56,248 nt of DNA, taken from the IMG/VR virus record IMGVR_UViG_3300033149_003977, positions 1 through 56,248 of that record; one strand, given 5' to 3'. Positions 1-56,248 of the stretch are shown here, in pieces. The DNA is from a virus. The notes beneath the pieces are model-generated. The model was given only the letters and a program-made list of their open reading frames with translations. It was not told where the DNA came from and searched no databases. Positions within the stretch are counted from its first letter, which is position 1, and every line of letters begins with the position of its first letter. The position numbers and the translations under genes are program-made.

Positions 1-53
1 AGTGTGAGTTGGGCGGGTGGCGCGAGGTTGGAGTGGTCAATTGGCCACTCCAG
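1..53. repeat. Terminal direct repeat, left copy
   Basis: These 53 bases are identical to the last 53 bases (56196-56248). Exact overlap of contig ends is the usual sign of a circular or circularly permuted molecule cut at an arbitrary point. A reading frame is open through the joined end (gene 55856 to 128), which supports real circularity. The length could simply be the assembler overlap, so it should not be read as a biological terminal repeat. Confidence 0.9.
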
Positions 54-128
54 TTCGTGGCCCCCGCAGCCATCGCGGGAAGTTGTTGCTTCCCGCGATT
101 CGGGATAGGTGAGTTCACCGCCGAGTAA
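1..128 (+). CDS. C-terminal part of junction-spanning small protein (continues from 55856)
   Basis: When the two ends are joined at the 53-base overlap, the frame opened by the ATG at 55856 continues without a stop through bases 1-125 and ends at TAA 126-128. The whole protein is about 155 residues. Bases 1-53 duplicate the end of the other part, and the unique tail encodes about 24 residues. Position 1 is the second base of a codon. The tail coding sequence also contains a perfect 11-bp hairpin (72-99). No family was recognised. The gene sits inside the small-gene operon that runs from the promoter at 54622 to the terminator at 1682. Confidence 0.7.
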   Translation, partial: CELGGWREVGVVNWPLQFVAPAAIAGSCCFPRFGIGEFTAE

Positions 129-137
129 TCTTCTTAT

Positions 138-172
138 CGCCTCGCCGGAGGCGTTGTATCCGGCGAAAGGAG
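138..172 (+). promoter_or_regulatory. Repeated structured leader, copy 1 (overlaps RBS)
   Basis: First of three near-identical leaders (others at 441-476 and 937-972). Each can fold in two exclusive ways: CGCCTC with GAGGCG around GCCG, or CGCCGG with CCGGCG around an 11-base loop. The second stem ends directly before AAAGGAG, and the start codon follows GGAG by exactly 4 bases. This arrangement suggests translational control or mRNA stabilisation of the downstream gene. Confidence 0.7.
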
Positions 173-176
173 AAAC

Positions 177-434
177 ATGGAAAAGAGTGACATAGTTTGC
201 GTCGATAAGGAAATCATCGTGGTGGCATGTGATGCTTGTCCTCAGTGCGGCGGTCTGATGACCGCCGTCCTCTCGGAGAGAGATTTTCTCTCGGAGGACG
301 AGGAGGGACTATGGCCGACCGATGGATATTGGGCGGTGCTCAAGTGCCGCTATAACTATCATCCTCTTCGGCAGGTGTATATCTCTCGCACAATGTTCAA
401 CGACATTGTGCCGAACGGTGTTCTTTACGTATAA
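177..434 (+). CDS. Small hypothetical protein with CPQC motif
   Basis: The 85-residue product is not recognised. It starts at ATG 177, four bases after GGAG at the end of a repeated hairpin leader. The N-terminal part has Cys-Pro-Gln-Cys near residues 21-24, a possible half of a metal site; another Cys is at about residue 57. The middle is acidic. It is the first of three consecutive genes that share the same leader element, so they are probably co-regulated. It belongs to the early-type small gene operon. The role is unknown; a host-takeover protein is a guess from position only. Confidence 0.75.
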   Translation: MEKSDIVCVDKEIIVVACDACPQCGGLMTAVLSERDFLSEDEEGLWPTDGYWAVLKCRYNYHPLRQVYISRTMFNDIVPNGVLYV

Positions 435-440
435 TGCCGT

Positions 441-476
441 CGCCTCGCCGGAGGCGTTGTATCCGGCGGAAAGGAG
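441..476 (+). promoter_or_regulatory. Repeated structured leader, copy 2 (overlaps RBS)
   Basis: Second copy of the leader at 138-172, with almost the same bases and the same two alternative stems. AAAGGAG closes the element and ATG 481 follows GGAG by four bases. It lies directly after the stop codon of the 177-434 gene. Confidence 0.7.
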
Positions 477-480
477 AATT

Positions 481-927
481 ATGAGAACGAGAATTGAGCG
501 CCTCAGAGAGATGGGGGACACCCAAGAAGCAAAACGACGCGCTTGGGTGAGGCTGCTTCGGACAAAGCAACTCGCCGGGGCATGTCTGAGAGAAAAGTCA
601 TTTCCCTGGCAAGATCTCAAAGACGCGGTGTTGGTGAACGCTGACATGGCGTTCGCTGACGTATATCGCGTCGACCTGCGTGGGGCCGACTTGCGCGGGG
701 CCAACCTGGGCGAAGCTAATTTATTCTGCGCCGACCTGCGTGGGGCCGACCTGCGTGGGGCTTATCTCAAGGGGTGCAACCTGTGGGACGCGAACCTTCT
801 AGGTTCGCGAATTAACGTTGGAGCACTCGACAACGCTCTCCTGGACAAGGAAGCGTGGAGAGTAAAAGACGGGATTGTCGGTCTCGCACCAGGTCGCACC
901 AATCCCTGGCGGCCCTATCACGGATGA
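481..927 (+). CDS. Pentapeptide-repeat protein
   Basis: The 148-residue protein has a run of pentapeptide repeats of the A(D/N)Lxx type at about residues 53-105, such as VDLRG, ADLRG, ANLGE, ANLFC, ADLRG, ADLRG, AYLKG and ANLLG. Such repeats fold as a right-handed quadrilateral beta-helix. Some members (MfpA, Qnr, AlbG) mimic DNA and bind gyrase, but most have no known role, and this one is short (about ten repeats). The N-terminal 50 residues are basic and probably helical. Start ATG 481 has AAAGGAG in the second repeated leader. Its place among small early genes would suit an inhibitor of a host protein, which is inference. Assignment as a pentapeptide protein is secure. Confidence 0.88.
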   Translation: MRTRIERLREMGDTQEAKRRAWVRLLRTKQLAGACLREKSFPWQDLKDAVLVNADMAFADVYRVDLRGADLRGANLGEANLFCADLRGADLRGAYLKGCNLWDANLLGSRINVGALDNALLDKEAWRVKDGIVGLAPGRTNPWRPYHG

Positions 928-936
928 GAGTTTTAT

Positions 937-972
937 CGCCCCGCCGGAGGCATTATATCCGGCGGAAAGGAG
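937..972 (+). promoter_or_regulatory. Repeated structured leader, copy 3 (overlaps RBS)
   Basis: Third copy of the leader. One stem (CGCCGG with CCGGCG) is fully kept. The alternative stem has one mismatch, because CGCCTC is CGCCCC here, so the conserved feature is the hairpin next to AAAGGAG. GTG 977 follows GGAG by four bases. Confidence 0.65.
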
Positions 973-976
973 CATC

Positions 977-1249
977 GTGGGAAAAAGACAGAGTCCAGTC
1001 TATGGGGCGGATGGCGACTTGCTCATCTGCAAGACGCTCCGCCTCGACAATTGGTCGTCCATGTCGGTGTTTTATCTAACACCGACTAAGAATGATCCTG
1101 GGGGGTTCGGCTGTGTGTTTCACGCTGCCGACGTCTATCCAAAGGGCACAGAACCCAATTGCATTTGGGGGTTCCGTACCCTCGATGAGGCCATAAATGA
1201 CGGCCTTGACGCCTGGAAAAATGATCCAGACGTCATGGCGATGTTATAA
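977..1249 (+). CDS. Small hypothetical protein
   Basis: The product has 90 residues and no recognised family. The frame is open further upstream, but the GTG at 977 is chosen because it lies four bases after GGAG in the third repeated leader, exactly as in the two preceding genes. The protein has aromatic and glycine-rich stretches and no membrane segment, so it is probably small, soluble and globular. It is followed by an SD-rich gap of 12 bases before the next gene. Confidence 0.7.
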   Translation: MGKRQSPVYGADGDLLICKTLRLDNWSSMSVFYLTPTKNDPGGFGCVFHAADVYPKGTEPNCIWGFRTLDEAINDGLDAWKNDPDVMAML

Positions 1250-1261
1250 GGAGGAGGAAAC

Positions 1262-1654
1262 ATGATGAAAAAAACGCTGCGGCTGAAACCGCGAACCCTG
1301 GGGGATCTTCACACCGCTATGGAAATCCTTGGCAAGTACGCCGAGAGTTATAGCGACAACGGCGGCAATCCGGACGGAAATGCGTGGCTTCCGTCCTCGG
1401 ACATTCCGGATGACGTCGCCGAAATGATTGTCGCCAGAGGACTCGGCGAAATGGTTATTGCGTTCCGAATGGATGACGAAGATGTGGCGACGTATTTTGA
1501 CGTCGAGGAAATCTTCGCTATAGCTCGGGAAACGGATGACTGGGATTTATTCCGAGATCGACTCACAGCGGACAATTACATTCACGCCTACGCGCATTAC
1601 GGCGCGTACGGCGCAAGCGACTCGTTGTGGGTCGTAGAACCACAAAAGATATAA
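1262..1654 (+). CDS. Hypothetical acidic protein, ArdA-like length
   Basis: The 130-residue product is strongly acidic, with many Asp and Glu in the middle (DDEDVATYFDVEEIF-like stretch around residues 71-85) and an aromatic C-terminus. A very strong SD (AAGGAGGAGG) lies seven bases before ATG 1262. Acidic phage proteins of this size are sometimes DNA mimics such as ArdA or Ocr. I see no specific ArdA signature, so that is only a possibility. It is the last gene before the terminator at 1682-1722. Confidence 0.7.
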   Translation: MMKKTLRLKPRTLGDLHTAMEILGKYAESYSDNGGNPDGNAWLPSSDIPDDVAEMIVARGLGEMVIAFRMDDEDVATYFDVEEIFAIARETDDWDLFRDRLTADNYIHAYAHYGAYGASDSLWVVEPQKI

Positions 1655-1681
1655 AACTGACCACGTTGTGATGCCGCGGAG

Positions 1682-1722
1682 GTAGGGACACATTCAAATG
1701 TTTGTGTCCCTACTTTTGTTTT
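1682..1722 (+). terminator. Rho-independent terminator
   Basis: GTAGGGACAC (1682-1691) pairs perfectly with GTGTCCCTAC (1704-1713) and is followed by TTTTGTTTT. It closes the operon that starts at the promoter at 54622 and crosses the circle junction. Confidence 0.9.
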
Positions 1723-1760
1723 ACATAATGTGAGAATTTTGGAAAGTTCTCACATTATGT
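1723..1760. promoter_or_regulatory. Perfect 14-bp inverted repeat upstream of promoter
   Basis: ACATAATGTGAGAA (1723-1736) and TTCTCACATTATGT (1747-1760) are perfect inverted arms around a 10-base centre. They lie 22 bases before the -35 box of the promoter at 1783. A near-copy occupies the same place before the promoter at 42313. In both, a short AATGC/GCATT-type hairpin and a T run lie between the repeat and the -35 box. It is a likely operator for a repressor or activator, although an mRNA or DNA hairpin is also possible. Confidence 0.6.
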
Positions 1761-1782
1761 AATGCGGAATGCATTTTTCTAC

Positions 1783-1811
1783 TTGACATTCAGTGTAAAC
1801 TCTGCTATAAT
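1783..1811 (+). promoter_or_regulatory. Sigma70-like promoter P1
   Basis: TTGACA (1783-1788), 17 bases, TATAAT (1806-1811), with TGC directly before the -10 box. The -35 to -10 block is almost identical to the promoters at 42313 and 54622. It drives the genes at 1845 and 2218. Confidence 0.92.
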
Positions 1812-1844
1812 ATATTCGAGAATGAAAATTGAGGACGAGAAAAA

Positions 1845-2207
1845 ATGAACGGCAAGGAATTGATCAAAAAGTTGACCAAATTCTATAAGGTAGAGGAAAG
1901 CGGTCTCCCCCACTACAATGATGAGATTGTGGACGTCGCCTTTGCTCTCGCCTTTTTCATCCGCTCACAGGCGGAGGAGGACGATAGCGGGTTTTGGTGG
2001 GACGGAAATATCTGCAAGGACAGCGAAATGCTTGAGCGGCAGATGAATGAACTCATCACAAACCCAAGCGTGACGTTGATTGACACCGTGGTGCATCACA
2101 TGCACCAGGGTTTACTCGATGCAATCGACTCCTCGGGCGAAAGCTCCGAGGAGATGATGTGGGATTATGAGGGCGACATCATGTCGTACCTCTTGAACAG
2201 GAACTGA
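1845..2207 (+). CDS. Small acidic hypothetical protein
   Basis: The 120-residue product is not recognised. It is acidic and probably helical, with clusters such as EEDDSG near residue 45 and no cysteine pair or membrane segment beyond the general fold. ATG 1845 lies about 28 bases after the likely start of transcription from P1, with GAGGACGAG upstream as a weak SD. The gene is followed after ten bases by the ArdC-like gene and shares its transcript. A helper in host takeover or antirestriction is possible from context alone. Confidence 0.75.
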   Translation: MNGKELIKKLTKFYKVEESGLPHYNDEIVDVAFALAFFIRSQAEEDDSGFWWDGNICKDSEMLERQMNELITNPSVTLIDTVVHHMHQGLLDAIDSSGESSEEMMWDYEGDIMSYLLNRN

Positions 2208-2217
2208 AAGGAGAGAA

Positions 2218-3012
2218 ATGAACGAAAAAACGCGAACGTTGCTCGCGCGGATTGAGAAGGGAGTGGCTGAGGTCGCCTCCTCCGAGGAGTGGAAAAAATA
2301 CTTGGCGTTCCATGCCAAGTTTCACCGCTATTCCTGGCGAAACACATTCCTCATCATGCTTCAGCGAAAAGATGCCTCCCTTGTCGCTGGCTACCGCCAA
2401 TGGCAGAAGCGCGGTCGCCAAGTGCGAAGAGGCGAAAAGGGCATCGCCATCTTGGCCCCTGTGATAGTCAAAATCAGAGACGAAAACGGCGAATTCACCG
2501 GCGAGCGAAAGCTCGTCGGATTCCGCAAAGTGACCGTTTTCGACGTTGCCCAGACCGACGGGGAACCAATCCCCGACGGTGGATTGCGGGAGATCGAGGA
2601 CGAAAAACTAGAACCAGAGCTCCTGGGCGTGCTGACAAAAGCCGCCGAGGAGATGGGGTTCACGGTCACTGAGGGTGATCTGCCTGGTGATGCGAACGGC
2701 AGAGTCACAGAGAGCAAAGCGATTACTCTCCGTAAATCTCTCGGTTCGGCGGCAAAAGTCAAAACGCTTATCCACGAGATGGCCCACTGGCTTTTGGGTC
2801 ATTTCGAGAATGATGAACCACTAGGAAAAAAAGAATTCGAAGCCGAATCTGCGGCTTTCGTTGTGTGCTCCGCGTTGGGGATCGAAACCGGAGGGTATTC
2901 GTTCCCGTACATCGCCGGATGGACACAAGGCGATGACGTGGGGAAAATGGTCGCGGAATCGGCGGAGAAAATCACACGGGCGGCGGGCAAAATTCTAGAG
3001 GCTGCCGCATGA
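2218..3012 (+). CDS. ardC: ArdC-like antirestriction protein with zinc metallopeptidase domain
   Basis: The 264-residue product matches the ArdC architecture. An N-terminal ssDNA-binding-type domain (about residues 1-120; WRNTFLIMLQR and RRGEKGIAILAP are typical) is followed by a zincin-like domain with HEMAH at 186-190 and a downstream Glu near 209-211 as likely zinc ligands. ArdC of plasmid pSa binds ssDNA and protects incoming DNA from type I restriction and HhaI. The peptidase activity of the family is unproven. A strong SD (AAAGGAGAG) precedes ATG 2218. The gene is transcribed from P1 and ends at the hairpin 3028-3052. Together with the methyltransferase and glycosyltransferase it suggests defence against host restriction soon after entry. 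Confidence 0.88.
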   Translation: MNEKTRTLLARIEKGVAEVASSEEWKKYLAFHAKFHRYSWRNTFLIMLQRKDASLVAGYRQWQKRGRQVRRGEKGIAILAPVIVKIRDENGEFTGERKLVGFRKVTVFDVAQTDGEPIPDGGLREIEDEKLEPELLGVLTKAAEEMGFTVTEGDLPGDANGRVTESKAITLRKSLGSAAKVKTLIHEMAHWLLGHFENDEPLGKKEFEAESAAFVVCSALGIETGGYSFPYIAGWTQGDDVGKMVAESAEKITRAAGKILEAAA

Positions 3013-3027
3013 CACCACGATCCTGGG

Positions 3028-3052
3028 GCGGGAAAGTGATTAACTTTCCCGC
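3028..3052. terminator. Hairpin between convergent genes (probable bidirectional terminator)
   Basis: GCGGGAAAGT (3028-3037) pairs perfectly with ACTTTCCCGC (3043-3052) around five bases. It lies between the ends of the ArdC gene and the convergent minus-strand gene, whose stop codon is inside the loop. A T run is poor on both sides, so efficiency is uncertain. Confidence 0.65.
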
Positions 3053-3348
3053 TCTGTTCGGCTTTCCTCGATCAATAAATCACATACATCCTCTAGTGTT
3101 GTGTGCCGAAGGATCAGACGCAACACAAAACTACGCTGTTGGTCGATGGCGCGGCTTAATTCGTTCAGGCGTTCCAACTCGTTAATACCCAGATTCACCG
3201 ACACCTTATTCATCCCTAACATGCCCCACTCACGGCTGTAAACCTCTCTGGCCATTCGCGTGAGTGTGTTAGGCATAATACCTTTGTACGCTTGCAACGA
3301 AAAAGAACGAGCTGATTTTTTGGTTTTCACAGCTACCCCCGATGGCAT
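3040..3348 (-). CDS. Ribbon-helix-helix DNA-binding protein (only minus-strand gene)
   Basis: The C-terminal half contains a ribbon-helix-helix type segment: a short strand (MNKVSVNLG) followed by two helices (ELERLNELSRAIDQQRSFVLRLIL). Such proteins bind palindromic operators as dimers, and some act in plasmid partition or copy control. The start is uncertain. ATG at 3348 is used here. ATG at 3276, with AAAGG just upstream, would give 78 residues. A longer frame to 3414 is rejected because it translates the GCATAGTTGCAT repeat. It is convergent with the ArdC gene and divergent from the 3958 gene across a region full of palindromes, which makes it a strong candidate to bind them. This is the only gene on this strand. 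Confidence 0.7.
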   Translation of the reverse strand: MPSGVAVKTKKSARSFSLQAYKGIMPNTLTRMAREVYSREWGMLGMNKVSVNLGINELERLNELSRAIDQQRSFVLRLILRHTTLEDVCDLLIEESRTERES

Positions 3349-3911
3349 TATAGTATAAATTGGCGGGGGAGGCAAAGTGCATAGTTGCATAATTGCATAG
3401 TTGCATAGCTGCATAGTTGCATAATCTATATAGGGAAATTTTTTGAAATGACGAATTATGCTATAATTTTTTTTACTTTACCAATTATACTACAATAAAT
3501 TGATTATACACTATAATACACAGCAAACAATGTAATAGTTGTAGTATAATTACGTTTTGATACATCAAATATGAATTATGATTATGCAACCTACCCACAA
3601 CGCGCAAAAAAGATGTTATTTTATTACATTCTATTACTGTGAAATATTACTCTATTATAGTCAATTCTGCATAATCAGGTGCATAGTGAAAATTATGCAC
3701 ATGTGCATTTGGCTTTACATAAAACTGTGTAATGTGTCAAGATATGGCTCATTTGCATAGGTGCATAGTCCAAATTATGCAGATGCATAATTCAAATTAT
3801 GCAGATGCATAATTCAAATTATGCAGATGCATAGTCCAAATTATGCAGATGTGCGGACTTGGTTGTAAGACATTTTCTCTGATTTATTTTCTATGTTCTA
3901 AAGCAATTTAC
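3349..3911. other. AT-rich intergenic control region, candidate origin or partition site
   Basis: About 560 bases without a convincing gene. At 3379-3425 there are several tandem GCATAGTT/GCATAATT units. The middle is very AT-rich with many TATAAT-like words on both strands. At 3762-3847 there are four 20-bp palindromes. The shared palindrome in the second AT-rich region (42157-42176) shows the element is not random. The one frame open here (3578-3760) has no SD and a composition expected of AT-rich noncoding DNA. A replication origin, a centromere-like site or an operator array are the main options. Confidence 0.6.
3762..3847. repeat. Four palindromic iterons, 22-bp period
   Basis: Units at 3762-3781, 3784-3803, 3806-3825 and 3828-3847. 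The two inner ones are the perfect palindrome TGCATAATTCAAATTATGCA. The outer ones have TGCATAGTCC in the left half, and a GA dinucleotide separates the units. A 22-bp period is about two helical turns, so bound proteins would lie on one face of the DNA. One more perfect copy is at 42157-42176. Confidence 0.88.
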
Positions 3912-3940
3912 TTGACAACAAAACCTTTGTGTGCTACAAT
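3912..3940 (+). promoter_or_regulatory. Sigma70-like promoter P4
   Basis: TTGACA (3912-3917), 17 bases, TACAAT (3935-3940), with TGC before the -10 box. It starts 65 bases after the iterons and just before the SD of the 3958 gene, so it could be controlled by the protein that binds the iterons. Confidence 0.85.
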
Positions 3941-3957
3941 CAGGTGAGGAGGTTGAG

Positions 3958-4362
3958 ATGGGAGACACACTTTTGACCATGCGCCAGGCGGCGAAGTTCA
4001 AGGGTTTGAGTCTGCACAACTTTTACTATCAGCTTCGTCAAGGATACATTAAACCTGATGCACGGATTGGACAATCATTTTTATTCCGTAAATCTACGCT
4101 TGACTCTTGGGAACCAAAACAATTGAAGCGTGGTCGTGGTTCTCGGCCACGAGGGTTTCAACAGGAACAGCTCACATTACGCCAAGTGGCTGAAGAGCTT
4201 GGGATAACAATTAAAGAGATGCGCGCGTTGGTTAGCTCAGGACGTTTCCCCGTGGATGGGAAAGTGTCCGGGGTGCGGTTTGTCTGGCGGAAAACGCTGG
4301 ATGCGTGGAAGGAGAAACATGATTCAGGAAGCGATAATCAAATCTCTGGAGACCTCACGTAA
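3958..4362 (+). CDS. Double helix-turn-helix protein, excisionase/MerR type
   Basis: The 134-residue protein has two HTH_17-like (excisionase/MerR winged helix) units. One is at about residues 3-45 (LTMRQAAKFKGLSLHNFYYQL, then a wing ending in TLDSW). The other is at about 70-125 (LTLRQVAEELGITIKEMRALV, ending in TLDAWK). ATG 3958 is chosen over an upstream GTG at 3931, because that GTG overlaps the -10 box and ATG 3958 has GAGGAGG five bases before it. A similar two-unit protein is encoded at 43208. No integrase is seen, so it is more likely a transcription regulator or DNA-architecture protein than an excisionase. Confidence 0.8.
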   Translation: MGDTLLTMRQAAKFKGLSLHNFYYQLRQGYIKPDARIGQSFLFRKSTLDSWEPKQLKRGRGSRPRGFQQEQLTLRQVAEELGITIKEMRALVSSGRFPVDGKVSGVRFVWRKTLDAWKEKHDSGSDNQISGDLT

Positions 4363-5035
4363 ACGGTGGCCGAAGCGTGGTCGGCCGAAGCTGTGGGTTT
4401 CCGAGGTCGGCAGGTGTCCGAGGCGTGCCATGCTGCGCGTGAAAGGTGTTGAACCGTCTGTTGGTTTCCCGACGGATGTATTGAACGTGATGGATCTTGG
4501 CAAGAGCTTTGAGGACAATACCGGCGCGCACCTGGAGAGAGTCTATGGGAACAAGGTGGTGCGCGAGGTGCCGCTCGGCAACGAGATTTGGTCGGGCCGC
4601 GCGGATTTTGTGTTTCTGTATTCGAACCTGCCTGTTGTCGTGGAGCACAAGGCGACTGGCGGGAAATGGTTTAATTACAACAACAACCTGCCTAAAGTTG
4701 ATCATGTGTGTCAACTTTGTATGTATGGTTACTTATATCATTATCGTCATGCTGTCATTCCTAAACTGATTCTTTTTTATCGCGCCTGGCGGCATTATGC
4801 AGAATTCGAGTTGATTGTTCATGACGATGGTGTGCGTGCTTTGGGAATAATAGATGATGAGCCTGCATCAATATGGTTGTGGACGCAACCGAAAAGATTG
4901 CGGTTGGAACTAGAGGATTTGTGGCGCAAGGACGAGCTTCCACCGTTGCCGAACGGCCCGTCGGACGAAGTCGGTTGCACGTTCTGCGGCGAACGGTCAT
5001 GCGGATATTACGACGAATGCTGGGGAAAAGCATAG
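4319..5035 (+). CDS. Cas4/RecB-like PD-(D/E)XK nuclease with iron-sulfur cysteines
   Basis: The 238-residue protein has the order of motifs found in Cas4-like exonucleases: Cys33 in SEVGRCPRRAML, Asp96 in GRADFVF, Glu109-x-Lys111 in VVEHKA, Gln132 in the following helix, and C-terminal Cys220, Cys223, Cys228 and Cys234. Cys33 with three of the last group could hold a 4Fe-4S cluster. The family trims DNA ends and in phages acts in recombination or end processing. ATG 4319 has GGAG five bases before it and overlaps the preceding gene by 44 bases. It lies upstream of the terminase genes; there is no CRISPR array, so a role in spacer uptake is unlikely. Confidence 0.82.
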   Translation: MIQEAIIKSLETSRKRWPKRGRPKLWVSEVGRCPRRAMLRVKGVEPSVGFPTDVLNVMDLGKSFEDNTGAHLERVYGNKVVREVPLGNEIWSGRADFVFLYSNLPVVVEHKATGGKWFNYNNNLPKVDHVCQLCMYGYLYHYRHAVIPKLILFYRAWRHYAEFELIVHDDGVRALGIIDDEPASIWLWTQPKRLRLELEDLWRKDELPPLPNGPSDEVGCTFCGERSCGYYDECWGKA

Positions 5036-5046
5036 GAGAATACATA

Positions 5047-5688
5047 ATGACGAAATTGACTTGGCGTAATGAAAAGCGTCGTCTGGGCGATTTGATTCCG
5101 TGGAAGAATAATGCCCGTCGAATATCGGATGTGAATGCTCAACGACTAGTCCAAAGTCTTGAGGAATTTGGTCAGGTCGAAATGCTGGCAATAGAACCCG
5201 ACAACGAGTTGATCGATGGACATCAGCGGCAATATTGCTGGTCAGCAGCGGCAGAATTTGGGCCGGATTATGAGGTAGAGGTGCGGGTTGCCAGTCGCAA
5301 ATTAACGGAGCGAGAAAAACGCAAATTAAGCGTTTTTTTGCATCGCGGCGCGCAAGGCGAATGGGATTGGGATTTGCTGATTGGCTGGAATGCAAATGAA
5401 GACCTGCTTTCGTGGGGATTTGAAACCTGGGAATTTGGAGTAGATAAAACGATTAATGATGAAACGATAAATTATGACGATTTGTGGGAAGGAATGCCAG
5501 CGTTTGAACAGGAAGAGCAATCCCCGTTTCAAACTGTGCTTGTGCATTTTCGCAATGAAAATGATGTAGCTGATTTTGCCGCATTGATTGAACAAACTGT
5601 AACGCAGCAGACGAAATACATCTGGTATCCCAAACAAGAGCGAACTGATCTCAAACGATTTGCATGTGTAGATGAAGAATCAATATAA
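5047..5688 (+). CDS. ParB/Spo0J-type nuclease-fold protein
   Basis: The 213-residue protein begins with a ParB-like domain: LGDLIPWKNNARRI at about residues 12-25, then a helix, VEMLAIEPDNELIDGHQR around 45-62 (DGHQR being the typical phosphate-binding box), and a helical segment after it. The C-terminal 90 residues are acidic and not assigned. Phage ParB-like proteins of this kind are commonly encoded beside DNA methylases, DNA-modification glycosyltransferases and terminases, as here. They are CTP- or ATP-binding folds and some nick DNA. Start ATG 5047 has AGGAG nine bases upstream. A partition role with the iterons at 3762 is possible but not shown. Confidence 0.82.
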   Translation: MTKLTWRNEKRRLGDLIPWKNNARRISDVNAQRLVQSLEEFGQVEMLAIEPDNELIDGHQRQYCWSAAAEFGPDYEVEVRVASRKLTEREKRKLSVFLHRGAQGEWDWDLLIGWNANEDLLSWGFETWEFGVDKTINDETINYDDLWEGMPAFEQEEQSPFQTVLVHFRNENDVADFAALIEQTVTQQTKYIWYPKQERTDLKRFACVDEESI

Positions 5689-5690
5689 AT

Positions 5691-5771
5691 ATGTGCAAGA
5701 CGATGGGGTGCCGGGCGGCCATTACATTTTATGAAATGGACGGACAGCGCCATTTATTTCCTAAACAATGA
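5691..5771 (+). CDS. Possible 26-residue microprotein coupled to glycosyltransferase
   Basis: An ATG at 5691 opens a 26-codon frame whose TGA (5769-5771) overlaps the ATG of the next gene (ATGA at 5768). The peptide has Cys at residues 2 and 7 and reads like the start of a small zinc-binding phage protein. No SD is seen upstream. It may be a degenerate gene or a coupling leader that brings ribosomes to the glycosyltransferase start, which also lacks an SD. Confidence 0.35.
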   Translation: MCKTMGCRAAITFYEMDGQRHLFPKQ

Positions 5772-6640
5772 GAAGAATTTGCTTTAACAGAATGAATCCG
5801 CGTTATCCAGTTTACATCGTATCAAAAGGACGTTGGGAATCACGATTGACAAGCAAGGCGCTTGAGAAAATGCAAGTGCCATATTTTATCGTTGTTGAAC
5901 CACCGGAATACGAGCGTTATGCTGCCGTGATAGATAAAGCGAAAATCCTACAATTACCGTTCGCTGATTTAGGACAGGGATCGATTCCGGCTCGCAATTG
6001 GATTTGGGAACATTCAATAAAGATCGGCGCCGAACGACATTGGATATTAGATGATAACATTCGTAACTTTTATCGATTACACAAAAATATAAAATATCGT
6101 CTTGAATCGGGAACCGGATTTCGAGTCATTGAGGACTTTGTGGATCGCTATGAAAATGTTGCGCTTGCAGGAATGCAATATCATTTTTTTGCTCCCCACA
6201 AATCAAAACACACCGTGTTAATTTTAAATACGCGGATTTATTCCTGCATCTTGATAAAAAACGATCTGTCTTTTCGTTGGCGTGGTCGTTATAATGAAGA
6301 TACAGATTTATCATTGCGAGTTCTTAAAGCGGGTTGGTGTACGGTGTTATTTTACATATTTCTCGCGGAAAAAAACGCAACGATGAGAATGAGGGGAGGA
6401 AATACGGATGAGCTGTATCAAGGCGACGGACGACGGCAAATGGCGCTATCTTTACATAATCAGCATCCACGGCTGGTAAAAGTTGTGCAAAAATGGGGTC
6501 GTTGGCAGCATTCGGTAAATTATCGTCCGTTTAAGAAAAATAGACTTAAGAAAAAATCGGGGGTGATTATCCCCCGTGGTGTTAATAATTACGGGCTAGT
6601 ATTTGTAGATAAAAAAACGGATAGAAAATGGAACGGATAG
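5768..6640 (+). CDS. TET-associated-type DNA glycosyltransferase (GT-A fold)
   Basis: The 290-residue product matches the phage TAGT family. It starts with YPVYIVSKGRWESRLTSKAL at about residues 13-32, followed by YFIVVEPPEYERY, and has an Asp-Asp-Asn metal/nucleotide motif at 95-97 (WILDDNIRN) and NEDTDLSLRVLKAGW further on, a typical acceptor/catalytic region. Relatives sugar-modify hydroxymethylated or otherwise oxidised bases in phage DNA. No TET/JBP dioxygenase or hydroxymethylase gene was recognised here, so the acceptor base is unknown. ATG 5768 is coupled to the preceding short frame; ATG 5792 (MNPRYPV) is the alternative and also lacks a clear SD. The neighbours (ParB-like, terminase, methyltransferase) fit a role in protecting DNA before packaging. 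Confidence 0.75.
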   Translation: MRRICFNRMNPRYPVYIVSKGRWESRLTSKALEKMQVPYFIVVEPPEYERYAAVIDKAKILQLPFADLGQGSIPARNWIWEHSIKIGAERHWILDDNIRNFYRLHKNIKYRLESGTGFRVIEDFVDRYENVALAGMQYHFFAPHKSKHTVLILNTRIYSCILIKNDLSFRWRGRYNEDTDLSLRVLKAGWCTVLFYIFLAEKNATMRMRGGNTDELYQGDGRRQMALSLHNQHPRLVKVVQKWGRWQHSVNYRPFKKNRLKKKSGVIIPRGVNNYGLVFVDKKTDRKWNG

Positions 6641-6643
6641 AAA

Positions 6644-7213
6644 ATGGAACGGGGTAAACGGAATATAGATCGTAGATGGTCGCCAGTTACACGCAAGATA
6701 CTTCGACGTCGAGTCGTTGCAATGCTCGTGCGTGGACTTGAGGAACACGAGATCGTTCAACAGCTCAGTGTGCCTACGGTGCCGGACGGCGCGGGAGGAG
6801 TGCGATCCAACCCAACGTATCTAGAAAATCCAAGCACGGGAAAGCCATACGATCAGTCAACGATTAATCGGCTCATTCATAAAATCTGGGACGAATGGCT
6901 GGCGATGGATACTGAGACGATTCGACGTTATAGAATGGAAATTATCCAACACAACATTGAATTAGAGCGAGTGGCGTGGGCAAATCATGATTTGTCTGAA
7001 GTGCGAGTAATCCTCGATCAGCGAGCGAAGTTACTTGGTGCTTTCGCCCCAATCAAATATTCGGATGTTTCTGATATAGAGATGGAGACGGAAGCTCGTC
7101 GGTTGTTAGAGGAGGAATTGGCGCGACGTGACCAGCTCATGGAGCAACTTCGTGCACAAGATACCACTGAGGATGGCGCTGAAACAACTAGAGATAGTGC
7201 GGAAACAGAATGA
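6644..7213 (+). CDS. Putative terminase small subunit
   Basis: The 189-residue protein ends inside the large terminase gene (41-base overlap), the usual place for the small subunit. The N-terminal part is basic with a helix-turn-helix-like segment (ILRRRVVAMLVRGLEEHEIVQQL, about residues 19-41). The middle is helical (TINRLIHKIWDEWL), and the C-terminal third is a charged coiled coil (about 145-175). Small terminases bind the packaging site through an HTH and oligomerise through helices. Sequence similarity is too low for a firm call, so assignment rests on position and layout. ATG 6644 lies four bases after the previous stop, and GGAACGGATAGAAA upstream gives a weak SD. Confidence 0.6.
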   Translation: MERGKRNIDRRWSPVTRKILRRRVVAMLVRGLEEHEIVQQLSVPTVPDGAGGVRSNPTYLENPSTGKPYDQSTINRLIHKIWDEWLAMDTETIRRYRMEIIQHNIELERVAWANHDLSEVRVILDQRAKLLGAFAPIKYSDVSDIEMETEARRLLEEELARRDQLMEQLRAQDTTEDGAETTRDSAETE

Positions 7214-8507
7214 AGAAATTATCGAGAAATTGCGGCAGCCGCAGTTCTATGGTCATTGTGCGAGTCTACAAAAATCTGTAACGGGCGAGGTCATTCTTTC
7301 GGGCCCCGCCGGAACGGGCAAGTCGCTAGCGGCGCTTTACAAGCTGTATGCCTGCGCCATGCGATATCCCGGATTTCGCGGCGCGATCATCCGTAAGACG
7401 CGGACGAGTCTCACAGAGACGGGACTGGTCACATTTGAACGTGATGTGTTAGGTTTAGATCATAAGCTGTTGGTTAATGGTCCCAGCAGAGCCTATAGGT
7501 CGCGTTATACATTCGACAACGGCAGTGAAATCGTTATTGCTGGTCTTGATCGACCGAGTCGTATTTTAAGTTCTGAATATGACATAATCTTTGTCCAGCA
7601 GGCAGAAGAGATCGCGTTGCGTGAGTGGGAAATATTGACTACGCGATTGCGCAACTATCAGATGCCGTACCAGCAACTCATTGGCGATTGCAACCCAGAG
7701 TCGCCAATGCACTGGATCAAACAAAGAGGTGAAAGCAATGCACTTGTACTGTGGGAAACAACACATCAAGACAATCCGCTTCTTTGGGATGCGAGAACGA
7801 ATGATTGGACGGAGGAGGGCCGGCGGTATCTAGCAACACTGGACAAATTGACGGGGGCTACGAAACGTCGGCTGCGGTATGGCGAGTGGGTGCATCCCGA
7901 AGGAGCAATTTACGAGACATTCGACGAAGATAGGCACGTCGTCAAATCGTTCGACGTTCCGCTTACCTGGCCACGGTTTGTGGGTATTGACCCGTTTGGC
8001 GCGTATATTGCGGCGGTTTGGTTAGCGTTTGACGTGGAAAATGGTGTGTTGAACGCATACCGCGAATATTACGAGCCGTTCGGCATAACGACGCAACAGC
8101 ATGTAAAAAACATTCTTGACATAACACGACGATACGGCGAGACCGTTTTTGCCTGGGTCGGCGGCGGGCCGTCGGAGCGTCAGGCGCGGACTGATTTCGC
8201 GGGCGCGGGCATCCCGCTCATGGAGCCGCCGATTTCGGATGTGTGGTCGGGTATTGACCGCGTGAATGAACTGCTGCGAGAAAATACGCTTGTCGTCCAC
8301 GAGGGTACCTGTCCCAACTTGACCAGTGAACTTGGATCCTACCGGCGTAAGATGGACAAAAATGGTCAACCGACGGATCAAATTGAAAACAAAGAGACAT
8401 ATCACATGCTTGACGCATTGCGTTACATAGTTGTGTATCTTACACAATCGCCTGATTTGAACCGACGGGAAGTGGTTTACAAATCTATGCAGCTCGGGAG
8501 ATATTAA
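7173..8507 (+). CDS. terL: Terminase large subunit
   Basis: The 444-residue protein is the packaging motor ATPase-nuclease. Walker A is GPAGTGKS at residues 44-51. The Walker B region is YDIIFVQQAEEI, with Asp137 and Glu145/146. A coupling-type motif with GDCNPESPMHW lies at about 171-181. The RNase H-like nuclease starts at FVGIDPFGAYIAAVWLAF (Asp273), and a final YHMLDALRYIV near residue 430 supplies the last metal-binding Asp. ATG 7173 is used; an open frame to 7128 lacks support. It overlaps the putative small subunit and is followed directly by the methyltransferase start (TAA then GTG). Confidence 0.93.
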   Translation: MALKQLEIVRKQNEEIIEKLRQPQFYGHCASLQKSVTGEVILSGPAGTGKSLAALYKLYACAMRYPGFRGAIIRKTRTSLTETGLVTFERDVLGLDHKLLVNGPSRAYRSRYTFDNGSEIVIAGLDRPSRILSSEYDIIFVQQAEEIALREWEILTTRLRNYQMPYQQLIGDCNPESPMHWIKQRGESNALVLWETTHQDNPLLWDARTNDWTEEGRRYLATLDKLTGATKRRLRYGEWVHPEGAIYETFDEDRHVVKSFDVPLTWPRFVGIDPFGAYIAAVWLAFDVENGVLNAYREYYEPFGITTQQHVKNILDITRRYGETVFAWVGGGPSERQARTDFAGAGIPLMEPPISDVWSGIDRVNELLRENTLVVHEGTCPNLTSELGSYRRKMDKNGQPTDQIENKETYHMLDALRYIVVYLTQSPDLNRREVVYKSMQLGRY

Positions 8508-11063
8508 GTGCTCATCCAAGGTGATGCATTGGAGGAAATGCGCAAATTGGACGATGCTACATTTACCTCCTGTTTTTGTGATCCGCCTTACGGTCTTAGC
8601 AAAACGCCGAATATGGCGGAGGTGCTCACATATTGGTTGAATGACGTTGAGTATAACGGCGGAGGTGGGGGCTTTATGTCCAAAAAATGGGACAGTTTTG
8701 TGCCTGGGCCGTTATATTGGAAAGAGGTTTATCGTCTACTCAAACCCGGTGCAGTGTTACTTGCTTTTGCGGGCACACGGACGGCGGATTTGTTAAGCGT
8801 GGCGATTCGTCTGGCGGGATTCGAGAAATTTGACGAGATCGCCTGGCTTTATGGATGTGTAGACGAGGAGACTGAGGTGCTAACACCGCACGGGTGGGAA
8901 CGGAACCCTACAACCATTGCAACCTCTCAAATATTGTGTTATAATCTGTTAGATGATACATTTGCTTGGCACAAACCAGAGAGGATGTTTATCTATGACT
9001 ACAATGATACCGCCTATAGAATTGAATCGGATTCTACAAACCAAGTCGTCTCCCGCAACCATCGTTGCGTTGTTGAACGAGGCGGAAAAAAGATATTCAT
9101 CTGTGCCGAGGCGCTCAAATGCAAAGAGAATATACCCATTCTGGAAAATATGTGCGGTTTGTCACAAACCATTTATGACGCACAACGCAACGCAGGCACT
9201 TCGGAACAAGGTATGCAGCGTAAAATGCAAAAATGTGGCTATAGGGCAGGCCAACACTGGGGCGCGTCCTCCAGAGCAATGCAAGGGCAAAGTGCAATTG
9301 ATATGCCCGATATGTGGCAAGAGTTTCTGGCGATTCAGGTCTCACGCCAAGAGAAACAAGATAAATGTTTGCGACCGGAAATGTTTGGCGGTTTGGCGGG
9401 CGCAAAACCCCGAACATTTAGCGCATTTGCGCAAGATAGCACCTTTGGGACGTCAAGGGTGGACGGAAAAGAGTTTAGCCAGCCTTCGCAAAAACATGTC
9501 GGGCGAGAACAATCCTGCATGGAAGGGCGGCGTGACCTATTTCCGCAAACACGGCAATTATCCTCCTGTCAAATATGTGCGATGTCCGCAAGAGTTCGCG
9601 ACTATGGCACGCAAGGATGGATATGTGATGGAGCATCGGTTAATTGTAGCTCAATATATAGGTCGTCCATTACTACGCACAGAGGTTGTTCATTACCTCG
9701 ATCACGATGTGACGAACAACAACCCTCAAAACCTGGCGCTATTCGAGAACAATCAATGTCACAAATTATACGAAGCGCGAGGTTCACCACCTCCTCTTTG
9801 GCAACTGTAACTCCCATTCATTACAAAGGAATTATGTGGTGCCCGCAAGTTCCGACGGGTGCCTTTGTCGCGCGTCGTCACGGCAAGATATTTGTCACGG
9901 GAAACAGCGGCTTTCCGAAATCCACCGCGATAGGCAAACAGATCGACAAGGCGGCGGGGGCAAAACGACAAAAGATTGGGGAATATCGAGTAACAGGAAA
10001 CGCTCTCACGCCAACAACCGAAAAAGGGGGTACCTATGGTGTAGGTATTCCGAACAGTGATCCAGGATACATTCCTATCACTGCTCCCGCGACGCCTGAG
10101 GCCAAGGTTTGGGAGGGATACGGCACCGCGATGAAATCCGCTCACGAGATTATCTTATGCTTTCGCAAACCACGCACGGGGACGTACGCGCAGATGGCGT
10201 TGGAATATGGCACGGGGGCGTTGGCGATAGATGCCTGTAGGATAAAGGTAAATGGACGAACATTGCGGGAGCAACACTCTGACCATCCTGCGGATGATGT
10301 TTCGAACCATGATTTTGGAAGTGAACATATTGGTGGTCAAGCAATGCAAGGCCGTTGGCCTGCGAATCTACTCTTGAGTCATTCGGTTGGTTGCGAACAA
10401 CGAGGGGATTGTGTCGAGGGATGTCCGGTCAAAATATTAGGAGAACAGAGCGGGTGGTTACATGGTGCCGGAAACAAAAATCCCACACGAATAGGACAAG
10501 GCAAAAACATCCGATTCAATACAACTCAGGAAAATGTCGCGGCTTCACGATTCAATTTTGGTGATTCTGGCACTGCTGCTCACTTCTTTCAACAATTCTA
10601 TTACACAACCAAGGCGTATCGGGCTGAGAGAGACGCGGGGCTGGAGGGATTTACAAAACTTTCGGGCGGTGAAGCCACAGGTCGCGTTGATGGAACCCCA
10701 GGATTGAAAAACCCGAGGGCTGGGGTGGGGCGGACGGGGGAGATGAGGAATCCACATCCTACGGTCAAGCCTCTCGCGCTCTGCAAATATCTGGCTACTC
10801 TCATTCGTCCGCCCGAGGAGTATCTTGATGATGCGGCGCTCTTGGTTCCCTTTGCGGGCAGCGGTTCGGAGATGATCGGCGCGTATCTCGCTGGTTGGCG
10901 TAATGTGACAGGCATAGAGCTGGAGCGAAAATATGTGGAGATTGGTCATGCACGCATTACTTGGTGGCGGCGAGCAATGGAGCAAACCGGATTGACCGAA
11001 CCGAAGGCAATAATCAAAGCGATGAAAAAGCCGCTCCCGATGTTTGAGGGAAAGAACAGATGA
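8508..11063 (+). CDS. DNA methyltransferase precursor interrupted by an intein
   Basis: The 851-codon frame encodes an N6-adenine/N4-cytosine methyltransferase of the beta type. DPPYG (catalytic motif IV) is at residues 25-29. HPTVKP and then FAGSGSEM (SAM-binding motif I) lie near residues 760-790, followed by GIELERKY. Residues 117-466 are an intein inserted at the conserved segment WLYG/SGFPKS, so the spliced enzyme would have about 501 residues. GTG 8508 follows the terminase stop codon directly, with GGGAG eight bases before it. The target site is unknown. Placement after the terminase suggests methylation of phage DNA against restriction. The interruption is described separately, because the middle of the intein does not encode an in-frame endonuclease. 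Confidence 0.9.
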   Translation: MLIQGDALEEMRKLDDATFTSCFCDPPYGLSKTPNMAEVLTYWLNDVEYNGGGGGFMSKKWDSFVPGPLYWKEVYRLLKPGAVLLAFAGTRTADLLSVAIRLAGFEKFDEIAWLYGCVDEETEVLTPHGWERNPTTIATSQILCYNLLDDTFAWHKPERMFIYDYNDTAYRIESDSTNQVVSRNHRCVVERGGKKIFICAEALKCKENIPILENMCGLSQTIYDAQRNAGTSEQGMQRKMQKCGYRAGQHWGASSRAMQGQSAIDMPDMWQEFLAIQVSRQEKQDKCLRPEMFGGLAGAKPRTFSAFAQDSTFGTSRVDGKEFSQPSQKHVGREQSCMEGRRDLFPQTRQLSSCQICAMSARVRDYGTQGWICDGASVNCSSIYRSSITTHRGCSLPRSRCDEQQPSKPGAIREQSMSQIIRSARFTTSSLATVTPIHYKGIMWCPQVPTGAFVARRHGKIFVTGNSGFPKSTAIGKQIDKAAGAKRQKIGEYRVTGNALTPTTEKGGTYGVGIPNSDPGYIPITAPATPEAKVWEGYGTAMKSAHEIILCFRKPRTGTYAQMALEYGTGALAIDACRIKVNGRTLREQHSDHPADDVSNHDFGSEHIGGQAMQGRWPANLLLSHSVGCEQRGDCVEGCPVKILGEQSGWLHGAGNKNPTRIGQGKNIRFNTTQENVAASRFNFGDSGTAAHFFQQFYYTTKAYRAERDAGLEGFTKLSGGEATGRVDGTPGLKNPRAGVGRTGEMRNPHPTVKPLALCKYLATLIRPPEEYLDDAALLVPFAGSGSEMIGAYLAGWRNVTGIELERKYVEIGHARITWWRRAMEQTGLTEPKAIIKAMKKPLPMFEGKNR
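8856..9905 (+). other. Intein of 350 codons with out-of-frame endonuclease gene inside
   Basis: The first residue is Cys (codon 8856). Block A is CVDEETEVLTPHGW. Block B is VSRNHRCVV, with the usual His. Blocks F and G are MWCPQVPTGAFVARRHGK and IFVTGN, and the +1 extein residue is Ser (9906). The penultimate residue is Gly instead of the usual His, a known variant. Splicing blocks cover about 90 N-terminal and 35 C-terminal codons. The roughly 225 codons between them are open in this frame but look like noise. In the +1 frame the same DNA encodes an HNH protein. Exact removal restores the methyltransferase motif G-S-G-F-P-K-S. Confidence 0.9.
8995..9810 (+). CDS. HNH homing endonuclease nested out of frame in the intein
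   Basis: A 271-residue HNH endonuclease is encoded in the +1 frame relative to the intein. It has two CxxC...C...C zinc units (CAVC with CSVKC, and CPIC with VCDRKC), the NNPAWKGGV motif typical of this homing family, and the HNH core EHRLIVAQYIGRPLLRTEVVH with NNNPQNL and an ordered C-terminal helix. The second His of the usual VVHH pair is Tyr. ATG 8995 is chosen because GAGG lies ten bases upstream; ATG 8953 is also in frame but has no SD. The TAA at 9808-9810 ends it just before the C-terminal splicing blocks. Its first about 40 codons overlap the block B region of the intein, so both frames are coding there. It probably cuts intein-less methyltransferase alleles and so spreads the intein. 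Confidence 0.85.
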   Translation: MTTMIPPIELNRILQTKSSPATIVALLNEAEKRYSSVPRRSNAKRIYPFWKICAVCHKPFMTHNATQALRNKVCSVKCKNVAIGQANTGARPPEQCKGKVQLICPICGKSFWRFRSHAKRNKINVCDRKCLAVWRAQNPEHLAHLRKIAPLGRQGWTEKSLASLRKNMSGENNPAWKGGVTYFRKHGNYPPVKYVRCPQEFATMARKDGYVMEHRLIVAQYIGRPLLRTEVVHYLDHDVTNNNPQNLALFENNQCHKLYEARGSPPPLWQL

Positions 11064-11323
11064 TAGCTCAAAAAAACCCCGTCCAGACCGATGATGGCCG
11101 ACAAATGCGGTTGGTGGTGATGGTGATGTCCTATGAGAAGTTGCGCAACGTCCTGCATCTCCCCGCGCAGGCGCAAATCCAGCGCGTTGTGGATAATGGT
11201 GACGGGATATTGATTCAGGTGCTCATCCCGACGGACATGGTTCCGGCGGGTGCGACGCCGGAGATGGATTTACAAATGAAATTGTCGATTATGATAATGC
11301 CTATGAGGTCAGAAGGAGATTAA
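11060..11323 (+). CDS. Small hypothetical protein
   Basis: The 87-residue product is unrecognised. ATG 11060 overlaps the methyltransferase stop (ATGA), and its own stop overlaps the next start (TAATG at 11321), so it is translationally coupled on both sides. It is rich in Met and Val, with alternating strands (RLVVMVMSYEKL, ILIQVLIPTDM, KLSIMIMPM), suggesting a small beta protein. No cysteine or membrane segment is seen. Confidence 0.7.
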   Translation: MIAQKNPVQTDDGRQMRLVVMVMSYEKLRNVLHLPAQAQIQRVVDNGDGILIQVLIPTDMVPAGATPEMDLQMKLSIMIMPMRSEGD

Positions 11324-12366
11324 TGCAAAGAAGCTTGCATATTCAGCGAACGTCGCATCAGGTATCGAAAATCGTCAATGACCAGCCTGCGCTTGACATA
11401 ATCAAGGTCGTCGATCCTGGAGGCGGCGACCCGTTCCCCGAAAAACGGACGCTAATCCGCCTGAAAATGAATGAGGACTGTTATCTTCCCGACGGTGCAG
11501 CGGGGGCTGACCGGTGGTGGAAAGAGTGGGGTGCGTGGGTGGCCGAACGGTCGTGGGCCTGGGGATTGGAATGTCTGAATGAGCCGTGCTGTGATACAGG
11601 GATGCACGTCAAGCGTGTTTGCGCGTTCACGAAACGTTGGCTGTTTCATCTCGCGCAACGGCATCCGAACATTCATCCAGTGATCCTCAATTTTTCACGC
11701 GGCGTGCCCGTTCCGGCGTGGGCCCCGATGTTTCGGCAAGTAATTGATTTGGCCTGGGACATGGAGGGATATATCGGATTCCACGAATATTGGGATCGCG
11801 ACGGGCCACTGGGGAACCAAAGCAAATCCTGGTTGACATTTCGATTTCAGCGGTTTTTTGATGCGCTTGGGTATTCTGTGCCGTCACTCATCACTGAATG
11901 CGGCGCGTGCGCGGGCGATCCGCATGGTTGGAAGTCGATGGGATTTACTGAGGAAGGCTATTTCAAACAGATGATGAGTTATTGTTTGACTGTTGAGGAG
12001 ATTGAACCGAAAGTCGAGGCAGCGTTTTTCTTCACCGTCGGCGGCGGTGACCAATGGAGTAAATTCGAGTTGACAGAAAATCAGATCGTAAACCTAGTGG
12101 CATCAAACGGATTGGTTACGGTCGAACCACGACTGCCGTTCATTGATCCCTCCGTGTTTCCGAAGACGAGTGATTCTCAGCCAACCGAACCGTTGCCTGA
12201 ATGCGAAACCGGGCCGCCTGAACGCTTGGCGGAAAAGGCAAGATGGTGGAATGAGGAGATCGTCCGCAATGTCGAAAATTGTGCGTCGAACGCGAAAGTC
12301 CTTCGTCTGTTGCGCAGTCAATGTAAGTTGTTGGTGAGGTTGGAGAAAAAATTAAAAGATGGTTAA
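11323..12366 (+). CDS. Clan GH-A-like glycoside hydrolase
   Basis: The 347-residue protein has the two signatures of a TIM-barrel retaining hydrolase of clan GH-A: acid/base Glu87 in LECLNEP and nucleophile-type Glu192 in SLITECG, with GFHEYW (152-157) between them as a further active-site strand. The substrate cannot be told. The last about 110 residues are a separate region with a Pro-rich linker and a basic helical end, perhaps an anchor. There is no signal peptide. It sits between the methyltransferase and the portal gene, an odd place for an endolysin. It may be a virion-associated enzyme that attacks host surface sugar, or a lysis enzyme. TAATG coupling to the preceding gene and AAGGAG seven bases before ATG 11323 support the start. 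Confidence 0.7.
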   Translation: MQRSLHIQRTSHQVSKIVNDQPALDIIKVVDPGGGDPFPEKRTLIRLKMNEDCYLPDGAAGADRWWKEWGAWVAERSWAWGLECLNEPCCDTGMHVKRVCAFTKRWLFHLAQRHPNIHPVILNFSRGVPVPAWAPMFRQVIDLAWDMEGYIGFHEYWDRDGPLGNQSKSWLTFRFQRFFDALGYSVPSLITECGACAGDPHGWKSMGFTEEGYFKQMMSYCLTVEEIEPKVEAAFFFTVGGGDQWSKFELTENQIVNLVASNGLVTVEPRLPFIDPSVFPKTSDSQPTEPLPECETGPPERLAEKARWWNEEIVRNVENCASNAKVLRLLRSQCKLLVRLEKKLKDG

Positions 12367-12667
12367 AAAATCGAGAAACAAGGTTGAAGAGTATGACCTG
12401 AACCAGGCGATATTGCACAAGGTAACCCCCTTGGCCGCTGAAGCGCAAGATGCCATGCAATCCGGCGAATTGATGGCAAAAGGATTCAAAAATTTAGCTT
12501 GTGAAATTTTGGCGGTTTACGAAGCCGCAGGAATGAAGAGTAAATTATCAAAGCGTGAGGCGCTTTACATGGTGCCACAGGACTTGGTTGTGTGGACGAT
12601 TGGTGTTGCGTTTGCAGCGGGTGCGTTGGCGCAACAGGAGGCAGAGAAAAATGCCATCGCTTCGTGA
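12359..12667 (+). CDS. Hypothetical helical protein upstream of portal
   Basis: The 102-residue product is basic at its N-terminus, then helical. A hydrophobic stretch of about 16 residues (VVWTIGVAFAAGALAQ) near residues 77-92 could be a weak membrane or core helix. It overlaps the preceding stop by 8 bases and the portal start by 17 bases. No SD is clear before ATG 12359, so translation is probably coupled. The family is not recognised. Confidence 0.65.
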   Translation: MVKKSRNKVEEYDLNQAILHKVTPLAAEAQDAMQSGELMAKGFKNLACEILAVYEAAGMKSKLSKREALYMVPQDLVVWTIGVAFAAGALAQQEAEKNAIAS

Positions 12668-14246
12668 ACGTGTATCGAGATTATTGCTCAAACCAGAATT
12701 GAATGAAATCGCACGCCGTGAATCTTTTGTTGAGACGGCGTGGCGACTGAGGCCGCATTATTTCAACCAGAGGGAACTAGCCGAACTCGATCCCGAGACA
12801 ATTGATTGGATACGCCGTCATTTGCGTCGCGCGACGGATTGGGAACCGAGTGAATCAGAGCGTTTGGATGCGGTTTACGACCAACGGTTGTTGTTTCGTG
12901 AAGAGATCATAACCCAACGGCTGGTGGGTTTGTGGACTGACTTCGGATTCGGGCAAAACATTGATATTATTGTACAGAATTCAGAGAAAAAATCGACGGC
13001 GGAGGCCGAAAGTTCAGGCGTAACGGGCGAAGATGTTTTTCGCGAATTCTGGACGGCCAAACGCAACCGCCCTGTGCTCAAGGCGAGAAATTTGCATCGG
13101 TTGAGCGAGACATTGCTTCTGGACGGAGAAATATTTTTTGTCTTTTTCATAGACAAAAATACAGGACAATGCACACTCAGAACTGTCCCGACAGAGCAAA
13201 TCAAAGAAATTATTGAGGACGCCGACGATCCGAACGTTACACTATTCTACAAACGGGAGACGACGGAGGACAACGGATATGGCAAGACGATCTATTATCC
13301 TGACGTGTACCTTGATCGGGATGAGGGCGAGGACATTGCCGACCTGGGCGACGGGCGAAAGTTGTTGGATGAATATTTACCTAGTGACGCGGTGCGTGCA
13401 GATGAAATCAAAGATGATGTAGACGTCGTAATGATGCGCGTTTCCTACCGCGATTTTGGTTCACCCGCTCGTGGTTGGCCGGTCATGTACGCCGGTGCAG
13501 CGTGGGTACGTGCATACCGCGACTTGGCGCAAGATTTGGCGATATTGACGAAAAATAACGCGATGTTCGTTCGACGGATCATGGCGGACACAGGCAGTCG
13601 AGGACTTGCTGCATTGAAGGCGCGGTTCCAATCCTCTCTGGCCGGAGGCGCGAGCAGCGAGACCAATCCGCCTCCCGTGATCGGATCGACGTTCATCAGC
13701 AACAAAACCGTGGACATAGATGAAATGCCGTTGAATCGCACGGCGTCCGAGTCGGTGAATGTGACCAACATTCTCTCGGCGATGGCCGCTCTTTCCGGTG
13801 GTGTTTATCCACATTGGATCGGTCGGGGGGAAGCGTTCAGGCTTGCGACCGCGACCGCTATGGAGGCCCCGACACTTCGCCTTTTCTCGCGATACCAGGC
13901 ATTTTGGGCCGATGTGTGGCGTGACATGGTTCATATCGTGCTAGACGCGGCAGAGAAATTCGGCGGGATGAATTTTCCTTACGATGAGCGAGAAATCGAC
14001 GTGAACACAGACGCGCTCTTGGACGTGGATCTTCCGGCGTTTACAGGTGCATTGAAAAACGTAGAAAGTTATCTGTTGCCAGAGACCATTACGAGGTTGG
14101 TCTTGCAGGCATTCAATGTGCCAGATGCCAACGCGATCATGGACGAGCAATATCCGAAGGAGGAAAATCAGTTTGACGTTGAAAAATTACAGGCTATGCT
14201 TAACGACCTGATAAAAGAAGCAAAGGAGATGGGGGATAATGCCTAG
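12651..14246 (+). CDS. Portal protein
   Basis: The 531-residue protein lies between the terminase and the MuF-like gene, with the length and pattern of siphovirus portals: an N-terminal helical wing, a central beta-rich stem region, a segment VMYAGAAWVRAYRDLAQDLAILTKNNAMFVRR (split here for length) typical of the crown/clip region of SPP1-type portals, and an acidic C-terminus. It forms the dodecameric ring through which DNA enters and to which the tail attaches. ATG 12651 is chosen because AGGAGG lies eight bases upstream; the longer frame from 12555 has no support. It overlaps the next gene by 8 bases. Confidence 0.82.
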   Translation: MPSLRERVSRLLLKPELNEIARRESFVETAWRLRPHYFNQRELAELDPETIDWIRRHLRRATDWEPSESERLDAVYDQRLLFREEIITQRLVGLWTDFGFGQNIDIIVQNSEKKSTAEAESSGVTGEDVFREFWTAKRNRPVLKARNLHRLSETLLLDGEIFFVFFIDKNTGQCTLRTVPTEQIKEIIEDADDPNVTLFYKRETTEDNGYGKTIYYPDVYLDRDEGEDIADLGDGRKLLDEYLPSDAVRADEIKDDVDVVMMRVSYRDFGSPARGWPVMYAGAAWVRAYRDLAQDLAILTKNNAMFVRRIMADTGSRGLAALKARFQSSLAGGASSETNPPPVIGSTFISNKTVDIDEMPLNRTASESVNVTNILSAMAALSGGVYPHWIGRGEAFRLATATAMEAPTLRLFSRYQAFWADVWRDMVHIVLDAAEKFGGMNFPYDEREIDVNTDALLDVDLPAFTGALKNVESYLLPETITRLVLQAFNVPDANAIMDEQYPKEENQFDVEKLQAMLNDLIKEAKEMGDNA

Positions 14247-14835
14247 GTCGCGACGGGGATTCGACCGATTCACATATAACATTCGCGTCGCCATACGGGC
14301 TTTGTGGAAGGGATATTCTACAAAGGAGCAATTTGTTGATGACATGCTCCGCGCGATGGAGGTCGGTTTCCGTGATGCTTGGTTGGAAGGCGCGGCCAAG
14401 GTTGGCGTTGGGGAAAGGGATTTGACGGATGAGGAAAAGTTTGCATTGAACGACGAAATATTGGAAAATGCACGACATCTTTATGCGTTTGCTGATGACA
14501 TAATAGCGGGTTCGCAAGCTAAAGGGGGAAAACTCACACCGCAAATTGTGCGCGGTGAGGGATGGTACAATCGTTATTGGACGGTGATGAATAAAGCCGA
14601 GGTCATGGCGGGACAGAATCGACCGCTGGAGTGGGTTTTAGGATCTAGCGAACATTGCAGCTCATGCATGAAACTGGCGGGGAAGGTCAAACGAGCCAAT
14701 TACTGGGAATCGAGGGGCATCCTTCCCCGCGTTCCAGGTGCACCGTATCTTTATTGTCGTGGATATCGGTGTCAATGTTCTCTTGTACCAACAGAAAAAT
14801 CGCTCAGTCGAGGCCCGTTACCCAGGTTGCCGTAG
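14239..14835 (+). CDS. MuF-like head morphogenesis protein
   Basis: The 198-residue protein has the C-terminal MuF/SPP1-gp7 signature: EHCSSCMKLAGKV, then a spacer and LPRVPGAPYLYCRGYRCQC, with paired Cys that probably bind a metal. The N-terminal half is helical. Homologues are minor head proteins that bind the portal and may be ejected with DNA. It is shorter than many MuF proteins and carries no toxin domain. ATG 14239 overlaps the portal stop by eight bases, and AAAGGAG lies eight bases before it. Confidence 0.85.
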   Translation: MPRSRRGFDRFTYNIRVAIRALWKGYSTKEQFVDDMLRAMEVGFRDAWLEGAAKVGVGERDLTDEEKFALNDEILENARHLYAFADDIIAGSQAKGGKLTPQIVRGEGWYNRYWTVMNKAEVMAGQNRPLEWVLGSSEHCSSCMKLAGKVKRANYWESRGILPRVPGAPYLYCRGYRCQCSLVPTEKSLSRGPLPRLP

Positions 14836-14842
14836 GAGTCAA

Positions 14843-15088
14843 ATGGAAAATTCACACGGACGGTGGGAACAGTTGTTGTTACGCCTGCAAAGTGTAGCTA
14901 GGCGTCAATGTCGAGGCCACGGATTTTCATTGGTCACAGTTACATTGGCGTTTAAAAATGATCGTCTTGTCCAATGGAGTCGTCCGACGGTCAAATTTTA
15001 TGAGCCAGGTGGGAGTAATGAATTATTGGAATTGTTGGCGTGGGATAGCACACAATCGAAACAGAAACACATAATCAATAATGAATGA
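14843..15088 (+). CDS. Small hypothetical protein
   Basis: An 81-residue, basic N-terminal protein with no recognised family. ATG 14843 has AGGAG five bases upstream and lies eight bases after the MuF-like gene. It has a strand-rich middle (SLVTVTLAFKNDRLVQW) and a polar end. It is the last gene before promoter P5 and the start of the main virion operon. Confidence 0.65.
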   Translation: MENSHGRWEQLLLRLQSVARRQCRGHGFSLVTVTLAFKNDRLVQWSRPTVKFYEPGGSNELLELLAWDSTQSKQKHIINNE

Positions 15089-15091
15089 TAC

Positions 15092-15120
15092 CTTGACAGA
15101 AATGGCGATCAGTATTATAC
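15092..15120 (+). promoter_or_regulatory. Sigma70-like promoter P5, main virion operon
   Basis: TTGACA (15092-15097), 17 bases, TATACT (15115-15120). The transcript would begin near 15127. It is followed within 30 bases by a terminator-like hairpin and then by about 26 kb of virion genes on the same strand. Confidence 0.85.
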
Positions 15121-15153
15121 TATAGATAGCTGCTTGAATTGCATATATTGAGC

Positions 15154-15202
15154 AGGCACGCTGTTCTGCGCCGATGGCGCGGATGGCGTGCCTTTCTTTT
15201 TT
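15154..15202 (+). terminator. Terminator-like hairpin between promoter P5 and the first virion gene
   Basis: AGGCACGC (15154-15161) pairs with GCGTGCCT (15186-15193), with an inner stem GCGCC/GGCGC (15168-15172 and 15176-15180) and a T-rich tail TTTCTTTTTT to 15202. The SD of the next gene begins at the following base. RNA from P5 could end here after about 75 bases, which makes it an attenuator, an antitermination target or the end of a small RNA. Confidence 0.75.
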
Positions 15203-15212
15203 GGGAGGGGAC

Positions 15213-15662
15213 GTGAGAGGAAGATATTTCAATCCGAACCACTTGCCAGTGATTGTACAAGCGTTGCCCGTCCAGACATTACCTGCGGCGGGGGCATACG
15301 TTGCATCCGACATAATTCCGTGTGCTGGATTTGCGGGAGTGACAATTTATTATTCATACGCGCGCGCCAACATGGCCGGGGCCGTCACTTTCTTTTGTGA
15401 TTTATATTTATGTTCATCAACCGACGCTTATCAACAAGGCGCGGTCGGTGTAGGAGCTGTGGTGGCGGGCGTTCAGATTGCGTCATTGGCACAATCTGAA
15501 ACAATAACATACACAAATGAAGGTCTTGCTGGCACTGAATTTCGGACATACATGATGCGATTTAATGACGCCGTAGAACAGATCAGAATTCAGGCGGCGG
15601 AGAGCGGAGCTGTTGGCAACCCTGGCGACTTCGGGGCTATTTTCCAGTTCGCGTTGGAATAA
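15213..15662 (+). CDS. Hypothetical virion protein
   Basis: The 149-residue protein is rich in Ala, Gly, Val and Thr and looks all-beta. GTG 15213 is chosen, with GGAGG shortly before it. An upstream in-frame ATG (15174) is inside the hairpin stem and would add residues encoded by the terminator. It is the first gene of the main head and tail operon. A capsid-decoration or head-fibre role is possible from position. The family is not recognised. Confidence 0.65.
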   Translation: MRGRYFNPNHLPVIVQALPVQTLPAAGAYVASDIIPCAGFAGVTIYYSYARANMAGAVTFFCDLYLCSSTDAYQQGAVGVGAVVAGVQIASLAQSETITYTNEGLAGTEFRTYMMRFNDAVEQIRIQAAESGAVGNPGDFGAIFQFALE

Positions 15663-15677
15663 GGAGCGAATAAAAAT

Positions 15678-16547
15678 ATGAGCAGCATTCCAGGCACAAG
15701 TCCGCGCGGGCATACTCCTGTCGGCGGTGGCGGTGTATCACATCAGGACGACGCAGCATTTACGCCCGGAACCGATTTGGTGACGCCGACAGGGGCCATG
15801 TTCGATGACGTAGCCCCTGATTCTGTAGATGAAGGAGATGTTGGCATACCGCGCATGGCCGCGAATCGTGTCTTATATGTCACTATTCGAGACGCAGCGG
15901 GCAACGAACGCGGTGTTAATGTGGATGCCAACAATGACTTGGGAATTTCCCAGGCGACGCATGACAATCTGAACGCCAACGCCAACATACAAATCGGCGA
16001 CGCTGATGTGGACAACGGGAACCCAGTCCCTATCTCGGATGCGGGAGGCACGTTGTCGGTGGACGGGGCCGTGACCGTCACACCGCCTGGAGGCATGATC
16101 GAGGGCGGGTTGACCGAGATGATCGGCGTGGACGAGCAAGTTGACCAAAATGAATACAGCGCATCAGTCGGGGTTGCGCTTGGGGACGTTTACAGCGGCG
16201 AGATTCTGTCCATCGCTCTTTATTCGACCGAAAGTGGCACGGGAACCGTCCAAGTACCTGAAGGCATTGTGTACATTCTCGATGCCGACCCGAACGTGGC
16301 GGCGGGAGACACAGCATTTACTGCTGGGGAATGGGTGACAATTCTCGGAAAAATCAGAGTGTTGGCCGCCGACTGGGATGCGGACGCCAATGGCGCATTG
16401 GCTTACATCTACGACAATCCGGTGCCTTTTCATTCACTCAGTACGCTCTATTTCGTCTGGCGACAGACAGACGCGGCATCGTGGAATGATGCGGCGGGGG
16501 ACGACGAGCAATTACGGTTTAATTTTTGGTTCAGGAGAGACAGTTGA
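15678..16547 (+). CDS. Hypothetical virion structural protein, beta-rich
   Basis: The 289-residue protein has a Gly-rich, low-complexity N-terminus (about residues 1-60), a repetitive Asp/Asn-rich stretch (about 75-130), then a jelly-roll-like beta domain with FWFRRDS at the end. It is probably a capsid-associated or fibre protein. AAGGAG lies upstream of ATG 15678. Its stop overlaps the likely TTG start of the beta-helix gene. No cysteine or membrane segment is seen. Confidence 0.65.
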   Translation: MSSIPGTSPRGHTPVGGGGVSHQDDAAFTPGTDLVTPTGAMFDDVAPDSVDEGDVGIPRMAANRVLYVTIRDAAGNERGVNVDANNDLGISQATHDNLNANANIQIGDADVDNGNPVPISDAGGTLSVDGAVTVTPPGGMIEGGLTEMIGVDEQVDQNEYSASVGVALGDVYSGEILSIALYSTESGTGTVQVPEGIVYILDADPNVAAGDTAFTAGEWVTILGKIRVLAADWDADANGALAYIYDNPVPFHSLSTLYFVWRQTDAASWNDAAGDDEQLRFNFWFRRDS

Positions 16548-18094
16548 TAAAGCGGCGTAGGCGACGACCCTGGGCTTGGCGACACAACCAGGGAATCATC
16601 GACTATCGGCGAAAACGGCGAACCTGGCACCCGCGTGTTCCTTACGGGAATGTTTGGTGGGTGGACGGAACGAACGGAAATGACGCGAACGTTGGTGATT
16701 CACGTGAACGGCCCTGGGCGACGATCCAGAAGGCGGCGGACACCGCCACCGCGGGTGATCTGGTGTGGATACGCGGCGGAACCTACGTTGAATTGGTGGA
16801 CTGGGACACTAATTCTGGGACACAAGTTGTCACGTTGCAAGATGTGAATGTCAAGGCACCTAATAAAGTCGAATTCGGCGCGAGCATGGCCGCCGTTGCT
16901 GCGGGAGACATTGTGCACATTTATGACAGTCGCATGTCGAACAACGGGGCCTTTGAGGTCGCGCGCGTGGGTGATACGTATGTCTTGGTAGATGGCCAAC
17001 CGTTCACGCTCAACGAGACGGCGAACGTCCAGGCGACGATCAGTCGCGTGATTTACTTTAAAAATTACAACGACGAGGCGGTGTTGCTCGATCCCGGGGC
17101 TTTGGTCGCCCACCCGCCCGCGCGTGTTATGAACGCCGTTCAGCGAATTGTGCTTGATGGAATTGACGTTACAGGCAGCGCCCACGCGGGATTAGAAATA
17201 TCACATGGCACGCGACACATCGTGGTACAAAATTGTGCCGTTTATCAAAACAACAGTCCAGGAATTTACATTTTTGACGACGCGCAGTATTCGATGATTT
17301 ACGACGTTGAGATTTGGGACAATGGCCAAGGTGCGAACGGGGAAGGTGTTTATATCGGTCTTGGGGCTGGCGGAGACACATGTCATCACAATCATGTCTG
17401 TCACTGTTGGTTCCACGACAACGGCGCGACTAGCGGATGTACTGATGAATGTGTTGACATAAAACCCGACACTGATTATACCGTTGTCGAACACTGCCTG
17501 TTCGAGGATAATTTCAGCACCTGGGGACAGATCACGCTTTCCAGTGGGTGCAGCAACAGCGTCCTGTATGGAAACGTTTTTGACGGGAATGACGGAAACG
17601 CGAATTGGTCGGGACACATCAACGTCCAAGGCGTCTTCAGCCTCATCTTTAACAATCTGATCTACAATGCGGGAACGGATTTTGACGGGTTTCGGATGGT
17701 GGACGCAGTGGGTGGGAGCAACAACCTCGTTTATCACAATATTATCATGGGTTGTGACGTAGGCATCTATTGGGACGCCGACGGTGCACCGTCCACTTAT
17801 GAGGGCGATGAGGTAAAGAACAACATCTTCAGCGGGAACACACTCCAAATGCAATGGTTGCCAGAAACGGGCGAAACCGTGGACACCAACGTCATTTGGG
17901 GTGTGACGAACGACAGTGGAGCTAATCCCATCCTGGCCGACCCGATGTTTGTTGGCGGGGGTGATTATCATATTCAGGCTGGCAGTCCCGCGCGGAACGC
18001 GGGATTGGTCGTCGGCATTCTTTCCGACCTCGACTTGAACATCAGGCCGATGGGCGGAGCACCAGACGTAGGATGTTATGAATACATCGAATGA
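16544..18094 (+). CDS. Right-handed parallel beta-helix protein 1
   Basis: The 516-residue protein has a basic N-terminal arm (KRRRRRPW), then the motif WWVDGTNGNDAN...PWATIQKAADTATAGDLVWIRGGTY (residues about 37-80) that opens pectate-lyase-like beta-helices of the DUF1565 type. A long set of short beta rungs follows, with many Asn, His and Gly (about 170-490). It has the C-terminal DPMFVGGGDYHIQAGSPARNAG end seen in secreted polysaccharide-binding helices. TTG 16544 is preferred because AGGAG lies six bases before it and it overlaps the previous stop. Two further helix proteins in this head region (18436 and 23701) share the opening motif. Catalytic residues cannot be assigned. Confidence 0.8.
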   Translation: MIKRRRRRPWAWRHNQGIIDYRRKRRTWHPRVPYGNVWWVDGTNGNDANVGDSRERPWATIQKAADTATAGDLVWIRGGTYVELVDWDTNSGTQVVTLQDVNVKAPNKVEFGASMAAVAAGDIVHIYDSRMSNNGAFEVARVGDTYVLVDGQPFTLNETANVQATISRVIYFKNYNDEAVLLDPGALVAHPPARVMNAVQRIVLDGIDVTGSAHAGLEISHGTRHIVVQNCAVYQNNSPGIYIFDDAQYSMIYDVEIWDNGQGANGEGVYIGLGAGGDTCHHNHVCHCWFHDNGATSGCTDECVDIKPDTDYTVVEHCLFEDNFSTWGQITLSSGCSNSVLYGNVFDGNDGNANWSGHINVQGVFSLIFNNLIYNAGTDFDGFRMVDAVGGSNNLVYHNIIMGCDVGIYWDADGAPSTYEGDEVKNNIFSGNTLQMQWLPETGETVDTNVIWGVTNDSGANPILADPMFVGGGDYHIQAGSPARNAGLVVGILSDLDLNIRPMGGAPDVGCYEYIE

Positions 18095-18103
18095 CAGGAG
18101 TAA

Positions 18104-18436
18104 ATGATGCGAGCAGAGCTGATAACACAAGGACAATTGGCCGCAGTTCCAACGGTGATGTGGACATGTGGTGATCGGGTTACGCATATTACGCTCATCA
18201 TCTTGAGTGAAACCGGTGGGGCCGGAGTGACTTGCACGTTGACGCAAACGCGGGCGGGCAGTGCGGCGCGACGGATTCAGCGTGTGGCGTTGGGAGCCAA
18301 TGGGCGGTTAGAGGCGACCTACACTGAACCAGGGATCGTTTTTGAGCCGACCGACGTTCTGATTGGAGACGACGGTGGGACGGGTGGAGTTGTAGATTAT
18401 TCAATTTATGGCGTCGTAGAGGAGACAGACATATAA
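18104..18436 (+). CDS. Small hypothetical protein between two beta-helix genes
   Basis: A 110-residue, strand-rich protein (VTHITLIILSE, GVTCTLTQT, GGVVDYSIYGVVEE) with no recognised family, probably a single beta-sandwich. ATG 18104 and ATG 18107 are both possible; 18107 has the better SD spacing from AGGAG (18096-18100). Its stop overlaps the next start (TAATG at 18434-18438). It could be a linker or decoration partner of the helix proteins beside it. Confidence 0.7.
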   Translation: MMRAELITQGQLAAVPTVMWTCGDRVTHITLIILSETGGAGVTCTLTQTRAGSAARRIQRVALGANGRLEATYTEPGIVFEPTDVLIGDDGGTGGVVDYSIYGVVEETDI

Positions 18437-19899
18437 TGACGACACAAGTATTTGATTCGAATGGTCGTCTGCTCACCACAGACGCGATACATCAACCGCA
18501 GATTGTCCGTAACAACTGGTACGTAGACAACGTCAACGGCGCTGCGGGCAATGATGGCATGACGCCAGAGAGTGCATTTGCGTCCATTGCAGAAGGGATC
18601 GCTGCGGCAGGAGAAGGAGATATAATTCACGTCGCTTCGGGGAATTATGATGAAGACGGCCTCGATTTGGCGGTAGATTACACGTCATTGGTCGGCGAAA
18701 CGGGAGCGGTGATTTGCAACACCGCCACAGGCACGTGTTTAACGTTGTCTGGTGATTATGTCAATGTCAAAAACATTATCGTTGATCAAGCAGGCGAAAT
18801 TGGATTTTACGTCACTGGTGCACATTGCACATTGAAGGAATGTAACGCTAGGTCTAACACCGTGGGGTACGAGGTGACCGGTTCATCGGTTGAAATTTAT
18901 GACTGTTGTGCGGGATATTATACGGTTGAGGGATTCGACATCAAGGGCGACGGTTGCAAAATATTCGATTGCATAGCGACAGGTCACAACGCGGCGGTGG
19001 TAGGTTTCACCGTTTCGGGAGGCGTACGGAACCATCTCAAACGATGTGAAAGCCTGGCGAACGCAACCAACTCGTTCGTCATTGATACGGCGGCAAATTA
19101 TACGTCAATCGAGGACGCAATATCTAGCGCGCATTGCGGCCCGCGTGAGGACAGGGGATTATTCAATACCTGGGTGAATTTTCACGGCAATCTTGTCAAT
19201 TATCCGCATGAACATGTCTATCCTTTAGCGTTGGGCGAGGGGGTGGCGGTCTCCGCTGCAACCATTTCCTCACAGGCGAATGATGAGACGAATGCTGCGA
19301 CTACGGCTCAATGGTATTATGGCGAACCGACGATATTGATTCCACGCGATACAATCGGAAATCACTATCAGGTACTCGGAATACACATTTTTACGGCGAC
19401 GGCGAATGAATTATGTCAATTCCAAATATTCATGGCAAAACCAGCGTTTACGTCGGCGAGAAACGGTGGCAACGCTTGGGATGAAGCGGAAGTAGATTTG
19501 ACAGTAGATGACGGCACGCTTTTCATGGATCAGGATTTATGTTTGATCTATTCCGATTACGCGGTTGAGATTGTCCGCGTGAATGGGGCACCTGTGGGCA
19601 ACGTTGTAACGATTGAACGGGAAGCCAGCCAATTTGTCGGCTCAAACACTGGCCTTCGGTGGAATCACACGACGAACGCGCCGGGAACCGAGACGTTGTG
19701 CGTGATTCACCGCGAATCTGTGCGATCAATGCACGCGATGTGGGGCAATTACATCACACTTGCCGCTTCGATTATGAATCCAAGGTATTGGAAACGCCCG
19801 ATAAATTTACCTGCGAATTCGGCTCTTTTAATACGCATCGTGAACCAAACAAGTTCATCGGATGTGACTTGGACGGCTATGCCGATTTATATGGGATAA
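18436..19899 (+). CDS. Right-handed parallel beta-helix protein 2
   Basis: The 487-residue protein repeats the opening motif of protein 1: NWYVDNVNGAAGNDG, TPESAFASIAEGIAAAGEGD and IIHVASGNY at about residues 29-75. About ten short beta rungs follow, with regularly spaced Cys (residues about 90-200, such as CTLKECNARSN and CKIFDCIATG). The C-terminal about 240 residues (from about 245) look like a separate beta domain. The many Cys are unusual for a cytoplasmic protein and may stack on one face of the helix. TAATG coupling fixes the start. A virion surface, sugar-binding or sugar-cutting role is likely; the active site is not visible. Confidence 0.8.
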   Translation: MTTQVFDSNGRLLTTDAIHQPQIVRNNWYVDNVNGAAGNDGMTPESAFASIAEGIAAAGEGDIIHVASGNYDEDGLDLAVDYTSLVGETGAVICNTATGTCLTLSGDYVNVKNIIVDQAGEIGFYVTGAHCTLKECNARSNTVGYEVTGSSVEIYDCCAGYYTVEGFDIKGDGCKIFDCIATGHNAAVVGFTVSGGVRNHLKRCESLANATNSFVIDTAANYTSIEDAISSAHCGPREDRGLFNTWVNFHGNLVNYPHEHVYPLALGEGVAVSAATISSQANDETNAATTAQWYYGEPTILIPRDTIGNHYQVLGIHIFTATANELCQFQIFMAKPAFTSARNGGNAWDEAEVDLTVDDGTLFMDQDLCLIYSDYAVEIVRVNGAPVGNVVTIEREASQFVGSNTGLRWNHTTNAPGTETLCVIHRESVRSMHAMWGNYITLAASIMNPRYWKRPINLPANSALLIRIVNQTSSSDVTWTAMPIYMG

Positions 19900-19903
19900 T
19901 ACA

Positions 19904-21793
19904 ATGCCATATTCGTCAATGAAAGACGTGAATCCTTCAATCAGAGGAATTAAACCTCCAGTTACGTTGGCTCAAGCGAACGAGATTGCGGCCATGGCCG
20001 ACGCTTTGGAACGGGGAGGTGAAGTCGAATCACCTTGGGCCGTGGCGATTAGCAATTTCAAAAAAACACATGTGGTCAAAAATGGACGGTGGGTGAAGAA
20101 AGCGGAGGAGAGTATGAGCAATTTGTTTGCACAGACGAAAATCGACATAGACGGAACGGATGTGTCGTTGGAATCGTTGATTGAAGCTTGGCGATTGAAA
20201 GAGGCCAAGACGAAAACGGAAAACGGCGTAAGTTATCCCGCGTCGGCGTATCTTGTTGTGGAAGATCCCGACAGACCGTCCACCTGGCATCTGCGGGTGC
20301 GGGACAAAAACGGCAAACCTGACCACCGGTTGATGGGCGGAGCATGGGCCGCGCTGCACGGTGGATATAGAGGCAACAAATATGAAGGTCCGGACAAAAC
20401 GAAAGCAATTGCAAAATTGAAAGCACTTTACAAAAGCGAGGACATGCAAACGCCAGGTGTTTCGGAGGCAAATGTAGGTGAAGTTTATCCTTACGATACG
20501 CCTCCGCCGACTTACGTTCCCGCGAATGCGATCAGTTTTGCCACTCTGGACGCAGCCCGCGACGCTGAGGCATTCGCCGACTCGGTAAGGCAACGAGTGG
20601 ATGAATTCCAACAGATGGTCGAAAACATCATGTGGTCGCCAGAAGTTGAAGACAAACCCGTGGCGTTGATCAATCTCCTGGATGAGTTCATTGGTCGCAT
20701 TTCGACACCTTCCGTTGAGACAATTACGGCACAAGAACAGACCGTGAAGGAACAAGTCGTGGAGGAAGAGGTCGGGTTTGCCGAAAGTTACGGTGGTGTT
20801 GTGAATCTGTTGGAAAAAGACGTGGATTTTGTGTACGATGGCGGGCCGCTGAAGGTTGAGGTCGCCGTGCTAGAACCTGGTTGGGGAAACAAAGAAGACA
20901 ACAATTATTATCCACGCGAGGTATTGCAACGAGACGCCAATAAAATCGCCGGAGCCAAAATGTATGTCACTGATCATCGACAGAGCGAGAAAAATGTTCG
21001 TACAGAGGTCAGTGAGGTTTTGGAATGTCCCGTGCGGTTCACCGAAACAGGTGCCCCGGTCGCGTTGGTGGGAATTTACGACGAGGATTTTGCACGAACT
21101 GTGTACAATCGCTGGAAGCTCGGGCGATTGGAGAATCTCCAATGCTCAATCCTGGGCACAGGCATCGGTCAATCGGGATTCAAACAAGACGGGAGGACAG
21201 GATACAAAATTACAGAATTGAAGGAGATCAAAAATGTGGACTGGGTGACCCGCGCCGGTGCAGGGGGACGGGCACTCAATATAGTTGAAAATTCAAACGG
21301 AGGACGGAACGATATGTTAAACAAGGACGAGAACGAAAAACTGGAAAAAGTTGAAGGATTTGAGGGGGCCAAAAAACTAGAAAAAGCTGAGGGAATTGAG
21401 AAGGCCGAAAAATTCCTTGAGGAGGTGGACATTCACGAGAACAAAGAGGAAACCGAATCCAAGCAAGAAGAGAATTTGGAGGAACAAACAAAACCGACTA
21501 CGTTTACGGCGGCAGATGTGCTTAAAAAGCTCCTTGAATCGGGGCTTCCCAACGCCGTTCAAATGTTTTTGGTGGAAGCGTCTTATGAAACGCCGAAAGA
21601 GCTTGACGAGGCGATTGAGCGACAAAAGAAAGTCGTGGCTGAAATCCGCGAATCATTGACGTCACAAAAAAAGACATCCGGAGCCAAACCGTTCGCTATG
21701 GGCGGGACGGCCAAAAAGAAAATCGCCGAAGTTGACAATAAAACGATAGGCGAACGAATTGACGCCGTGAACGAAAGGTATTTTGGAAGATAA
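19904..21793 (+). CDS. Capsid maturation protease fused to ChaB-like and scaffold regions
   Basis: This 629-residue protein appears to be a fusion. Residues 1-65 resemble the ChaB-like unit (SPWAVAISNFKK...KNGRWVKK) often put before phage proteases. Residues 95-180 hold a second conserved unit (DHRLMGGAWAALHGGYRGNKYEG). The protease occupies about 300-460, with NNYYPREVL, likely catalytic His358 in YVTDHR and Ser415 in LQCSILGTG, as in prohead serine proteases. A Glu/Lys-rich coiled coil at 470-545 fits a scaffold, and the end binds capsid protein in related phages. It acts inside the prohead and would cut itself and perhaps the capsid protein. ATG 19904 follows the previous stop by four bases. 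It lies two genes before the major capsid gene. Confidence 0.82.
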   Translation: MPYSSMKDVNPSIRGIKPPVTLAQANEIAAMADALERGGEVESPWAVAISNFKKTHVVKNGRWVKKAEESMSNLFAQTKIDIDGTDVSLESLIEAWRLKEAKTKTENGVSYPASAYLVVEDPDRPSTWHLRVRDKNGKPDHRLMGGAWAALHGGYRGNKYEGPDKTKAIAKLKALYKSEDMQTPGVSEANVGEVYPYDTPPPTYVPANAISFATLDAARDAEAFADSVRQRVDEFQQMVENIMWSPEVEDKPVALINLLDEFIGRISTPSVETITAQEQTVKEQVVEEEVGFAESYGGVVNLLEKDVDFVYDGGPLKVEVAVLEPGWGNKEDNNYYPREVLQRDANKIAGAKMYVTDHRQSEKNVRTEVSEVLECPVRFTETGAPVALVGIYDEDFARTVYNRWKLGRLENLQCSILGTGIGQSGFKQDGRTGYKITELKEIKNVDWVTRAGAGGRALNIVENSNGGRNDMLNKDENEKLEKVEGFEGAKKLEKAEGIEKAEKFLEEVDIHENKEETESKQEENLEEQTKPTTFTAADVLKKLLESGLPNAVQMFLVEASYETPKELDEAIERQKKVVAEIRESLTSQKKTSGAKPFAMGGTAKKKIAEVDNKTIGERIDAVNERYFGR

Positions 21794-21807
21794 GGAGATG
21801 ATGAATC

Positions 21808-22320
21808 ATGCTTGAAACAGTAAAAAACGATTATGAAGTCATGTCTGAAGGTGATCCGATTCATTGGGAGATTCCCTATGATCGTTTAGAAGACAACACA
21901 CCCACCGTGACATGTCCAGCGGCTGTGCTTGACGGGGCAGCGGCGGGAACGGGCGATCAATTGACTGGAACCATCTTGAGTATCGACGCGGCGAGTTCCA
22001 TTGCGGTAATCGACTTCACGCCAGGGATGGTTTACTACCAATATGTTCGCAACGTGGCGACCTATGCTGCTGGAGTCGAGGCGACCTGGGTGGCGATTCA
22101 GTTTGGTCATACGGTTTACTATGACCGCAGCTCAACTATGGTGGCTCTGGGCCTTCAGTTAAGTTGTTCGCCGTTGGATAACACTGGTACAGCGAACCCG
22201 AAATTCGGGCGTGTAGTAGGAATCAGTGATGCAGACATTGCACTGTATCCCAAAGGTGTAGCTGGCGTCGCATCCACGCAACGTTGCGGCGTCATGCAGT
22301 TTGGCATCAACGCCGAATAA
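21808..22320 (+). CDS. Probable capsid decoration protein
   Basis: The 170-residue protein is rich in Ala, Thr, Val and Gly and is predicted all-beta, with the profile of head decoration proteins. It starts with DPIHWEIPYD and has the segment DQLTGTILSIDAASSIAVID. It sits between the protease-scaffold and the major capsid, the classic place for a decoration protein. AAGGAG lies fourteen bases before ATG 21808, so the spacing is long. The family assignment is by position. Confidence 0.65.
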   Translation: MLETVKNDYEVMSEGDPIHWEIPYDRLEDNTPTVTCPAAVLDGAAAGTGDQLTGTILSIDAASSIAVIDFTPGMVYYQYVRNVATYAAGVEATWVAIQFGHTVYYDRSSTMVALGLQLSCSPLDNTGTANPKFGRVVGISDADIALYPKGVAGVASTQRCGVMQFGINAE

Positions 22321-22342
22321 ACGACAAACAAGGAGATAAATT

Positions 22343-23425
22343 ATGCAAAAGATAATTCGATGGATTGAAGAAGTCGCACTTGCTATGGATGGCGACGCCG
22401 ACAGTCCTCAAGTAATGGCTGACGTAAAACTCATGCGGGAAATGGCGAATAACATGCATTCGATGAATGCTCGTCAATTCCAAGAGGTTATGACAACTGC
22501 GCATTTTACGGATTACTTCAGCGATGCCCTGTCGCGCATGTTTTACAAAGACTATGCGTACAAAGCGGGGACGTGGAAAGAATACACCACGGCTGACGTC
22601 ACGCCCGATTTCCGTGATGTAAAAAGGTATCGCATGACGGAACCGGGGACATTGTTGCAGAGGCGAGAAAAGGCGCTTCACAAAGCAACCAGCATCGACG
22701 ACAGCGTAATTAACTACGGTGTCGAGGAATACTCTCGTGAGTTTGACATTTCGTGGCGAGTCATAATGAACGACGACTTGGGCAAAATCAGGGAGACACC
22801 ACGACGCATGGCGAACGCAGCGGGAAGATGGCTTGACGCCTGGGTATCGGCGTTGTATGACAACGCAACGACTCAAGCGACCGCCGCAGCGTTAGGCGCA
22901 CCCTGGTCGGGCACGGGACGGCTGACCGCCCCGAACCTGGCGCTGGGATTGAACGGCATGATGCAGCGGGTGGACGCCGCAGGCAATCCGATGAATTTAC
23001 CTCGCGTGCATCTCGTGATCCCACCGATCCTCCAGATCCAAGCCGCCGACATATTGCAAGATTTGCTGTCTTACGGCGGCCCTGGTGGGAACGTGTTAGC
23101 GCAGTTCGTCGCCGGAGTTCACATCGATCCGTACATTACGACGACCGCTTTAGCGACGCCATGGTATCTGTTCGCTGATCCGGCGGACATGACAGTGGTT
23201 CCCGTGGTTCGCCTTGACGGGTGGCCGGGGCCAGTTACTAGCATGAAAAGGAGCGACCTGAAGATTTTGTCGGGAACGGCCCCCAGTGCGTTCACGATGG
23301 GTAGTTTCGCCACTGGCGACATCACGTACATGGTCGAGGACATCATCGGCGGATGGGATGATGCGTCGTGGGTTGGCGTCGTAGACTTTCGTGGGTTCTA
23401 CTACAGTTCAGGCACGACACCGTAA
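22343..23425 (+). CDS. Major capsid protein (HK97-fold)
   Basis: The 360-residue protein follows the protease and decoration genes and has HK97-fold features. An N-terminal helical arm (residues about 1-50) is followed by SDALSRMFYKDY and the E-loop region (EYTTADVTPDFRDVKRYRM). The P-domain follows (INYGVEEYSREFDISWRVIMNDDLGKI, split here for length), with a long spine helix (TPRRMANAAGRWLDAWVSALYD). The A-domain ends in VEDIIGGWDDASWVGVVDFRGFYY. Many copies assemble the head. A strong SD (AAGGAG) precedes ATG 22343. N-terminal cleavage by the upstream protease is possible; the arm is shorter than a classic delta domain. Confidence 0.88.
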   Translation: MQKIIRWIEEVALAMDGDADSPQVMADVKLMREMANNMHSMNARQFQEVMTTAHFTDYFSDALSRMFYKDYAYKAGTWKEYTTADVTPDFRDVKRYRMTEPGTLLQRREKALHKATSIDDSVINYGVEEYSREFDISWRVIMNDDLGKIRETPRRMANAAGRWLDAWVSALYDNATTQATAAALGAPWSGTGRLTAPNLALGLNGMMQRVDAAGNPMNLPRVHLVIPPILQIQAADILQDLLSYGGPGGNVLAQFVAGVHIDPYITTTALATPWYLFADPADMTVVPVVRLDGWPGPVTSMKRSDLKILSGTAPSAFTMGSFATGDITYMVEDIIGGWDDASWVGVVDFRGFYYSSGTTP

Positions 23426-23454
23426 AACAAAAAAAACGAAAGGACAAAAGAATA

Positions 23455-23691
23455 ATGGCACCAAGAAGTAAAATGTCAAAGTATCCGCCTGGATCTGAGG
23501 CGTTGAAATCACTCATTGTGAGTGCATACGGCATGGATTTTGAGCAAGCCGAAACCATCCTGAAAGAGCGGCCTGAAAATCCAGCGTTGTGGCCTTACGA
23601 GGAATACCAAAAGGCAAAAGCTATGATGGCCGCGCTTCACACGAAACCGCAAGTGGTCTCGGACAAACCAGGTTGGAAGCGAAAAAAATAG
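23455..23691 (+). CDS. Small basic protein after capsid gene
   Basis: A 78-residue protein with a basic N-terminus, a helical middle (SEALKSLIVSAYGMDFEQAETILKE, split here for length) and a basic tail KPGWKRKK. Similar small proteins follow capsid genes in other phages but have no known role. AAAGGAC lies 12 bases before ATG 23455. The longer open frame starting at 23368 overlaps the capsid gene and is rejected. Confidence 0.65.
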   Translation: MAPRSKMSKYPPGSEALKSLIVSAYGMDFEQAETILKERPENPALWPYEEYQKAKAMMAALHTKPQVVSDKPGWKRKK

Positions 23692-23700
23692 GAGGAAACC

Positions 23701-24675
23701 ATGGGTTTAATTGATCGGGGCGTATTGCCTTACCAAGAACCCGTTTGGGGGTTCCCTTGGACGGAGACACCCGAAATCGTCGGCGGCGGTGACCATCGCA
23801 TTTTCTACGTCGATCCGGCGCATCCGAATGCGTCGGACTCGAACCAGGGAACTGATCCGCAGTATCCTTTCGCGACGATGACAGCCTGTTTGACGGCGGC
23901 AACAAATCCGCTAATCGCTGCATTCGACACTGTATACCTGTGCAGTGATTTGACCGAATCGGTCATCACGCCGGATTACAGCGTCGGGCCGTCCAACATC
24001 AATATCATCGGTGCAGGGACGACGCTCTACGCGCCGTACTGGGACAGCGATGACAATGCAGCCGCCTGTCTGGACATCCGTGCGCCAGGCTATCGCGTGA
24101 AAAACATTCGATTTGGCGGGCCGACGACCGCGCCTTGCGTTTGGTTACGATGCACGGTGCCGAACGCCGATGACATTTCTATTTTCAGTGTAATCGAGGA
24201 TTGTCAGCTCTACGGTCAGGAGACTGGCCTGAGCGGGATTGACCTTTTTGGCGCACCGTATGAAGTGAAAATCCGTCGTTGTGAATTTTGCTTTTTCCAC
24301 AACGCGGGGGGGACGGCGTGCGCAATCACAGCAACAAACACAGCCTGGGCCGATCCATACAGGATCAAGATAGAAGATTGCATATTCTACGAGAATGACA
24401 ATCATATTGATGCGTCTTTCAACGTGTCAGTGATCAAAAACAATGTTTTCATATCGCAAGGCCAATATCCGGCCACGATCAATGTGGATTTGCGGGGTGG
24501 CACGCGCGGTGAAAACGCGGTCGTGGGGAACCAGTTTCCGGACGATTACAGTCAACCAGGGGGATACTGGGCCAACGCCGGAGCGCCTGGTTGTTGGGCA
24601 GGCAATTTTTCGGAAGACACGGCAGAGGCTGAGGTTGGCGACAACGGATTAACCACTGCGCCTCCTGCGCCATAA
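23701..24675 (+). CDS. Right-handed parallel beta-helix protein 3
   Basis: The 324-residue protein has the same opening as proteins 1 and 2: IFYVDPAHPNASDSNQGTD, YPFATMTACLTAA and FDTVYLCSDLTE (residues about 36-83). Short beta rungs follow with regularly spaced Cys (about 105-260), and a Gly/Pro-rich end. The N-terminal 30 residues look like a virion-binding arm. It is placed directly after the capsid and its small partner, and AGGAGG precedes ATG 23701. Three such proteins in a head module are unusual; the shared opening suggests they arose by duplication or have similar attachment. Confidence 0.8.
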   Translation: MGLIDRGVLPYQEPVWGFPWTETPEIVGGGDHRIFYVDPAHPNASDSNQGTDPQYPFATMTACLTAATNPLIAAFDTVYLCSDLTESVITPDYSVGPSNINIIGAGTTLYAPYWDSDDNAAACLDIRAPGYRVKNIRFGGPTTAPCVWLRCTVPNADDISIFSVIEDCQLYGQETGLSGIDLFGAPYEVKIRRCEFCFFHNAGGTACAITATNTAWADPYRIKIEDCIFYENDNHIDASFNVSVIKNNVFISQGQYPATINVDLRGGTRGENAVVGNQFPDDYSQPGGYWANAGAPGCWAGNFSEDTAEAEVGDNGLTTAPPAP

Positions 24676-24689
24676 TGACGGAGGATGAC

Positions 24690-24815
24690 ATGCCGAAAAA
24701 AAAGAAGTTGACGATCAAACCTGGCGATAGTCCCGAGGCGCGCCGGGAATTGGAGGCAAAATTGCGCGCCGCTTTCCAGAGGCAACAGAAACAAAAACGA
24801 CAAGAACAGGAGTAA
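24690..24815 (+). CDS. 41-residue basic protein
   Basis: A short frame starting at ATG 24690, five bases after GGAGG, encodes a highly charged peptide. It starts with MPKKKKLTIKPG and continues as a basic helical stretch ending in RQEQE. The next gene starts four bases after its stop. The alternative ATG at 24675 overlaps the previous stop and lacks an SD. It is probably real, given the SD and tight packing. The function is unknown; a DNA- or capsid-binding peptide is a guess from charge. Confidence 0.6.
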   Translation: MPKKKKLTIKPGDSPEARRELEAKLRAAFQRQQKQKRQEQE

Positions 24816-24818
24816 TTC

Positions 24819-25259
24819 ATGGCTTGCGTCGGACGGTATGCGACGGCGGACGAGTTCGCGCAACACTTTTGCATGGATTTACCGCTCAGTGCAGAACAAC
24901 AAGCGGCCATTGAACGGAATTTAGATTTGGCAGCGAGTGAAGTCCACGCGGCAATGGCCGCGAACGATATGTGCGATTGCACGCTGGCAGGATGGGCGAC
25001 GACATATCTCAAGACGTTGAACATCCGCGCCGCCGCCGCGCTCTATGATTGTGAATGCGGACGTCCACATCTGACGAATGAGGAACGGCGCGACATCATT
25101 GACTGGACGCAAAACCTGTTGGAAAATGTGCGTATGGGGAACATCGAATTGTGCGACGGGGAAACCGGACGTGAATATCCTGTGGCCGACGCGATAGAGA
25201 TGGCCGTGGACGAATTTTCGACGGCCAGGATCATTTACAACACCAGACGACGGAGCTAA
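24819..25259 (+). CDS. Head-tail connector protein, Mu gp36 / HK97 gp6 type
   Basis: The 146-residue protein is mostly helical, with YATADEFAQHFC at the start, two long helices and ERRDIIDWTQNLLENVRMGNIELC. This matches the adaptor proteins that extend the portal ring (DUF1320/DUF4054-type). It has six Cys or more, several in CxC or CDC pairs (MCDC, CEC), which is uncommon. It lies in the expected place between the capsid and the tail completion genes. AGGAG lies six bases before ATG 24819. Confidence 0.7.
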   Translation: MACVGRYATADEFAQHFCMDLPLSAEQQAAIERNLDLAASEVHAAMAANDMCDCTLAGWATTYLKTLNIRAAAALYDCECGRPHLTNEERRDIIDWTQNLLENVRMGNIELCDGETGREYPVADAIEMAVDEFSTARIIYNTRRRS

Positions 25260-25291
25260 AGAATGTGGGATGAGGCGGCAAAAACAGACGA

Positions 25292-25531
25292 CTGAGGTCA
25301 GTCGAAAAAATAGTAACGCCACGGATTATCTTTGGTCAAGAGGGACTTGTCCTGCTCAAGTATCTTGGCTCGTTCAATGGACGATGGCGCGGGGTCTGTA
25401 CCGAACACCTTTACGAGTTCCGCCGAGAGCAGCGGGAACAATACGTTGATAGACGTGACGTGGAAGGATTCCTGGCGGCCAAAAGGTCAGAAGATGAGCA
25501 ATTATTTGAGGTGGTGAAACACGAATGGTAG
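25292..25531 (+). CDS. Neck-region protein without a normal start codon
   Basis: A well-composed frame ends at TAG 25529-25531 and overlaps the next ATG (25525). It encodes a protein-like sequence with FGQEGLVLLKYLGSF, a charged helix (EHLYEFRREQREQYVDRRD) and EGFLAAKRSEDEQLFEVV. Going upstream, the frame has no ATG, GTG or TTG until the previous in-frame stop. Candidates are CTG 25292 or ATA 25310 (GAGGTC upstream), or a +1 shift at the A6 run 25305-25310 from the ATG at 25270. The order between connector and gp10-like gene suits a head-tail stopper. The coordinates given use CTG 25292 and are tentative at the 5' end. Confidence 0.55.
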   Translation: MRSVEKIVTPRIIFGQEGLVLLKYLGSFNGRWRGVCTEHLYEFRREQREQYVDRRDVEGFLAAKRSEDEQLFEVVKHEW

Positions 25532-26040
25532 CAAAATTTGTGGCAATTACGCCCGGTCCTCTCGGCGTTCCCGAAATGCTCAGGGAAATGCAGCGTGGTC
25601 TCGACAATGTAAAAAAGAACATTATTAAGTTGTACGAGGAAACGTCGGAAACATGGGAACACAAACCAAAGTTCTATTGTGTACGACGACCGCGTCGCCT
25701 TACAAGGAACACCCTCAATGTTCAAATGCGTTTTGGAACAGATGACCAGGTGTGGAATTGGCTTGACCAGGGAACCAGGCCGCACGCCATTTATCCTAAA
25801 AAAGTTGGAGGGACATTAGCTTTTCCGTCGACGTATAGGGCCAAGACAACGCCGAACCGACTTCGATCTAGTGGTGGTGGTTCTAGCGGCCCGACGATTT
25901 TTGCAAAGGGAGTGCAGCATCCGGGCACCAAAGCCCGTCGGTGGAGCAAACTTATAGCGTCCCGAGGCCAAGCAATTGTCAAACGTGAAATGGAACAAGC
26001 AGTATTCCGTGCACGTGCAGGAAGCGGGTTCGCGATCTGA
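25525..26040 (+). CDS. HK97 gp10-like tail completion protein
   Basis: The 171-residue protein matches gp10-like neck proteins: an N-terminal helix (VPEMLREMQRGLDNVKKNI), a beta core with WLDQGTRPHAIYPKK, and the characteristic C-terminal VQHPGTKARRW followed by a helix. Members join the completed tail to the head. ATG 25525 overlaps the preceding stop. No clear SD lies directly upstream, so translation is probably coupled. Confidence 0.8.
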   Translation: MVAKFVAITPGPLGVPEMLREMQRGLDNVKKNIIKLYEETSETWEHKPKFYCVRRPRRLTRNTLNVQMRFGTDDQVWNWLDQGTRPHAIYPKKVGGTLAFPSTYRAKTTPNRLRSSGGGSSGPTIFAKGVQHPGTKARRWSKLIASRGQAIVKREMEQAVFRARAGSGFAI

Positions 26041-26057
26041 ATGGAGGAATAAATGAA

Positions 26058-26492
26058 ATGATTGATAAAACATTCGATAATATAGAAAAATCGGAGGTGG
26101 AAGAGACGAAACCAAAACGAGGAAAAAAAGTCGTTGTGCAAATCATGGATCGACCAAACAAGGACGTCGTGCTGGTTCAGTGGGAAGACAAAGATCGAAC
26201 GCGACGGGGGTTTCTTCCGACACAAGAAGTCTCCGATAACAAGGTAACCGAATCAGCGCTCAAATGTGCCACACCTTATGGTGAATCGTGGGAGGAATTA
26301 TTGGAAGAACCAAACGTGACCAAGAAATCAATCGCCGCCGAAATGCGGAAACATGGGATATGGACGAAAGAAGATTTGCTTGCCAATCCCGTCAAAATCC
26401 TAAAAATTGCGGCGAGAATAGTTGAGCCGACAATTTACGCCTTGGTTCGGCTTTACACGCGAGGAGGCAATAAATGGCAGAGAAACATGTAA
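26058..26492 (+). CDS. Hypothetical neck or tail protein
   Basis: The 144-residue protein has a charged N-terminus (KSEVEETKPKRGKK), a beta segment (VVVQIMDRPNKDVVLVQWED) with GFLPTQEV resembling a small SH3-like unit, and a helical C-terminus. It lies between the tail completion gene and the tail-tube genes, where tail terminators are found, but no terminator family is recognised. ATG 26058 has GGAGGAATAAATGA upstream as SD. Its last 19 bases overlap the next gene. Confidence 0.6.
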   Translation: MIDKTFDNIEKSEVEETKPKRGKKVVVQIMDRPNKDVVLVQWEDKDRTRRGFLPTQEVSDNKVTESALKCATPYGESWEELLEEPNVTKKSIAAEMRKHGIWTKEDLLANPVKILKIAARIVEPTIYALVRLYTRGGNKWQRNM

Positions 26493-28003
26493 CTTCTCAA
26501 TGGAACACAGTCTGGATTCAGAGAAATGGGCCGAACACCAAACCCGAGTTTTTGACCTGTTACGCGATTCCTACGATCACGGATCCCAAAGGTGCAATCA
26601 CTCGGACAAAGTGTTTCGATCCGGCGACCAATCAATGGATTACGGTCGGTGATCGAGTTAGTCCACCCGACGATCCGACGTTGAGTCTGGACGGGTTGAC
26701 GTCTAAAACGGCAGATCTTATAGAGTTGGCCGAGCGGACGGGTTGTCCGTTCGCACTTTATGTCAACTCGTACGAGTGTCCACCGAGGAACGTTTTTCTC
26801 GGATTTGACCGTGGGAAAGTAATCGAATATGCCAGGATCGAGACGGAAACGGAAAATGGATTGACAGCCCGTGATGATGCGGTGGACACAACCCTGGGAT
26901 TTGATCTGAGCGGCGAGAAAATTGAAAAATATTTCTCTTGCACCCTTGACCGACTAACCATCGCCGACACAAATCCTGCACGAGATATAGCGTTTTGCAA
27001 TCAACTGCAATGCCAAGGGCCATGCGGTGAATACAAACCATTGTGCAATGATGGAATAATCGTTTGCAATGCCGCTGCATTAGGAATAGCGAACGTTTAC
27101 TACACGCAGGACGGCGGCATAACCTGGACAGTGACAACGGCGCAACCGTTCATCGCAGATGAACACATTGCGTCCGTCGTATGTTTCCCTATCGCCAAAG
27201 GTGTGACGCGATGGATCGTGGCGCGTGGAACGACAGACGGTGCAAATGAAGCCGAAGTCGCTTATTCCGACGATCTTGGAGACACGTGGACAACTGTAGA
27301 ACAGGGAAGCACAGTCGGCGAATATTATCTGCATTCGGGCAGTCTATTCGCGTTGGACATGCAACACATCTGGGCTGCGTCGAACCTGGGGAACATTTAT
27401 TTTTCCAGTGATGGAGGCGTGACCTGGACAGAACAAACACAACCCAACACAGTTCCGCTGAATTACATTCGCTTTTGCGATTTCAACGTCGGCGTCGCGG
27501 TCGGTGGCGCGACTGGCGCAAGCCAAGTCATCCTGACCACGACCGACGGTGGGGCACATTGGACAGAAGGTAGTTTTGCGAACGGAGGTCCCGCGGCGAC
27601 CGTCATGGCCTATTGCGTCGAGGTCTTAGATAAGAACAGATTTTTTGTTGGGTTTGAGAACGGCGCGCTTTACTACACGCGCGACGGCGGTGCGACTTGG
27701 GCAGAGCGGACTGTGGCAACTCCGGCGGGAATGCTCTCCACGGGTGCGATCTACGACATCATGCGTGTGCCTGGGGATGACTTCTGTCTGTGGATTTGTA
27801 CCCTTTGGGAGGACGGCCAGAGCAATTATTACGGAAGTGTGCAGCGCAGTGTGAATGGCGGATATGATTGGGATGTATGGACGACCGTCGCGCTTGATGA
27901 CGATTCGTGTGGATTGTACGCCATCTGGGCGTGCTCGTTCAATCAGGCGTTTTCGGTTGGGAACACGGAAACAACCGCGATGGTGGTAGAAGTTAGTGAC
28001 TAG
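26474..28003 (+). CDS. Tail-tube-like protein with Asp-box beta-propeller, copy 1
   Basis: The 509-residue protein has two parts. Residues 1-190 form a conserved N-terminal domain in the place of a major tail protein (before the chaperone and tape measure). Residues about 205-509 carry six Asp-box motifs of the form SxDxGxTW, at about 211, 264, 311, 356, 402 and 459 with spacing near 48, as in BNR/sialidase-type beta-propellers. The linker has a Cys-rich stretch (CNQLQCQGPCGEYKPLC). AGGAGG lies eight bases before ATG 26474. The propeller would decorate the tail outside, perhaps to bind surface sugars. The next gene is a close copy. Confidence 0.75.
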   Translation: MAEKHVTSQWNTVWIQRNGPNTKPEFLTCYAIPTITDPKGAITRTKCFDPATNQWITVGDRVSPPDDPTLSLDGLTSKTADLIELAERTGCPFALYVNSYECPPRNVFLGFDRGKVIEYARIETETENGLTARDDAVDTTLGFDLSGEKIEKYFSCTLDRLTIADTNPARDIAFCNQLQCQGPCGEYKPLCNDGIIVCNAAALGIANVYYTQDGGITWTVTTAQPFIADEHIASVVCFPIAKGVTRWIVARGTTDGANEAEVAYSDDLGDTWTTVEQGSTVGEYYLHSGSLFALDMQHIWAASNLGNIYFSSDGGVTWTEQTQPNTVPLNYIRFCDFNVGVAVGGATGASQVILTTTDGGAHWTEGSFANGGPAATVMAYCVEVLDKNRFFVGFENGALYYTRDGGATWAERTVATPAGMLSTGAIYDIMRVPGDDFCLWICTLWEDGQSNYYGSVQRSVNGGYDWDVWTTVALDDDSCGLYAIWACSFNQAFSVGNTETTAMVVEVSD

Positions 28004-28015
28004 GAGGCAATAATA

Positions 28016-29539
28016 ATGGCAAAAACAGTCAACAGTTCGTGGAATGTCGTTTGGATTCAGCCGCAAGGGCCGAACACTGAACCGCAATATCTTACATGTT
28101 ATGCGATTCCAACGATCACGAATCCCCACGGTGCAATTTCACGGACGAAATGTTTTGATCCAGTGTCAAACAAATGGATCATCGCGACCGAACGGACGAC
28201 CGCGCCCGACGACCCGACGTTGAGTCTAGACGGGTTGACGTCCAAGGCGGCAGACCTCATAGAGTTGGCCGAGCGGACAGGATGCCCGTTCGCGCTTTAT
28301 GTCAACTCGTATGAATGTCCGCCGAGGAACGTTTTTCTCGGATTCGACCGCGGGAAAGTAGTCGAATACGCCAGGATCGAAACGGAGACAGAAAACGGTC
28401 TGACGGCACGTGACGACGCGGTGGACACAACTTTGGGATTTGATCTGAGTGGTGAGAAAATTGAAAAATATTTCTCATTAATTCTCGATCACATCACAAT
28501 CGCCGAAGCCGCACCCGCTCTTGACGTGGCATTTTGCAATCAGCTGCAATGCCAGGGGCCGTGCGGTGAATACAAGCCGGTATGCAACGAGGGTGTAATC
28601 GTCTACGCCAACATCGGAGCCGCCACACCGAACGTGTACTATACGCAAGACGGCGGTGCGACGTGGACAGGTACCGCGACAAACCCGTTTGCCGTGAGCG
28701 AAAAAATTTCATCGGTGGTTTGTTTCCCTTGGGATCGATCAACCATTCGTTGGATCGTAGGCCGAGGAACAGCGAGCGCTGGTCCGCTAACCGTTGAGTG
28801 GACAGAGGATCAGGGAACTAATTGGAACTCCGTCACGGTTGGATCAAATAATGGAGAATACATACCGCACTCAGGCGGCTTATTCGCCTTGGACAAGGAT
28901 CACATTTGGGCCTGCACCGATATGGGAAACATCTATTTTTCCAATGACGGAGGTGTCAGTTGGACTGAACAGGTGCAACCAAACACCGATGACCTGAATT
29001 ATATCAAATTTTGCGACGAAAATAACGGCGTCGCAGTCGGCGGGACGAGTGGCGTGAGCCAAGTCATCCTGACCACGACCGACGGTGGAGCGCACTGGAC
29101 GGCAGGCAGTTTCGCGAACGGAGGTCCCGCAGCAACCGTCATGGCCTACTGTGTTGAGATTCTCGACAACCAGCGATTTTTCGTCGGATTCGAGGATGGG
29201 ACGCTTTACTATACACGCGACGGCGGTGTGACTTGGGCGCAACGCACAATCGCGACCCCCGCAGGAGCCACGGCACAAGTGATTTACGACATCATGCGTG
29301 TGCCTGGGGATGACTTCTGTCTATGGTTGAGCACACAGGCGACCAAGAGTGGGCCTGAATACTGGGGCACCGTTCAACGTTCAGTGAACGGCGGATACAG
29401 TTGGGAACTTTGGGAAACGCAAGTTGCATTTGATGACGGGGCGTACGGGATGAACGCACTTTGGGCCTGTTCGTTCAATCACGCATGGAGCGTTGGCAAT
29501 ATAGCGACCAACGGCACGGTAGTGGAAATTTCGGACTGA
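28016..29539 (+). CDS. Tail-tube-like protein with Asp-box beta-propeller, copy 2
   Basis: The 507-residue protein is a tandem paralogue of the preceding gene. Long stretches are identical, such as PDDPTLSLDGLTSK, LAERTGCPFALYVNSYECPP and VFLGFDRGKV, while loops of the propeller differ (VYYTQDGGATWTG, FSNDGGVSWTE, YTRDGGVTWAQ). The RBS (AGGAGGCAATAATA) is also copied. This is a recent gene duplication with diversification, or two isoforms that mix in the tail as in some siphoviruses. It is followed by two palindromes (29545-29605). Confidence 0.75.
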   Translation: MAKTVNSSWNVVWIQPQGPNTEPQYLTCYAIPTITNPHGAISRTKCFDPVSNKWIIATERTTAPDDPTLSLDGLTSKAADLIELAERTGCPFALYVNSYECPPRNVFLGFDRGKVVEYARIETETENGLTARDDAVDTTLGFDLSGEKIEKYFSLILDHITIAEAAPALDVAFCNQLQCQGPCGEYKPVCNEGVIVYANIGAATPNVYYTQDGGATWTGTATNPFAVSEKISSVVCFPWDRSTIRWIVGRGTASAGPLTVEWTEDQGTNWNSVTVGSNNGEYIPHSGGLFALDKDHIWACTDMGNIYFSNDGGVSWTEQVQPNTDDLNYIKFCDENNGVAVGGTSGVSQVILTTTDGGAHWTAGSFANGGPAATVMAYCVEILDNQRFFVGFEDGTLYYTRDGGVTWAQRTIATPAGATAQVIYDIMRVPGDDFCLWLSTQATKSGPEYWGTVQRSVNGGYSWELWETQVAFDDGAYGMNALWACSFNHAWSVGNIATNGTVVEISD

Positions 29540-29544
29540 CAAAC

Positions 29545-29605
29545 AACGGTTTAACCGTTCATAAGATGACGTAAAAATCAAAAAATGTGTGCGCGTACGC
29601 GCACA
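29545..29605. other. Two palindromes between tail-tube and chaperone genes
   Basis: AACGGTTTAACCGTT (29545-29559) and TGTGCGCGTACGCGCACA (29588-29605) are perfect inverted repeats in an 86-base gap in an otherwise tightly packed operon. There is no T run after either. They could be RNA processing or stability elements that separate highly expressed tail-tube mRNA from the rest, or protein-binding sites. Confidence 0.6.
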
Positions 29606-29625
29606 ACTAGAAAGGAAGAAGAACA

Positions 29626-30420
29626 GTGGCAGCGCAAAGAAAAGATCGTTACGTCACAAGCTCGGGTATCGAATTGAAGTTGGTGCCCGTTCGCGACATT
29701 CTCGTGGAGAAATACGTCGAAAAGGCTCGGCGTGAATTCATCGCGCAAGGGAAACAGGTAGACCCTCCCGCGTACACCATCACTACGGCCACGGGGGAAG
29801 TTGAAGGCCCGTTTCCCTTTACGGAAGAAACCCTCGATGATCCTCAAGATCCCATTCAAACTCGGATAAACCACGCCAAGTGGCAACAATATATCGCTGC
29901 TCGCGAGGAATTGGAAGCAGAATTGAATGAGAAGCGATTTGTTGCTTGGATTATGCTTGGCGTGGATTGTGAAGTGCCCGACGATGGGTGGGAGGACAAA
30001 TATGAACTGTTTGGTGTTGAGGTGCCCGACAATCCCTTGGAACGCAAGGCGTTTTGGCTGATTTATGAGGTTCTCGATCAATATGATCGTGGCATGATCG
30101 TTCCTGCATTGCAATTACTCAGCGCTGGACGATTGATAACACAGGAACAGATCGACTTTTTTCGAGAAAATGCTGGCCGTGCGATTGAGAGGGAATCCGC
30201 CGCGCTATTTGAAGACGCTCTCAGTTCCCTTCGGGAAATGGGAAGTGAGTCAAAGATTCATGGAATTGAAAACGGCGAAGGCATGGGGAATCAAGACGCC
30301 GTCGGAATGGGACAGTTTGTCGGGAGACGACAAAGCAGAAATGTTGGCAATGGAGAACGCACTGGATCGGATGCAGGCGTGGGAAATAGCGAACCCATCT
30401 CAGAGGAAACCGAAGGATAA
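29626..30420 (+). CDS. Tail assembly chaperone, zero-frame product
   Basis: The 264-residue product lies directly before the tape measure, where siphoviruses encode a pair of tail chaperones by a programmed frameshift. The first about 200 residues are well formed: VRDILVEKYVEKARREF near the start and the helical KAFWLIYEVLDQYDRG in the middle. After about residue 205 the zero frame becomes Gly/Asn-rich and looks untypical, while the +1 frame becomes typical. The short product helps to load the tape measure. GTG 29626 has AAAGGAAG upstream. Confidence 0.75.
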   Translation: MAAQRKDRYVTSSGIELKLVPVRDILVEKYVEKARREFIAQGKQVDPPAYTITTATGEVEGPFPFTEETLDDPQDPIQTRINHAKWQQYIAAREELEAELNEKRFVAWIMLGVDCEVPDDGWEDKYELFGVEVPDNPLERKAFWLIYEVLDQYDRGMIVPALQLLSAGRLITQEQIDFFRENAGRAIERESAALFEDALSSLREMGSESKIHGIENGEGMGNQDAVGMGQFVGRRQSRNVGNGERTGSDAGVGNSEPISEETEG

Positions 30421-30427
30421 CAGTTAA
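30140..30427 (+). CDS. Tail assembly chaperone, +1-frame extension
   Basis: Frame +1 relative to the chaperone gene is open from 30140 to the TAA at 30425-30427 and encodes a segment typical of the second chaperone product: FMELKTAKAWGIKTPSEWD, then DDKAEMLAMENALDRMQAWE. It is expected to be made by +1 (or -2) frameshifting somewhere between 30140 and about 30250, giving a fusion of about 265 residues. An in-frame ATG at 30170 exists but has no SD. The slippery site is not certain. The stop overlaps the tape-measure start (TAATG). Confidence 0.7.
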   Translation, partial: HRNRSTFFEKMLAVRLRGNPPRYLKTLSVPFGKWEVSQRFMELKTAKAWGIKTPSEWDSLSGDDKAEMLAMENALDRMQAWEIANPSQRKPKDNS

Positions 30428-33400
30428 TGCAAAAAATCGGCCTCGCGGCGGTCATGGACATGACCAGCTTCACCAAGGGCATGACCGCATACAATAAAGG
30501 CTTGGGGATTATGAGCAACAATACGTCCAAAGCGGGTAAGCTCATCTCCACAAGCCTGAAAGTCATCGGAGGAGTGACTGTGGGGGCAGCAACCGCAATC
30601 GGCGCGATTGGCGGAGCTGCCATGAAATTGGCCTCCGACGCGCGGGCGATTCCCGGCATCACGGCGGCATTTAACAATTTGGGTGGCAGTATTGAGAGAA
30701 TGCGAGCGGGATCAGCGGGAATGATCGCCGACGTTGACCTGATGAAAGAATTTAACCGCGCTGCGACGCTCGTTTCGCAAGACTTTGCGCAAAAACTCCC
30801 CGACGCCATGCAATACCTCCAACGTGTGAGCGCGGCCACCGGTGATGACATGGGTTACATGCTCAATTCGCTCACGTTGGGAGTGGGTCGCCTGTCGCCG
30901 ATGATTATCGACAATTTGGGCATCCAGGTCAAATTGTCGGATGCGTACGAGGTGGGGGCCAAGGCGCTCGGCAAGAGCGTCAAAGAAATGACCAAAGCCG
31001 AACAGCAGACGGCGCTGATGAATATGGTCATGGCGAAATTGGAAGAGAAATATGGCGCAGTGCCGGGCCTGGCTGGAACCGCCGCGCAGTCATTTGCATC
31101 CTTGAACGTTACACTCAAAAACGTAAAAGACGCCATCGGCGTTGCGCTGATTCCTGCAATGAACGAACTCTTGAAACCGCTTAGCGAATTGGCGGGGGTA
31201 ACAGGAGACAAAGTCGTCGCCTGGGCACAAAAAATAGGGCCGATTTTGGCCAAAACTGTCGCCAACGGCGTCACGACAGCGACCAAAGCTATAAACGCTA
31301 TCATTAAAACGTTTGATCGATTAACCGAAAAAATTAGTTATGTTATCGGCGTAGCGAAGGCGGGATTTGCCGGTTCCGGCGTTGCGGGTGGAGCGGCAGG
31401 ATTTCTGGCCGCTCTCGGCATACCGGAAAATATCACAGCTACAATTCATGGCATCTTAACCAAGGTGGAATCGGCAATTCGCACTGGCATTGATAAAATC
31501 CGCACGGCGTTGAGCGGAGCGGGTGGCGTCGTTGGTTTTGGCGAGACCATATTCGAGACCTTGAAGGCCAATTTGCCCGCCTCGTTTCGAACTATCATTG
31601 AAGAGATTATACCAGAACTTATCGGAACATTGATCGAGCTTCCCAATAGAGTCATCGCCGGTTTTCAGGAAGGTGGCATAAGTGGTGGATTTTCAGCGTT
31701 GTTGGAAGGTGTGTTCGACGTCGCCGGTGGCATAAGAAACATCAGACAAGGAATTTTAACTGGATTGCTTGAGATCGGTCAAACTTTGTTGACCAAACTG
31801 GGCGAGATGTTTCCCGACCTTCAACCATTCATCGAGACATTCCTACAACCCATCCTTGGCATGGGCCAACGGATATTAACGATTGTCTTTGATTTGCAAG
31901 CTCAAATCGGCCCCGCACTCGGACAAATATTCTCCGCTGCGTTGCCCATGCTTCAGACCATAATAGGAAACGTCATGCGCATCATAGAAGCCGCCATTCC
32001 CGTGGTGCAGGAATTTGTGGGGTCTGCCATCTCCTCGTTGATCAACGCATTTCAAAATTTGGCCCCCATTGTCGGGCAGGCGTCCACGGTAATAGCCGAC
32101 CTTGCCGTCCAGGCATTCCCCATTCTAGCGACCATAATAAGTAAAGTGCTTGACTTAATTCCCAATCTGATTCCGATTATTGGTAGTCTCGTTGACATCT
32201 TCGGTACGGTTGCGTCCGTGGTGTTGCGTGTTGCGGGAGATGTGTTTCCCAAGGTAATTGACGTCGTCACTAGGGTTGCAGGAATCATCAGTCAACACAT
32301 GCCCGCGATTCAATCAATCGTCGAGATGGCCATGTCAGCGATTGAAGCAGCTTGGAATGCTGTGTGGCCCGTTGCAAGCATGGTGGTGGACGTCGCAATG
32401 AAGACGGTTGAGAATGTCATCAATCAGGTTATACCGGTCATACTCAAAATCGCAAATGATGTTTTCCCGAAAGTTGTTGAAGCCGTACAAAAATTGGGTT
32501 CTGTCGTCCGAGAACATTTACCACAGATTCAATCAATTATTGAAACAGCGATGAGCGTGATTAGCACGATCATCGACAGAGCACTTACAATAATCCTGGC
32601 CATCTGGAACGCCGTGTGGCCAGTTTTGAGCAATGTGGTAGATGCGGCTCTTGGGGCTATCGGGCCGATAGTGAGTGGCGTCCTAAATACGGTGGAAGGC
32701 ATTATAAACACGGTCATGTCTGTTATCCAGGGTGACTGGGAGGGAGCGTGGAACGGAATCAAAGACATACTTGAGGGGGTATGGGATATTATTGTATCTG
32801 TCATAGAAGGTGCACAAGACCTTATAAAAGCTGCAATTGAAGGCATCATCGGAATGTCAGAAGAGGAACTCCAAGCAGCAGCACAGGGGTGGCTAGAATC
32901 CGCCGGGGAATGGATAGAAAATTTAGTCGCCGGTATAGAAAATGGTGCGACTGACATTACAGACAAAATCGAATGGATGATAGACGTAGTAATCATGGAG
33001 GTAAAGAAAAAAGCAACCGAATTTATTAAGATTGGTGATGACATCGTGCAAGGTATCGTTAATGGAATCACGGGCGCTATCGGAAGTGTCAAAGCAGCGG
33101 CAAAAAAGGTTGCTGATGCCATTCCTACGGGCGTTAAAAAGTTGCTCGGCATTGGGTCTCCTTCAAAGGTCATGGCCCAAGTCGGGTTAGAAACTATGCT
33201 TGGCCTCGTGAAGGGCATCGACGCGGGCGAGGCGAAAGTTATGAAGACTGTTTCAAAGGTGGTCAAAGAAGTCATCGGTTCATTTGAACGAATACTCGAC
33301 CTTCAGGAACGAATGGGTGGGACACCAGGTCAATTGCCAGAAAAAATCGCCGAATGGTTGAGCGGATTCACCACCGTCGTGAGGAAAATCATCGACGCCA

Positions 33401-35940
33401 TCGGGACGTTGAATGACGCTATCGGATATAAGCGAATCAAGGAACTTGACAAGACAGCCACACGTTTTCGGCGGATGATCGAAGCCGTTATGGTGGATTT
33501 CACGGCGATTAAAAATGTCGATTTGCCCGACATGGATGCATGGAGCGCGAACATCGTCCGTGTCGGTGTGGCGATGGTGAATGCGTTGACGACGCTCGTA
33601 GCAACTACCGGTCAATCGAGTCTCAAACTCGCAGCGCGGTTCGCTGACATCGTGAAAACTATCTTCTCATTCGTGCAGGATGGCGTGGACGTCTTGGCGA
33701 CCTTGGCTGAATATACACCAGTGCAAAATATCGGGGCGAAGATCGAGAATTTCGTCGCTCGGATGATGGAGGTCATTCCAGCCCTCCGTGATCTGGCTCA
33801 CGCTTACGACAAAGGGAAAATCGAGTACGCAAATACGATCTTGACGGCGATGAAAGGTGTTACCGACATCGTGAAACCTGGCATCGATGCGATCAAGGCA
33901 TTGGTCGATTACAACGTGGTCAAAAGTCTGAGTGCAAAGGCGCAGAATTTCAAGGATCGTCTCATGGAAATCGTGAACGTCCTCTCAGAGACGGCAGACG
34001 ATTGGGCAACCGAGGCGATGCAAGCGGCGGCGGAGTTTTACGACGCGGCGACGAACGTCCTTGGAATTGTGCAACCTGGCATCGAAGCCATCGTGAACCT
34101 GACCGAATACGACGAACAGGAATCCCTCCAAGATCGCGTGACCAATTTGCGTAGTCGGCTTATGGAGATTGTAGATACACTGAAAAAGAGTTGGGATGAA
34201 TTTGACCAAGATGGAGTAAATGCAGCGAAGGTATTTTATGAAGCAACTCAAAATATCGTCAATATCGTCAAACCGGCCATTGATGCCATCATCACTATGG
34301 TTAGTTACGAAGTGCAAGAATCAGTAAAAGAACAGGTTGAGAACATGCGCGCGCGACTCATGGAAATCGTAGATGCATTGAAGGAGGGTTGGGAAAATTT
34401 CGACACCGAAGGGGTCGAGAGTGCACAGGCATTTTATTCTGCTGCACAAACCATGTTCGGAGTCGTAAAACCGGCCATCGACGCCATTACCGCATTGACC
34501 GATTATACGCGAGTGGCGAATTTGGCGCAAAAAGTGACCATGTTCAAACTTGATCTTCACATCATCGTGGACAGCATGGACGAACTTGCCGATCAATTCA
34601 TCGGACGTGGGTTGCCGGACAGTGCCGAAACCGCGGCGGCTATGCAAACTATCGTCGGAGTCGTGAAACCGGCAATCGACGCGCTGGCGCTTCTAGCCGT
34701 GTATCCGAAGCGATCCAGGCTTAACGAGAATATGGAACAGTTCAAGACCGATCTTCACAGTTTGCTCGGCAAGATCAACAAACTCGCTCAGCACTGGGCG
34801 ACGGTCGGGTTGGGCGCAGCGCAGACGTTCTCCGACTCCGTGACCAAAACATTCGGGTTTATAAAACCGGCCATCGCCTTGCTCGGCGTGCTTGCCAAGT
34901 ATCCGAAAAAAATCAAATTAAATGTGACGATGGAACGGTTCAAAAAAGACCTGCAAAATTTGCTCTTGAAAATAAACAAGATGGCCAAAAGTTGGCTGGG
35001 ACAGGGTACGACGGACGCAGAAAATTTCTCTCAGGCCGTGCAAACCATCGTCGAATTCGTGAAACCGGCCCTCGACGCGCTTGACGAGATGGCGAAATAC
35101 AAGAGCGGCGAACTCGCGGGAGCGATGCAGGATTTCGCCGACGACATATTGGATTTGGTCGATACGATTCAAACCTCTGCGCAGCGCGTGGCGTTGGCTC
35201 AATTTGACGCCGGGGTGCTCGCGCAAACGGTCATCACTATTTCACAGGCGATAAGAACTGGTCTGGACGCAACGATTGTAGAAATGAGCAGCGCGGGATT
35301 CGATGCGGCGATGTTCCGAAATACTCTCGCCTCAATCGTTGAGGACATTTTGTATTCAATCACAGCGGCCACGACCGCGTTGACTTCGGGAACCGAAATA
35401 TCTGATTTCACCGATGCGGTAGGCGGGATTGTGACGGGAATTCAAGAAGCGTTCGATGAATTGACGACGCTGGGCAGCGGTGGAATAAGCCAGGCCATGA
35501 CTGAGTTCGTGAACGCGATCAAACAAGGTCTAACCAACGGACGATTTGCTGTAATTGACGGCATTCAAAAAATCATTGCCGACATGGCCGGACTCAATCA
35601 TGTATTTTACAACACCGGCTGGCAAGCTGGAAATAATTGGATTTCCGGTTTGATTTCAGGAATGCAAGCTAAAACTGCTGAAATGGAGCGGGTTGCCACT
35701 AACCTCGGATCGATAGCGAACGACGCCTTCGCGTCAGCTCCACCGCCGGACGCGCCAGGCAACACGCAATCGCGCAGTGTGGATATGACGACCACACGTC
35801 CCCTCGCGGCGGCAACTACCTCGATTTCACGGAGCGTGAGCGTGAATATCGGGAATGTGACGATCAGCAACGGCATGGATCTGGCTGAATTCCGGACGAC
35901 AATCAGAGATGAAATAATAAACGCACTGGGAGGTGACTGA
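30427..35940 (+). CDS. Tape measure protein
   Basis: The 1837-residue protein sets tail length. By the rule of about 1.5 Angstrom per residue it predicts a tail near 275 nm. The N-terminal region is helical with hydrophobic Gly/Ala-rich stretches (about residues 45-65 and 315-325). The middle (about 490-850) has several hydrophobic helices with repeats around VxxAMSxIxxxW. The C-terminal third (about 1100-1560) has about seven tandem repeats of 70-80 residues around VKPAIDAI and RLMEIVDxL. No peptidase or lysozyme domain was seen. TAATG coupling fixes the start. Confidence 0.92.
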   Translation: MQKIGLAAVMDMTSFTKGMTAYNKGLGIMSNNTSKAGKLISTSLKVIGGVTVGAATAIGAIGGAAMKLASDARAIPGITAAFNNLGGSIERMRAGSAGMIADVDLMKEFNRAATLVSQDFAQKLPDAMQYLQRVSAATGDDMGYMLNSLTLGVGRLSPMIIDNLGIQVKLSDAYEVGAKALGKSVKEMTKAEQQTALMNMVMAKLEEKYGAVPGLAGTAAQSFASLNVTLKNVKDAIGVALIPAMNELLKPLSELAGVTGDKVVAWAQKIGPILAKTVANGVTTATKAINAIIKTFDRLTEKISYVIGVAKAGFAGSGVAGGAAGFLAALGIPENITATIHGILTKVESAIRTGIDKIRTALSGAGGVVGFGETIFETLKANLPASFRTIIEEIIPELIGTLIELPNRVIAGFQEGGISGGFSALLEGVFDVAGGIRNIRQGILTGLLEIGQTLLTKLGEMFPDLQPFIETFLQPILGMGQRILTIVFDLQAQIGPALGQIFSAALPMLQTIIGNVMRIIEAAIPVVQEFVGSAISSLINAFQNLAPIVGQASTVIADLAVQAFPILATIISKVLDLIPNLIPIIGSLVDIFGTVASVVLRVAGDVFPKVIDVVTRVAGIISQHMPAIQSIVEMAMSAIEAAWNAVWPVASMVVDVAMKTVENVINQVIPVILKIANDVFPKVVEAVQKLGSVVREHLPQIQSIIETAMSVISTIIDRALTIILAIWNAVWPVLSNVVDAALGAIGPIVSGVLNTVEGIINTVMSVIQGDWEGAWNGIKDILEGVWDIIVSVIEGAQDLIKAAIEGIIGMSEEELQAAAQGWLESAGEWIENLVAGIENGATDITDKIEWMIDVVIMEVKKKATEFIKIGDDIVQGIVNGITGAIGSVKAAAKKVADAIPTGVKKLLGIGSPSKVMAQVGLETMLGLVKGIDAGEAKVMKTVSKVVKEVIGSFERILDLQERMGGTPGQLPEKIAEWLSGFTTVVRKIIDAIGTLNDAIGYKRIKELDKTATRFRRMIEAVMVDFTAIKNVDLPDMDAWSANIVRVGVAMVNALTTLVATTGQSSLKLAARFADIVKTIFSFVQDGVDVLATLAEYTPVQNIGAKIENFVARMMEVIPALRDLAHAYDKGKIEYANTILTAMKGVTDIVKPGIDAIKALVDYNVVKSLSAKAQNFKDRLMEIVNVLSETADDWATEAMQAAAEFYDAATNVLGIVQPGIEAIVNLTEYDEQESLQDRVTNLRSRLMEIVDTLKKSWDEFDQDGVNAAKVFYEATQNIVNIVKPAIDAIITMVSYEVQESVKEQVENMRARLMEIVDALKEGWENFDTEGVESAQAFYSAAQTMFGVVKPAIDAITALTDYTRVANLAQKVTMFKLDLHIIVDSMDELADQFIGRGLPDSAETAAAMQTIVGVVKPAIDALALLAVYPKRSRLNENMEQFKTDLHSLLGKINKLAQHWATVGLGAAQTFSDSVTKTFGFIKPAIALLGVLAKYPKKIKLNVTMERFKKDLQNLLLKINKMAKSWLGQGTTDAENFSQAVQTIVEFVKPALDALDEMAKYKSGELAGAMQDFADDILDLVDTIQTSAQRVALAQFDAGVLAQTVITISQAIRTGLDATIVEMSSAGFDAAMFRNTLASIVEDILYSITAATTALTSGTEISDFTDAVGGIVTGIQEAFDELTTLGSGGISQAMTEFVNAIKQGLTNGRFAVIDGIQKIIADMAGLNHVFYNTGWQAGNNWISGLISGMQAKTAEMERVATNLGSIANDAFASAPPPDAPGNTQSRSVDMTTTRPLAAATTSISRSVSVNIGNVTISNGMDLAEFRTTIRDEIINALGGD

Positions 35941-36111
35941 ATGATCATAGAAATTCGGATTACAGTAAAGACGAATGAGGAAAAATTGGTATACGAACCA
36001 GAACCGATGAAGATTCGGGATGAGGTAGATGTGCTCAAATCATTGCCCTGGGCCCAGCTCATCCAGGAAAAGATGAACGCCATCGCACGTCATCTTACGG
36101 ATGGAAAATAA
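35941..36111 (+). CDS. 56-residue hypothetical tail protein
   Basis: ATG 35941 follows the tape-measure stop directly. The peptide has strands at its start (MIIEIRITVKTNEEK) and a helix toward the end (SLPWAQLIQEKMNAIARHL). It ends four bases before the next gene. Coding character and packing support it. The family is unknown; a small tail-tip chaperone or tape-measure partner is possible. Confidence 0.6.
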   Translation: MIIEIRITVKTNEEKLVYEPEPMKIRDEVDVLKSLPWAQLIQEKMNAIARHLTDGK

Positions 36112-36114
36112 CCT

Positions 36115-38307
36115 ATGGCCGGAGCACCGATCCTGAAAATTACCGACGGCACGACGACCGTCAATTTGCTGAATTCCGCCGGAGTAATCCTGCGGGACTG
36201 GAATCCGTCGCATCCGGGATTGCGTGAAACCTGGCGTCAATCGCCGTTCTCACATGGACGGAATCTGGTCATGGCACCGTACGATAACATTGTAGATACG
36301 TTCAACGTGACCATAACTAGCCTCGGCGGTCAAGACGCGATCATTACTGAGACGCAAGACCTTGACCGATTGCTGACACAGGCGGTCGCGTATTGGAAAA
36401 CGAATTGGAACGTAAAACAAGTATATTTAGTCGCGCGAGGCCCCGACGAAACAGAGACACGTTACGCCGTGATAAAATCGTATCGGCTTCCCACGGACGG
36501 AAATCCGTATTCGCAGTCATTTTACAATTGCATTCGTCGTCCAGGTCACAATGTGTCGCTCATCATCGAACATGGATTGTGGCAGGCGGACGAACCAGGC
36601 ACGGACACAGGCATCGCCATCGAGACGCTTCAGGAGTGGAACGGACATGATTACGGTCGGGAATATGACAATGGTCTGATTGCCGGAGAACCAGTGGATG
36701 AACATTACGTCCAAAATCATCAGGCGTTTGCGAACATAACGCACATTTACTGGTGGTCGAATGCATCCGGTTGGAGTGGCAACCTCATCCAATGGCCGAT
36801 GCCTGGTGCGCCTTTCGCCCTGTTCGATCCGCTGGGAATCGCCAATGGAGATTTTGTGATATTTGGTATTGATGCCACTGTTGCGGCGAATTCCGGGCCA
36901 TTTTGGTCACTGATTTTCGACATCTCGACGGCGGCAACTTATAGTTCAGTTGGTGTACCGCCAACGATGGATTGGCAGTATTCGACCGCGGCGGGGCCGA
37001 CTTACACTTCATTCGGAACGAACATCACAGATGAGACTGAAGGTGATTGTGCCGTCGATCAACCGTTTCGCGTGACCGGTGTCAACGGTGTGTTTTGGGG
37101 GACGGAGACGACAAAAACGCCGATCAACTGGATTCCAATCGCCGACGGACCGGCAGCGACCACCGCGTATTGGATACGATGCATCGCCACGGTGCCTGGC
37201 GGTGAGACGATTACAGTTCCTTTCCAAAATAATTCGCGCAACGTCTACAGTGTTCGGTGGCCACGGGTGGACATAGCCGGTGATGATGTTGGCGGTGACA
37301 TTCCCGCCCTCCTTCGCGTGAAAATCCACGGACAAAGCGAATGTGACGAATCGGCGTCACCTTGGGCCGTGGGCCCGCCTAACCGCGTTTTCATGGCTTT
37401 ACGTTCACTTTCGCGCGGTGAGGATTTTACGCCGTATTTGAATTGGTCGGACTATCAAATACCCGCCGGATATTTAATTTCCGCGATTGGATTAGGCGCA
37501 TTTGCAACACAAGTCATGTCACCAACAGGCCGAGTTATTACATACAACACCGCTGGTAACCAAGCCGAAGCGCCGTTCGCACGAATGCGTCTATCATACG
37601 ACCAAGCTATGCAGTATGAAGGCGATTTTCACTGTTACGTGAGATACGCTTCAGAGGGGGGGCTAGTGGGCGGTGGGACGGCAGTAACCCGATTGCGCGT
37701 TCAATTCACATCGGGCAGTCCTGGCGGTTCCATCACGTTTTTCACAAAAAAAGTCACACTTTTACCCATTTACGGTCTTAGTTTCGCTGGTGAATACCTT
37801 TGGTTTTTAGCCGACATGGGACGGGTGCGGCTCCCTGTGGGAGGAGAGGGTGATCCTAATGATGGTCCGCGGTTGCATATCACTCTGCACGCCGAAAATA
37901 TCCAAGTTACCGCTCCGGCCACAGTCCTTTTCGACTTTATTGACATAATCCTCATGCCAGTGGATGAATGGGCCGGGGTGTTTGAGGACCCGATGGCAGA
38001 TTGGATGACCGAAGGTCAACCGATGGCCTACAGTCGTTATTTGCAACCGGAAAGCACCCGACAGGCGAAATATCCGATCCGTGTTCCGCTTCGACGTGAG
38101 GATAATGACGTAATCTGGAGCAACTACATCCCCTACACGGCGGGAGAAGCGATCCTCCAAACGAACACTGACCAACGGTTGTGGTTTTTGCACGAACACT
38201 CTTATAATCCCGCGACAGACTGGTCACGCACGGCGGCCATCTCTCTCGCTACATCGATCCGCGTTTATCGCGTGCAACGATATTTGTCACAACGAGGAGC
38301 ACGATGA
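36115..38307 (+). CDS. Large tail tip protein, distal-tail (Dit)-like
   Basis: The 730-residue protein is the first large gene after the tape measure, the place of distal tail proteins. The N-terminal about 170 residues (ILKITDGTTTVNLLNS, QDLDRLLTQAVAYWK and SYRLPTDGNPYSQSF) resemble the ring-forming domain. The rest has several beta-sandwich-like regions that could be inserted carbohydrate-binding or fibre-attachment domains. It is much larger than classic Dit, as in evolved Dit proteins. ATG 36115 is in a tight gap after a TAA. Assignment is by position and layout. Confidence 0.6.
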   Translation: MAGAPILKITDGTTTVNLLNSAGVILRDWNPSHPGLRETWRQSPFSHGRNLVMAPYDNIVDTFNVTITSLGGQDAIITETQDLDRLLTQAVAYWKTNWNVKQVYLVARGPDETETRYAVIKSYRLPTDGNPYSQSFYNCIRRPGHNVSLIIEHGLWQADEPGTDTGIAIETLQEWNGHDYGREYDNGLIAGEPVDEHYVQNHQAFANITHIYWWSNASGWSGNLIQWPMPGAPFALFDPLGIANGDFVIFGIDATVAANSGPFWSLIFDISTAATYSSVGVPPTMDWQYSTAAGPTYTSFGTNITDETEGDCAVDQPFRVTGVNGVFWGTETTKTPINWIPIADGPAATTAYWIRCIATVPGGETITVPFQNNSRNVYSVRWPRVDIAGDDVGGDIPALLRVKIHGQSECDESASPWAVGPPNRVFMALRSLSRGEDFTPYLNWSDYQIPAGYLISAIGLGAFATQVMSPTGRVITYNTAGNQAEAPFARMRLSYDQAMQYEGDFHCYVRYASEGGLVGGGTAVTRLRVQFTSGSPGGSITFFTKKVTLLPIYGLSFAGEYLWFLADMGRVRLPVGGEGDPNDGPRLHITLHAENIQVTAPATVLFDFIDIILMPVDEWAGVFEDPMADWMTEGQPMAYSRYLQPESTRQAKYPIRVPLRREDNDVIWSNYIPYTAGEAILQTNTDQRLWFLHEHSYNPATDWSRTAAISLATSIRVYRVQRYLSQRGAR

Positions 38308-39512
38308 TGGCGAGTCTGTTCCAAACGATGGGTTTGGCGGCAAATCTGTTTCGGCCTAATCCTGCTGAACTTTATGGAGGTGGTGGGACAATATACGATC
38401 CAACCGCTGGATTTATCCAGACGCTCACCGACCGAATCACGACGTACAAGCACACGTTGCGGGCCGTCGGCGGATTCTATTCTGCAAAATTGACGTTCGA
38501 CATGCCGCTGACAGAACTCGAATACTGGTGGGACAACGCACTCGGGGGACATCTTGTCATAACTGACGGAGCAAATGATTGCATTTGGGAGGGATTCGTG
38601 GACAAATTCACGTTCCAGATGGGGCCGTATGTCATCTCCCGAGGGCCATTGACCAAAATGAGCAATCGAGTAAAGGTGCTTTATTCGATTGTGGATCACA
38701 GCACCACACCTCCGACGGTCGGTGTGCGCACTGTGACGGACAGCGCTTTCCACAATGATTCAATTACGCGATACGGCATTTTCTATCGTGTTTATAGTAT
38801 TGGTGGAGCGTCAGATGCATTGGCGGACAGGTATCGGGACACGGTAGTTAATGATAACGGAATGCCATTAGTGACGAAAAAAATAGATGTTTCGTCCAAT
38901 GTCCGCACGCCGAAGATGACTTTCGATTGCACAGGTTACTGGGCGTTCCTCAATTATCCATATAACAGCGACACTACCGGCGAAATCGACGTGTCCGACA
39001 AACTCTTGGACGTATTCGACGTCGAACCAAACAACCTGTTTTATCATTCCGCGATCTTATGGTATCGGGATATTGAAACCAACGGACTTCAGGTCGCCGC
39101 ATTCGATAATGATTACCGATCGGGTTGGACGGTAGTGAAAGAGCTTTTGTCTCTCGGGGATGCATCATACAATCGGTACATCCTCCAAATCGGTCCCAAT
39201 CGTCACATCACGTATCGCGCGGCCCCGACCGATCCCGAATACCGCATGGCGTTATTTGACCCGTCGCAGCGGGTTACAACTTGGGACGGTAATACAGTTT
39301 TGCCGTGGAATGTGCAACCAGGAAAATGGATTCTTTTTACTGATTTTTTGATCGGCCACGAGTTCAACGTCGGTGGCAATTTGCGAGACGATCCTCGGGC
39401 CGAATTCATCGAACAGGTGGATTTCACCGCTCCTTCAAGACTATCGCTGAAAGGCGGGACTGTGAATAACATGGATCAAGCGTTCGCGCAAATTGGGTTG
39501 GGGGTAGGTTGA
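38304..39512 (+). CDS. Tail hub / tail-associated protein
   Basis: The 402-residue protein follows the Dit-like gene and overlaps it by four bases (ATGA). It has features of gp27-like hub proteins: an N-terminal beta-barrel region (LRAVGGFYSAKLTFDMPLTE and ANDCIWEGFVDKFTFQMG) and a core with GWTVVKELLSLGDASYNRY. There is no lysozyme or peptidase domain. It should form the tip of the tail tube. AGGAG lies eight bases before ATG 38304. Family similarity is modest. Confidence 0.65.
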   Translation: MMASLFQTMGLAANLFRPNPAELYGGGGTIYDPTAGFIQTLTDRITTYKHTLRAVGGFYSAKLTFDMPLTELEYWWDNALGGHLVITDGANDCIWEGFVDKFTFQMGPYVISRGPLTKMSNRVKVLYSIVDHSTTPPTVGVRTVTDSAFHNDSITRYGIFYRVYSIGGASDALADRYRDTVVNDNGMPLVTKKIDVSSNVRTPKMTFDCTGYWAFLNYPYNSDTTGEIDVSDKLLDVFDVEPNNLFYHSAILWYRDIETNGLQVAAFDNDYRSGWTVVKELLSLGDASYNRYILQIGPNRHITYRAAPTDPEYRMALFDPSQRVTTWDGNTVLPWNVQPGKWILFTDFLIGHEFNVGGNLRDDPRAEFIEQVDFTAPSRLSLKGGTVNNMDQAFAQIGLGVG

Positions 39513-40531
39513 TGCCGCAACAATTACACAACGACCAACGGGCGACGCTTCTTATTCCTGACGTGACGATGAACGGCGCACAATACCTCCACGAACCGAT
39601 CGGGGATTTTGGCGTGTGGAATGGCCAATTCGAGACGCCGGAAGGGAGCGGTTCTCCCGCGGGTTGGCCCGAGGGGTGGGAAATCACGCTTTACGATCCG
39701 GACAGCACGGTTACCCGCGTTACGGGCGGCGTGGCAGGCAAATGGTGCATGAAAGGCGGTCATCCCGGACCCGGAGCGCAACGGGGCGGATACATTCACA
39801 CCAATCGTTATTTCATGGTGGATGAGAATCGAGATTATTACATCAGCGCTGCATTCAAAGGATCGTCAGTCAATTCCCAGGTTTATCTGGGGGCACGCTG
39901 TTACGACGCGAACAAAGTTCTTCTAGCTGACACATATCCTGTCTCAGGTCTCCGACCAGGCGTGAATTGGGTTCGTTATCAGCGACGCATCGGGCCTAAC
40001 GGTGATTCGGCGTGGCCCGCAGGGACGCGCTACGCTCGCCCAATAGCGATTTTGCAATACGATAACACATTGATCAATGATTACGCCTACGTTGATGATA
40101 TTCAATTCCAACAACAAAAGATGACCTACAGTCCGTTGATTCATCTAGTCAATTACCGAACGTATGTAGGTTCAACACAAAATTTTACACTTCAGGCATT
40201 TACACTTTACAATGGCAGCGCGATCACACTCACATTGGAAGAACCGGGGTACATCTGGTTCTGGTATACGTTCTACACACTCAATCAAACAGCGGCACGT
40301 ACAGTGTCAATTTATGTTCGACCATATCTTGACGCAGGAGCCCACAATCCGGTTATTTTCGTCTGTTCACCAGGTATCAATTATACCATGCCTGTCGCCA
40401 TTTTCGGTCGCACGCCAGCGCTCGCGGCGGGGGCACACACGGTCGATCTGCGAGTGAATGTCGTCAACGCCGGTGACACGGTGCAATGCGACAATCTGCT
40501 CGTCATGGGATTCTATACGAGGGAAAATTGA
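39512..40531 (+). CDS. Tail fibre-like protein with carbohydrate-binding-type domain
   Basis: The 339-residue protein has an N-terminal helical/linker part and a jelly-roll domain of the CBM type at about residues 30-200: NGQFETPEGSGSPAGWPEGW at the start, YYISAAFKGS in the middle and AYVDDIQF at the end. A second beta domain covers the last 130 residues. Such domains bind sugars on cell surfaces. ATG 39512 overlaps the previous stop (TGATG). It is probably part of the receptor-binding apparatus. Confidence 0.65.
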   Translation: MPQQLHNDQRATLLIPDVTMNGAQYLHEPIGDFGVWNGQFETPEGSGSPAGWPEGWEITLYDPDSTVTRVTGGVAGKWCMKGGHPGPGAQRGGYIHTNRYFMVDENRDYYISAAFKGSSVNSQVYLGARCYDANKVLLADTYPVSGLRPGVNWVRYQRRIGPNGDSAWPAGTRYARPIAILQYDNTLINDYAYVDDIQFQQQKMTYSPLIHLVNYRTYVGSTQNFTLQAFTLYNGSAITLTLEEPGYIWFWYTFYTLNQTAARTVSIYVRPYLDAGAHNPVIFVCSPGINYTMPVAIFGRTPALAAGAHTVDLRVNVVNAGDTVQCDNLLVMGFYTREN

Positions 40532-40536
40532 CATTC

Positions 40537-41130
40537 ATGGCTGATTTTGCCTACGGTCGCGTGTACGTCATCGAAAAAAACACCGGAAAGAATTTGGAAG
40601 GTGTCCTCGTTCGGTGGCGATTGGGTGACATAACGAAAGAGAGGATAACTGGCGCAGACGGTGTGATGCTTTACATGGTCGAGAACAGAGAATACGTCGT
40701 CACGGTCGTGCCGCCCGAAGGCTGGCATTGCGTGGGCGACTGTTCCGTGACGGGGACACATCTCATGCTCCCGCTGACCGTAGTTTTGGAGACAGATGAC
40801 GTACCACCGAGGCCGGAACCGCCGGACGGTTTTCTCCAATTCTCCGACGCCGAAGCGAAAAAGGTCGTCCTGGAGGCATGGAGGCGGGTCGGGGAAGGGC
40901 TGGGTCAATTCGATCCCGAAAATGACACGACGCTTAGGTTCGGGATGCAGAGCTCACTCCTCGGCGCGCCGTTGACGTCGAGGTTCACGGTGAAGGGCGA
41001 CAGGGATCAGGATTTGATGTGTCGAGGTTTTTCAGGTGGCATTTACGTGGAGTCGTCAGAATTTGGATCATTCGGCGTTGTACATTGGGATTCGGGACAA
41101 AACTATGAACCAATTGACGAGGGACGATAA
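40537..41130 (+). CDS. Tail-associated protein with Ig/carboxypeptidase-regulatory-like start
   Basis: The 197-residue protein begins with a small beta-sandwich (GRVYVIEKNTGKNLEGVLV, followed by GADGVMLYMVENREYVVTV and PPEGW), like carboxypeptidase-regulatory or Ig-like domains. A Pro-rich linker (VPPRPEPPDG) leads to a C-terminal unit of about 90 residues of unknown fold. It probably ends the fibre cluster. ATG 40537 is chosen, with GAGGG 13 bases upstream. The frame is open further back, but the earlier ATG has no SD. Confidence 0.6.
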   Translation: MADFAYGRVYVIEKNTGKNLEGVLVRWRLGDITKERITGADGVMLYMVENREYVVTVVPPEGWHCVGDCSVTGTHLMLPLTVVLETDDVPPRPEPPDGFLQFSDAEAKKVVLEAWRRVGEGLGQFDPENDTTLRFGMQSSLLGAPLTSRFTVKGDRDQDLMCRGFSGGIYVESSEFGSFGVVHWDSGQNYEPIDEGR

Positions 41131-41131
41131 C

Positions 41132-41473
41132 GTGTCAGCTCCGCCAAACGGTGAAAAATTATTGGAATTAATTTTACATGAATTGCATGATTTGCGGAAA
41201 CAAGTCACGCAAACCTCCGCCGACATGGCTGTTTTATGTCAACAAGTGAAAGACCGGAGCCTTGGTTGTCCATTTCGCGAAGAAATTGCAGAATCAAAGC
41301 GCGTGTCGGATCGATTTACACAATTTGAGGATGATTACATCAAGTGGCGATTGGAAATTGCCAACGAAGCCCGAAGCGAAGGGGGGCGAGCTGGAGCGAA
41401 AGCCGGCGGCATATTCGCCATCGCTATGGGGCTAGTGGGCATCGCATACGAGTTGGTGAAAATGCTAAATTAG
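41132..41473 (+). CDS. Coiled-coil protein with C-terminal membrane segment, holin-accessory type
   Basis: The 113-residue protein has helices with coiled-coil character (KLLELILHELHDLRKQV) and one hydrophobic segment at the end (GGIFAIAMGLVGIAYELV). This is the layout of XhlA-type proteins that help holins. GTG 41132 is preferred, because GAGG is eight bases upstream and the preceding gene ends just before it. ATG 41105 is an alternative. It is followed by a likely holin gene. Confidence 0.65.
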   Translation: MSAPPNGEKLLELILHELHDLRKQVTQTSADMAVLCQQVKDRSLGCPFREEIAESKRVSDRFTQFEDDYIKWRLEIANEARSEGGRAGAKAGGIFAIAMGLVGIAYELVKMLN

Positions 41474-41484
41474 GAGGTGTAAAC

Positions 41485-41802
41485 ATGACACTAACTCAAA
41501 GTTTGATTTGGATCATCGAGGGTGGTGGCGCAGGCGTTCTAGCGTCACGTTGTATCGAGTGGTGGGACTGGGCGGCGGATTTACCGCCTGATAAAAAGAA
41601 TTTCGTCGCCTGGGCCATCTGCGCGGCGTTCGGACTAGCGGCTTTTTTCATTCTTGGCTGGCTGGGCACGTGGGTTGGAGGTCTCGACGCCATGCCGAGC
41701 ACGGCGCAAGAGTGGGCGTCGGCGCTTTTCAACGTGGTCGTTTCGTCGATCATGGCCGGAAATGCGACGCACGCCGTGACGGTGCTCGCGAAGAAAAGCT
41801 GA
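41485..41802 (+). CDS. Putative holin
   Basis: The 105-residue protein has three hydrophobic stretches: about residues 5-22, 40-65 (FVAWAICAAFGLAAFFILGW) and 82-100. It has a basic C-terminus (LAKKS), as expected of a class I-like holin that makes pores in the inner membrane. TAGGAGGTG precedes ATG 41485. It is the last gene of the virion operon and is followed by a terminator. No endolysin gene lies next to it; the transglycosylase at 52148 and the GH-A enzyme at 11323 are the cell-wall enzyme candidates. Confidence 0.65.
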   Translation: MTLTQSLIWIIEGGGAGVLASRCIEWWDWAADLPPDKKNFVAWAICAAFGLAAFFILGWLGTWVGGLDAMPSTAQEWASALFNVVVSSIMAGNATHAVTVLAKKS

Positions 41803-41829
41803 AGGTCTGATCGCCATCTTCCTCCTTTC

Positions 41830-41880
41830 CGGCGCTCGTTCTGTGGTTCTCGCTTTCGCACCACGGGGCGAGCGCCGTTT
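41830..41880 (+). terminator. Terminator at end of virion operon
   Basis: CGGCGCTCG (41830-41838) pairs perfectly with CGAGCGCCG (41869-41877). An inner GTGGT/ACCAC stem extends the hairpin. Only a TTT follows, so it may be a weak or factor-aided terminator. It lies 28 bases after the last virion gene. Confidence 0.75.
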
Positions 41881-42252
41881 CCCAAATTCAAATTATGCAC
41901 GGACGGACGAAAACACATACGTAATCTATTGTGTATTACAGTTTGTTGTAATACACATAATTCAATTCTGCATAGTGCATAATCATATATACGAAATTTT
42001 TTTAAAAATGACGTTTTTTTCAAAAAACGTCATTTTTCTCGTTTATGCATTATGCACAATGTGAGAAAAAGAGCAAAACACAGAGGCTTTTTTATCGTTA
42101 ATTACAATCTGCTGTGATATTTTTATTTTATTTCTGCATAATAGAATGCATAATCCTGCATAATTCAAATTATGCAAAAAAAAAACCGCTCCGCGTTGTG
42201 TGCAATTAAAGTCCGCAGATTCTTTACTTTACCTCTTGAGAATATCAATTTT
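41881..42252. other. Second AT-rich control region
   Basis: About 370 bases with no convincing gene. It has several GCATAAT/ATTATGC words, including the perfect 20-bp palindrome at 42157-42176, runs of A and T, and the inverted repeat AAAATGACGTTTTTTTCAAAAAACGTCATTTT around 42005-42036 in two halves. It ends at the operator-promoter cassette of 42253-42341. Its similarity to 3349-3911 suggests that the same protein binds both regions. Confidence 0.6.
42157..42176. repeat. Distant copy of the 20-bp palindromic iteron
   Basis: TGCATAATTCAAATTATGCA is identical to the inner units of the array at 3762-3847, nearly 38 kb away. It lies about 140 bases before the -10 box of promoter P2. Confidence 0.85.
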
Positions 42253-42290
42253 ACATATTGTGAGAATTTTAAAAAATTCTCATATTATGT
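42253..42290. promoter_or_regulatory. Inverted repeat upstream of promoter P2
   Basis: ACATATTGTGAGAA (42253-42266) and TTCTCATATTATGT (42277-42290) form an inverted repeat with two mismatches in 14. It is a near-copy of the perfect repeat at 1723-1760, and the distance to the -35 box is the same. A mini hairpin AACGCA/TGCGTT with a T run follows it. Confidence 0.6.
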
Positions 42291-42312
42291 AACGCAAAAT
42301 GCGTTTTTTCGC

Positions 42313-42341
42313 TTGACATTCAATGTAAATTCTGCTATAAT
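42313..42341 (+). promoter_or_regulatory. Sigma70-like promoter P2
   Basis: TTGACA (42313-42318), 17 bases, TATAAT (42336-42341), with TGC before the -10 box. The spacer TTCAATGTAAATTCTGC differs from that of P3 (54622) by one base. It drives the genes at 42376 and 42896. Confidence 0.92.
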
Positions 42342-42375
42342 ATTCCTGAAAATGAGAGATGAAGGAGGGATTGAA

Positions 42376-42741
42376 ATGAAATTCCAAAAAGGACAAAGAG
42401 TTCGCTGGAATGAGAGCTGGGGGGTGTGGAGGGACGCCACGATTTTAGAAACCAAATTGGAATACGCCAAAGAGGTTTATAAAATCAAGGACGACCGTGG
42501 GAGTGTCTGTTGGATTGAGGAGGGTTTTTTAGCAAAGAAACCAGAGAGAAAAGAGAAATTATACAAAAGCGCGACGAGAGAGGACGTCGCGAAGGACATC
42601 ATCGACTCAGCGATGGTGTCCGGGAAACATTTAACCAATGCTGTCGTAGCTAAATGGGCACGGCAGGACGGAATCCGCAATCAAGAAGACATTGAATGGA
42701 TAGTTGAAAAAGTCCGGAAAATTATCAACTGGGACAACTAG
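42376..42741 (+). CDS. Hypothetical protein with promoter and leader shared with 54685 gene
   Basis: The 121-residue protein starts MKFQKGQRVRW and has a small beta segment (KGQRVRWNESWGVWRDATIL; SH3- or Tudor-like spacing) and a helical C-terminus. The leader ATGAGAGATGAAGGAGGGATTGAA before ATG 42376 (shown here in parts: ATGAGAGATGAAG then GAGGGATTGAA) is the same as before the 54685 gene. An in-frame ATG at 42352 is only about ten bases from the -10 box; GGAGG points to 42376. The two proteins differ after their first residues, so the promoter and leader, not the genes, were duplicated. Confidence 0.72.
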   Translation: MKFQKGQRVRWNESWGVWRDATILETKLEYAKEVYKIKDDRGSVCWIEEGFLAKKPERKEKLYKSATREDVAKDIIDSAMVSGKHLTNAVVAKWARQDGIRNQEDIEWIVEKVRKIINWDN

Positions 42742-42749
42742 CACGCGAA

Positions 42750-42790
42750 ACCGAGGTTTTCAACCTCGGTCGTCGGGAAAGCGGCCCGAC
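42750..42790 (+). other. Two consecutive hairpins after gene 42376
   Basis: ACCGAGGTT/AACCTCGGT (42750-42770, three-base loop) is followed by GTCGGG/CCCGAC (42772-42790). No T run follows, so an RNA stability or processing role is more likely than termination. The 105 bases up to the next gene hold only a 22-codon frame without an SD. Confidence 0.55.
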
Positions 42791-42895
42791 CTGATGAGCG
42801 AATTGGTCACCGTATTCGATGAAATTCCTGTATCATTGGACGAAGCGTATAGGGAATTTTAGGCGGCAAACCAAAATTAATCGGAAAGGAGCGAA

Positions 42896-43075
42896 ATGAG
42901 ACAAAGACCCTTATTCAAGGGCAAAATTTATAGGGGGTGGACGATTCGTTACCCGCAGGGAAACGAACCGAACTACCTGGTGAGCAATTTGAGTGAGCCG
43001 GATACCCTCAAGCGTTTCCGACACATCGGGGACGCTGAGAGGTGGATCGACCGAAAGGTGGCTAAATGGATGTGA
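42896..43075 (+). CDS. 59-residue basic hypothetical protein
   Basis: ATG 42896 has AAAGGAG six bases upstream. The peptide is basic and beta-rich at the start (RPLFKGKIYRGWTIRYPQGN) with a helix at the end (DAERWIDRKVAKW). This pattern is common in small phage proteins with a modified-base or nucleic-acid-binding look, but no family is recognised. It is followed by a strong terminator at 43122. Confidence 0.6.
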   Translation: MRQRPLFKGKIYRGWTIRYPQGNEPNYLVSNLSEPDTLKRFRHIGDAERWIDRKVAKWM

Positions 43076-43121
43076 TAAAATTGCAACGATTGATCGACGA
43101 CGCACGTCACGGCTGATGTAT

Positions 43122-43170
43122 AACGATCCTTAGGGAGAGCGAGCAATCGCTCTCCTGAGGATCGTTTTTA
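43122..43170 (+). terminator. Strong rho-independent terminator
   Basis: AACGATCCT and GGGAGAGCGA pair with TCGCTCTCC and AGGATCGTT (one small internal bulge) around GCAA, and TTTTTA follows. The stem of about 20 bp is almost perfect. It ends the P2 transcript. Confidence 0.92.
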
Positions 43171-43207
43171 ATTGGTTTTGAGGCCGGATAAGTTAAAAGG
43201 AGAGAGT

Positions 43208-43594
43208 ATGGGACAAGGATCACTTGTGTATGACGGAAAAAAATATTATTCATTGGAGGATGCCGCGAGGTTCTGCGGTTTGTCCGTCCGTGCGTTTCAA
43301 GCATACCTTTATCAGCGTCGGTTGATAAAGGCGGACAAAAAGATCGGCGGACGATTGTGGTTCTCAAGAGAGACGTTGATCGATTTTTGCAATCGTCTCG
43401 CCGTTTACCTTTGTCGGATGACGCCGGACGGGGTGGGGTTATTTACGACGACAGAGGCGGCGGGGATGCTCGTCGTCTCTCGTCAAACGATCCACAATTG
43501 GGTCAAAACTGGCCGACTAGTGCCGGATGTGCGGCGCGGTCGGCGAATATTTTTCACCTTGGACACAATTCAGGAGGCACGAAAACAAAGATGA
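43208..43594 (+). CDS. Double helix-turn-helix protein, excisionase/MerR type
   Basis: The 128-residue protein has two HTH_17-like units: about residues 13-60 (YSLEDAARFCGLSVRAFQAYL, ending in FSRETLIDF) and about 78-125 (LFTTTEAAGMLVVSRQTIHNWV, ending in FTLDTIQEARK). It has the same two-unit layout as the protein at 3958, and the two are probably paralogues with different targets. ATG 43208 has AAAAGGAGAG upstream. It begins the block that leads to the replication genes and may regulate it. Confidence 0.8.
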   Translation: MGQGSLVYDGKKYYSLEDAARFCGLSVRAFQAYLYQRRLIKADKKIGGRLWFSRETLIDFCNRLAVYLCRMTPDGVGLFTTTEAAGMLVVSRQTIHNWVKTGRLVPDVRRGRRIFFTLDTIQEARKQR

Positions 43595-43800
43595 ACGAAA
43601 AAAGAAATGAGGTTCCGACGCGAAGACTGACTGCGGTAGGTTTCATTGCATGGATAGTATTCGCGATATTGGCCGGTGTGACCGTCGCCACAGCTATACG
43701 AGTCGGCATTGAAGCGACTTGGCAACGAGTCGCGTTGATCGCCGTGGAATCGTTGGCGACCTCGACTATGGCTCGCATCGCCCTGGATGGGATGGAGTAG
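43591..43800 (+). CDS. Small membrane protein
   Basis: The 69-residue protein has a basic N-terminus and one clear membrane helix (LTAVGFIAWIVFAILAGVTV), then an amphipathic region. ATG 43591 overlaps the preceding stop (ATGA). The function is unknown; small phage membrane proteins of this type can act in superinfection exclusion or as anchors, which is not shown here. Confidence 0.65.
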   Translation: MNEKRNEVPTRRLTAVGFIAWIVFAILAGVTVATAIRVGIEATWQRVALIAVESLATSTMARIALDGME

Positions 43801-43801
43801 A

Positions 43802-44050
43802 ATGAATGAGGAAAGAAATGCGATGTTACAGGCCAAAATCGAGGAATTGAGAAAATCCCTCGCGTTCGCGCGGGAATCGGGCAAAGCTTGGTATAATAGC
43901 TATTGTGTCGTCCTGGAACAACGGCAAGCTGTGACGAAAGAATTGGAAGACACAAAAAAGGCCCTCGCACTTGCGCGAGAATCGGCTAAGACTTGGTGCG
44001 CCAAGTATTACGCGCTGTTGACCGGCGAGGATGAGGCGGACTATGACTAA
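43802..44050 (+). CDS. Small coiled-coil protein with internal repeat
   Basis: The 82-residue protein is a charged helix with two similar halves: LRKSLAFARESGKAWYNSY and KKALALARESAKTWCAKYY. The internal repeat suggests duplication and a helical hairpin or dimer. ATG 43802 lies one base after the preceding stop. It overlaps the next gene start by 8 bases. The role is unknown. Confidence 0.65.
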   Translation: MNEERNAMLQAKIEELRKSLAFARESGKAWYNSYCVVLEQRQAVTKELEDTKKALALARESAKTWCAKYYALLTGEDEADYD

Positions 44051-45632
44051 TGTGCGGGCGGTCGATCAAGGTGATAGGATTTATGTCTATTCGCCATACT
44101 CGGCGAAGGATAGATGCAAATCCATCCCTGGTGCGCGGTGGGACAGAGTTTCCCGCGCGTGGACGTATCCGTTGACCGTTCACAGTCTGCGCAATATCCG
44201 CGACGAATTCGGTCTTGAAGCGTTGGACGAACGGTTGCGGGCGAAATTGGCCAAATTGGAGGGTGGTGGTTCACCGATTGAGGTGAACCTCAAAAATCCC
44301 CTTTGGGAACACCAAAGGGACGCCGTCATGTTCGTCAAAGATCTTGACGGCGCGATGTTGGCGATGGATATGGGCACGGGAAAGACGCTCGTGGCCATTG
44401 CACTCATGGACGGTTGGAATTCGCGCCGTGTCGCCGTGATCTGTCCGAAATCGGTCATTCCTGTGTGGCCCTCGGAGGTGGAGAAACATTCACGCCATGA
44501 ATGGAAAGTCTCCGCCGAAACACGTGGTTCCGTCGCTAAACGTGCGAAAGCGGCGGCAAGAACGCTTTACGTTGCTGAACGCACAGGGCAACGGGCGATG
44601 ATCGTAGTCAACTACGAGGCGTGTTTCCGCAACGACATGGCGAATTTCCTGCTTGGGCGAAAGTGGGATGTGCTTGTATATGATGAGGTGCACCACATTA
44701 AATCACCGAGTGGCAAGCAATCCCGTTTTTGTGCCAAGCTGTCGAAAATGGCTAAAAAGCGTCTAGGACTTACCGGCACACCGATGCCCCACAGTCCGCT
44801 GGACATTTACGGTCAAGCGCGGGCCATCGATCCGTCGGTGTTCGGGACGTATTTCACGTCGTTCCGCGCCAGATACGCTGTGATGGGCGGTTACGGTGGA
44901 CATGAGATTCTGCGTTACCAGAATCTGGACGACCTGAACCGGCGATTTTATTCATTCGCCTTTCGGGTCAGGAAAGAAGATGTGCTTGATTTGCCTCCAA
45001 CAACGGCGACAACTCGTTATTGTACACTCAGTAAAGAGGAGGCACGAGTGTACATCGGATTGGAAGACGACTTCTACGCTTGGCTTGATGCAGGTGAGGA
45101 AGTCACCATTTCCAATGCGCTGGTCAAGTTGTTGCGGTTGCAACAATGTACGTCAGGTTATGTCAACTCGGACAACGGCGAGATGGTGCGTCTGGGAACG
45201 TCGAAATTGGACGCCTTTTCGGGATGGTTGGAGGATTTGCCGTTGCGGGAGCCTTTAGTTGTGTTCTGTCGGTTCGTGGCTGACGTGGAAGCCGCGGCGG
45301 AGCGGTGTGTCGAATCAGGACGGACAGTTTCGCGACTGTATGGCAAAATGCATGAGTTGGAGGACTGGCAAAGAGGAAAAACTGATGTGTTGGTTACACA
45401 AGTCCAAAGCGGTTCAGAAGGTGTCGATCTGAGCCGTGCGTGTCAAGCCGCGTACCTCTCGGTCGGGTTTTCGCTCGGTCGATATGAACAAAGCTTGGCG
45501 CGATTGGACAGGCCGGGCCAAACACGGTCGGTGACGTATACGCATTTCGTCGCCGAGAACACTGTGGATTGCAAAGTTCTCGCGGCGTTGGCGAAGCGCA
45601 AGGCCGTGATACAATCAATCATCGGTAAATGA
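44043..45632 (+). CDS. HARP-like domain plus SNF2-family helicase
   Basis: The 529-residue protein is an SF2 ATPase. The N-terminal about 60 residues (YSPYSAKDRCKSIPGARWD, then AWTYPL) look like a HARP domain, which anneals DNA in SMARCAL1. Motif I is DMGTGKT (109-115), motif II is DEVH (214-217), motif III is LTGTP, motif V/VI is GVDLSRACQ with RLDRPGQ near 490. SNF2-type phage helicases act in fork remodelling and recombination. ATG 44043 overlaps the coiled-coil gene by eight bases, with GAGGCGGAC upstream. Confidence 0.88.
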   Translation: MTNVRAVDQGDRIYVYSPYSAKDRCKSIPGARWDRVSRAWTYPLTVHSLRNIRDEFGLEALDERLRAKLAKLEGGGSPIEVNLKNPLWEHQRDAVMFVKDLDGAMLAMDMGTGKTLVAIALMDGWNSRRVAVICPKSVIPVWPSEVEKHSRHEWKVSAETRGSVAKRAKAAARTLYVAERTGQRAMIVVNYEACFRNDMANFLLGRKWDVLVYDEVHHIKSPSGKQSRFCAKLSKMAKKRLGLTGTPMPHSPLDIYGQARAIDPSVFGTYFTSFRARYAVMGGYGGHEILRYQNLDDLNRRFYSFAFRVRKEDVLDLPPTTATTRYCTLSKEEARVYIGLEDDFYAWLDAGEEVTISNALVKLLRLQQCTSGYVNSDNGEMVRLGTSKLDAFSGWLEDLPLREPLVVFCRFVADVEAAAERCVESGRTVSRLYGKMHELEDWQRGKTDVLVTQVQSGSEGVDLSRACQAAYLSVGFSLGRYEQSLARLDRPGQTRSVTYTHFVAENTVDCKVLAALAKRKAVIQSIIGK

Positions 45633-45637
45633 TGATT

Positions 45638-45666
45638 TTGTGATAATGTGTAACGTATACTAGAAT
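45638..45666 (+). promoter_or_regulatory. Probable promoter P6 for replication genes
   Basis: TTGTGA (45638-45643), 17 bases, TAGAAT (45661-45666). It is weaker than P1-P3. It lies between the helicase and the 45688 gene, with no terminator before it, so it may boost expression of the replication block. Confidence 0.55.
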
Positions 45667-45687
45667 ATAAAACGAGGTGAGGAACAC

Positions 45688-46113
45688 ATGGAACAGGAAT
45701 TGGACGCTGTCACTAGATTCGTAGAACTTGAGCGGCAAAAACGCGAATTGAAGGCGAAAATGGATGAATTGAATCGTCAGATCGCGAAGACGAAAGAGGA
45801 TGTCCTCAATGTCTTTGAGCGAACGGGCCTTCAGTCCGTGTCCGTAGAGGACATGACGGTGTACGTCGCCCATCTTGTTGGCGCGAAATTGCGTGTCACG
45901 AAAGATGAGGCGTTGCCAGTGGTGCGGGAATGGGCACCGGATTTGGTTCAAACAAGTTTCAATATGAACCGAATCTCGGCGCTCATTAGGGAGATTCATA
46001 GACAGGAAGGAGGCAGGAGTCTGGAAGAACTCAAGCGGGCATTGCCCGCGAAAGTTTTGGACTGTTTTGATGTTCAAGACTGGTTCGACGTGAGAGCGGT
46101 AAAACGCTCGTAA
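45688..46113 (+). CDS. Hypothetical protein with N-terminal coiled coil
   Basis: The 141-residue protein has a heptad-rich helix at residues 8-45 (LERQKRELKAKMDELNRQI), then a beta/helix region and a C-terminal helix. This resembles small proteins near phage recombination genes (Gp157-like layout), but no family can be named with confidence. GAGGTGAGG lies before ATG 45688. It follows promoter P6 and precedes the Cys-containing replication-type protein. Confidence 0.65.
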   Translation: MEQELDAVTRFVELERQKRELKAKMDELNRQIAKTKEDVLNVFERTGLQSVSVEDMTVYVAHLVGAKLRVTKDEALPVVREWAPDLVQTSFNMNRISALIREIHRQEGGRSLEELKRALPAKVLDCFDVQDWFDVRAVKRS

Positions 46114-46154
46114 AGGCGAATGACCAACGCACAAAAACGAAAGGCAAAAAAGAA

Positions 46155-46868
46155 ATGGAAAATGAAAATGTGGCAGTCGTAAAATTGGAAGATGCCCCCG
46201 CGGAGAGTGTGGAAATTTTCCGCGAATATGGGCTGATCGTTTCAGAAGAAGACCGGATGGTCTATGATGCGAACATCCGTGGTCAAGATGTGTCCAGGTT
46301 CGACTTGGATTCGATTCATGTACCTTTAGCCGGTTCCGAGTTCTGGCAAATGCCGGATGGGACGCCGGTCAAATCATTCCGAGCCGTCATCCTGGGCTTT
46401 CGTGATTTTCGGAAGTGGTATAAAGACCGATACCAACCAGGTCAAGACGCGCGACCGCCGGATTGTGTGTCTGAGGACTTGATTACCGGCGTGGGCGATC
46501 CTGGCGGCCAATGCGCCGTCTGTCCCCACAACCAGTGGGGAACGGCCATCGGGCCTGACGGCGATTTGACGCGAGGGAAAGCGTGTGGTCAATATCGCAC
46601 ACTGTTCCTGTCCTTGCCAGGACATTTGCTCCCCGTCCGGTTGATCGCACCGCCGACGAGCCTGAAATCCATTCGCCGTTATTTTCTGGCGGGATTGAAG
46701 GCCCCGTACTATGCCGCGATCACGGAATTCGGGCTGGTTCGGGCCGATCCGGTTTGTGTCATCGCACCGACATTCGTCCAGGCGATTCCCAACGAACCCA
46801 GGGGCGTTTGGACGGAACTCGGGATGTACGCTGCGCAAATAATGGACATGTTCAACCGGACGACTTAA
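46155..46868 (+). CDS. Cys-motif protein of replication block, possible ssDNA-binding
   Basis: The 237-residue protein has a conserved middle: PPDCVSEDLITGVG, CAVCPHNQWGTAIG, and GKACGQYRTLFLSLPG, giving four Cys that could bind zinc or an iron-sulfur cluster at about residues 98-142. This is followed by LLPVRLIAPPTSLKSIRRY. I know this pattern from phage and mobile-element proteins of unknown function found beside replication genes. An ssDNA-binding role is inferred from position and not shown. The start ATG 46155 has no strong SD (AAAAGAAA). It is followed by a perfect 13-bp hairpin. Confidence 0.6.
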   Translation: MENENVAVVKLEDAPAESVEIFREYGLIVSEEDRMVYDANIRGQDVSRFDLDSIHVPLAGSEFWQMPDGTPVKSFRAVILGFRDFRKWYKDRYQPGQDARPPDCVSEDLITGVGDPGGQCAVCPHNQWGTAIGPDGDLTRGKACGQYRTLFLSLPGHLLPVRLIAPPTSLKSIRRYFLAGLKAPYYAAITEFGLVRADPVCVIAPTFVQAIPNEPRGVWTELGMYAAQIMDMFNRTT

Positions 46869-46874
46869 ATCTTT

Positions 46875-46904
46875 CCAGGCGGACGGCGAAAGCCGTCCGC
46901 CTGG
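46875..46904 (+). other. Perfect 13-bp hairpin with GAAA tetraloop
   Basis: CCAGGCGGACGGC (46875-46887) pairs perfectly with GCCGTCCGCCTGG (46892-46904) around GAAA, a stable GNRA loop. It lies six bases after a stop codon. There is no T run, so it is probably an RNA stability or processing element, or a weak terminator, before the primase gene. Confidence 0.75.
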
Positions 46905-46955
46905 ATTCAGAGGAATGGGAATGCAATGTGAGCGCATCTGAAGAGGGTACGAGAC

Positions 46956-47003
46956 ATGATTGACAATTTAACTGTAAATTCCGATTCTATTGACGAAATG
47001 TAA
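46956..47003 (+). CDS. 15-residue leader peptide upstream of primase
   Basis: ATG 46956, with GAGGG eight bases upstream, opens a 15-codon frame that stops at TAA 47001-47003, one base before the primase ATG. The primase start has no SD of its own. Ribosomes that finish the leader could start the primase, so this looks like a coupling leader. The peptide itself need not have a function. Confidence 0.4.
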   Translation: MIDNLTVNSDSIDEM

Positions 47004-47004
47004 C

Positions 47005-48660
47005 ATGTCCGACATAGACAAATTTCTTACGTTGCTGTTCGAGTTCAAGGCCGACGATCATTACATCCTCATCTGGACGCTGCGCGATCACAGAAGTGCG
47101 TGGTTCGCCGACCTGAACCGTGCAATTCGGTTCGTGGAGGAGAAACAAGATCAGGATGTTTACGTCGGCGTGGGATTGGCGGGATCCGACCTGGGACGCA
47201 TGAACCGAGCTGCGGAGAACCAGATAGTTGCACTGACCGGATTCTGTGTAGACGCAGATTACGCTAATGGTGTCCACAAGAAGTCGAATCTGCCGCCAGA
47301 GACAAACGCTTTGCAAATGTTGCGCGAAATGCCTCTTCCTCCCACCGTGATAACATCTACAGGCCACGGGTATCACGGTTGGTGGCTTTTCAAGGAACCG
47401 TGGGCCATCGAAACGGCGGAGGAACAGGCGGAATTGAAGTGGCTTTCCTGGGCCTGGGGGAAAATCTATAGGGACAAGGCAGAAGCGCAAGGGTGGACGG
47501 CGGACAGTGTGTTCGATCTAGCGCGCGTGATGCGCGTTCCAGGAACGATGAACTGCAAGGAAGCCACCCATGTGCGCGCGACCATCGTGGAAACGAACGA
47601 CTGGCGCGCGGGTGATCTGGATGCATTTTATGAGTTCTTACCAGAACCTGATCCGTCGTTTTTGTTGCCTGCAACCGAGATCGCCAAAACGGTCGGTAAT
47701 GGATTGACGCTTTCGCCCGACGCCGAACCTCCAGCGGAAAAACTCCAAATTCTTTTGGCGAACGATCCCAAGTTTGCCAAAACACACGCTAGGAAACGGC
47801 GAGACCTCAGTGATGATTCGCCATCGGGTTACGACATGAGTTTGGCTTGGTACGCCTGTATGGCGGATTGGACGGATCAAGAGATCGCCGATCTGCTCAT
47901 TTCCTGCCGAAGGGCGGCGGGCGACGACCTGAAGTTGCGCACGGATTATTATGCGCGCACCATAGCTAATGCACGAGAATCAGTCGCCAAGTTCACAGCC
48001 ATCGACAACCTGCCGACGCTGGAGCCGGGGGATTCGTCATTCAAGGAACAAATACGAGACATCCTCGGGCGCGACATTGAACGCATCATCAAATACAAAA
48101 CGCCTCGTGGCGGACGGTATTACATTCAGATCGGAAACGAGCGGCATTTGCTCGGCGGGATTTCGACTTTGTACGAACGGCGTCCGTTCTCACACGTCTG
48201 GGCTGACATAACGGGGCAAAGGCTTCCCGCTATGGACAAATCCAAGTGGGCGAGATTGAGTCAACTGTTGCTCGCCTTCTGCGCCCAGGGGGAGGAGGTC
48301 GATTTGGGGGCGGAGAGTTCGGAGATTGGACAGGTGACAGAATGGCTGGACGACTATTTGCGCAGCCACGAACCGGAGATGGAAAAAGACCGGATAAATG
48401 ACGCCGTCGCGCGGGGGGAACCGGTGGTCATAAACGGTCATGTATGTATCTATTTGCGGTCATTCAAAACGTGGTTGAAGACGATCCTGATGGTGAAATT
48501 GGACGAGACGATGGTGAGCGTCGCCATCCGCGCTATGGGCGGTGAGTCCGTGCCGGTCTATTATCGACCTAAAGGCAAAAGTCGCACATCGCGCGGGTAT
48601 TGGCAATTGCCAGAACGCTTTGCAATCGAGGAACTAGAACCATTGGCGGAAAATGCATAA
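47005..48660 (+). CDS. Primase-polymerase-like protein (AEP / RepB-primase type)
   Basis: The 551-residue protein matches archaeo-eukaryotic primases of the RepB type: CVDADYANG with Asp83 and Asp85 (metal site), STGHGYHGWWLFKEPW at about 118-133 (His for nucleotide binding), and VFDLARVMRVPGTMNCK near 172-188. The middle has a helical region (SGYDMSLAWYACMADWTDQE), common between the primase and a helicase, but no Walker motif is present, so the helicase is a separate protein. It probably synthesises primers; phage relatives can also polymerise. ATG 47005 has no SD and is coupled to a 15-codon leader. No replicative polymerase was seen, so it needs a host one or takes its place. Confidence 0.78.
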   Translation: MSDIDKFLTLLFEFKADDHYILIWTLRDHRSAWFADLNRAIRFVEEKQDQDVYVGVGLAGSDLGRMNRAAENQIVALTGFCVDADYANGVHKKSNLPPETNALQMLREMPLPPTVITSTGHGYHGWWLFKEPWAIETAEEQAELKWLSWAWGKIYRDKAEAQGWTADSVFDLARVMRVPGTMNCKEATHVRATIVETNDWRAGDLDAFYEFLPEPDPSFLLPATEIAKTVGNGLTLSPDAEPPAEKLQILLANDPKFAKTHARKRRDLSDDSPSGYDMSLAWYACMADWTDQEIADLLISCRRAAGDDLKLRTDYYARTIANARESVAKFTAIDNLPTLEPGDSSFKEQIRDILGRDIERIIKYKTPRGGRYYIQIGNERHLLGGISTLYERRPFSHVWADITGQRLPAMDKSKWARLSQLLLAFCAQGEEVDLGAESSEIGQVTEWLDDYLRSHEPEMEKDRINDAVARGEPVVINGHVCIYLRSFKTWLKTILMVKLDETMVSVAIRAMGGESVPVYYRPKGKSRTSRGYWQLPERFAIEELEPLAENA

Positions 48661-48702
48661 CGTGACAAATGTCGCGTTTGTGGAAGCCGTTGGGAGGTTG
48701 AC

Positions 48703-50325
48703 GTGGCACAGGAATATCGCGTATATGGGCCCCCAGGATGTGGAAAGACGACCTGGATCAAAAATCAGATCGAACGAGCGGTCAAAATATACGAGCCAGA
48801 GGACATCATCGTAACATCGTTCACCAAAGCCGCTGCTGTGGAGGTGGCAGGACGTGATCTGCCCATTCCGGACGAAAATATTGGAACTCTTCATGCGCTG
48901 TGTTACCGTGCACTTGGTCGTCCGACCATCGCGGAGACGCGAATTTCGGAGTGGAATGAGCGGGCGAGTGGAGACAATCGGTTGACGGGTGGCAAAATTG
49001 ACCTGGACGAACCCGCGACCGAGGCCGTTTTTGGGTCGTGGGGAGATGAGATGCTGAATGCATACAATGTCCTCCGCGCCAGAATGATCCCAAGGGAACG
49101 TTGGCCAGAAACCGTCCTTCGGTGGGCTGATGAGTGGGAGGAATGGAAAGCCGAAGGTGCGTATGTCGACTTCGGGGACATGATTCGTTTGGGATACGAG
49201 GAAATGGATGAAGCCCCAGGTAATCCCAAAGTAATTTTCGCCGATGAGGTGCAGGACATGAATGTGTTAGAACTTGCACTCCTGCGAAAGTGGGGCGAAC
49301 GGTGTCAAACGTTCGTCCTCGTTGGCGACGAGGATCAAAGCATTTATAAATTTCGTGGTGTTCAATCAGATGCATTTCTCGATCCGGTGTTGTCCGCCGA
49401 AAACCAACGCACACTTTCACAGTCGTACCGTGTGCCGCGTGCAGTTTATGACGTCTCACAACGATGGATCAGACGAGTTCGACGGCGGCAGAAAAAAGAT
49501 TATCAGCCTCGTGACGTCGACGGAAATGTCACATATGGTGTGGGATTCCGTTGGCGCGATCCGAACGATTTGATACAAGCGATATTGGCGGACATCGAGC
49601 GAGAAAAAAGGATTATGTTACTGGCGTCATGCAGCTACATGCTGAAACCAACGATCAAACTGCTTCGCGAACAAGGTATTCCATTCTGGAACCCGTACCG
49701 TCGCAAACGCGGCGACTGGAATCCATTACGTTATGTCAACAAGGGCGTTTCATCATGTGACCGGCTCATGGCTTTTCTACGCCCCGACAGTGACGTATGG
49801 GGGCCAGCGGCCCGCAGTTGGACTTACAGCGATGTGCGGGATTTTGTCAAAGTCCTCAGGTCGGATTGCGGTCTGAAACGCGGGGCGAAAAAGAAATTGG
49901 ATGATTTGCCCGCTGACCACAGACACAAAGAAGCTAATTTGGTATGGCTTTTGGAAAACGTGTTTGAGGAACGGGCGATGGATCGAGCGTTTGAGCTGGA
50001 TGTACAGTGGTTCGAGGACTCGTTGCTGAAGAGCAAACGGCGTGTTATGGAATTTCCCCTGCGGGTCTACGAATCCCAAGGGGGAAAAGGTTTGACGGAC
50101 GCGCCAAAATTGATCATCGGCACGATTCACAGCGTGAAGGGAGGTGAGGCGGATGCGGTTTATCTGTTCCCCGATCTGAGCAAAGCGGGTTGGGGGGAAT
50201 GGGCGGAGACGGATCCCGATGCAGTAGTCCGACAGTTTTATGTCGGCATGACGCGAGCGAAAGAAACGTTGACGATTTGTCAATCATCAAGCGGTTATTG
50301 TGTGCCGCTAGAAGGAGAAATATGA
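48703..50325 (+). CDS. UvrD/PcrA-type SF1 helicase
   Basis: The 540-residue protein has a Walker A at residues 9-17 (GPPGCGKTT), SFTKAAAVEV (motif Ia), ADEVQDMNVLEL (motif II), VGDEDQSIYKFRGV (motif III), LSQSYRVPR (motif IV) and, near the C-terminus, IIGTIHSVKGGEADAV (motif V) and RQFYVGMTRAKETL (motif VI). These are all SF1A motifs. It is smaller than PcrA, with reduced accessory domains. It should translocate 3' to 5' on ssDNA in replication or repair. GTG 48703 has GGGAGG five bases upstream. Confidence 0.92.
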   Translation: MAQEYRVYGPPGCGKTTWIKNQIERAVKIYEPEDIIVTSFTKAAAVEVAGRDLPIPDENIGTLHALCYRALGRPTIAETRISEWNERASGDNRLTGGKIDLDEPATEAVFGSWGDEMLNAYNVLRARMIPRERWPETVLRWADEWEEWKAEGAYVDFGDMIRLGYEEMDEAPGNPKVIFADEVQDMNVLELALLRKWGERCQTFVLVGDEDQSIYKFRGVQSDAFLDPVLSAENQRTLSQSYRVPRAVYDVSQRWIRRVRRRQKKDYQPRDVDGNVTYGVGFRWRDPNDLIQAILADIEREKRIMLLASCSYMLKPTIKLLREQGIPFWNPYRRKRGDWNPLRYVNKGVSSCDRLMAFLRPDSDVWGPAARSWTYSDVRDFVKVLRSDCGLKRGAKKKLDDLPADHRHKEANLVWLLENVFEERAMDRAFELDVQWFEDSLLKSKRRVMEFPLRVYESQGGKGLTDAPKLIIGTIHSVKGGEADAVYLFPDLSKAGWGEWAETDPDAVVRQFYVGMTRAKETLTICQSSSGYCVPLEGEI

Positions 50326-50492
50326 AGTGGCGAGATTTTGTGAAGACATGCCGCGGTGAACGGTCGAAAACACAACCGGTCGAGGTAATCATCAAAATTC
50401 TGGTGGCGGTTGTGTGGGACATGGTGCTGGACATAGAGAATTTAAAGAAAAGGATCGAATACCTGGAAGGAACAGCGGGAAATGTGAGATGA
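50322..50492 (+). CDS. 56-residue hypothetical protein with hydrophobic helix
   Basis: ATG 50322 overlaps the helicase stop (ATGA), and the end overlaps the next start (ATGA). The peptide is basic at its N-terminus, has a hydrophobic stretch (VIIKILVAVVWDMVLDI), then a charged coil (ENLKKRIEYLEG). AAGGAG lies six bases upstream. It may be membrane associated. The function is unknown. Confidence 0.6.
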   Translation: MKWRDFVKTCRGERSKTQPVEVIIKILVAVVWDMVLDIENLKKRIEYLEGTAGNVR

Positions 50493-50983
50493 AAAAATGT
50501 AACCCCGTGACGCCATCGGAAATCGTGGCGTTTTATCGGAAAACGCGCAGTATAAAATCCACCGCGAGATTGCTTCACATCAGCGAACGAACGGCGAAAA
50601 AGGTCTTGGTTGACGCGGGTATTGTGCCCGAGAGAATGCGCGCTAGTCCCACGCGAAGTCGCGACTGGGACGCGATTATTCCTGCAATCGTTGCGCTGCA
50701 CGACAAGGGATTTTCACAAGCCAAAATTGCCGCAACGTTGCATTACAGCAAAAACACTGTGCGAAAGGCGCTTATGCGCGCAGGCAGAATTGGCAAGATC
50801 AAATGTCACGATAAGGAGGAAAAACGATGTAAAACATGTAATATCATTTTGCGGTTCAGCGGTGATGAACTTCATCCCAACGACGATCCAAAGGAAACCG
50901 ATGAGTGCTGGGCGTGCAAAGAACGAGCGAAAAGGATAATGCGTCTAGGAAGAAAAGGAGAAAAAAATGACAATCGAATTTGA
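50489..50983 (+). CDS. DNA-binding regulator with two HTH units and a zinc knuckle
   Basis: The 164-residue protein has two helix-turn-helix units: about residues 9-40 (SIKSTARLLHISERTAKKVL) and about 72-100 (GFSQAKIAATLHYSKNTVRKAL), like resolvase or sigma-factor HTHs. They are followed by a Cys4 site (CKTC and CWAC, about 115 and 142). Such a protein could regulate transcription or bind the origin. ATG 50489 is in a four-base overlap with the previous gene. Confidence 0.7.
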   Translation: MKKCNPVTPSEIVAFYRKTRSIKSTARLLHISERTAKKVLVDAGIVPERMRASPTRSRDWDAIIPAIVALHDKGFSQAKIAATLHYSKNTVRKALMRAGRIGKIKCHDKEEKRCKTCNIILRFSGDELHPNDDPKETDECWACKERAKRIMRLGRKGEKNDNRI

Positions 50984-51245
50984 CAAACTGGAACCGGCAA
51001 TACAGGATGTTGCAATTGCGTCACGACGACTCATCCGACAGGCGTTGACGGACGGATATTTGTGTGGTGTCAAGGATGCTGAACTGTTCGGCGTCCGGGC
51101 TGCAAGGCGGCATTGGGAAGGTGCATTAACAGAATGGTTAATGACGGACGCGCCAAATCCGATGCCGAGGATCACCGTCAAAACGAATCCTACCTCCTCT
51201 CAAACGGGACATGATGGGATTTGCTCTGATCCGGCGGAGGGATAA
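50967..51245 (+). CDS. Small hypothetical protein
   Basis: The 92-residue protein is helical in its first 60 residues (LEPAIQDVAIASRRLIRQAL) and has a Pro/Ser-rich end. ATG 50967 has GGAG ten bases upstream (AAAAGGAGAAAAAA). Its stop overlaps the next ATG (TAATG). No family is recognised. Confidence 0.62.
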   Translation: MTIEFDKLEPAIQDVAIASRRLIRQALTDGYLCGVKDAELFGVRAARRHWEGALTEWLMTDAPNPMPRITVKTNPTSSQTGHDGICSDPAEG

Positions 51246-51637
51246 TGGACTTTGATGAATATCAAAAAAGCGCGATGCGCACCAAGGGATGGTTTCCCCA
51301 GGAGGTGGAGCAAATGTTGGCTGCTGGACTTGGCATAGCCGGTGAGGCTGGGGAAATCGTCGACGAATTGAAAAAGATATTTTTTCATGGTCGCGCACTT
51401 GATAAAAATAGACTTATCGAGGAGATGGGTGATGAGTTGTGGTATCTTGCACTTTTGTGTGACGCGCTAGACATTTCTATGGATGAACTAGCAACGTACA
51501 ATATTACCAAGCTAGAGAAACGCTATCCCGACGGTTTTTGTCCAGAACGGAGGAGGGATTATGGCCAAATGGATAAAAGTCGAGGATTCATTGCCGGATT
51601 TTCTCGAACCAATATGGATTTATCCAGCATGGGATAA
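51245..51637 (+). CDS. MazG-like nucleotide pyrophosphohydrolase
   Basis: The 130-residue protein has the all-alpha NTP pyrophosphatase signature: GLGIAGEAGEIVDELKK (ExxE type, about residues 28-45) and EEMGDELWYLALLCDALD (ExxD, about 59-76), which bind Mg2+. Family members hydrolyse noncanonical NTPs; phage MazG can lower ppGpp or shape the nucleotide pool. The conserved fold ends near residue 100; the last 30 residues are a run-on over the start of the next gene (overlap of 77 bases). TAATG coupling defines ATG 51245. Confidence 0.85.
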   Translation: MDFDEYQKSAMRTKGWFPQEVEQMLAAGLGIAGEAGEIVDELKKIFFHGRALDKNRLIEEMGDELWYLALLCDALDISMDELATYNITKLEKRYPDGFCPERRRDYGQMDKSRGFIAGFSRTNMDLSSMG

Positions 51638-51704
51638 TGAGGTGGTTCGCGGGTATCTATCGTACGAATACAAAAAAATATATCTTTGGCTGCCGAGGAG
51701 CTAA
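51561..51704 (+). CDS. DUF551-like small protein
   Basis: ATG 51561, with GGAGGAGGG just upstream, opens a 47-codon frame that starts MAKWIKVEDSLPD, followed by a beta segment with aromatic residues (IWIYPAWDN, YLSYEYKKIYLWLP). This opening is typical of DUF551-type phage proteins. Its start lies within the C-terminal run-on of the MazG-like gene in another frame. The role is unknown. Confidence 0.65.
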   Translation: MAKWIKVEDSLPDFLEPIWIYPAWDNEVVRGYLSYEYKKIYLWLPRS

Positions 51705-51724
51705 AATGAATTGGAGAGGACGGC

Positions 51725-51940
51725 ATGAAATTTTGGGTCAACTACGGAGACGGCAAGGGGTGGCGAGAGATGTCGCAAAGAGACGTGAGGAGGGTGCTTG
51801 CGCGTCACTTCGACAACCCGGACGATATCTTGTCAGAACTGAGGACGGGGCAGGTATGGACATCTCTCCCTTTATGTCTTCTATATCAGATGGCATATCT
51901 GATACAGATGACCCAGAGAAGCGAGGCCCTGCCATCGTGA
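51725..51940 (+). CDS. Small protein whose C-terminal half looks frame-shifted
   Basis: ATG 51725 has GAGAGGACGGC upstream and starts MKFWVNYGDGKGW, a normal-looking protein for about 48 residues (to GQVWTS). After that the frame gives a hydrophobic, unlikely tail, while the next frame (from about 51856) reads like coding sequence (MDISPFMSS, then DPEKRGPAIVKLRFDVPEN) to the TGA at 51967-51969. Either a frameshift splits one gene of about 82 codons, or a second 37-codon gene overlaps it. The frame change would be -1 near 51845-51860. Confidence 0.5.
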   Translation: MKFWVNYGDGKGWREMSQRDVRRVLARHFDNPDDILSELRTGQVWTSLPLCLLYQMAYLIQMTQRSEALPS

Positions 51941-51983
51941 AGTTGCGGTTCGACGTGCCTGAAAACTGAGAAAGGAGATTCAT

Positions 51984-52151
51984 GTGGAAGGATTCCGTTT
52001 TTATTGGACGATTTGTTGGTGGCACTGGGGACTCGGATTTTACGCGGCCAAGATACCCACGACTTTTCCGTACGTGTCCTTTTCCGTCCAGGTGGGACCG
52101 TTGATCGTGGGAGTGTGGTATGCGGCTGAAAAAACGGAGGGAGCACCATGA
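51984..52151 (+). CDS. 55-residue aromatic membrane-type protein
   Basis: GTG 51984, with AAAGGAG about ten bases upstream, opens a frame for a very aromatic peptide (FRFYWTICWWHWGLGFYAAK), followed by a second hydrophobic stretch (VGPLIVGVWYAA). The ATG at 51982 is in another frame and gives an unlikely Arg/Pro-rich product. The end overlaps the transglycosylase start (ATGA at 52148). It may be a small membrane partner of that enzyme. Confidence 0.55.
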   Translation: MEGFRFYWTICWWHWGLGFYAAKIPTTFPYVSFSVQVGPLIVGVWYAAEKTEGAP

Positions 52152-52972
52152 CCGAAACCAAGAAGTTGAGCAAGCAACGGGCAGCGTTTGAACGCGGGAA
52201 AGACGTCGGAGGCAAAATCGGCGCGGGCGCGGCCACCGGCGTGGGCGTCGCGTTCGGCGCGGTAAGTGAATTCAAAAGGAGGTTAGATGATAGATTTGGG
52301 GCGGGAAAAGTTTGCGCGGCGTTGGTCGGCTTGGCAATTGCAATCACTCTCGTTGTCACTCCAACTCCCGCGACGGGTGATAGTGAGAAAACAGTACAAA
52401 CCGCCGAAGAACACGCGACCACGGAATCAACGGCCAGAGGCGTTGCTCCCGTTGGCGCGGCGGAAGCTTCGATGGCAGTAGCCGTTCATGCGGAGTCGTC
52501 GGAATCCAGTCCGCCAAATCAAAAGAACATCTCGCAGTTGGCCGACGTGCCGTATGGCGAGATTATCTTGCGTGAGGCGATTCGTGTGGACATCCCCTGG
52601 CAGATCATTGCCGCCGTTATCCAACAGGAATCGGCGTTCAATCCCAAAGCGGTTTCGCGTGACGGCCACTTCTCACGCGGGTTGGGCCAATTCCTGCGCG
52701 GGACTTGGGCCGAAGTGACGAGAGGGAAGGGATGGACGTGGGATGATGCTTTTGTACCGGACAAAAACATCTGGGCGACGGCGCAATATCTGGACTATGT
52801 GCGCAAAAAGGTGGCGAAACCAGGAATGACCGAAGCGGATATAGTGTACGCAATGGTGGTCGCGTACAACTGGGGGCCAGGTAATGTGCTTAAATACGGT
52901 CGAGACGCAGCCCCAACGGCCACACGAAGGTACGCTTACAACGTATGCAAAGCAGCGGGGTACGTGAAATGA
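52148..52972 (+). CDS. Lytic transglycosylase with membrane anchor
   Basis: The 274-residue protein has a basic N-terminus, one membrane helix at about residues 55-73 (KVCAALVGLAIAITLVV), an Ala/Ser/Thr-rich linker (75-125), and an SLT domain from about 130. Catalytic Glu161 is in IQQESAFNP, with RGLGQFLRGTW and VVAYNWGPGNV as the usual second and third motifs. It cuts peptidoglycan between MurNAc and GlcNAc with formation of the anhydro end. The helix could act as a signal-anchor, so holin may not be strictly needed for export. It is located among late-right genes and not next to the holin. It could serve in lysis or in entry. Confidence 0.85.
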   Translation: MTETKKLSKQRAAFERGKDVGGKIGAGAATGVGVAFGAVSEFKRRLDDRFGAGKVCAALVGLAIAITLVVTPTPATGDSEKTVQTAEEHATTESTARGVAPVGAAEASMAVAVHAESSESSPPNQKNISQLADVPYGEIILREAIRVDIPWQIIAAVIQQESAFNPKAVSRDGHFSRGLGQFLRGTWAEVTRGKGWTWDDAFVPDKNIWATAQYLDYVRKKVAKPGMTEADIVYAMVVAYNWGPGNVLKYGRDAAPTATRRYAYNVCKAAGYVK

Positions 52973-53020
52973 AAATCTTGGATTTTGATTTGATGAATAT
53001 CAGAGAAAAGGAGAACTCAG

Positions 53021-53530
53021 ATGAACGTTGAATTGATCGTTTCGTTGAAAGACGCAAACACGGACGAGCCGATCCAAACGCCGGACGCCAAGATCGATGT
53101 GTTGGCTTTGATCGGCTGGCGGTGGAGACCGCTGGATGTAAAAATGAGATTCGTGCCCGAGCACATGCCGGACGCGAAAGACGCGCATTGGCGGGGTACC
53201 ATCACTGACCTCGTGGAGGGAACGGCAATCGCCGTAATCGCTGAGGTGCCAGGCCAATATGCAAAGTGGATTTCCCTATCGCCGACGTTGACGACCAGGG
53301 AATATCAGGCTGTGATGAGTTTGCAGCGATTGACGTTACCCGCGATTGTCAACCCGCAAATCACGGTCAACTATCGTCACACAACTATGTCGTTGCCGGA
53401 GATCGTGAAACAATTGCGGTCGCGCGGTTACCGGAATGAAACTGGGAACTTGGAAACAGACGTCGCGTTCCGAGCATTGGAATTCCTGACCGGAATGGAG
53501 CGACATGACCGAGGGGGTGATGATGAATGA
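53021..53530 (+). CDS. Hypothetical two-domain protein
   Basis: The 169-residue protein has an N-terminal beta domain (ELIVSLKDANTDEPIQTPD, HWRGTITDLVEGTAIAVIAEV; about 1-100) and a helical C-terminus (SLPEIVKQLRSRGYRNETGN, FRALEFLTGME) that resembles a small HTH or peptidoglycan-binding helix pair. AAAAGGAG lies ten bases before ATG 53021. The family is not recognised. It follows the transglycosylase after a 48-base gap. Confidence 0.6.
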   Translation: MNVELIVSLKDANTDEPIQTPDAKIDVLALIGWRWRPLDVKMRFVPEHMPDAKDAHWRGTITDLVEGTAIAVIAEVPGQYAKWISLSPTLTTREYQAVMSLQRLTLPAIVNPQITVNYRHTTMSLPEIVKQLRSRGYRNETGNLETDVAFRALEFLTGMERHDRGGDDE

Positions 53531-53846
53531 AGAACGACTTATGAAAATATCAGCGAGGCGTGCAAAGCTCAAAGCGGAGGCTGAGAATGCAAAGCTGCGA
53601 TTGCAATTTTATGACGCTTTCGGATGTGTGCCGGATATAGTCAACGGAACTGAGGGAGAGGCGCGGGTTGGTACAATCGTCTTCACCCGAAATTTGCGCA
53701 TAGCCGGAAACCTCAGTTGGACTGCAAAATGGCGATGCACGCGATGTGGCGAATCGGTGGTCGGAAACATATCCGGATTGGCGACGTTGGACAAGTATTT
53801 TTGCGCCATTGACAAACATAAAGAGTTTTGTGGAGGAAAGTTTTAA
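53520..53846 (+). CDS. Hypothetical protein with Cys/His residues, possible zinc site
   Basis: The 108-residue protein begins with a charged helix (SARRAKLKAEAENAKLRLQFYD) and ends in a segment with CTRC (about residue 73) and FCAIDKHKEFC (about 93-103), which could form a zinc finger. ATG 53520 or 53523 follows GAGGGGGTG. It overlaps the previous stop by 11 bases and the next start by one base (TAATG). It may bind nucleic acid. Confidence 0.62.
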   Translation: MMNEERLMKISARRAKLKAEAENAKLRLQFYDAFGCVPDIVNGTEGEARVGTIVFTRNLRIAGNLSWTAKWRCTRCGESVVGNISGLATLDKYFCAIDKHKEFCGGKF

Positions 53847-54079
53847 TGAGCAAAAAATTGCCGCCGACGAAATTCATTCGCTGTTCCCATATCGCCGCGT
53901 GGGAAGCGGAAGATACTAATGACGGGTTTCGGTTCTGGATCAATGATGAAACCGTGCTTGTGCTTTGTGACCGATGTGTAGAACGACTGCGCGGTGTCAT
54001 TCTGGCTGATCTGTATCGCGAAGGCGTCGCTCTTTGGGCCAAGCGGGGATGGGATCGCGGATGGGGCAAACGAGGATGA
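53846..54079 (+). CDS. Small protein with Cys motifs
   Basis: The 77-residue protein has RCSHIAAWEAED near residue 12 and VLCDRCVERLRG near residue 40, the CxxC pattern of a zinc-binding fold, and a basic Gly/Trp-rich end. ATG 53846 is coupled to the preceding stop (TAATG). It overlaps the nuclease gene. No family is recognised. Confidence 0.6.
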   Translation: MSKKLPPTKFIRCSHIAAWEAEDTNDGFRFWINDETVLVLCDRCVERLRGVILADLYREGVALWAKRGWDRGWGKRG

Positions 54080-54366
54080 TTTCAGAAAAGCGAATCTGCG
54101 GGAAAATCCTGAAGTGGTTGAATGCACAACCGGAAACGCGAGCCATAAAGATCCACGGCGACCAGTATTTGATCAATGAACCAGACATTATCGGATGCCG
54201 CGACGGTCGTTTTTTCGCCATCGAGGTGAAACGGCCTGGGAAAGCCACACGGGTGGGCCAAAAGGCCATTCATCGACTGTGGCGTAGAGCCGGAGGGAAT
54301 GTGATCGTGGCGACGAGCCTGACCGAAGCCCAGAATTGGTGGGCTGAATGGATTGCGGAAGAGTAA
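54061..54366 (+). CDS. VRR-NUC domain nuclease
   Basis: The 101-residue protein is a stand-alone VRR-NUC (PD-(D/E)XK) nuclease. After an N-terminal helix it has Asp42 in EPDIIGCRDGR, Glu55-x-Lys57 in FFAIEVKRPG, and Gln67 in GQKAIHRLWRRAG, the full catalytic set. Phage members of this size act as Holliday junction or flap nucleases and are common next to helicases. ATG 54061 is used; ATG 54076 is in the ATGA overlap of the preceding stop but has a poor SD. It ends the rightward block before the third control region. Confidence 0.88.
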   Translation: MGQTRMISEKRICGKILKWLNAQPETRAIKIHGDQYLINEPDIIGCRDGRFFAIEVKRPGKATRVGQKAIHRLWRRAGGNVIVATSLTEAQNWWAEWIAEE

Positions 54367-54621
54367 CGGAAACGATTTACCAGAAGTTTTCGGAACAGAA
54401 TGCGCGGAAAAATCAATCCGCGCATTTCGTTTTTTATAAAGAATACAGATTTTTAACTTTTGCTATCAAAAATGTCTATTTTGCAACTATGACAAAATGT
54501 CAAAAATATCTGTCTTGCAACTATGACAAAATGTCAGGAAATGTCAAAAAATGTCGGATTTGCCCTTTGCGGCGAATTCCCGAGTGTCAAAAATTTGTCA
54601 AAGATTTCCTTGTTTTTTCTC
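54367..54621. other. Third AT-rich control region
   Basis: About 250 bases without a convincing gene. It has several TGACA/TGTCA half-sites, including the direct repeats at 54481-54536, and lies directly before promoter P3. The iteron of the other two regions is absent, so a different regulator may act here. The one frame open here (54348-54671) runs over the promoter and has no SD. Confidence 0.55.
54481..54536. repeat. Two 22-bp direct repeats with TGACA-AAA-TGTCA palindromes
   Basis: TTGCAACTATGACAAAATGTCA occurs at 54481-54502 and 54515-54536 (given here as TTGCAACTATG plus ACAAAATGTCA), 34 bases apart. Each contains the palindrome TGACAAAATGTCA. Further TGTCA words follow at 54542, 54554 and beyond toward the promoter. 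It looks like an operator array for a regulator of P3. Confidence 0.75.
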
Positions 54622-54650
54622 TTGACATTCAATGTAAGTTCTGCTATAAT
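54622..54650 (+). promoter_or_regulatory. Sigma70-like promoter P3
   Basis: TTGACA (54622-54627), 17 bases, TATAAT (54645-54650), TGC before the -10 box. The spacer matches that of P2 except for one base. The operon from here runs over the circle junction to the terminator at 1682. Confidence 0.92.
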
Positions 54651-54684
54651 ATTTTCGAGAATGAGAGATGAAGGAGGGATTGAA

Positions 54685-55017
54685 ATGAAATTTCGAAAGG
54701 TTTTGTGGCAGGGTAATCGTCCGGTTCGCGGGTACGTCCGTGAGGACTTGCCCGAATCGATTGAAAAGACCCTTCATCGACTTGCAATCGAGTTGACGGA
54801 GATGGATGAATACGGTGTTTCGCTCGCTTGGGAAGCCTTCGTTCACCACGACGACTTTGCGTGGACGGTCGGACGATTTGAGCGAATATCGTTTACTAGC
54901 CACGAACCCGTTGGGGAACTAAATATTGACGGGTACAAATTCGAAGTCTGGGCCGTGAAGGACACAGAAGTTTGGCATCGACCTATAGTAGATGCCTGGA
55001 TAAAGTTTGTTGGATGA
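54685..55017 (+). CDS. Hypothetical early protein
   Basis: The 110-residue protein begins MKFRKVLWQGNRPVRGYV, then has helices (SIEKTLHRLAIELTEMDEYG) and an aromatic beta end (YKFEVWAVKDTEVWHRP). The leader with GGAGG and the first residues are shared with the gene at 42376; the rest differs. ATG 54685 has the SD GAAGGAGGG ten bases upstream. It is the first gene of the P3 operon. Confidence 0.7.
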   Translation: MKFRKVLWQGNRPVRGYVREDLPESIEKTLHRLAIELTEMDEYGVSLAWEAFVHHDDFAWTVGRFERISFTSHEPVGELNIDGYKFEVWAVKDTEVWHRPIVDAWIKFVG

Positions 55018-55027
55018 AAGGAGAGAA

Positions 55028-55345
55028 ATGGGATTTGGAGTTAGGAGTCGGCGGGTTCCTTGGGACGAGAGGGGACGGGGGATCACCCGTTACCTCCAAA
55101 TGCGCGGGCATCAATTGAGGGAGAGGGATGTTTGTGGACAGCTCGTCCGAGATATTCCGGTGAATTTGTCGCTGGGAGAATTGACGAATATTGCAATGAT
55201 CCTCGACCTGAACGATGCGTACGAGGCGGTTATAGACGCCGAAGACCTCTCGTTCGCTATCCGTACGTTTCCTCAAAAGTACGGATTAACGACGGAGGAC
55301 GCGAAGTTGATCGCTCGCTTTGCAGAATTGAATTGGATGTTTTAA
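55028..55345 (+). CDS. Small early protein, paralogue A
   Basis: The 105-residue protein is a paralogue of the gene at 55434: both begin MGF.(V/I)RSR, share CG(Q/R), a helical middle (ELTNIAMILDLNDAYEAVI; EEFGEIAIILDSERAYDEW) and the end (E/R)xWMF. It is probably a small alpha/beta protein. AAAGGAG is six bases before ATG 55028. The family is unknown. It is followed by a duplicated double hairpin. Tandem duplication with a duplicated leader suggests a dosage or diversifying role in host takeover. Confidence 0.72.
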   Translation: MGFGVRSRRVPWDERGRGITRYLQMRGHQLRERDVCGQLVRDIPVNLSLGELTNIAMILDLNDAYEAVIDAEDLSFAIRTFPQKYGLTTEDAKLIARFAELNWMF

Positions 55346-55350
55346 TCGCT

Positions 55351-55405
55351 GAGGAACGGATTTCCCCGTTCCTCCAAGTCTCTCTCCCGTAGAGAGACTT
55401 GGAGG
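55351..55405 (+). promoter_or_regulatory. Overlapping double hairpin, copy 1
   Basis: GAGGAACGG (55351-55359) pairs with CCGTTCCTC (55366-55374). A longer stem CCTCCAAGTCTCTCT (55371-55385) pairs with AGAGAGACTTGGAGG (55391-55405). The two stems share CCTC, so only one can be complete at a time. The SD of the next gene is 18 bases later. The same element follows paralogue B. Confidence 0.75.
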
Positions 55406-55433
55406 GATCGAGAAACACAGAAAGGAGAGAATG

Positions 55434-55760
55434 ATGGGATTCAGAATCAGAAGCCGGTGGATTCCAAAGTCGGAGAAAGGGCGAAAGGTTGCTCGCTACC
55501 TGCGAGCGCGCGGGTACGACGCGCGTAATCGGGAGGTCTGCGGACGATATGTCTGCAATCTCCCGATGTTCGCCGAATTGACGCATGAGGAATTCGGTGA
55601 AATCGCGATAATTTTGGACTCGGAGCGGGCGTATGACGAGTGGTGGAATTCGGTGGAACTCGCGGGTGCTATCCGCGAGCAGCCCGAAGAGTACGGATAT
55701 ACCACCACCGAGGATGCGGTCGAAGCCGCCGACCGCATCGAACGAGATTGGATGTTCTAG
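55434..55760 (+). CDS. Small early protein, paralogue B
   Basis: The 108-residue protein is the tandem paralogue of the 55028 gene, with the same start MGFRIRSR, the Arg-rich segment (VARYLRARGYDARNREVCG), an acidic helical middle and the C-terminal ERDWMF. ATG 55434 is chosen over 55431, because the SD spacing is better and the first residues match the paralogue. AAAGGAG lies upstream. It is in turn followed by copy 2 of the double hairpin. The function is unknown. Confidence 0.72.
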   Translation: MGFRIRSRWIPKSEKGRKVARYLRARGYDARNREVCGRYVCNLPMFAELTHEEFGEIAIILDSERAYDEWWNSVELAGAIREQPEEYGYTTTEDAVEAADRIERDWMF

Positions 55761-55765
55761 TCACT

Positions 55766-55820
55766 GAGGAACGGGTTTCCCCGTTCCTCCAAGTCCCTCT
55801 CTCGTAGAGAGACTTGGAGG
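55766..55820 (+). promoter_or_regulatory. Overlapping double hairpin, copy 2
   Basis: GAGGAACGG (55766-55774) with CCGTTCCTC (55781-55789), and CCTCCAAGTCCCTCT (55786-55800) with AGAGAGACTTGGAGG (55806-55820). The long stem has one mismatch compared with copy 1. It lies between paralogue B and the junction-spanning gene, 26 bases before the SD of that gene. Confidence 0.75.
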
Positions 55821-55855
55821 GATTGAGAAACTGTAGAACTGAAAGGAGAAAAACA

Positions 55856-56248
55856 ATGGAGACACGGCTTTTTTCACATTTCGGGACGGTCGAGGCCCCG
55901 GACCAGATCACGGTCTATGGGCCGCTCCGGAGAACCATTTGGGCCGAGAGGCGACTCTCTGATGCCCTGCGGCTAGTGCAGGACATCGAAAGAAATTGGA
56001 ATGGGTATGACACGCTCCCTGGGGGTGCATCCTCATATTACGAGGATGCGCTGGAGGAGTTAAAGTACGCTGAGCGTATTCACGCTCAGCGCACTCGGCA
56101 TATGGTCACGGTCATGCAAGAGGAAAGCGGTGTAAAAGCAACCGCTATCCTCTTGCCAGAGGAAAACTACCAGGATCAAGCCGTCCTGGTGGTTGAGTGT
56201 GAGTTGGGCGGGTGGCGCGAGGTTGGAGTGGTCAATTGGCCACTCCAG
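55856..56248 (+). CDS. N-terminal part of junction-spanning small protein (continues to 128)
   Basis: ATG 55856, with AAAGGAG eight bases upstream, opens a frame that is still open at the last base of the window after 131 complete codons. When the circle is closed it ends at TAA 126-128, for about 155 residues. The visible part has a helical middle (ERRLSDALRLVQDIERNWNG and DALEELKYAERIHAQRTRH) and a beta end (VKATAILLPEENYQDQAVLV). No family was recognised. It is the fourth gene of the P3 operon and lies between the double hairpin copy 2 and the first repeated leader (138). Confidence 0.75.
   Translation, partial: METRLFSHFGTVEAPDQITVYGPLRRTIWAERRLSDALRLVQDIERNWNGYDTLPGGASSYYEDALEELKYAERIHAQRTRHMVTVMQEESGVKATAILLPEENYQDQAVLVVECELGGWREVGVVNWPLQ
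56196..56248. repeat. Terminal direct repeat, right copy
   Basis: These 53 bases are identical to 1-53. They lie inside the coding region of the junction-spanning gene, and joining the ends at this overlap keeps its frame. Confidence 0.9.

Follow-up and report, generated by a model that had tools for sequence, protein, structure and literature searches.

The window, i.e., the whole stretch of DNA analysed here, comprises positions 1 to 56,248 (56,248 nucleotides) of the IMG/VR virus record IMGVR_UViG_3300033149_003977. Its tail region contains two adjacent genes, termed copy 1 and copy 2, each of which encodes a putative tail-tube domain fused to a C-terminal Asp-box beta-propeller. The features of this region are as follows (basis of the assignment in brackets):

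25525–26040, + strand: probable tail terminator of 171 amino acids (aa), at the neck end of the tail module (position, sequence pattern)
26058–26492, + strand: protein of 144 aa between terminator and tube gene, overlapping the start of copy 1 (ORF)
26460–26473, + strand: ribosome-binding site of copy 1, CGAGGAGGCAATAA
26474–28003, + strand: copy 1, 509 aa, with putative tube domain (residues 1–186) and C-terminal Asp-box propeller (about 190–509) (ORF, Pfam)
28001–28015, + strand: stop codon of copy 1, then the ribosome-binding site of copy 2 in the gap between the genes, TAGGAGGCAATAATA
28016–29539, + strand: copy 2, 507 aa, with putative tube domain (residues 1–186) and C-terminal Asp-box propeller (about 190–507) (ORF, Pfam, AlphaFold2, Foldseek)
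29626–30420, + strand: tail assembly chaperone (G-like) of 264 aa (position, arrangement conserved in relatives)
30170–30427, + strand: overlapping ORF of 85 aa in the +1/-2 frame, candidate T-like chaperone extension (same frame relation in relatives)
30427–35940, + strand: tape measure protein of 1837 aa (PHROGs, tblastn)

Both copies start with ATG and are separated by 12 nt; an identical ribosome-binding site, AGGAGGCAATAA, is present ahead of both start codons. Promoter and terminator signals were looked for, and nothing above chance was seen. The two proteins are 71% identical over their full length. The initial annotation had described adjacent genes of 509 and 507 codons, which share a conserved N-terminal domain and lie in the position of the major tail protein. 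All of this was borne out: the N-terminal domains are 82% identical at residues 1–190 (97% at residues 64–155), and the pair is flanked by a tail-terminator-like gene on one side and by chaperone and tape-measure genes on the other.

The sequence pattern of the 171-aa protein is presumably of the HK97-gp10-like kind; convincing matches to Pfam or PHROG families were obtained neither for this protein nor for the 144-aa protein. Genes similar to the putative terminator sit immediately 5' of the fusion gene in the related loci L010, L011, L015 and L020, where the fusion gene adjoins them and the 144-aa ORF is missing; this ORF cannot therefore be a general tube gene. A search of the region for another tube gene, which had been named as a possible objection to the initial annotation, yielded no good candidate.

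On the 3' side, an overlapping second frame, as in chaperones of the G/GT type, is characteristic of the gene that separates tube and tape measure. The great majority of loci possess such a frame, in the +1/-2 relation in 32 counts versus 3 for the other frame. The +1/-2 relation in nearly all loci that possess a second frame is unlike the -1 relation of lambda; a common slippery heptamer was not seen in the overlap (29626–30427) or in those of the relatives. The tape measure protein of the window matched many tape-measure families, among them phrog_305 (E 1.2e-49), and by tblastn annotated tape measures. The set for comparison of gene order consisted of 36 loci including the window, 34 of which were testable, since the contig does not end first. 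In 34/34 testable loci the nearest long ORF 3' of the fusion gene starts 781–1917 nt on, with only the chaperone region between. For the window and for 6/9 relatives (L008, L011, L015, L021, L028, L032), PHROGs identified this ORF as tape measure; that of L005 matched a family common to the L008 tape measure, and those of L010 and L020 gave no PHROGs match. In Streptomyces phage Animus the annotated order is terminator – major tail protein – chaperone (with frameshift) – tape measure, which is identical to the order found here, except that a "major tail protein" stands in place of the fusion. Thus, the fusion gene occupies the major-tail-protein slot between terminator and chaperone/tape measure.

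For each gene, six SxDxGxTW boxes with a spacing near 48 residues had been claimed. With the strict search pattern, six Asp boxes were detected at residues 211, 265, 311, 356, 402 and 459 of copy 1 and at 210, 263, 309, 354, 400 and 456 of copy 2, at a spacing of 45–57 residues; number and regularity were thus confirmed, although SxDxGxTW in its strict form applies to about five boxes, the sixth being degenerate in each copy (SVNGGYxW). Shuffled controls (20,000 per protein) contained 0.09 Asp boxes on average and 3 at maximum. Pfam matches to the C-terminal 310 residues were PSII_BNR (Ycf48), Sortilin-Vps10 and BNR, all over the curated cut-offs, and PSII_BNR was matched in 39/39 family members scanned. 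The best PDB matches by Foldseek to residues 190–507 of the copy 2 model were Ycf48 structures (TM up to 0.75, E 1e-12); sialidases and GH74 xyloglucanases were also matched, and Asp boxes are common in both of these groups. The propeller of both copies is a Ycf48-like Asp-box beta-propeller, which according to the model probably has seven blades, i.e., six Asp-box strand sets and one C-terminal set. The photosystem II assembly factors Ycf48/HCF136, which bind a D1 peptide, resemble the C-terminal half in fold and in their PSII_BNR hit, but they have no tube domain and are stand-alone cellular assembly factors.

The propellers had also been called sialidase-like. This is appropriate with respect to the Asp boxes, but the fold is closest to Ycf48/HCF136, the RIP/FRIP motif is absent in copy 1 and copy 2, and a conserved catalytic polar set (Arg/Glu/Tyr/Asp) outside the Asp boxes was not found across 39 homologues, the conserved propeller positions of which are mainly Asp-box and core residues. 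A sialidase function (GH33-like) was rejected because of the missing catalytic residues, and an enzymatic role in general is disfavoured by the lack of RIP/FRIP and the nature of the conserved positions.

Copy 2 was modelled by AlphaFold2 from an alignment of 39 homologues, with pLDDT 88.3 and pTM 0.87 (a two-sequence alignment gave pLDDT 36). Its N-terminal part contains strands at residues 10–15, 41–48, 53–61 and 68–74 and a helix at 81–88, followed by strands at 92–98, 112–127 (long), 139–145/148–153, 156–160 and 168–173. The published scheme for tail tubes is beta1-beta2-long loop-beta3-alpha-beta4-beta5.1/5.2-beta6.1/6.2 (PMC8718954). With respect to the order of secondary structure elements, residues 1–175 agree with this scheme, if 53–61 is counted as an additional strand within the beta2-beta3 loop; the structure prediction which had been suggested as a check of the N-terminal domain is thus compatible with a tail-tube fold. 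The Foldseek lists for the full-length model were filled by propeller matches, and two short viral entries (181 and 247 aa, one of them a "virion structural protein"), which align over about 175 columns, may be matches to the tube domain. No relation of residues 1–190 to known tube families emerged from hmmscan (Pfam, PHROGs) or from hmmsearch on PDB, and the hhalign comparisons with PF16461, PF06199 and six individual proteins (major tail proteins or occupants of the slot) all stayed below 1% probability. Since known tube families often share no sequence similarity among themselves, this result does not exclude a tube identity. A PDB match of the two-sequence profile to 7on8 ("SAKe6AR") did not recur with a 36-sequence profile and was ignored.

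Four cysteines (Cys90, Cys101, Cys179 and Cys183) are present together in 34/39 homologues and are all missing in one (L015). In a second clade the linker reads CxxCG, which resembles a zinc knuckle. A four-cysteine zinc site, or disulphides, at the joint between tube and propeller would be plausible from these residues.

Relatives were reached via the major capsid protein: that of locus L002 is 56% identical, and one fusion gene is found there at the same place. Stepwise profile scans then revealed the full-length fusion (tube domain and propeller) in 44 other IMG/VR contigs, a few of which are near duplicates. Nearly all members are about 480–540 aa long and align end to end, the exception being one copy of 758 aa in L124. 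All loci matched by a query with the tube domain only (13/13) also carry the propeller, which would therefore be a fixed part of the family, as far as pattern-based scans can see. Viral contigs gave no match when scanned with copy 2 or with both N-termini. Similarly, tblastn against 50,697 phage records gave no match to copy 2, nor to three relatives at a similar threshold; the family was not found among the phage records of this isolate collection. A BFVD entry (A0A1P8DJ39, 497 aa) matched the fold over the full length (TM 0.70/0.71, E 4e-19) and is probably a member of the family, judging from the predicted structure. A scan of genome contigs gave generic propellers without tube domain, nearly all of them matched from about residue 176 onward. 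The tube domain was not matched in ten individual genomes or in more than 1,000 genomes from three phyla, and hence no host or prophage was indicated; as the phyla had been guessed, this says little. Most likely, the virus is an uncultivated siphovirus (with a long tail) of bacteria or archaea.

Most relatives possess a single copy of the fusion. In the phylogenetic tree the pairs of the window, of L007 and of L124 each consist of sister sequences (supports 100/100, 100/99 and 100/99, respectively), so that duplication occurred independently at least three times; the pair of L010 is older. The upstream paralogue in L124 (5324–7600, 758 aa) contains the tube domain, the propeller and then a Laminin_G_3 (ConA-like lectin) domain. 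Between the copies of the window, residues 64–155 (dN 0.014, dS 0.80) differ strongly from the propeller (dN 0.29, dS 1.8), and the near identity of the tube core fits two proteins which would be obliged to share one lattice. However, dS is 0.80 in the tube core versus 1.5–3 elsewhere, so that gene conversion would explain the near identity no less well than selection. In the L124 pair the pattern of divergence is the opposite one. General conservation of residues 64–155, as a sign of a shared lattice, was considered and rejected, since the pattern is missing in other paralogue and orthologue pairs; the conservation is peculiar to the pair of the window and may be due to gene conversion.

The tail-tube interpretation of both genes is well supported, although not proven, by the slot in 34/34 loci, the strand order of the model and the lack of another candidate. 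The best explanation overall, which we consider likely, would be that the two genes encode paralogous siphovirus tail-tube proteins, which assemble together and carry propellers for weak, multivalent binding to the host surface. Residues 1–175 would form the tube subunit, which would polymerise into hexameric rings that enclose the tape measure protein; a linker rich in cysteine (about 174–190) would join the subunit to the propeller, which should project outward from the tube. In the pair and the relatives, tube and propeller are encoded in a single continuous frame, without frameshift, and each tube subunit should therefore carry one propeller. As a rule of thumb, a tail measures 1.5 Å per tape-measure residue and about 40 Å per ring; with 1837 residues this would amount to some 70 rings and about 400 propellers per tail. 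The second copy would stem from tandem duplication and most likely co-assembles with the first, so that the tail would bear two propeller types; the identical ribosome-binding sites and the nearly identical tube cores point in this direction. The propeller itself would be a weak, highly multivalent binder of a glycan or protein of the host surface rather than an enzyme. Such binding appears as the most likely role in view of the lectin domain in L124, the specific binding of host cells by extensions of major tail proteins (MTP) in lactococcal 936 phages (PMC6669499), and the weak binding of surface carbohydrates that is ascribed to the Ig domains of other tubes (PMC8718954).

The main rival with respect to the role of the propeller is a structural one: it could pack on neighbouring subunits and stiffen or protect the tail, without any host ligand. 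The Ig domain of lambda gpV, which runs along the tube and adds contacts between rings (PMC8718954), could serve as a model for this; moreover, a propeller is present in every family member found, and among its conserved positions there is no set of polar residues indicative of a binding site. Yet the propeller segments diverge faster between the copies than the tube core, and one lineage has added a lectin-like domain, both of which fit a binding surface better, and a mainly structural role appears rather unlikely to us. An active glycan hydrolase of the sialidase or GH74 type, clearing capsule or slime along the entire tail, is suggested by the matches to such enzymes and by their Asp boxes, but with non-catalytic Ycf48 as best fold match, and neither RIP/FRIP nor a family-wide set of catalytic residues, it must be regarded as very improbable.

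Other doubts concern the tube. One copy only could form it, the other being a minor variant, such as a ring at tip or neck or a decorated subunit of low abundance. A single copy suffices in most relatives, and in the tube of SPP1 two variants occur together at about 3:1 (PMC8718954); the identical ribosome-binding sites and nearly identical tube cores of the two copies speak against such a division, which we hold to be unlikely, if still worth serious consideration. The fusion could also be an accessory protein of the tail, with the tube encoded by another, unrecognised gene; for this speaks that a sequence relation to known tube families was not detected. This is improbable, as the predicted order of the fold fits a tube, the family has no further ORF of suitable size in the interval from terminator to tape measure, and in the four loci named above the fusion is the sole gene between terminator and chaperone. 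Within the preferred reading, that of co-assembling tube proteins with binding propellers, a further elaboration can be offered tentatively and with rather less than even confidence: a high-copy mosaic tail of both paralogues would present, along its entire length, a polyvalent adhesive coat, which could diversify by repeated tandem duplication and by addition of further lectin domains to one copy, with the cluster of four cysteines orienting the propeller at the joint.

On the preferred reading, the family is a decorated major tail protein with a new decoration, and no new kind of system. Decorations of tubes known so far are mostly small Ig-like domains, and their function is disputed. In lambda gpV, T5 pb6, YSD1_22 and SPP1 gp17.1* the N-terminal tube domain likewise has a C-terminal neighbour that lies outside the tube (PMC8718954), but the latter adopts an Ig/FN3 fold and comprises about 90 residues, compared to about 310 for the propeller. 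The MTP of 936 phages with TpeX, for example Phi2R06A, have a large C-terminal addition, a total length of 470–530 aa and display along the tail, and their tube domain, too, was unmatched to known tubes by HHpred (PMC6669499). Their TpeX consists of an Ig-like adhesin and a BppA-like module, the latter being present in some of the subunits through a programmed frameshift, whereas in the present fusion a beta-propeller is encoded in frame and hence would be found in every subunit. Extension by programmed frameshift with partial occupancy, as in SPP1 gp17.1* and 936 TpeX, was not seen in the pair or its relatives; for mixed tubes there is a precedent in SPP1 (PMC8718954). A phage-encoded Asp-box propeller of similar length is the "outer capsid protein" of Vibrio phage VP2/phiVC8 (perhaps phrog_8700), but its gene ends another structural module, after the tail fiber gene, and sequence similarity is confined to the propeller.

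In this family of uncultivated siphoviruses, the putative decoration domain exceeds the tube subunit in size; its fusion in frame, and the fact that the tube was never seen without it, suggest that it is important. The family could provide a testable case for what tail decorations do, and a widespread viral "BNR/Ycf48-like" protein would receive an annotation as tail tube. Paralogous tubes appear to have arisen repeatedly, and in one lineage one of the copies acquired a lectin-like domain.

Several other genes deserve mention. In L115, a separate downstream gene (13894–17466, 1190 aa) contains PKD and Asp-box propeller repeats and no tube domain. The tape measure of L004 (10427–12811) has a HINT/intein-like domain at residues 595–726, near the C-terminus (PT-HINT, Hint_2 and Intein_splicing below the curated cut-offs). 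In the window, a DNA methyltransferase (8508–11063) shows methyltransferase matches at residues 2–116 and 540–829; the intervening stretch, which looks like an intein, starts with CVDEETEVLTPHGWE and ends with KIFVTGN, directly before S. A TET-associated glycosyltransferase is encoded at 5768–6640 (Pfam TAGT, E 4e-45; phrog beta-glucosyl-HMC-alpha-glucosyltransferase), which indicates modified DNA bases.

The major capsid protein (22343–23425) is closest, among phage records, to those of the archaeal Methanoculleus viruses Blf4/L4768 (30% identity). Between the portal and capsid genes, which is an unusual place, lie three large genes (16526–21793; 522, 487 and 629 aa), the first of them with a right-handed beta-helix domain; their products could possibly be head decorations or fibres. 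The protein encoded just 3' of the capsid gene (23701–24675) contains a FYVDxxHxNA-like motif, which is common to beta-helix-like proteins at the equivalent place in relatives, and is a possible head decoration.
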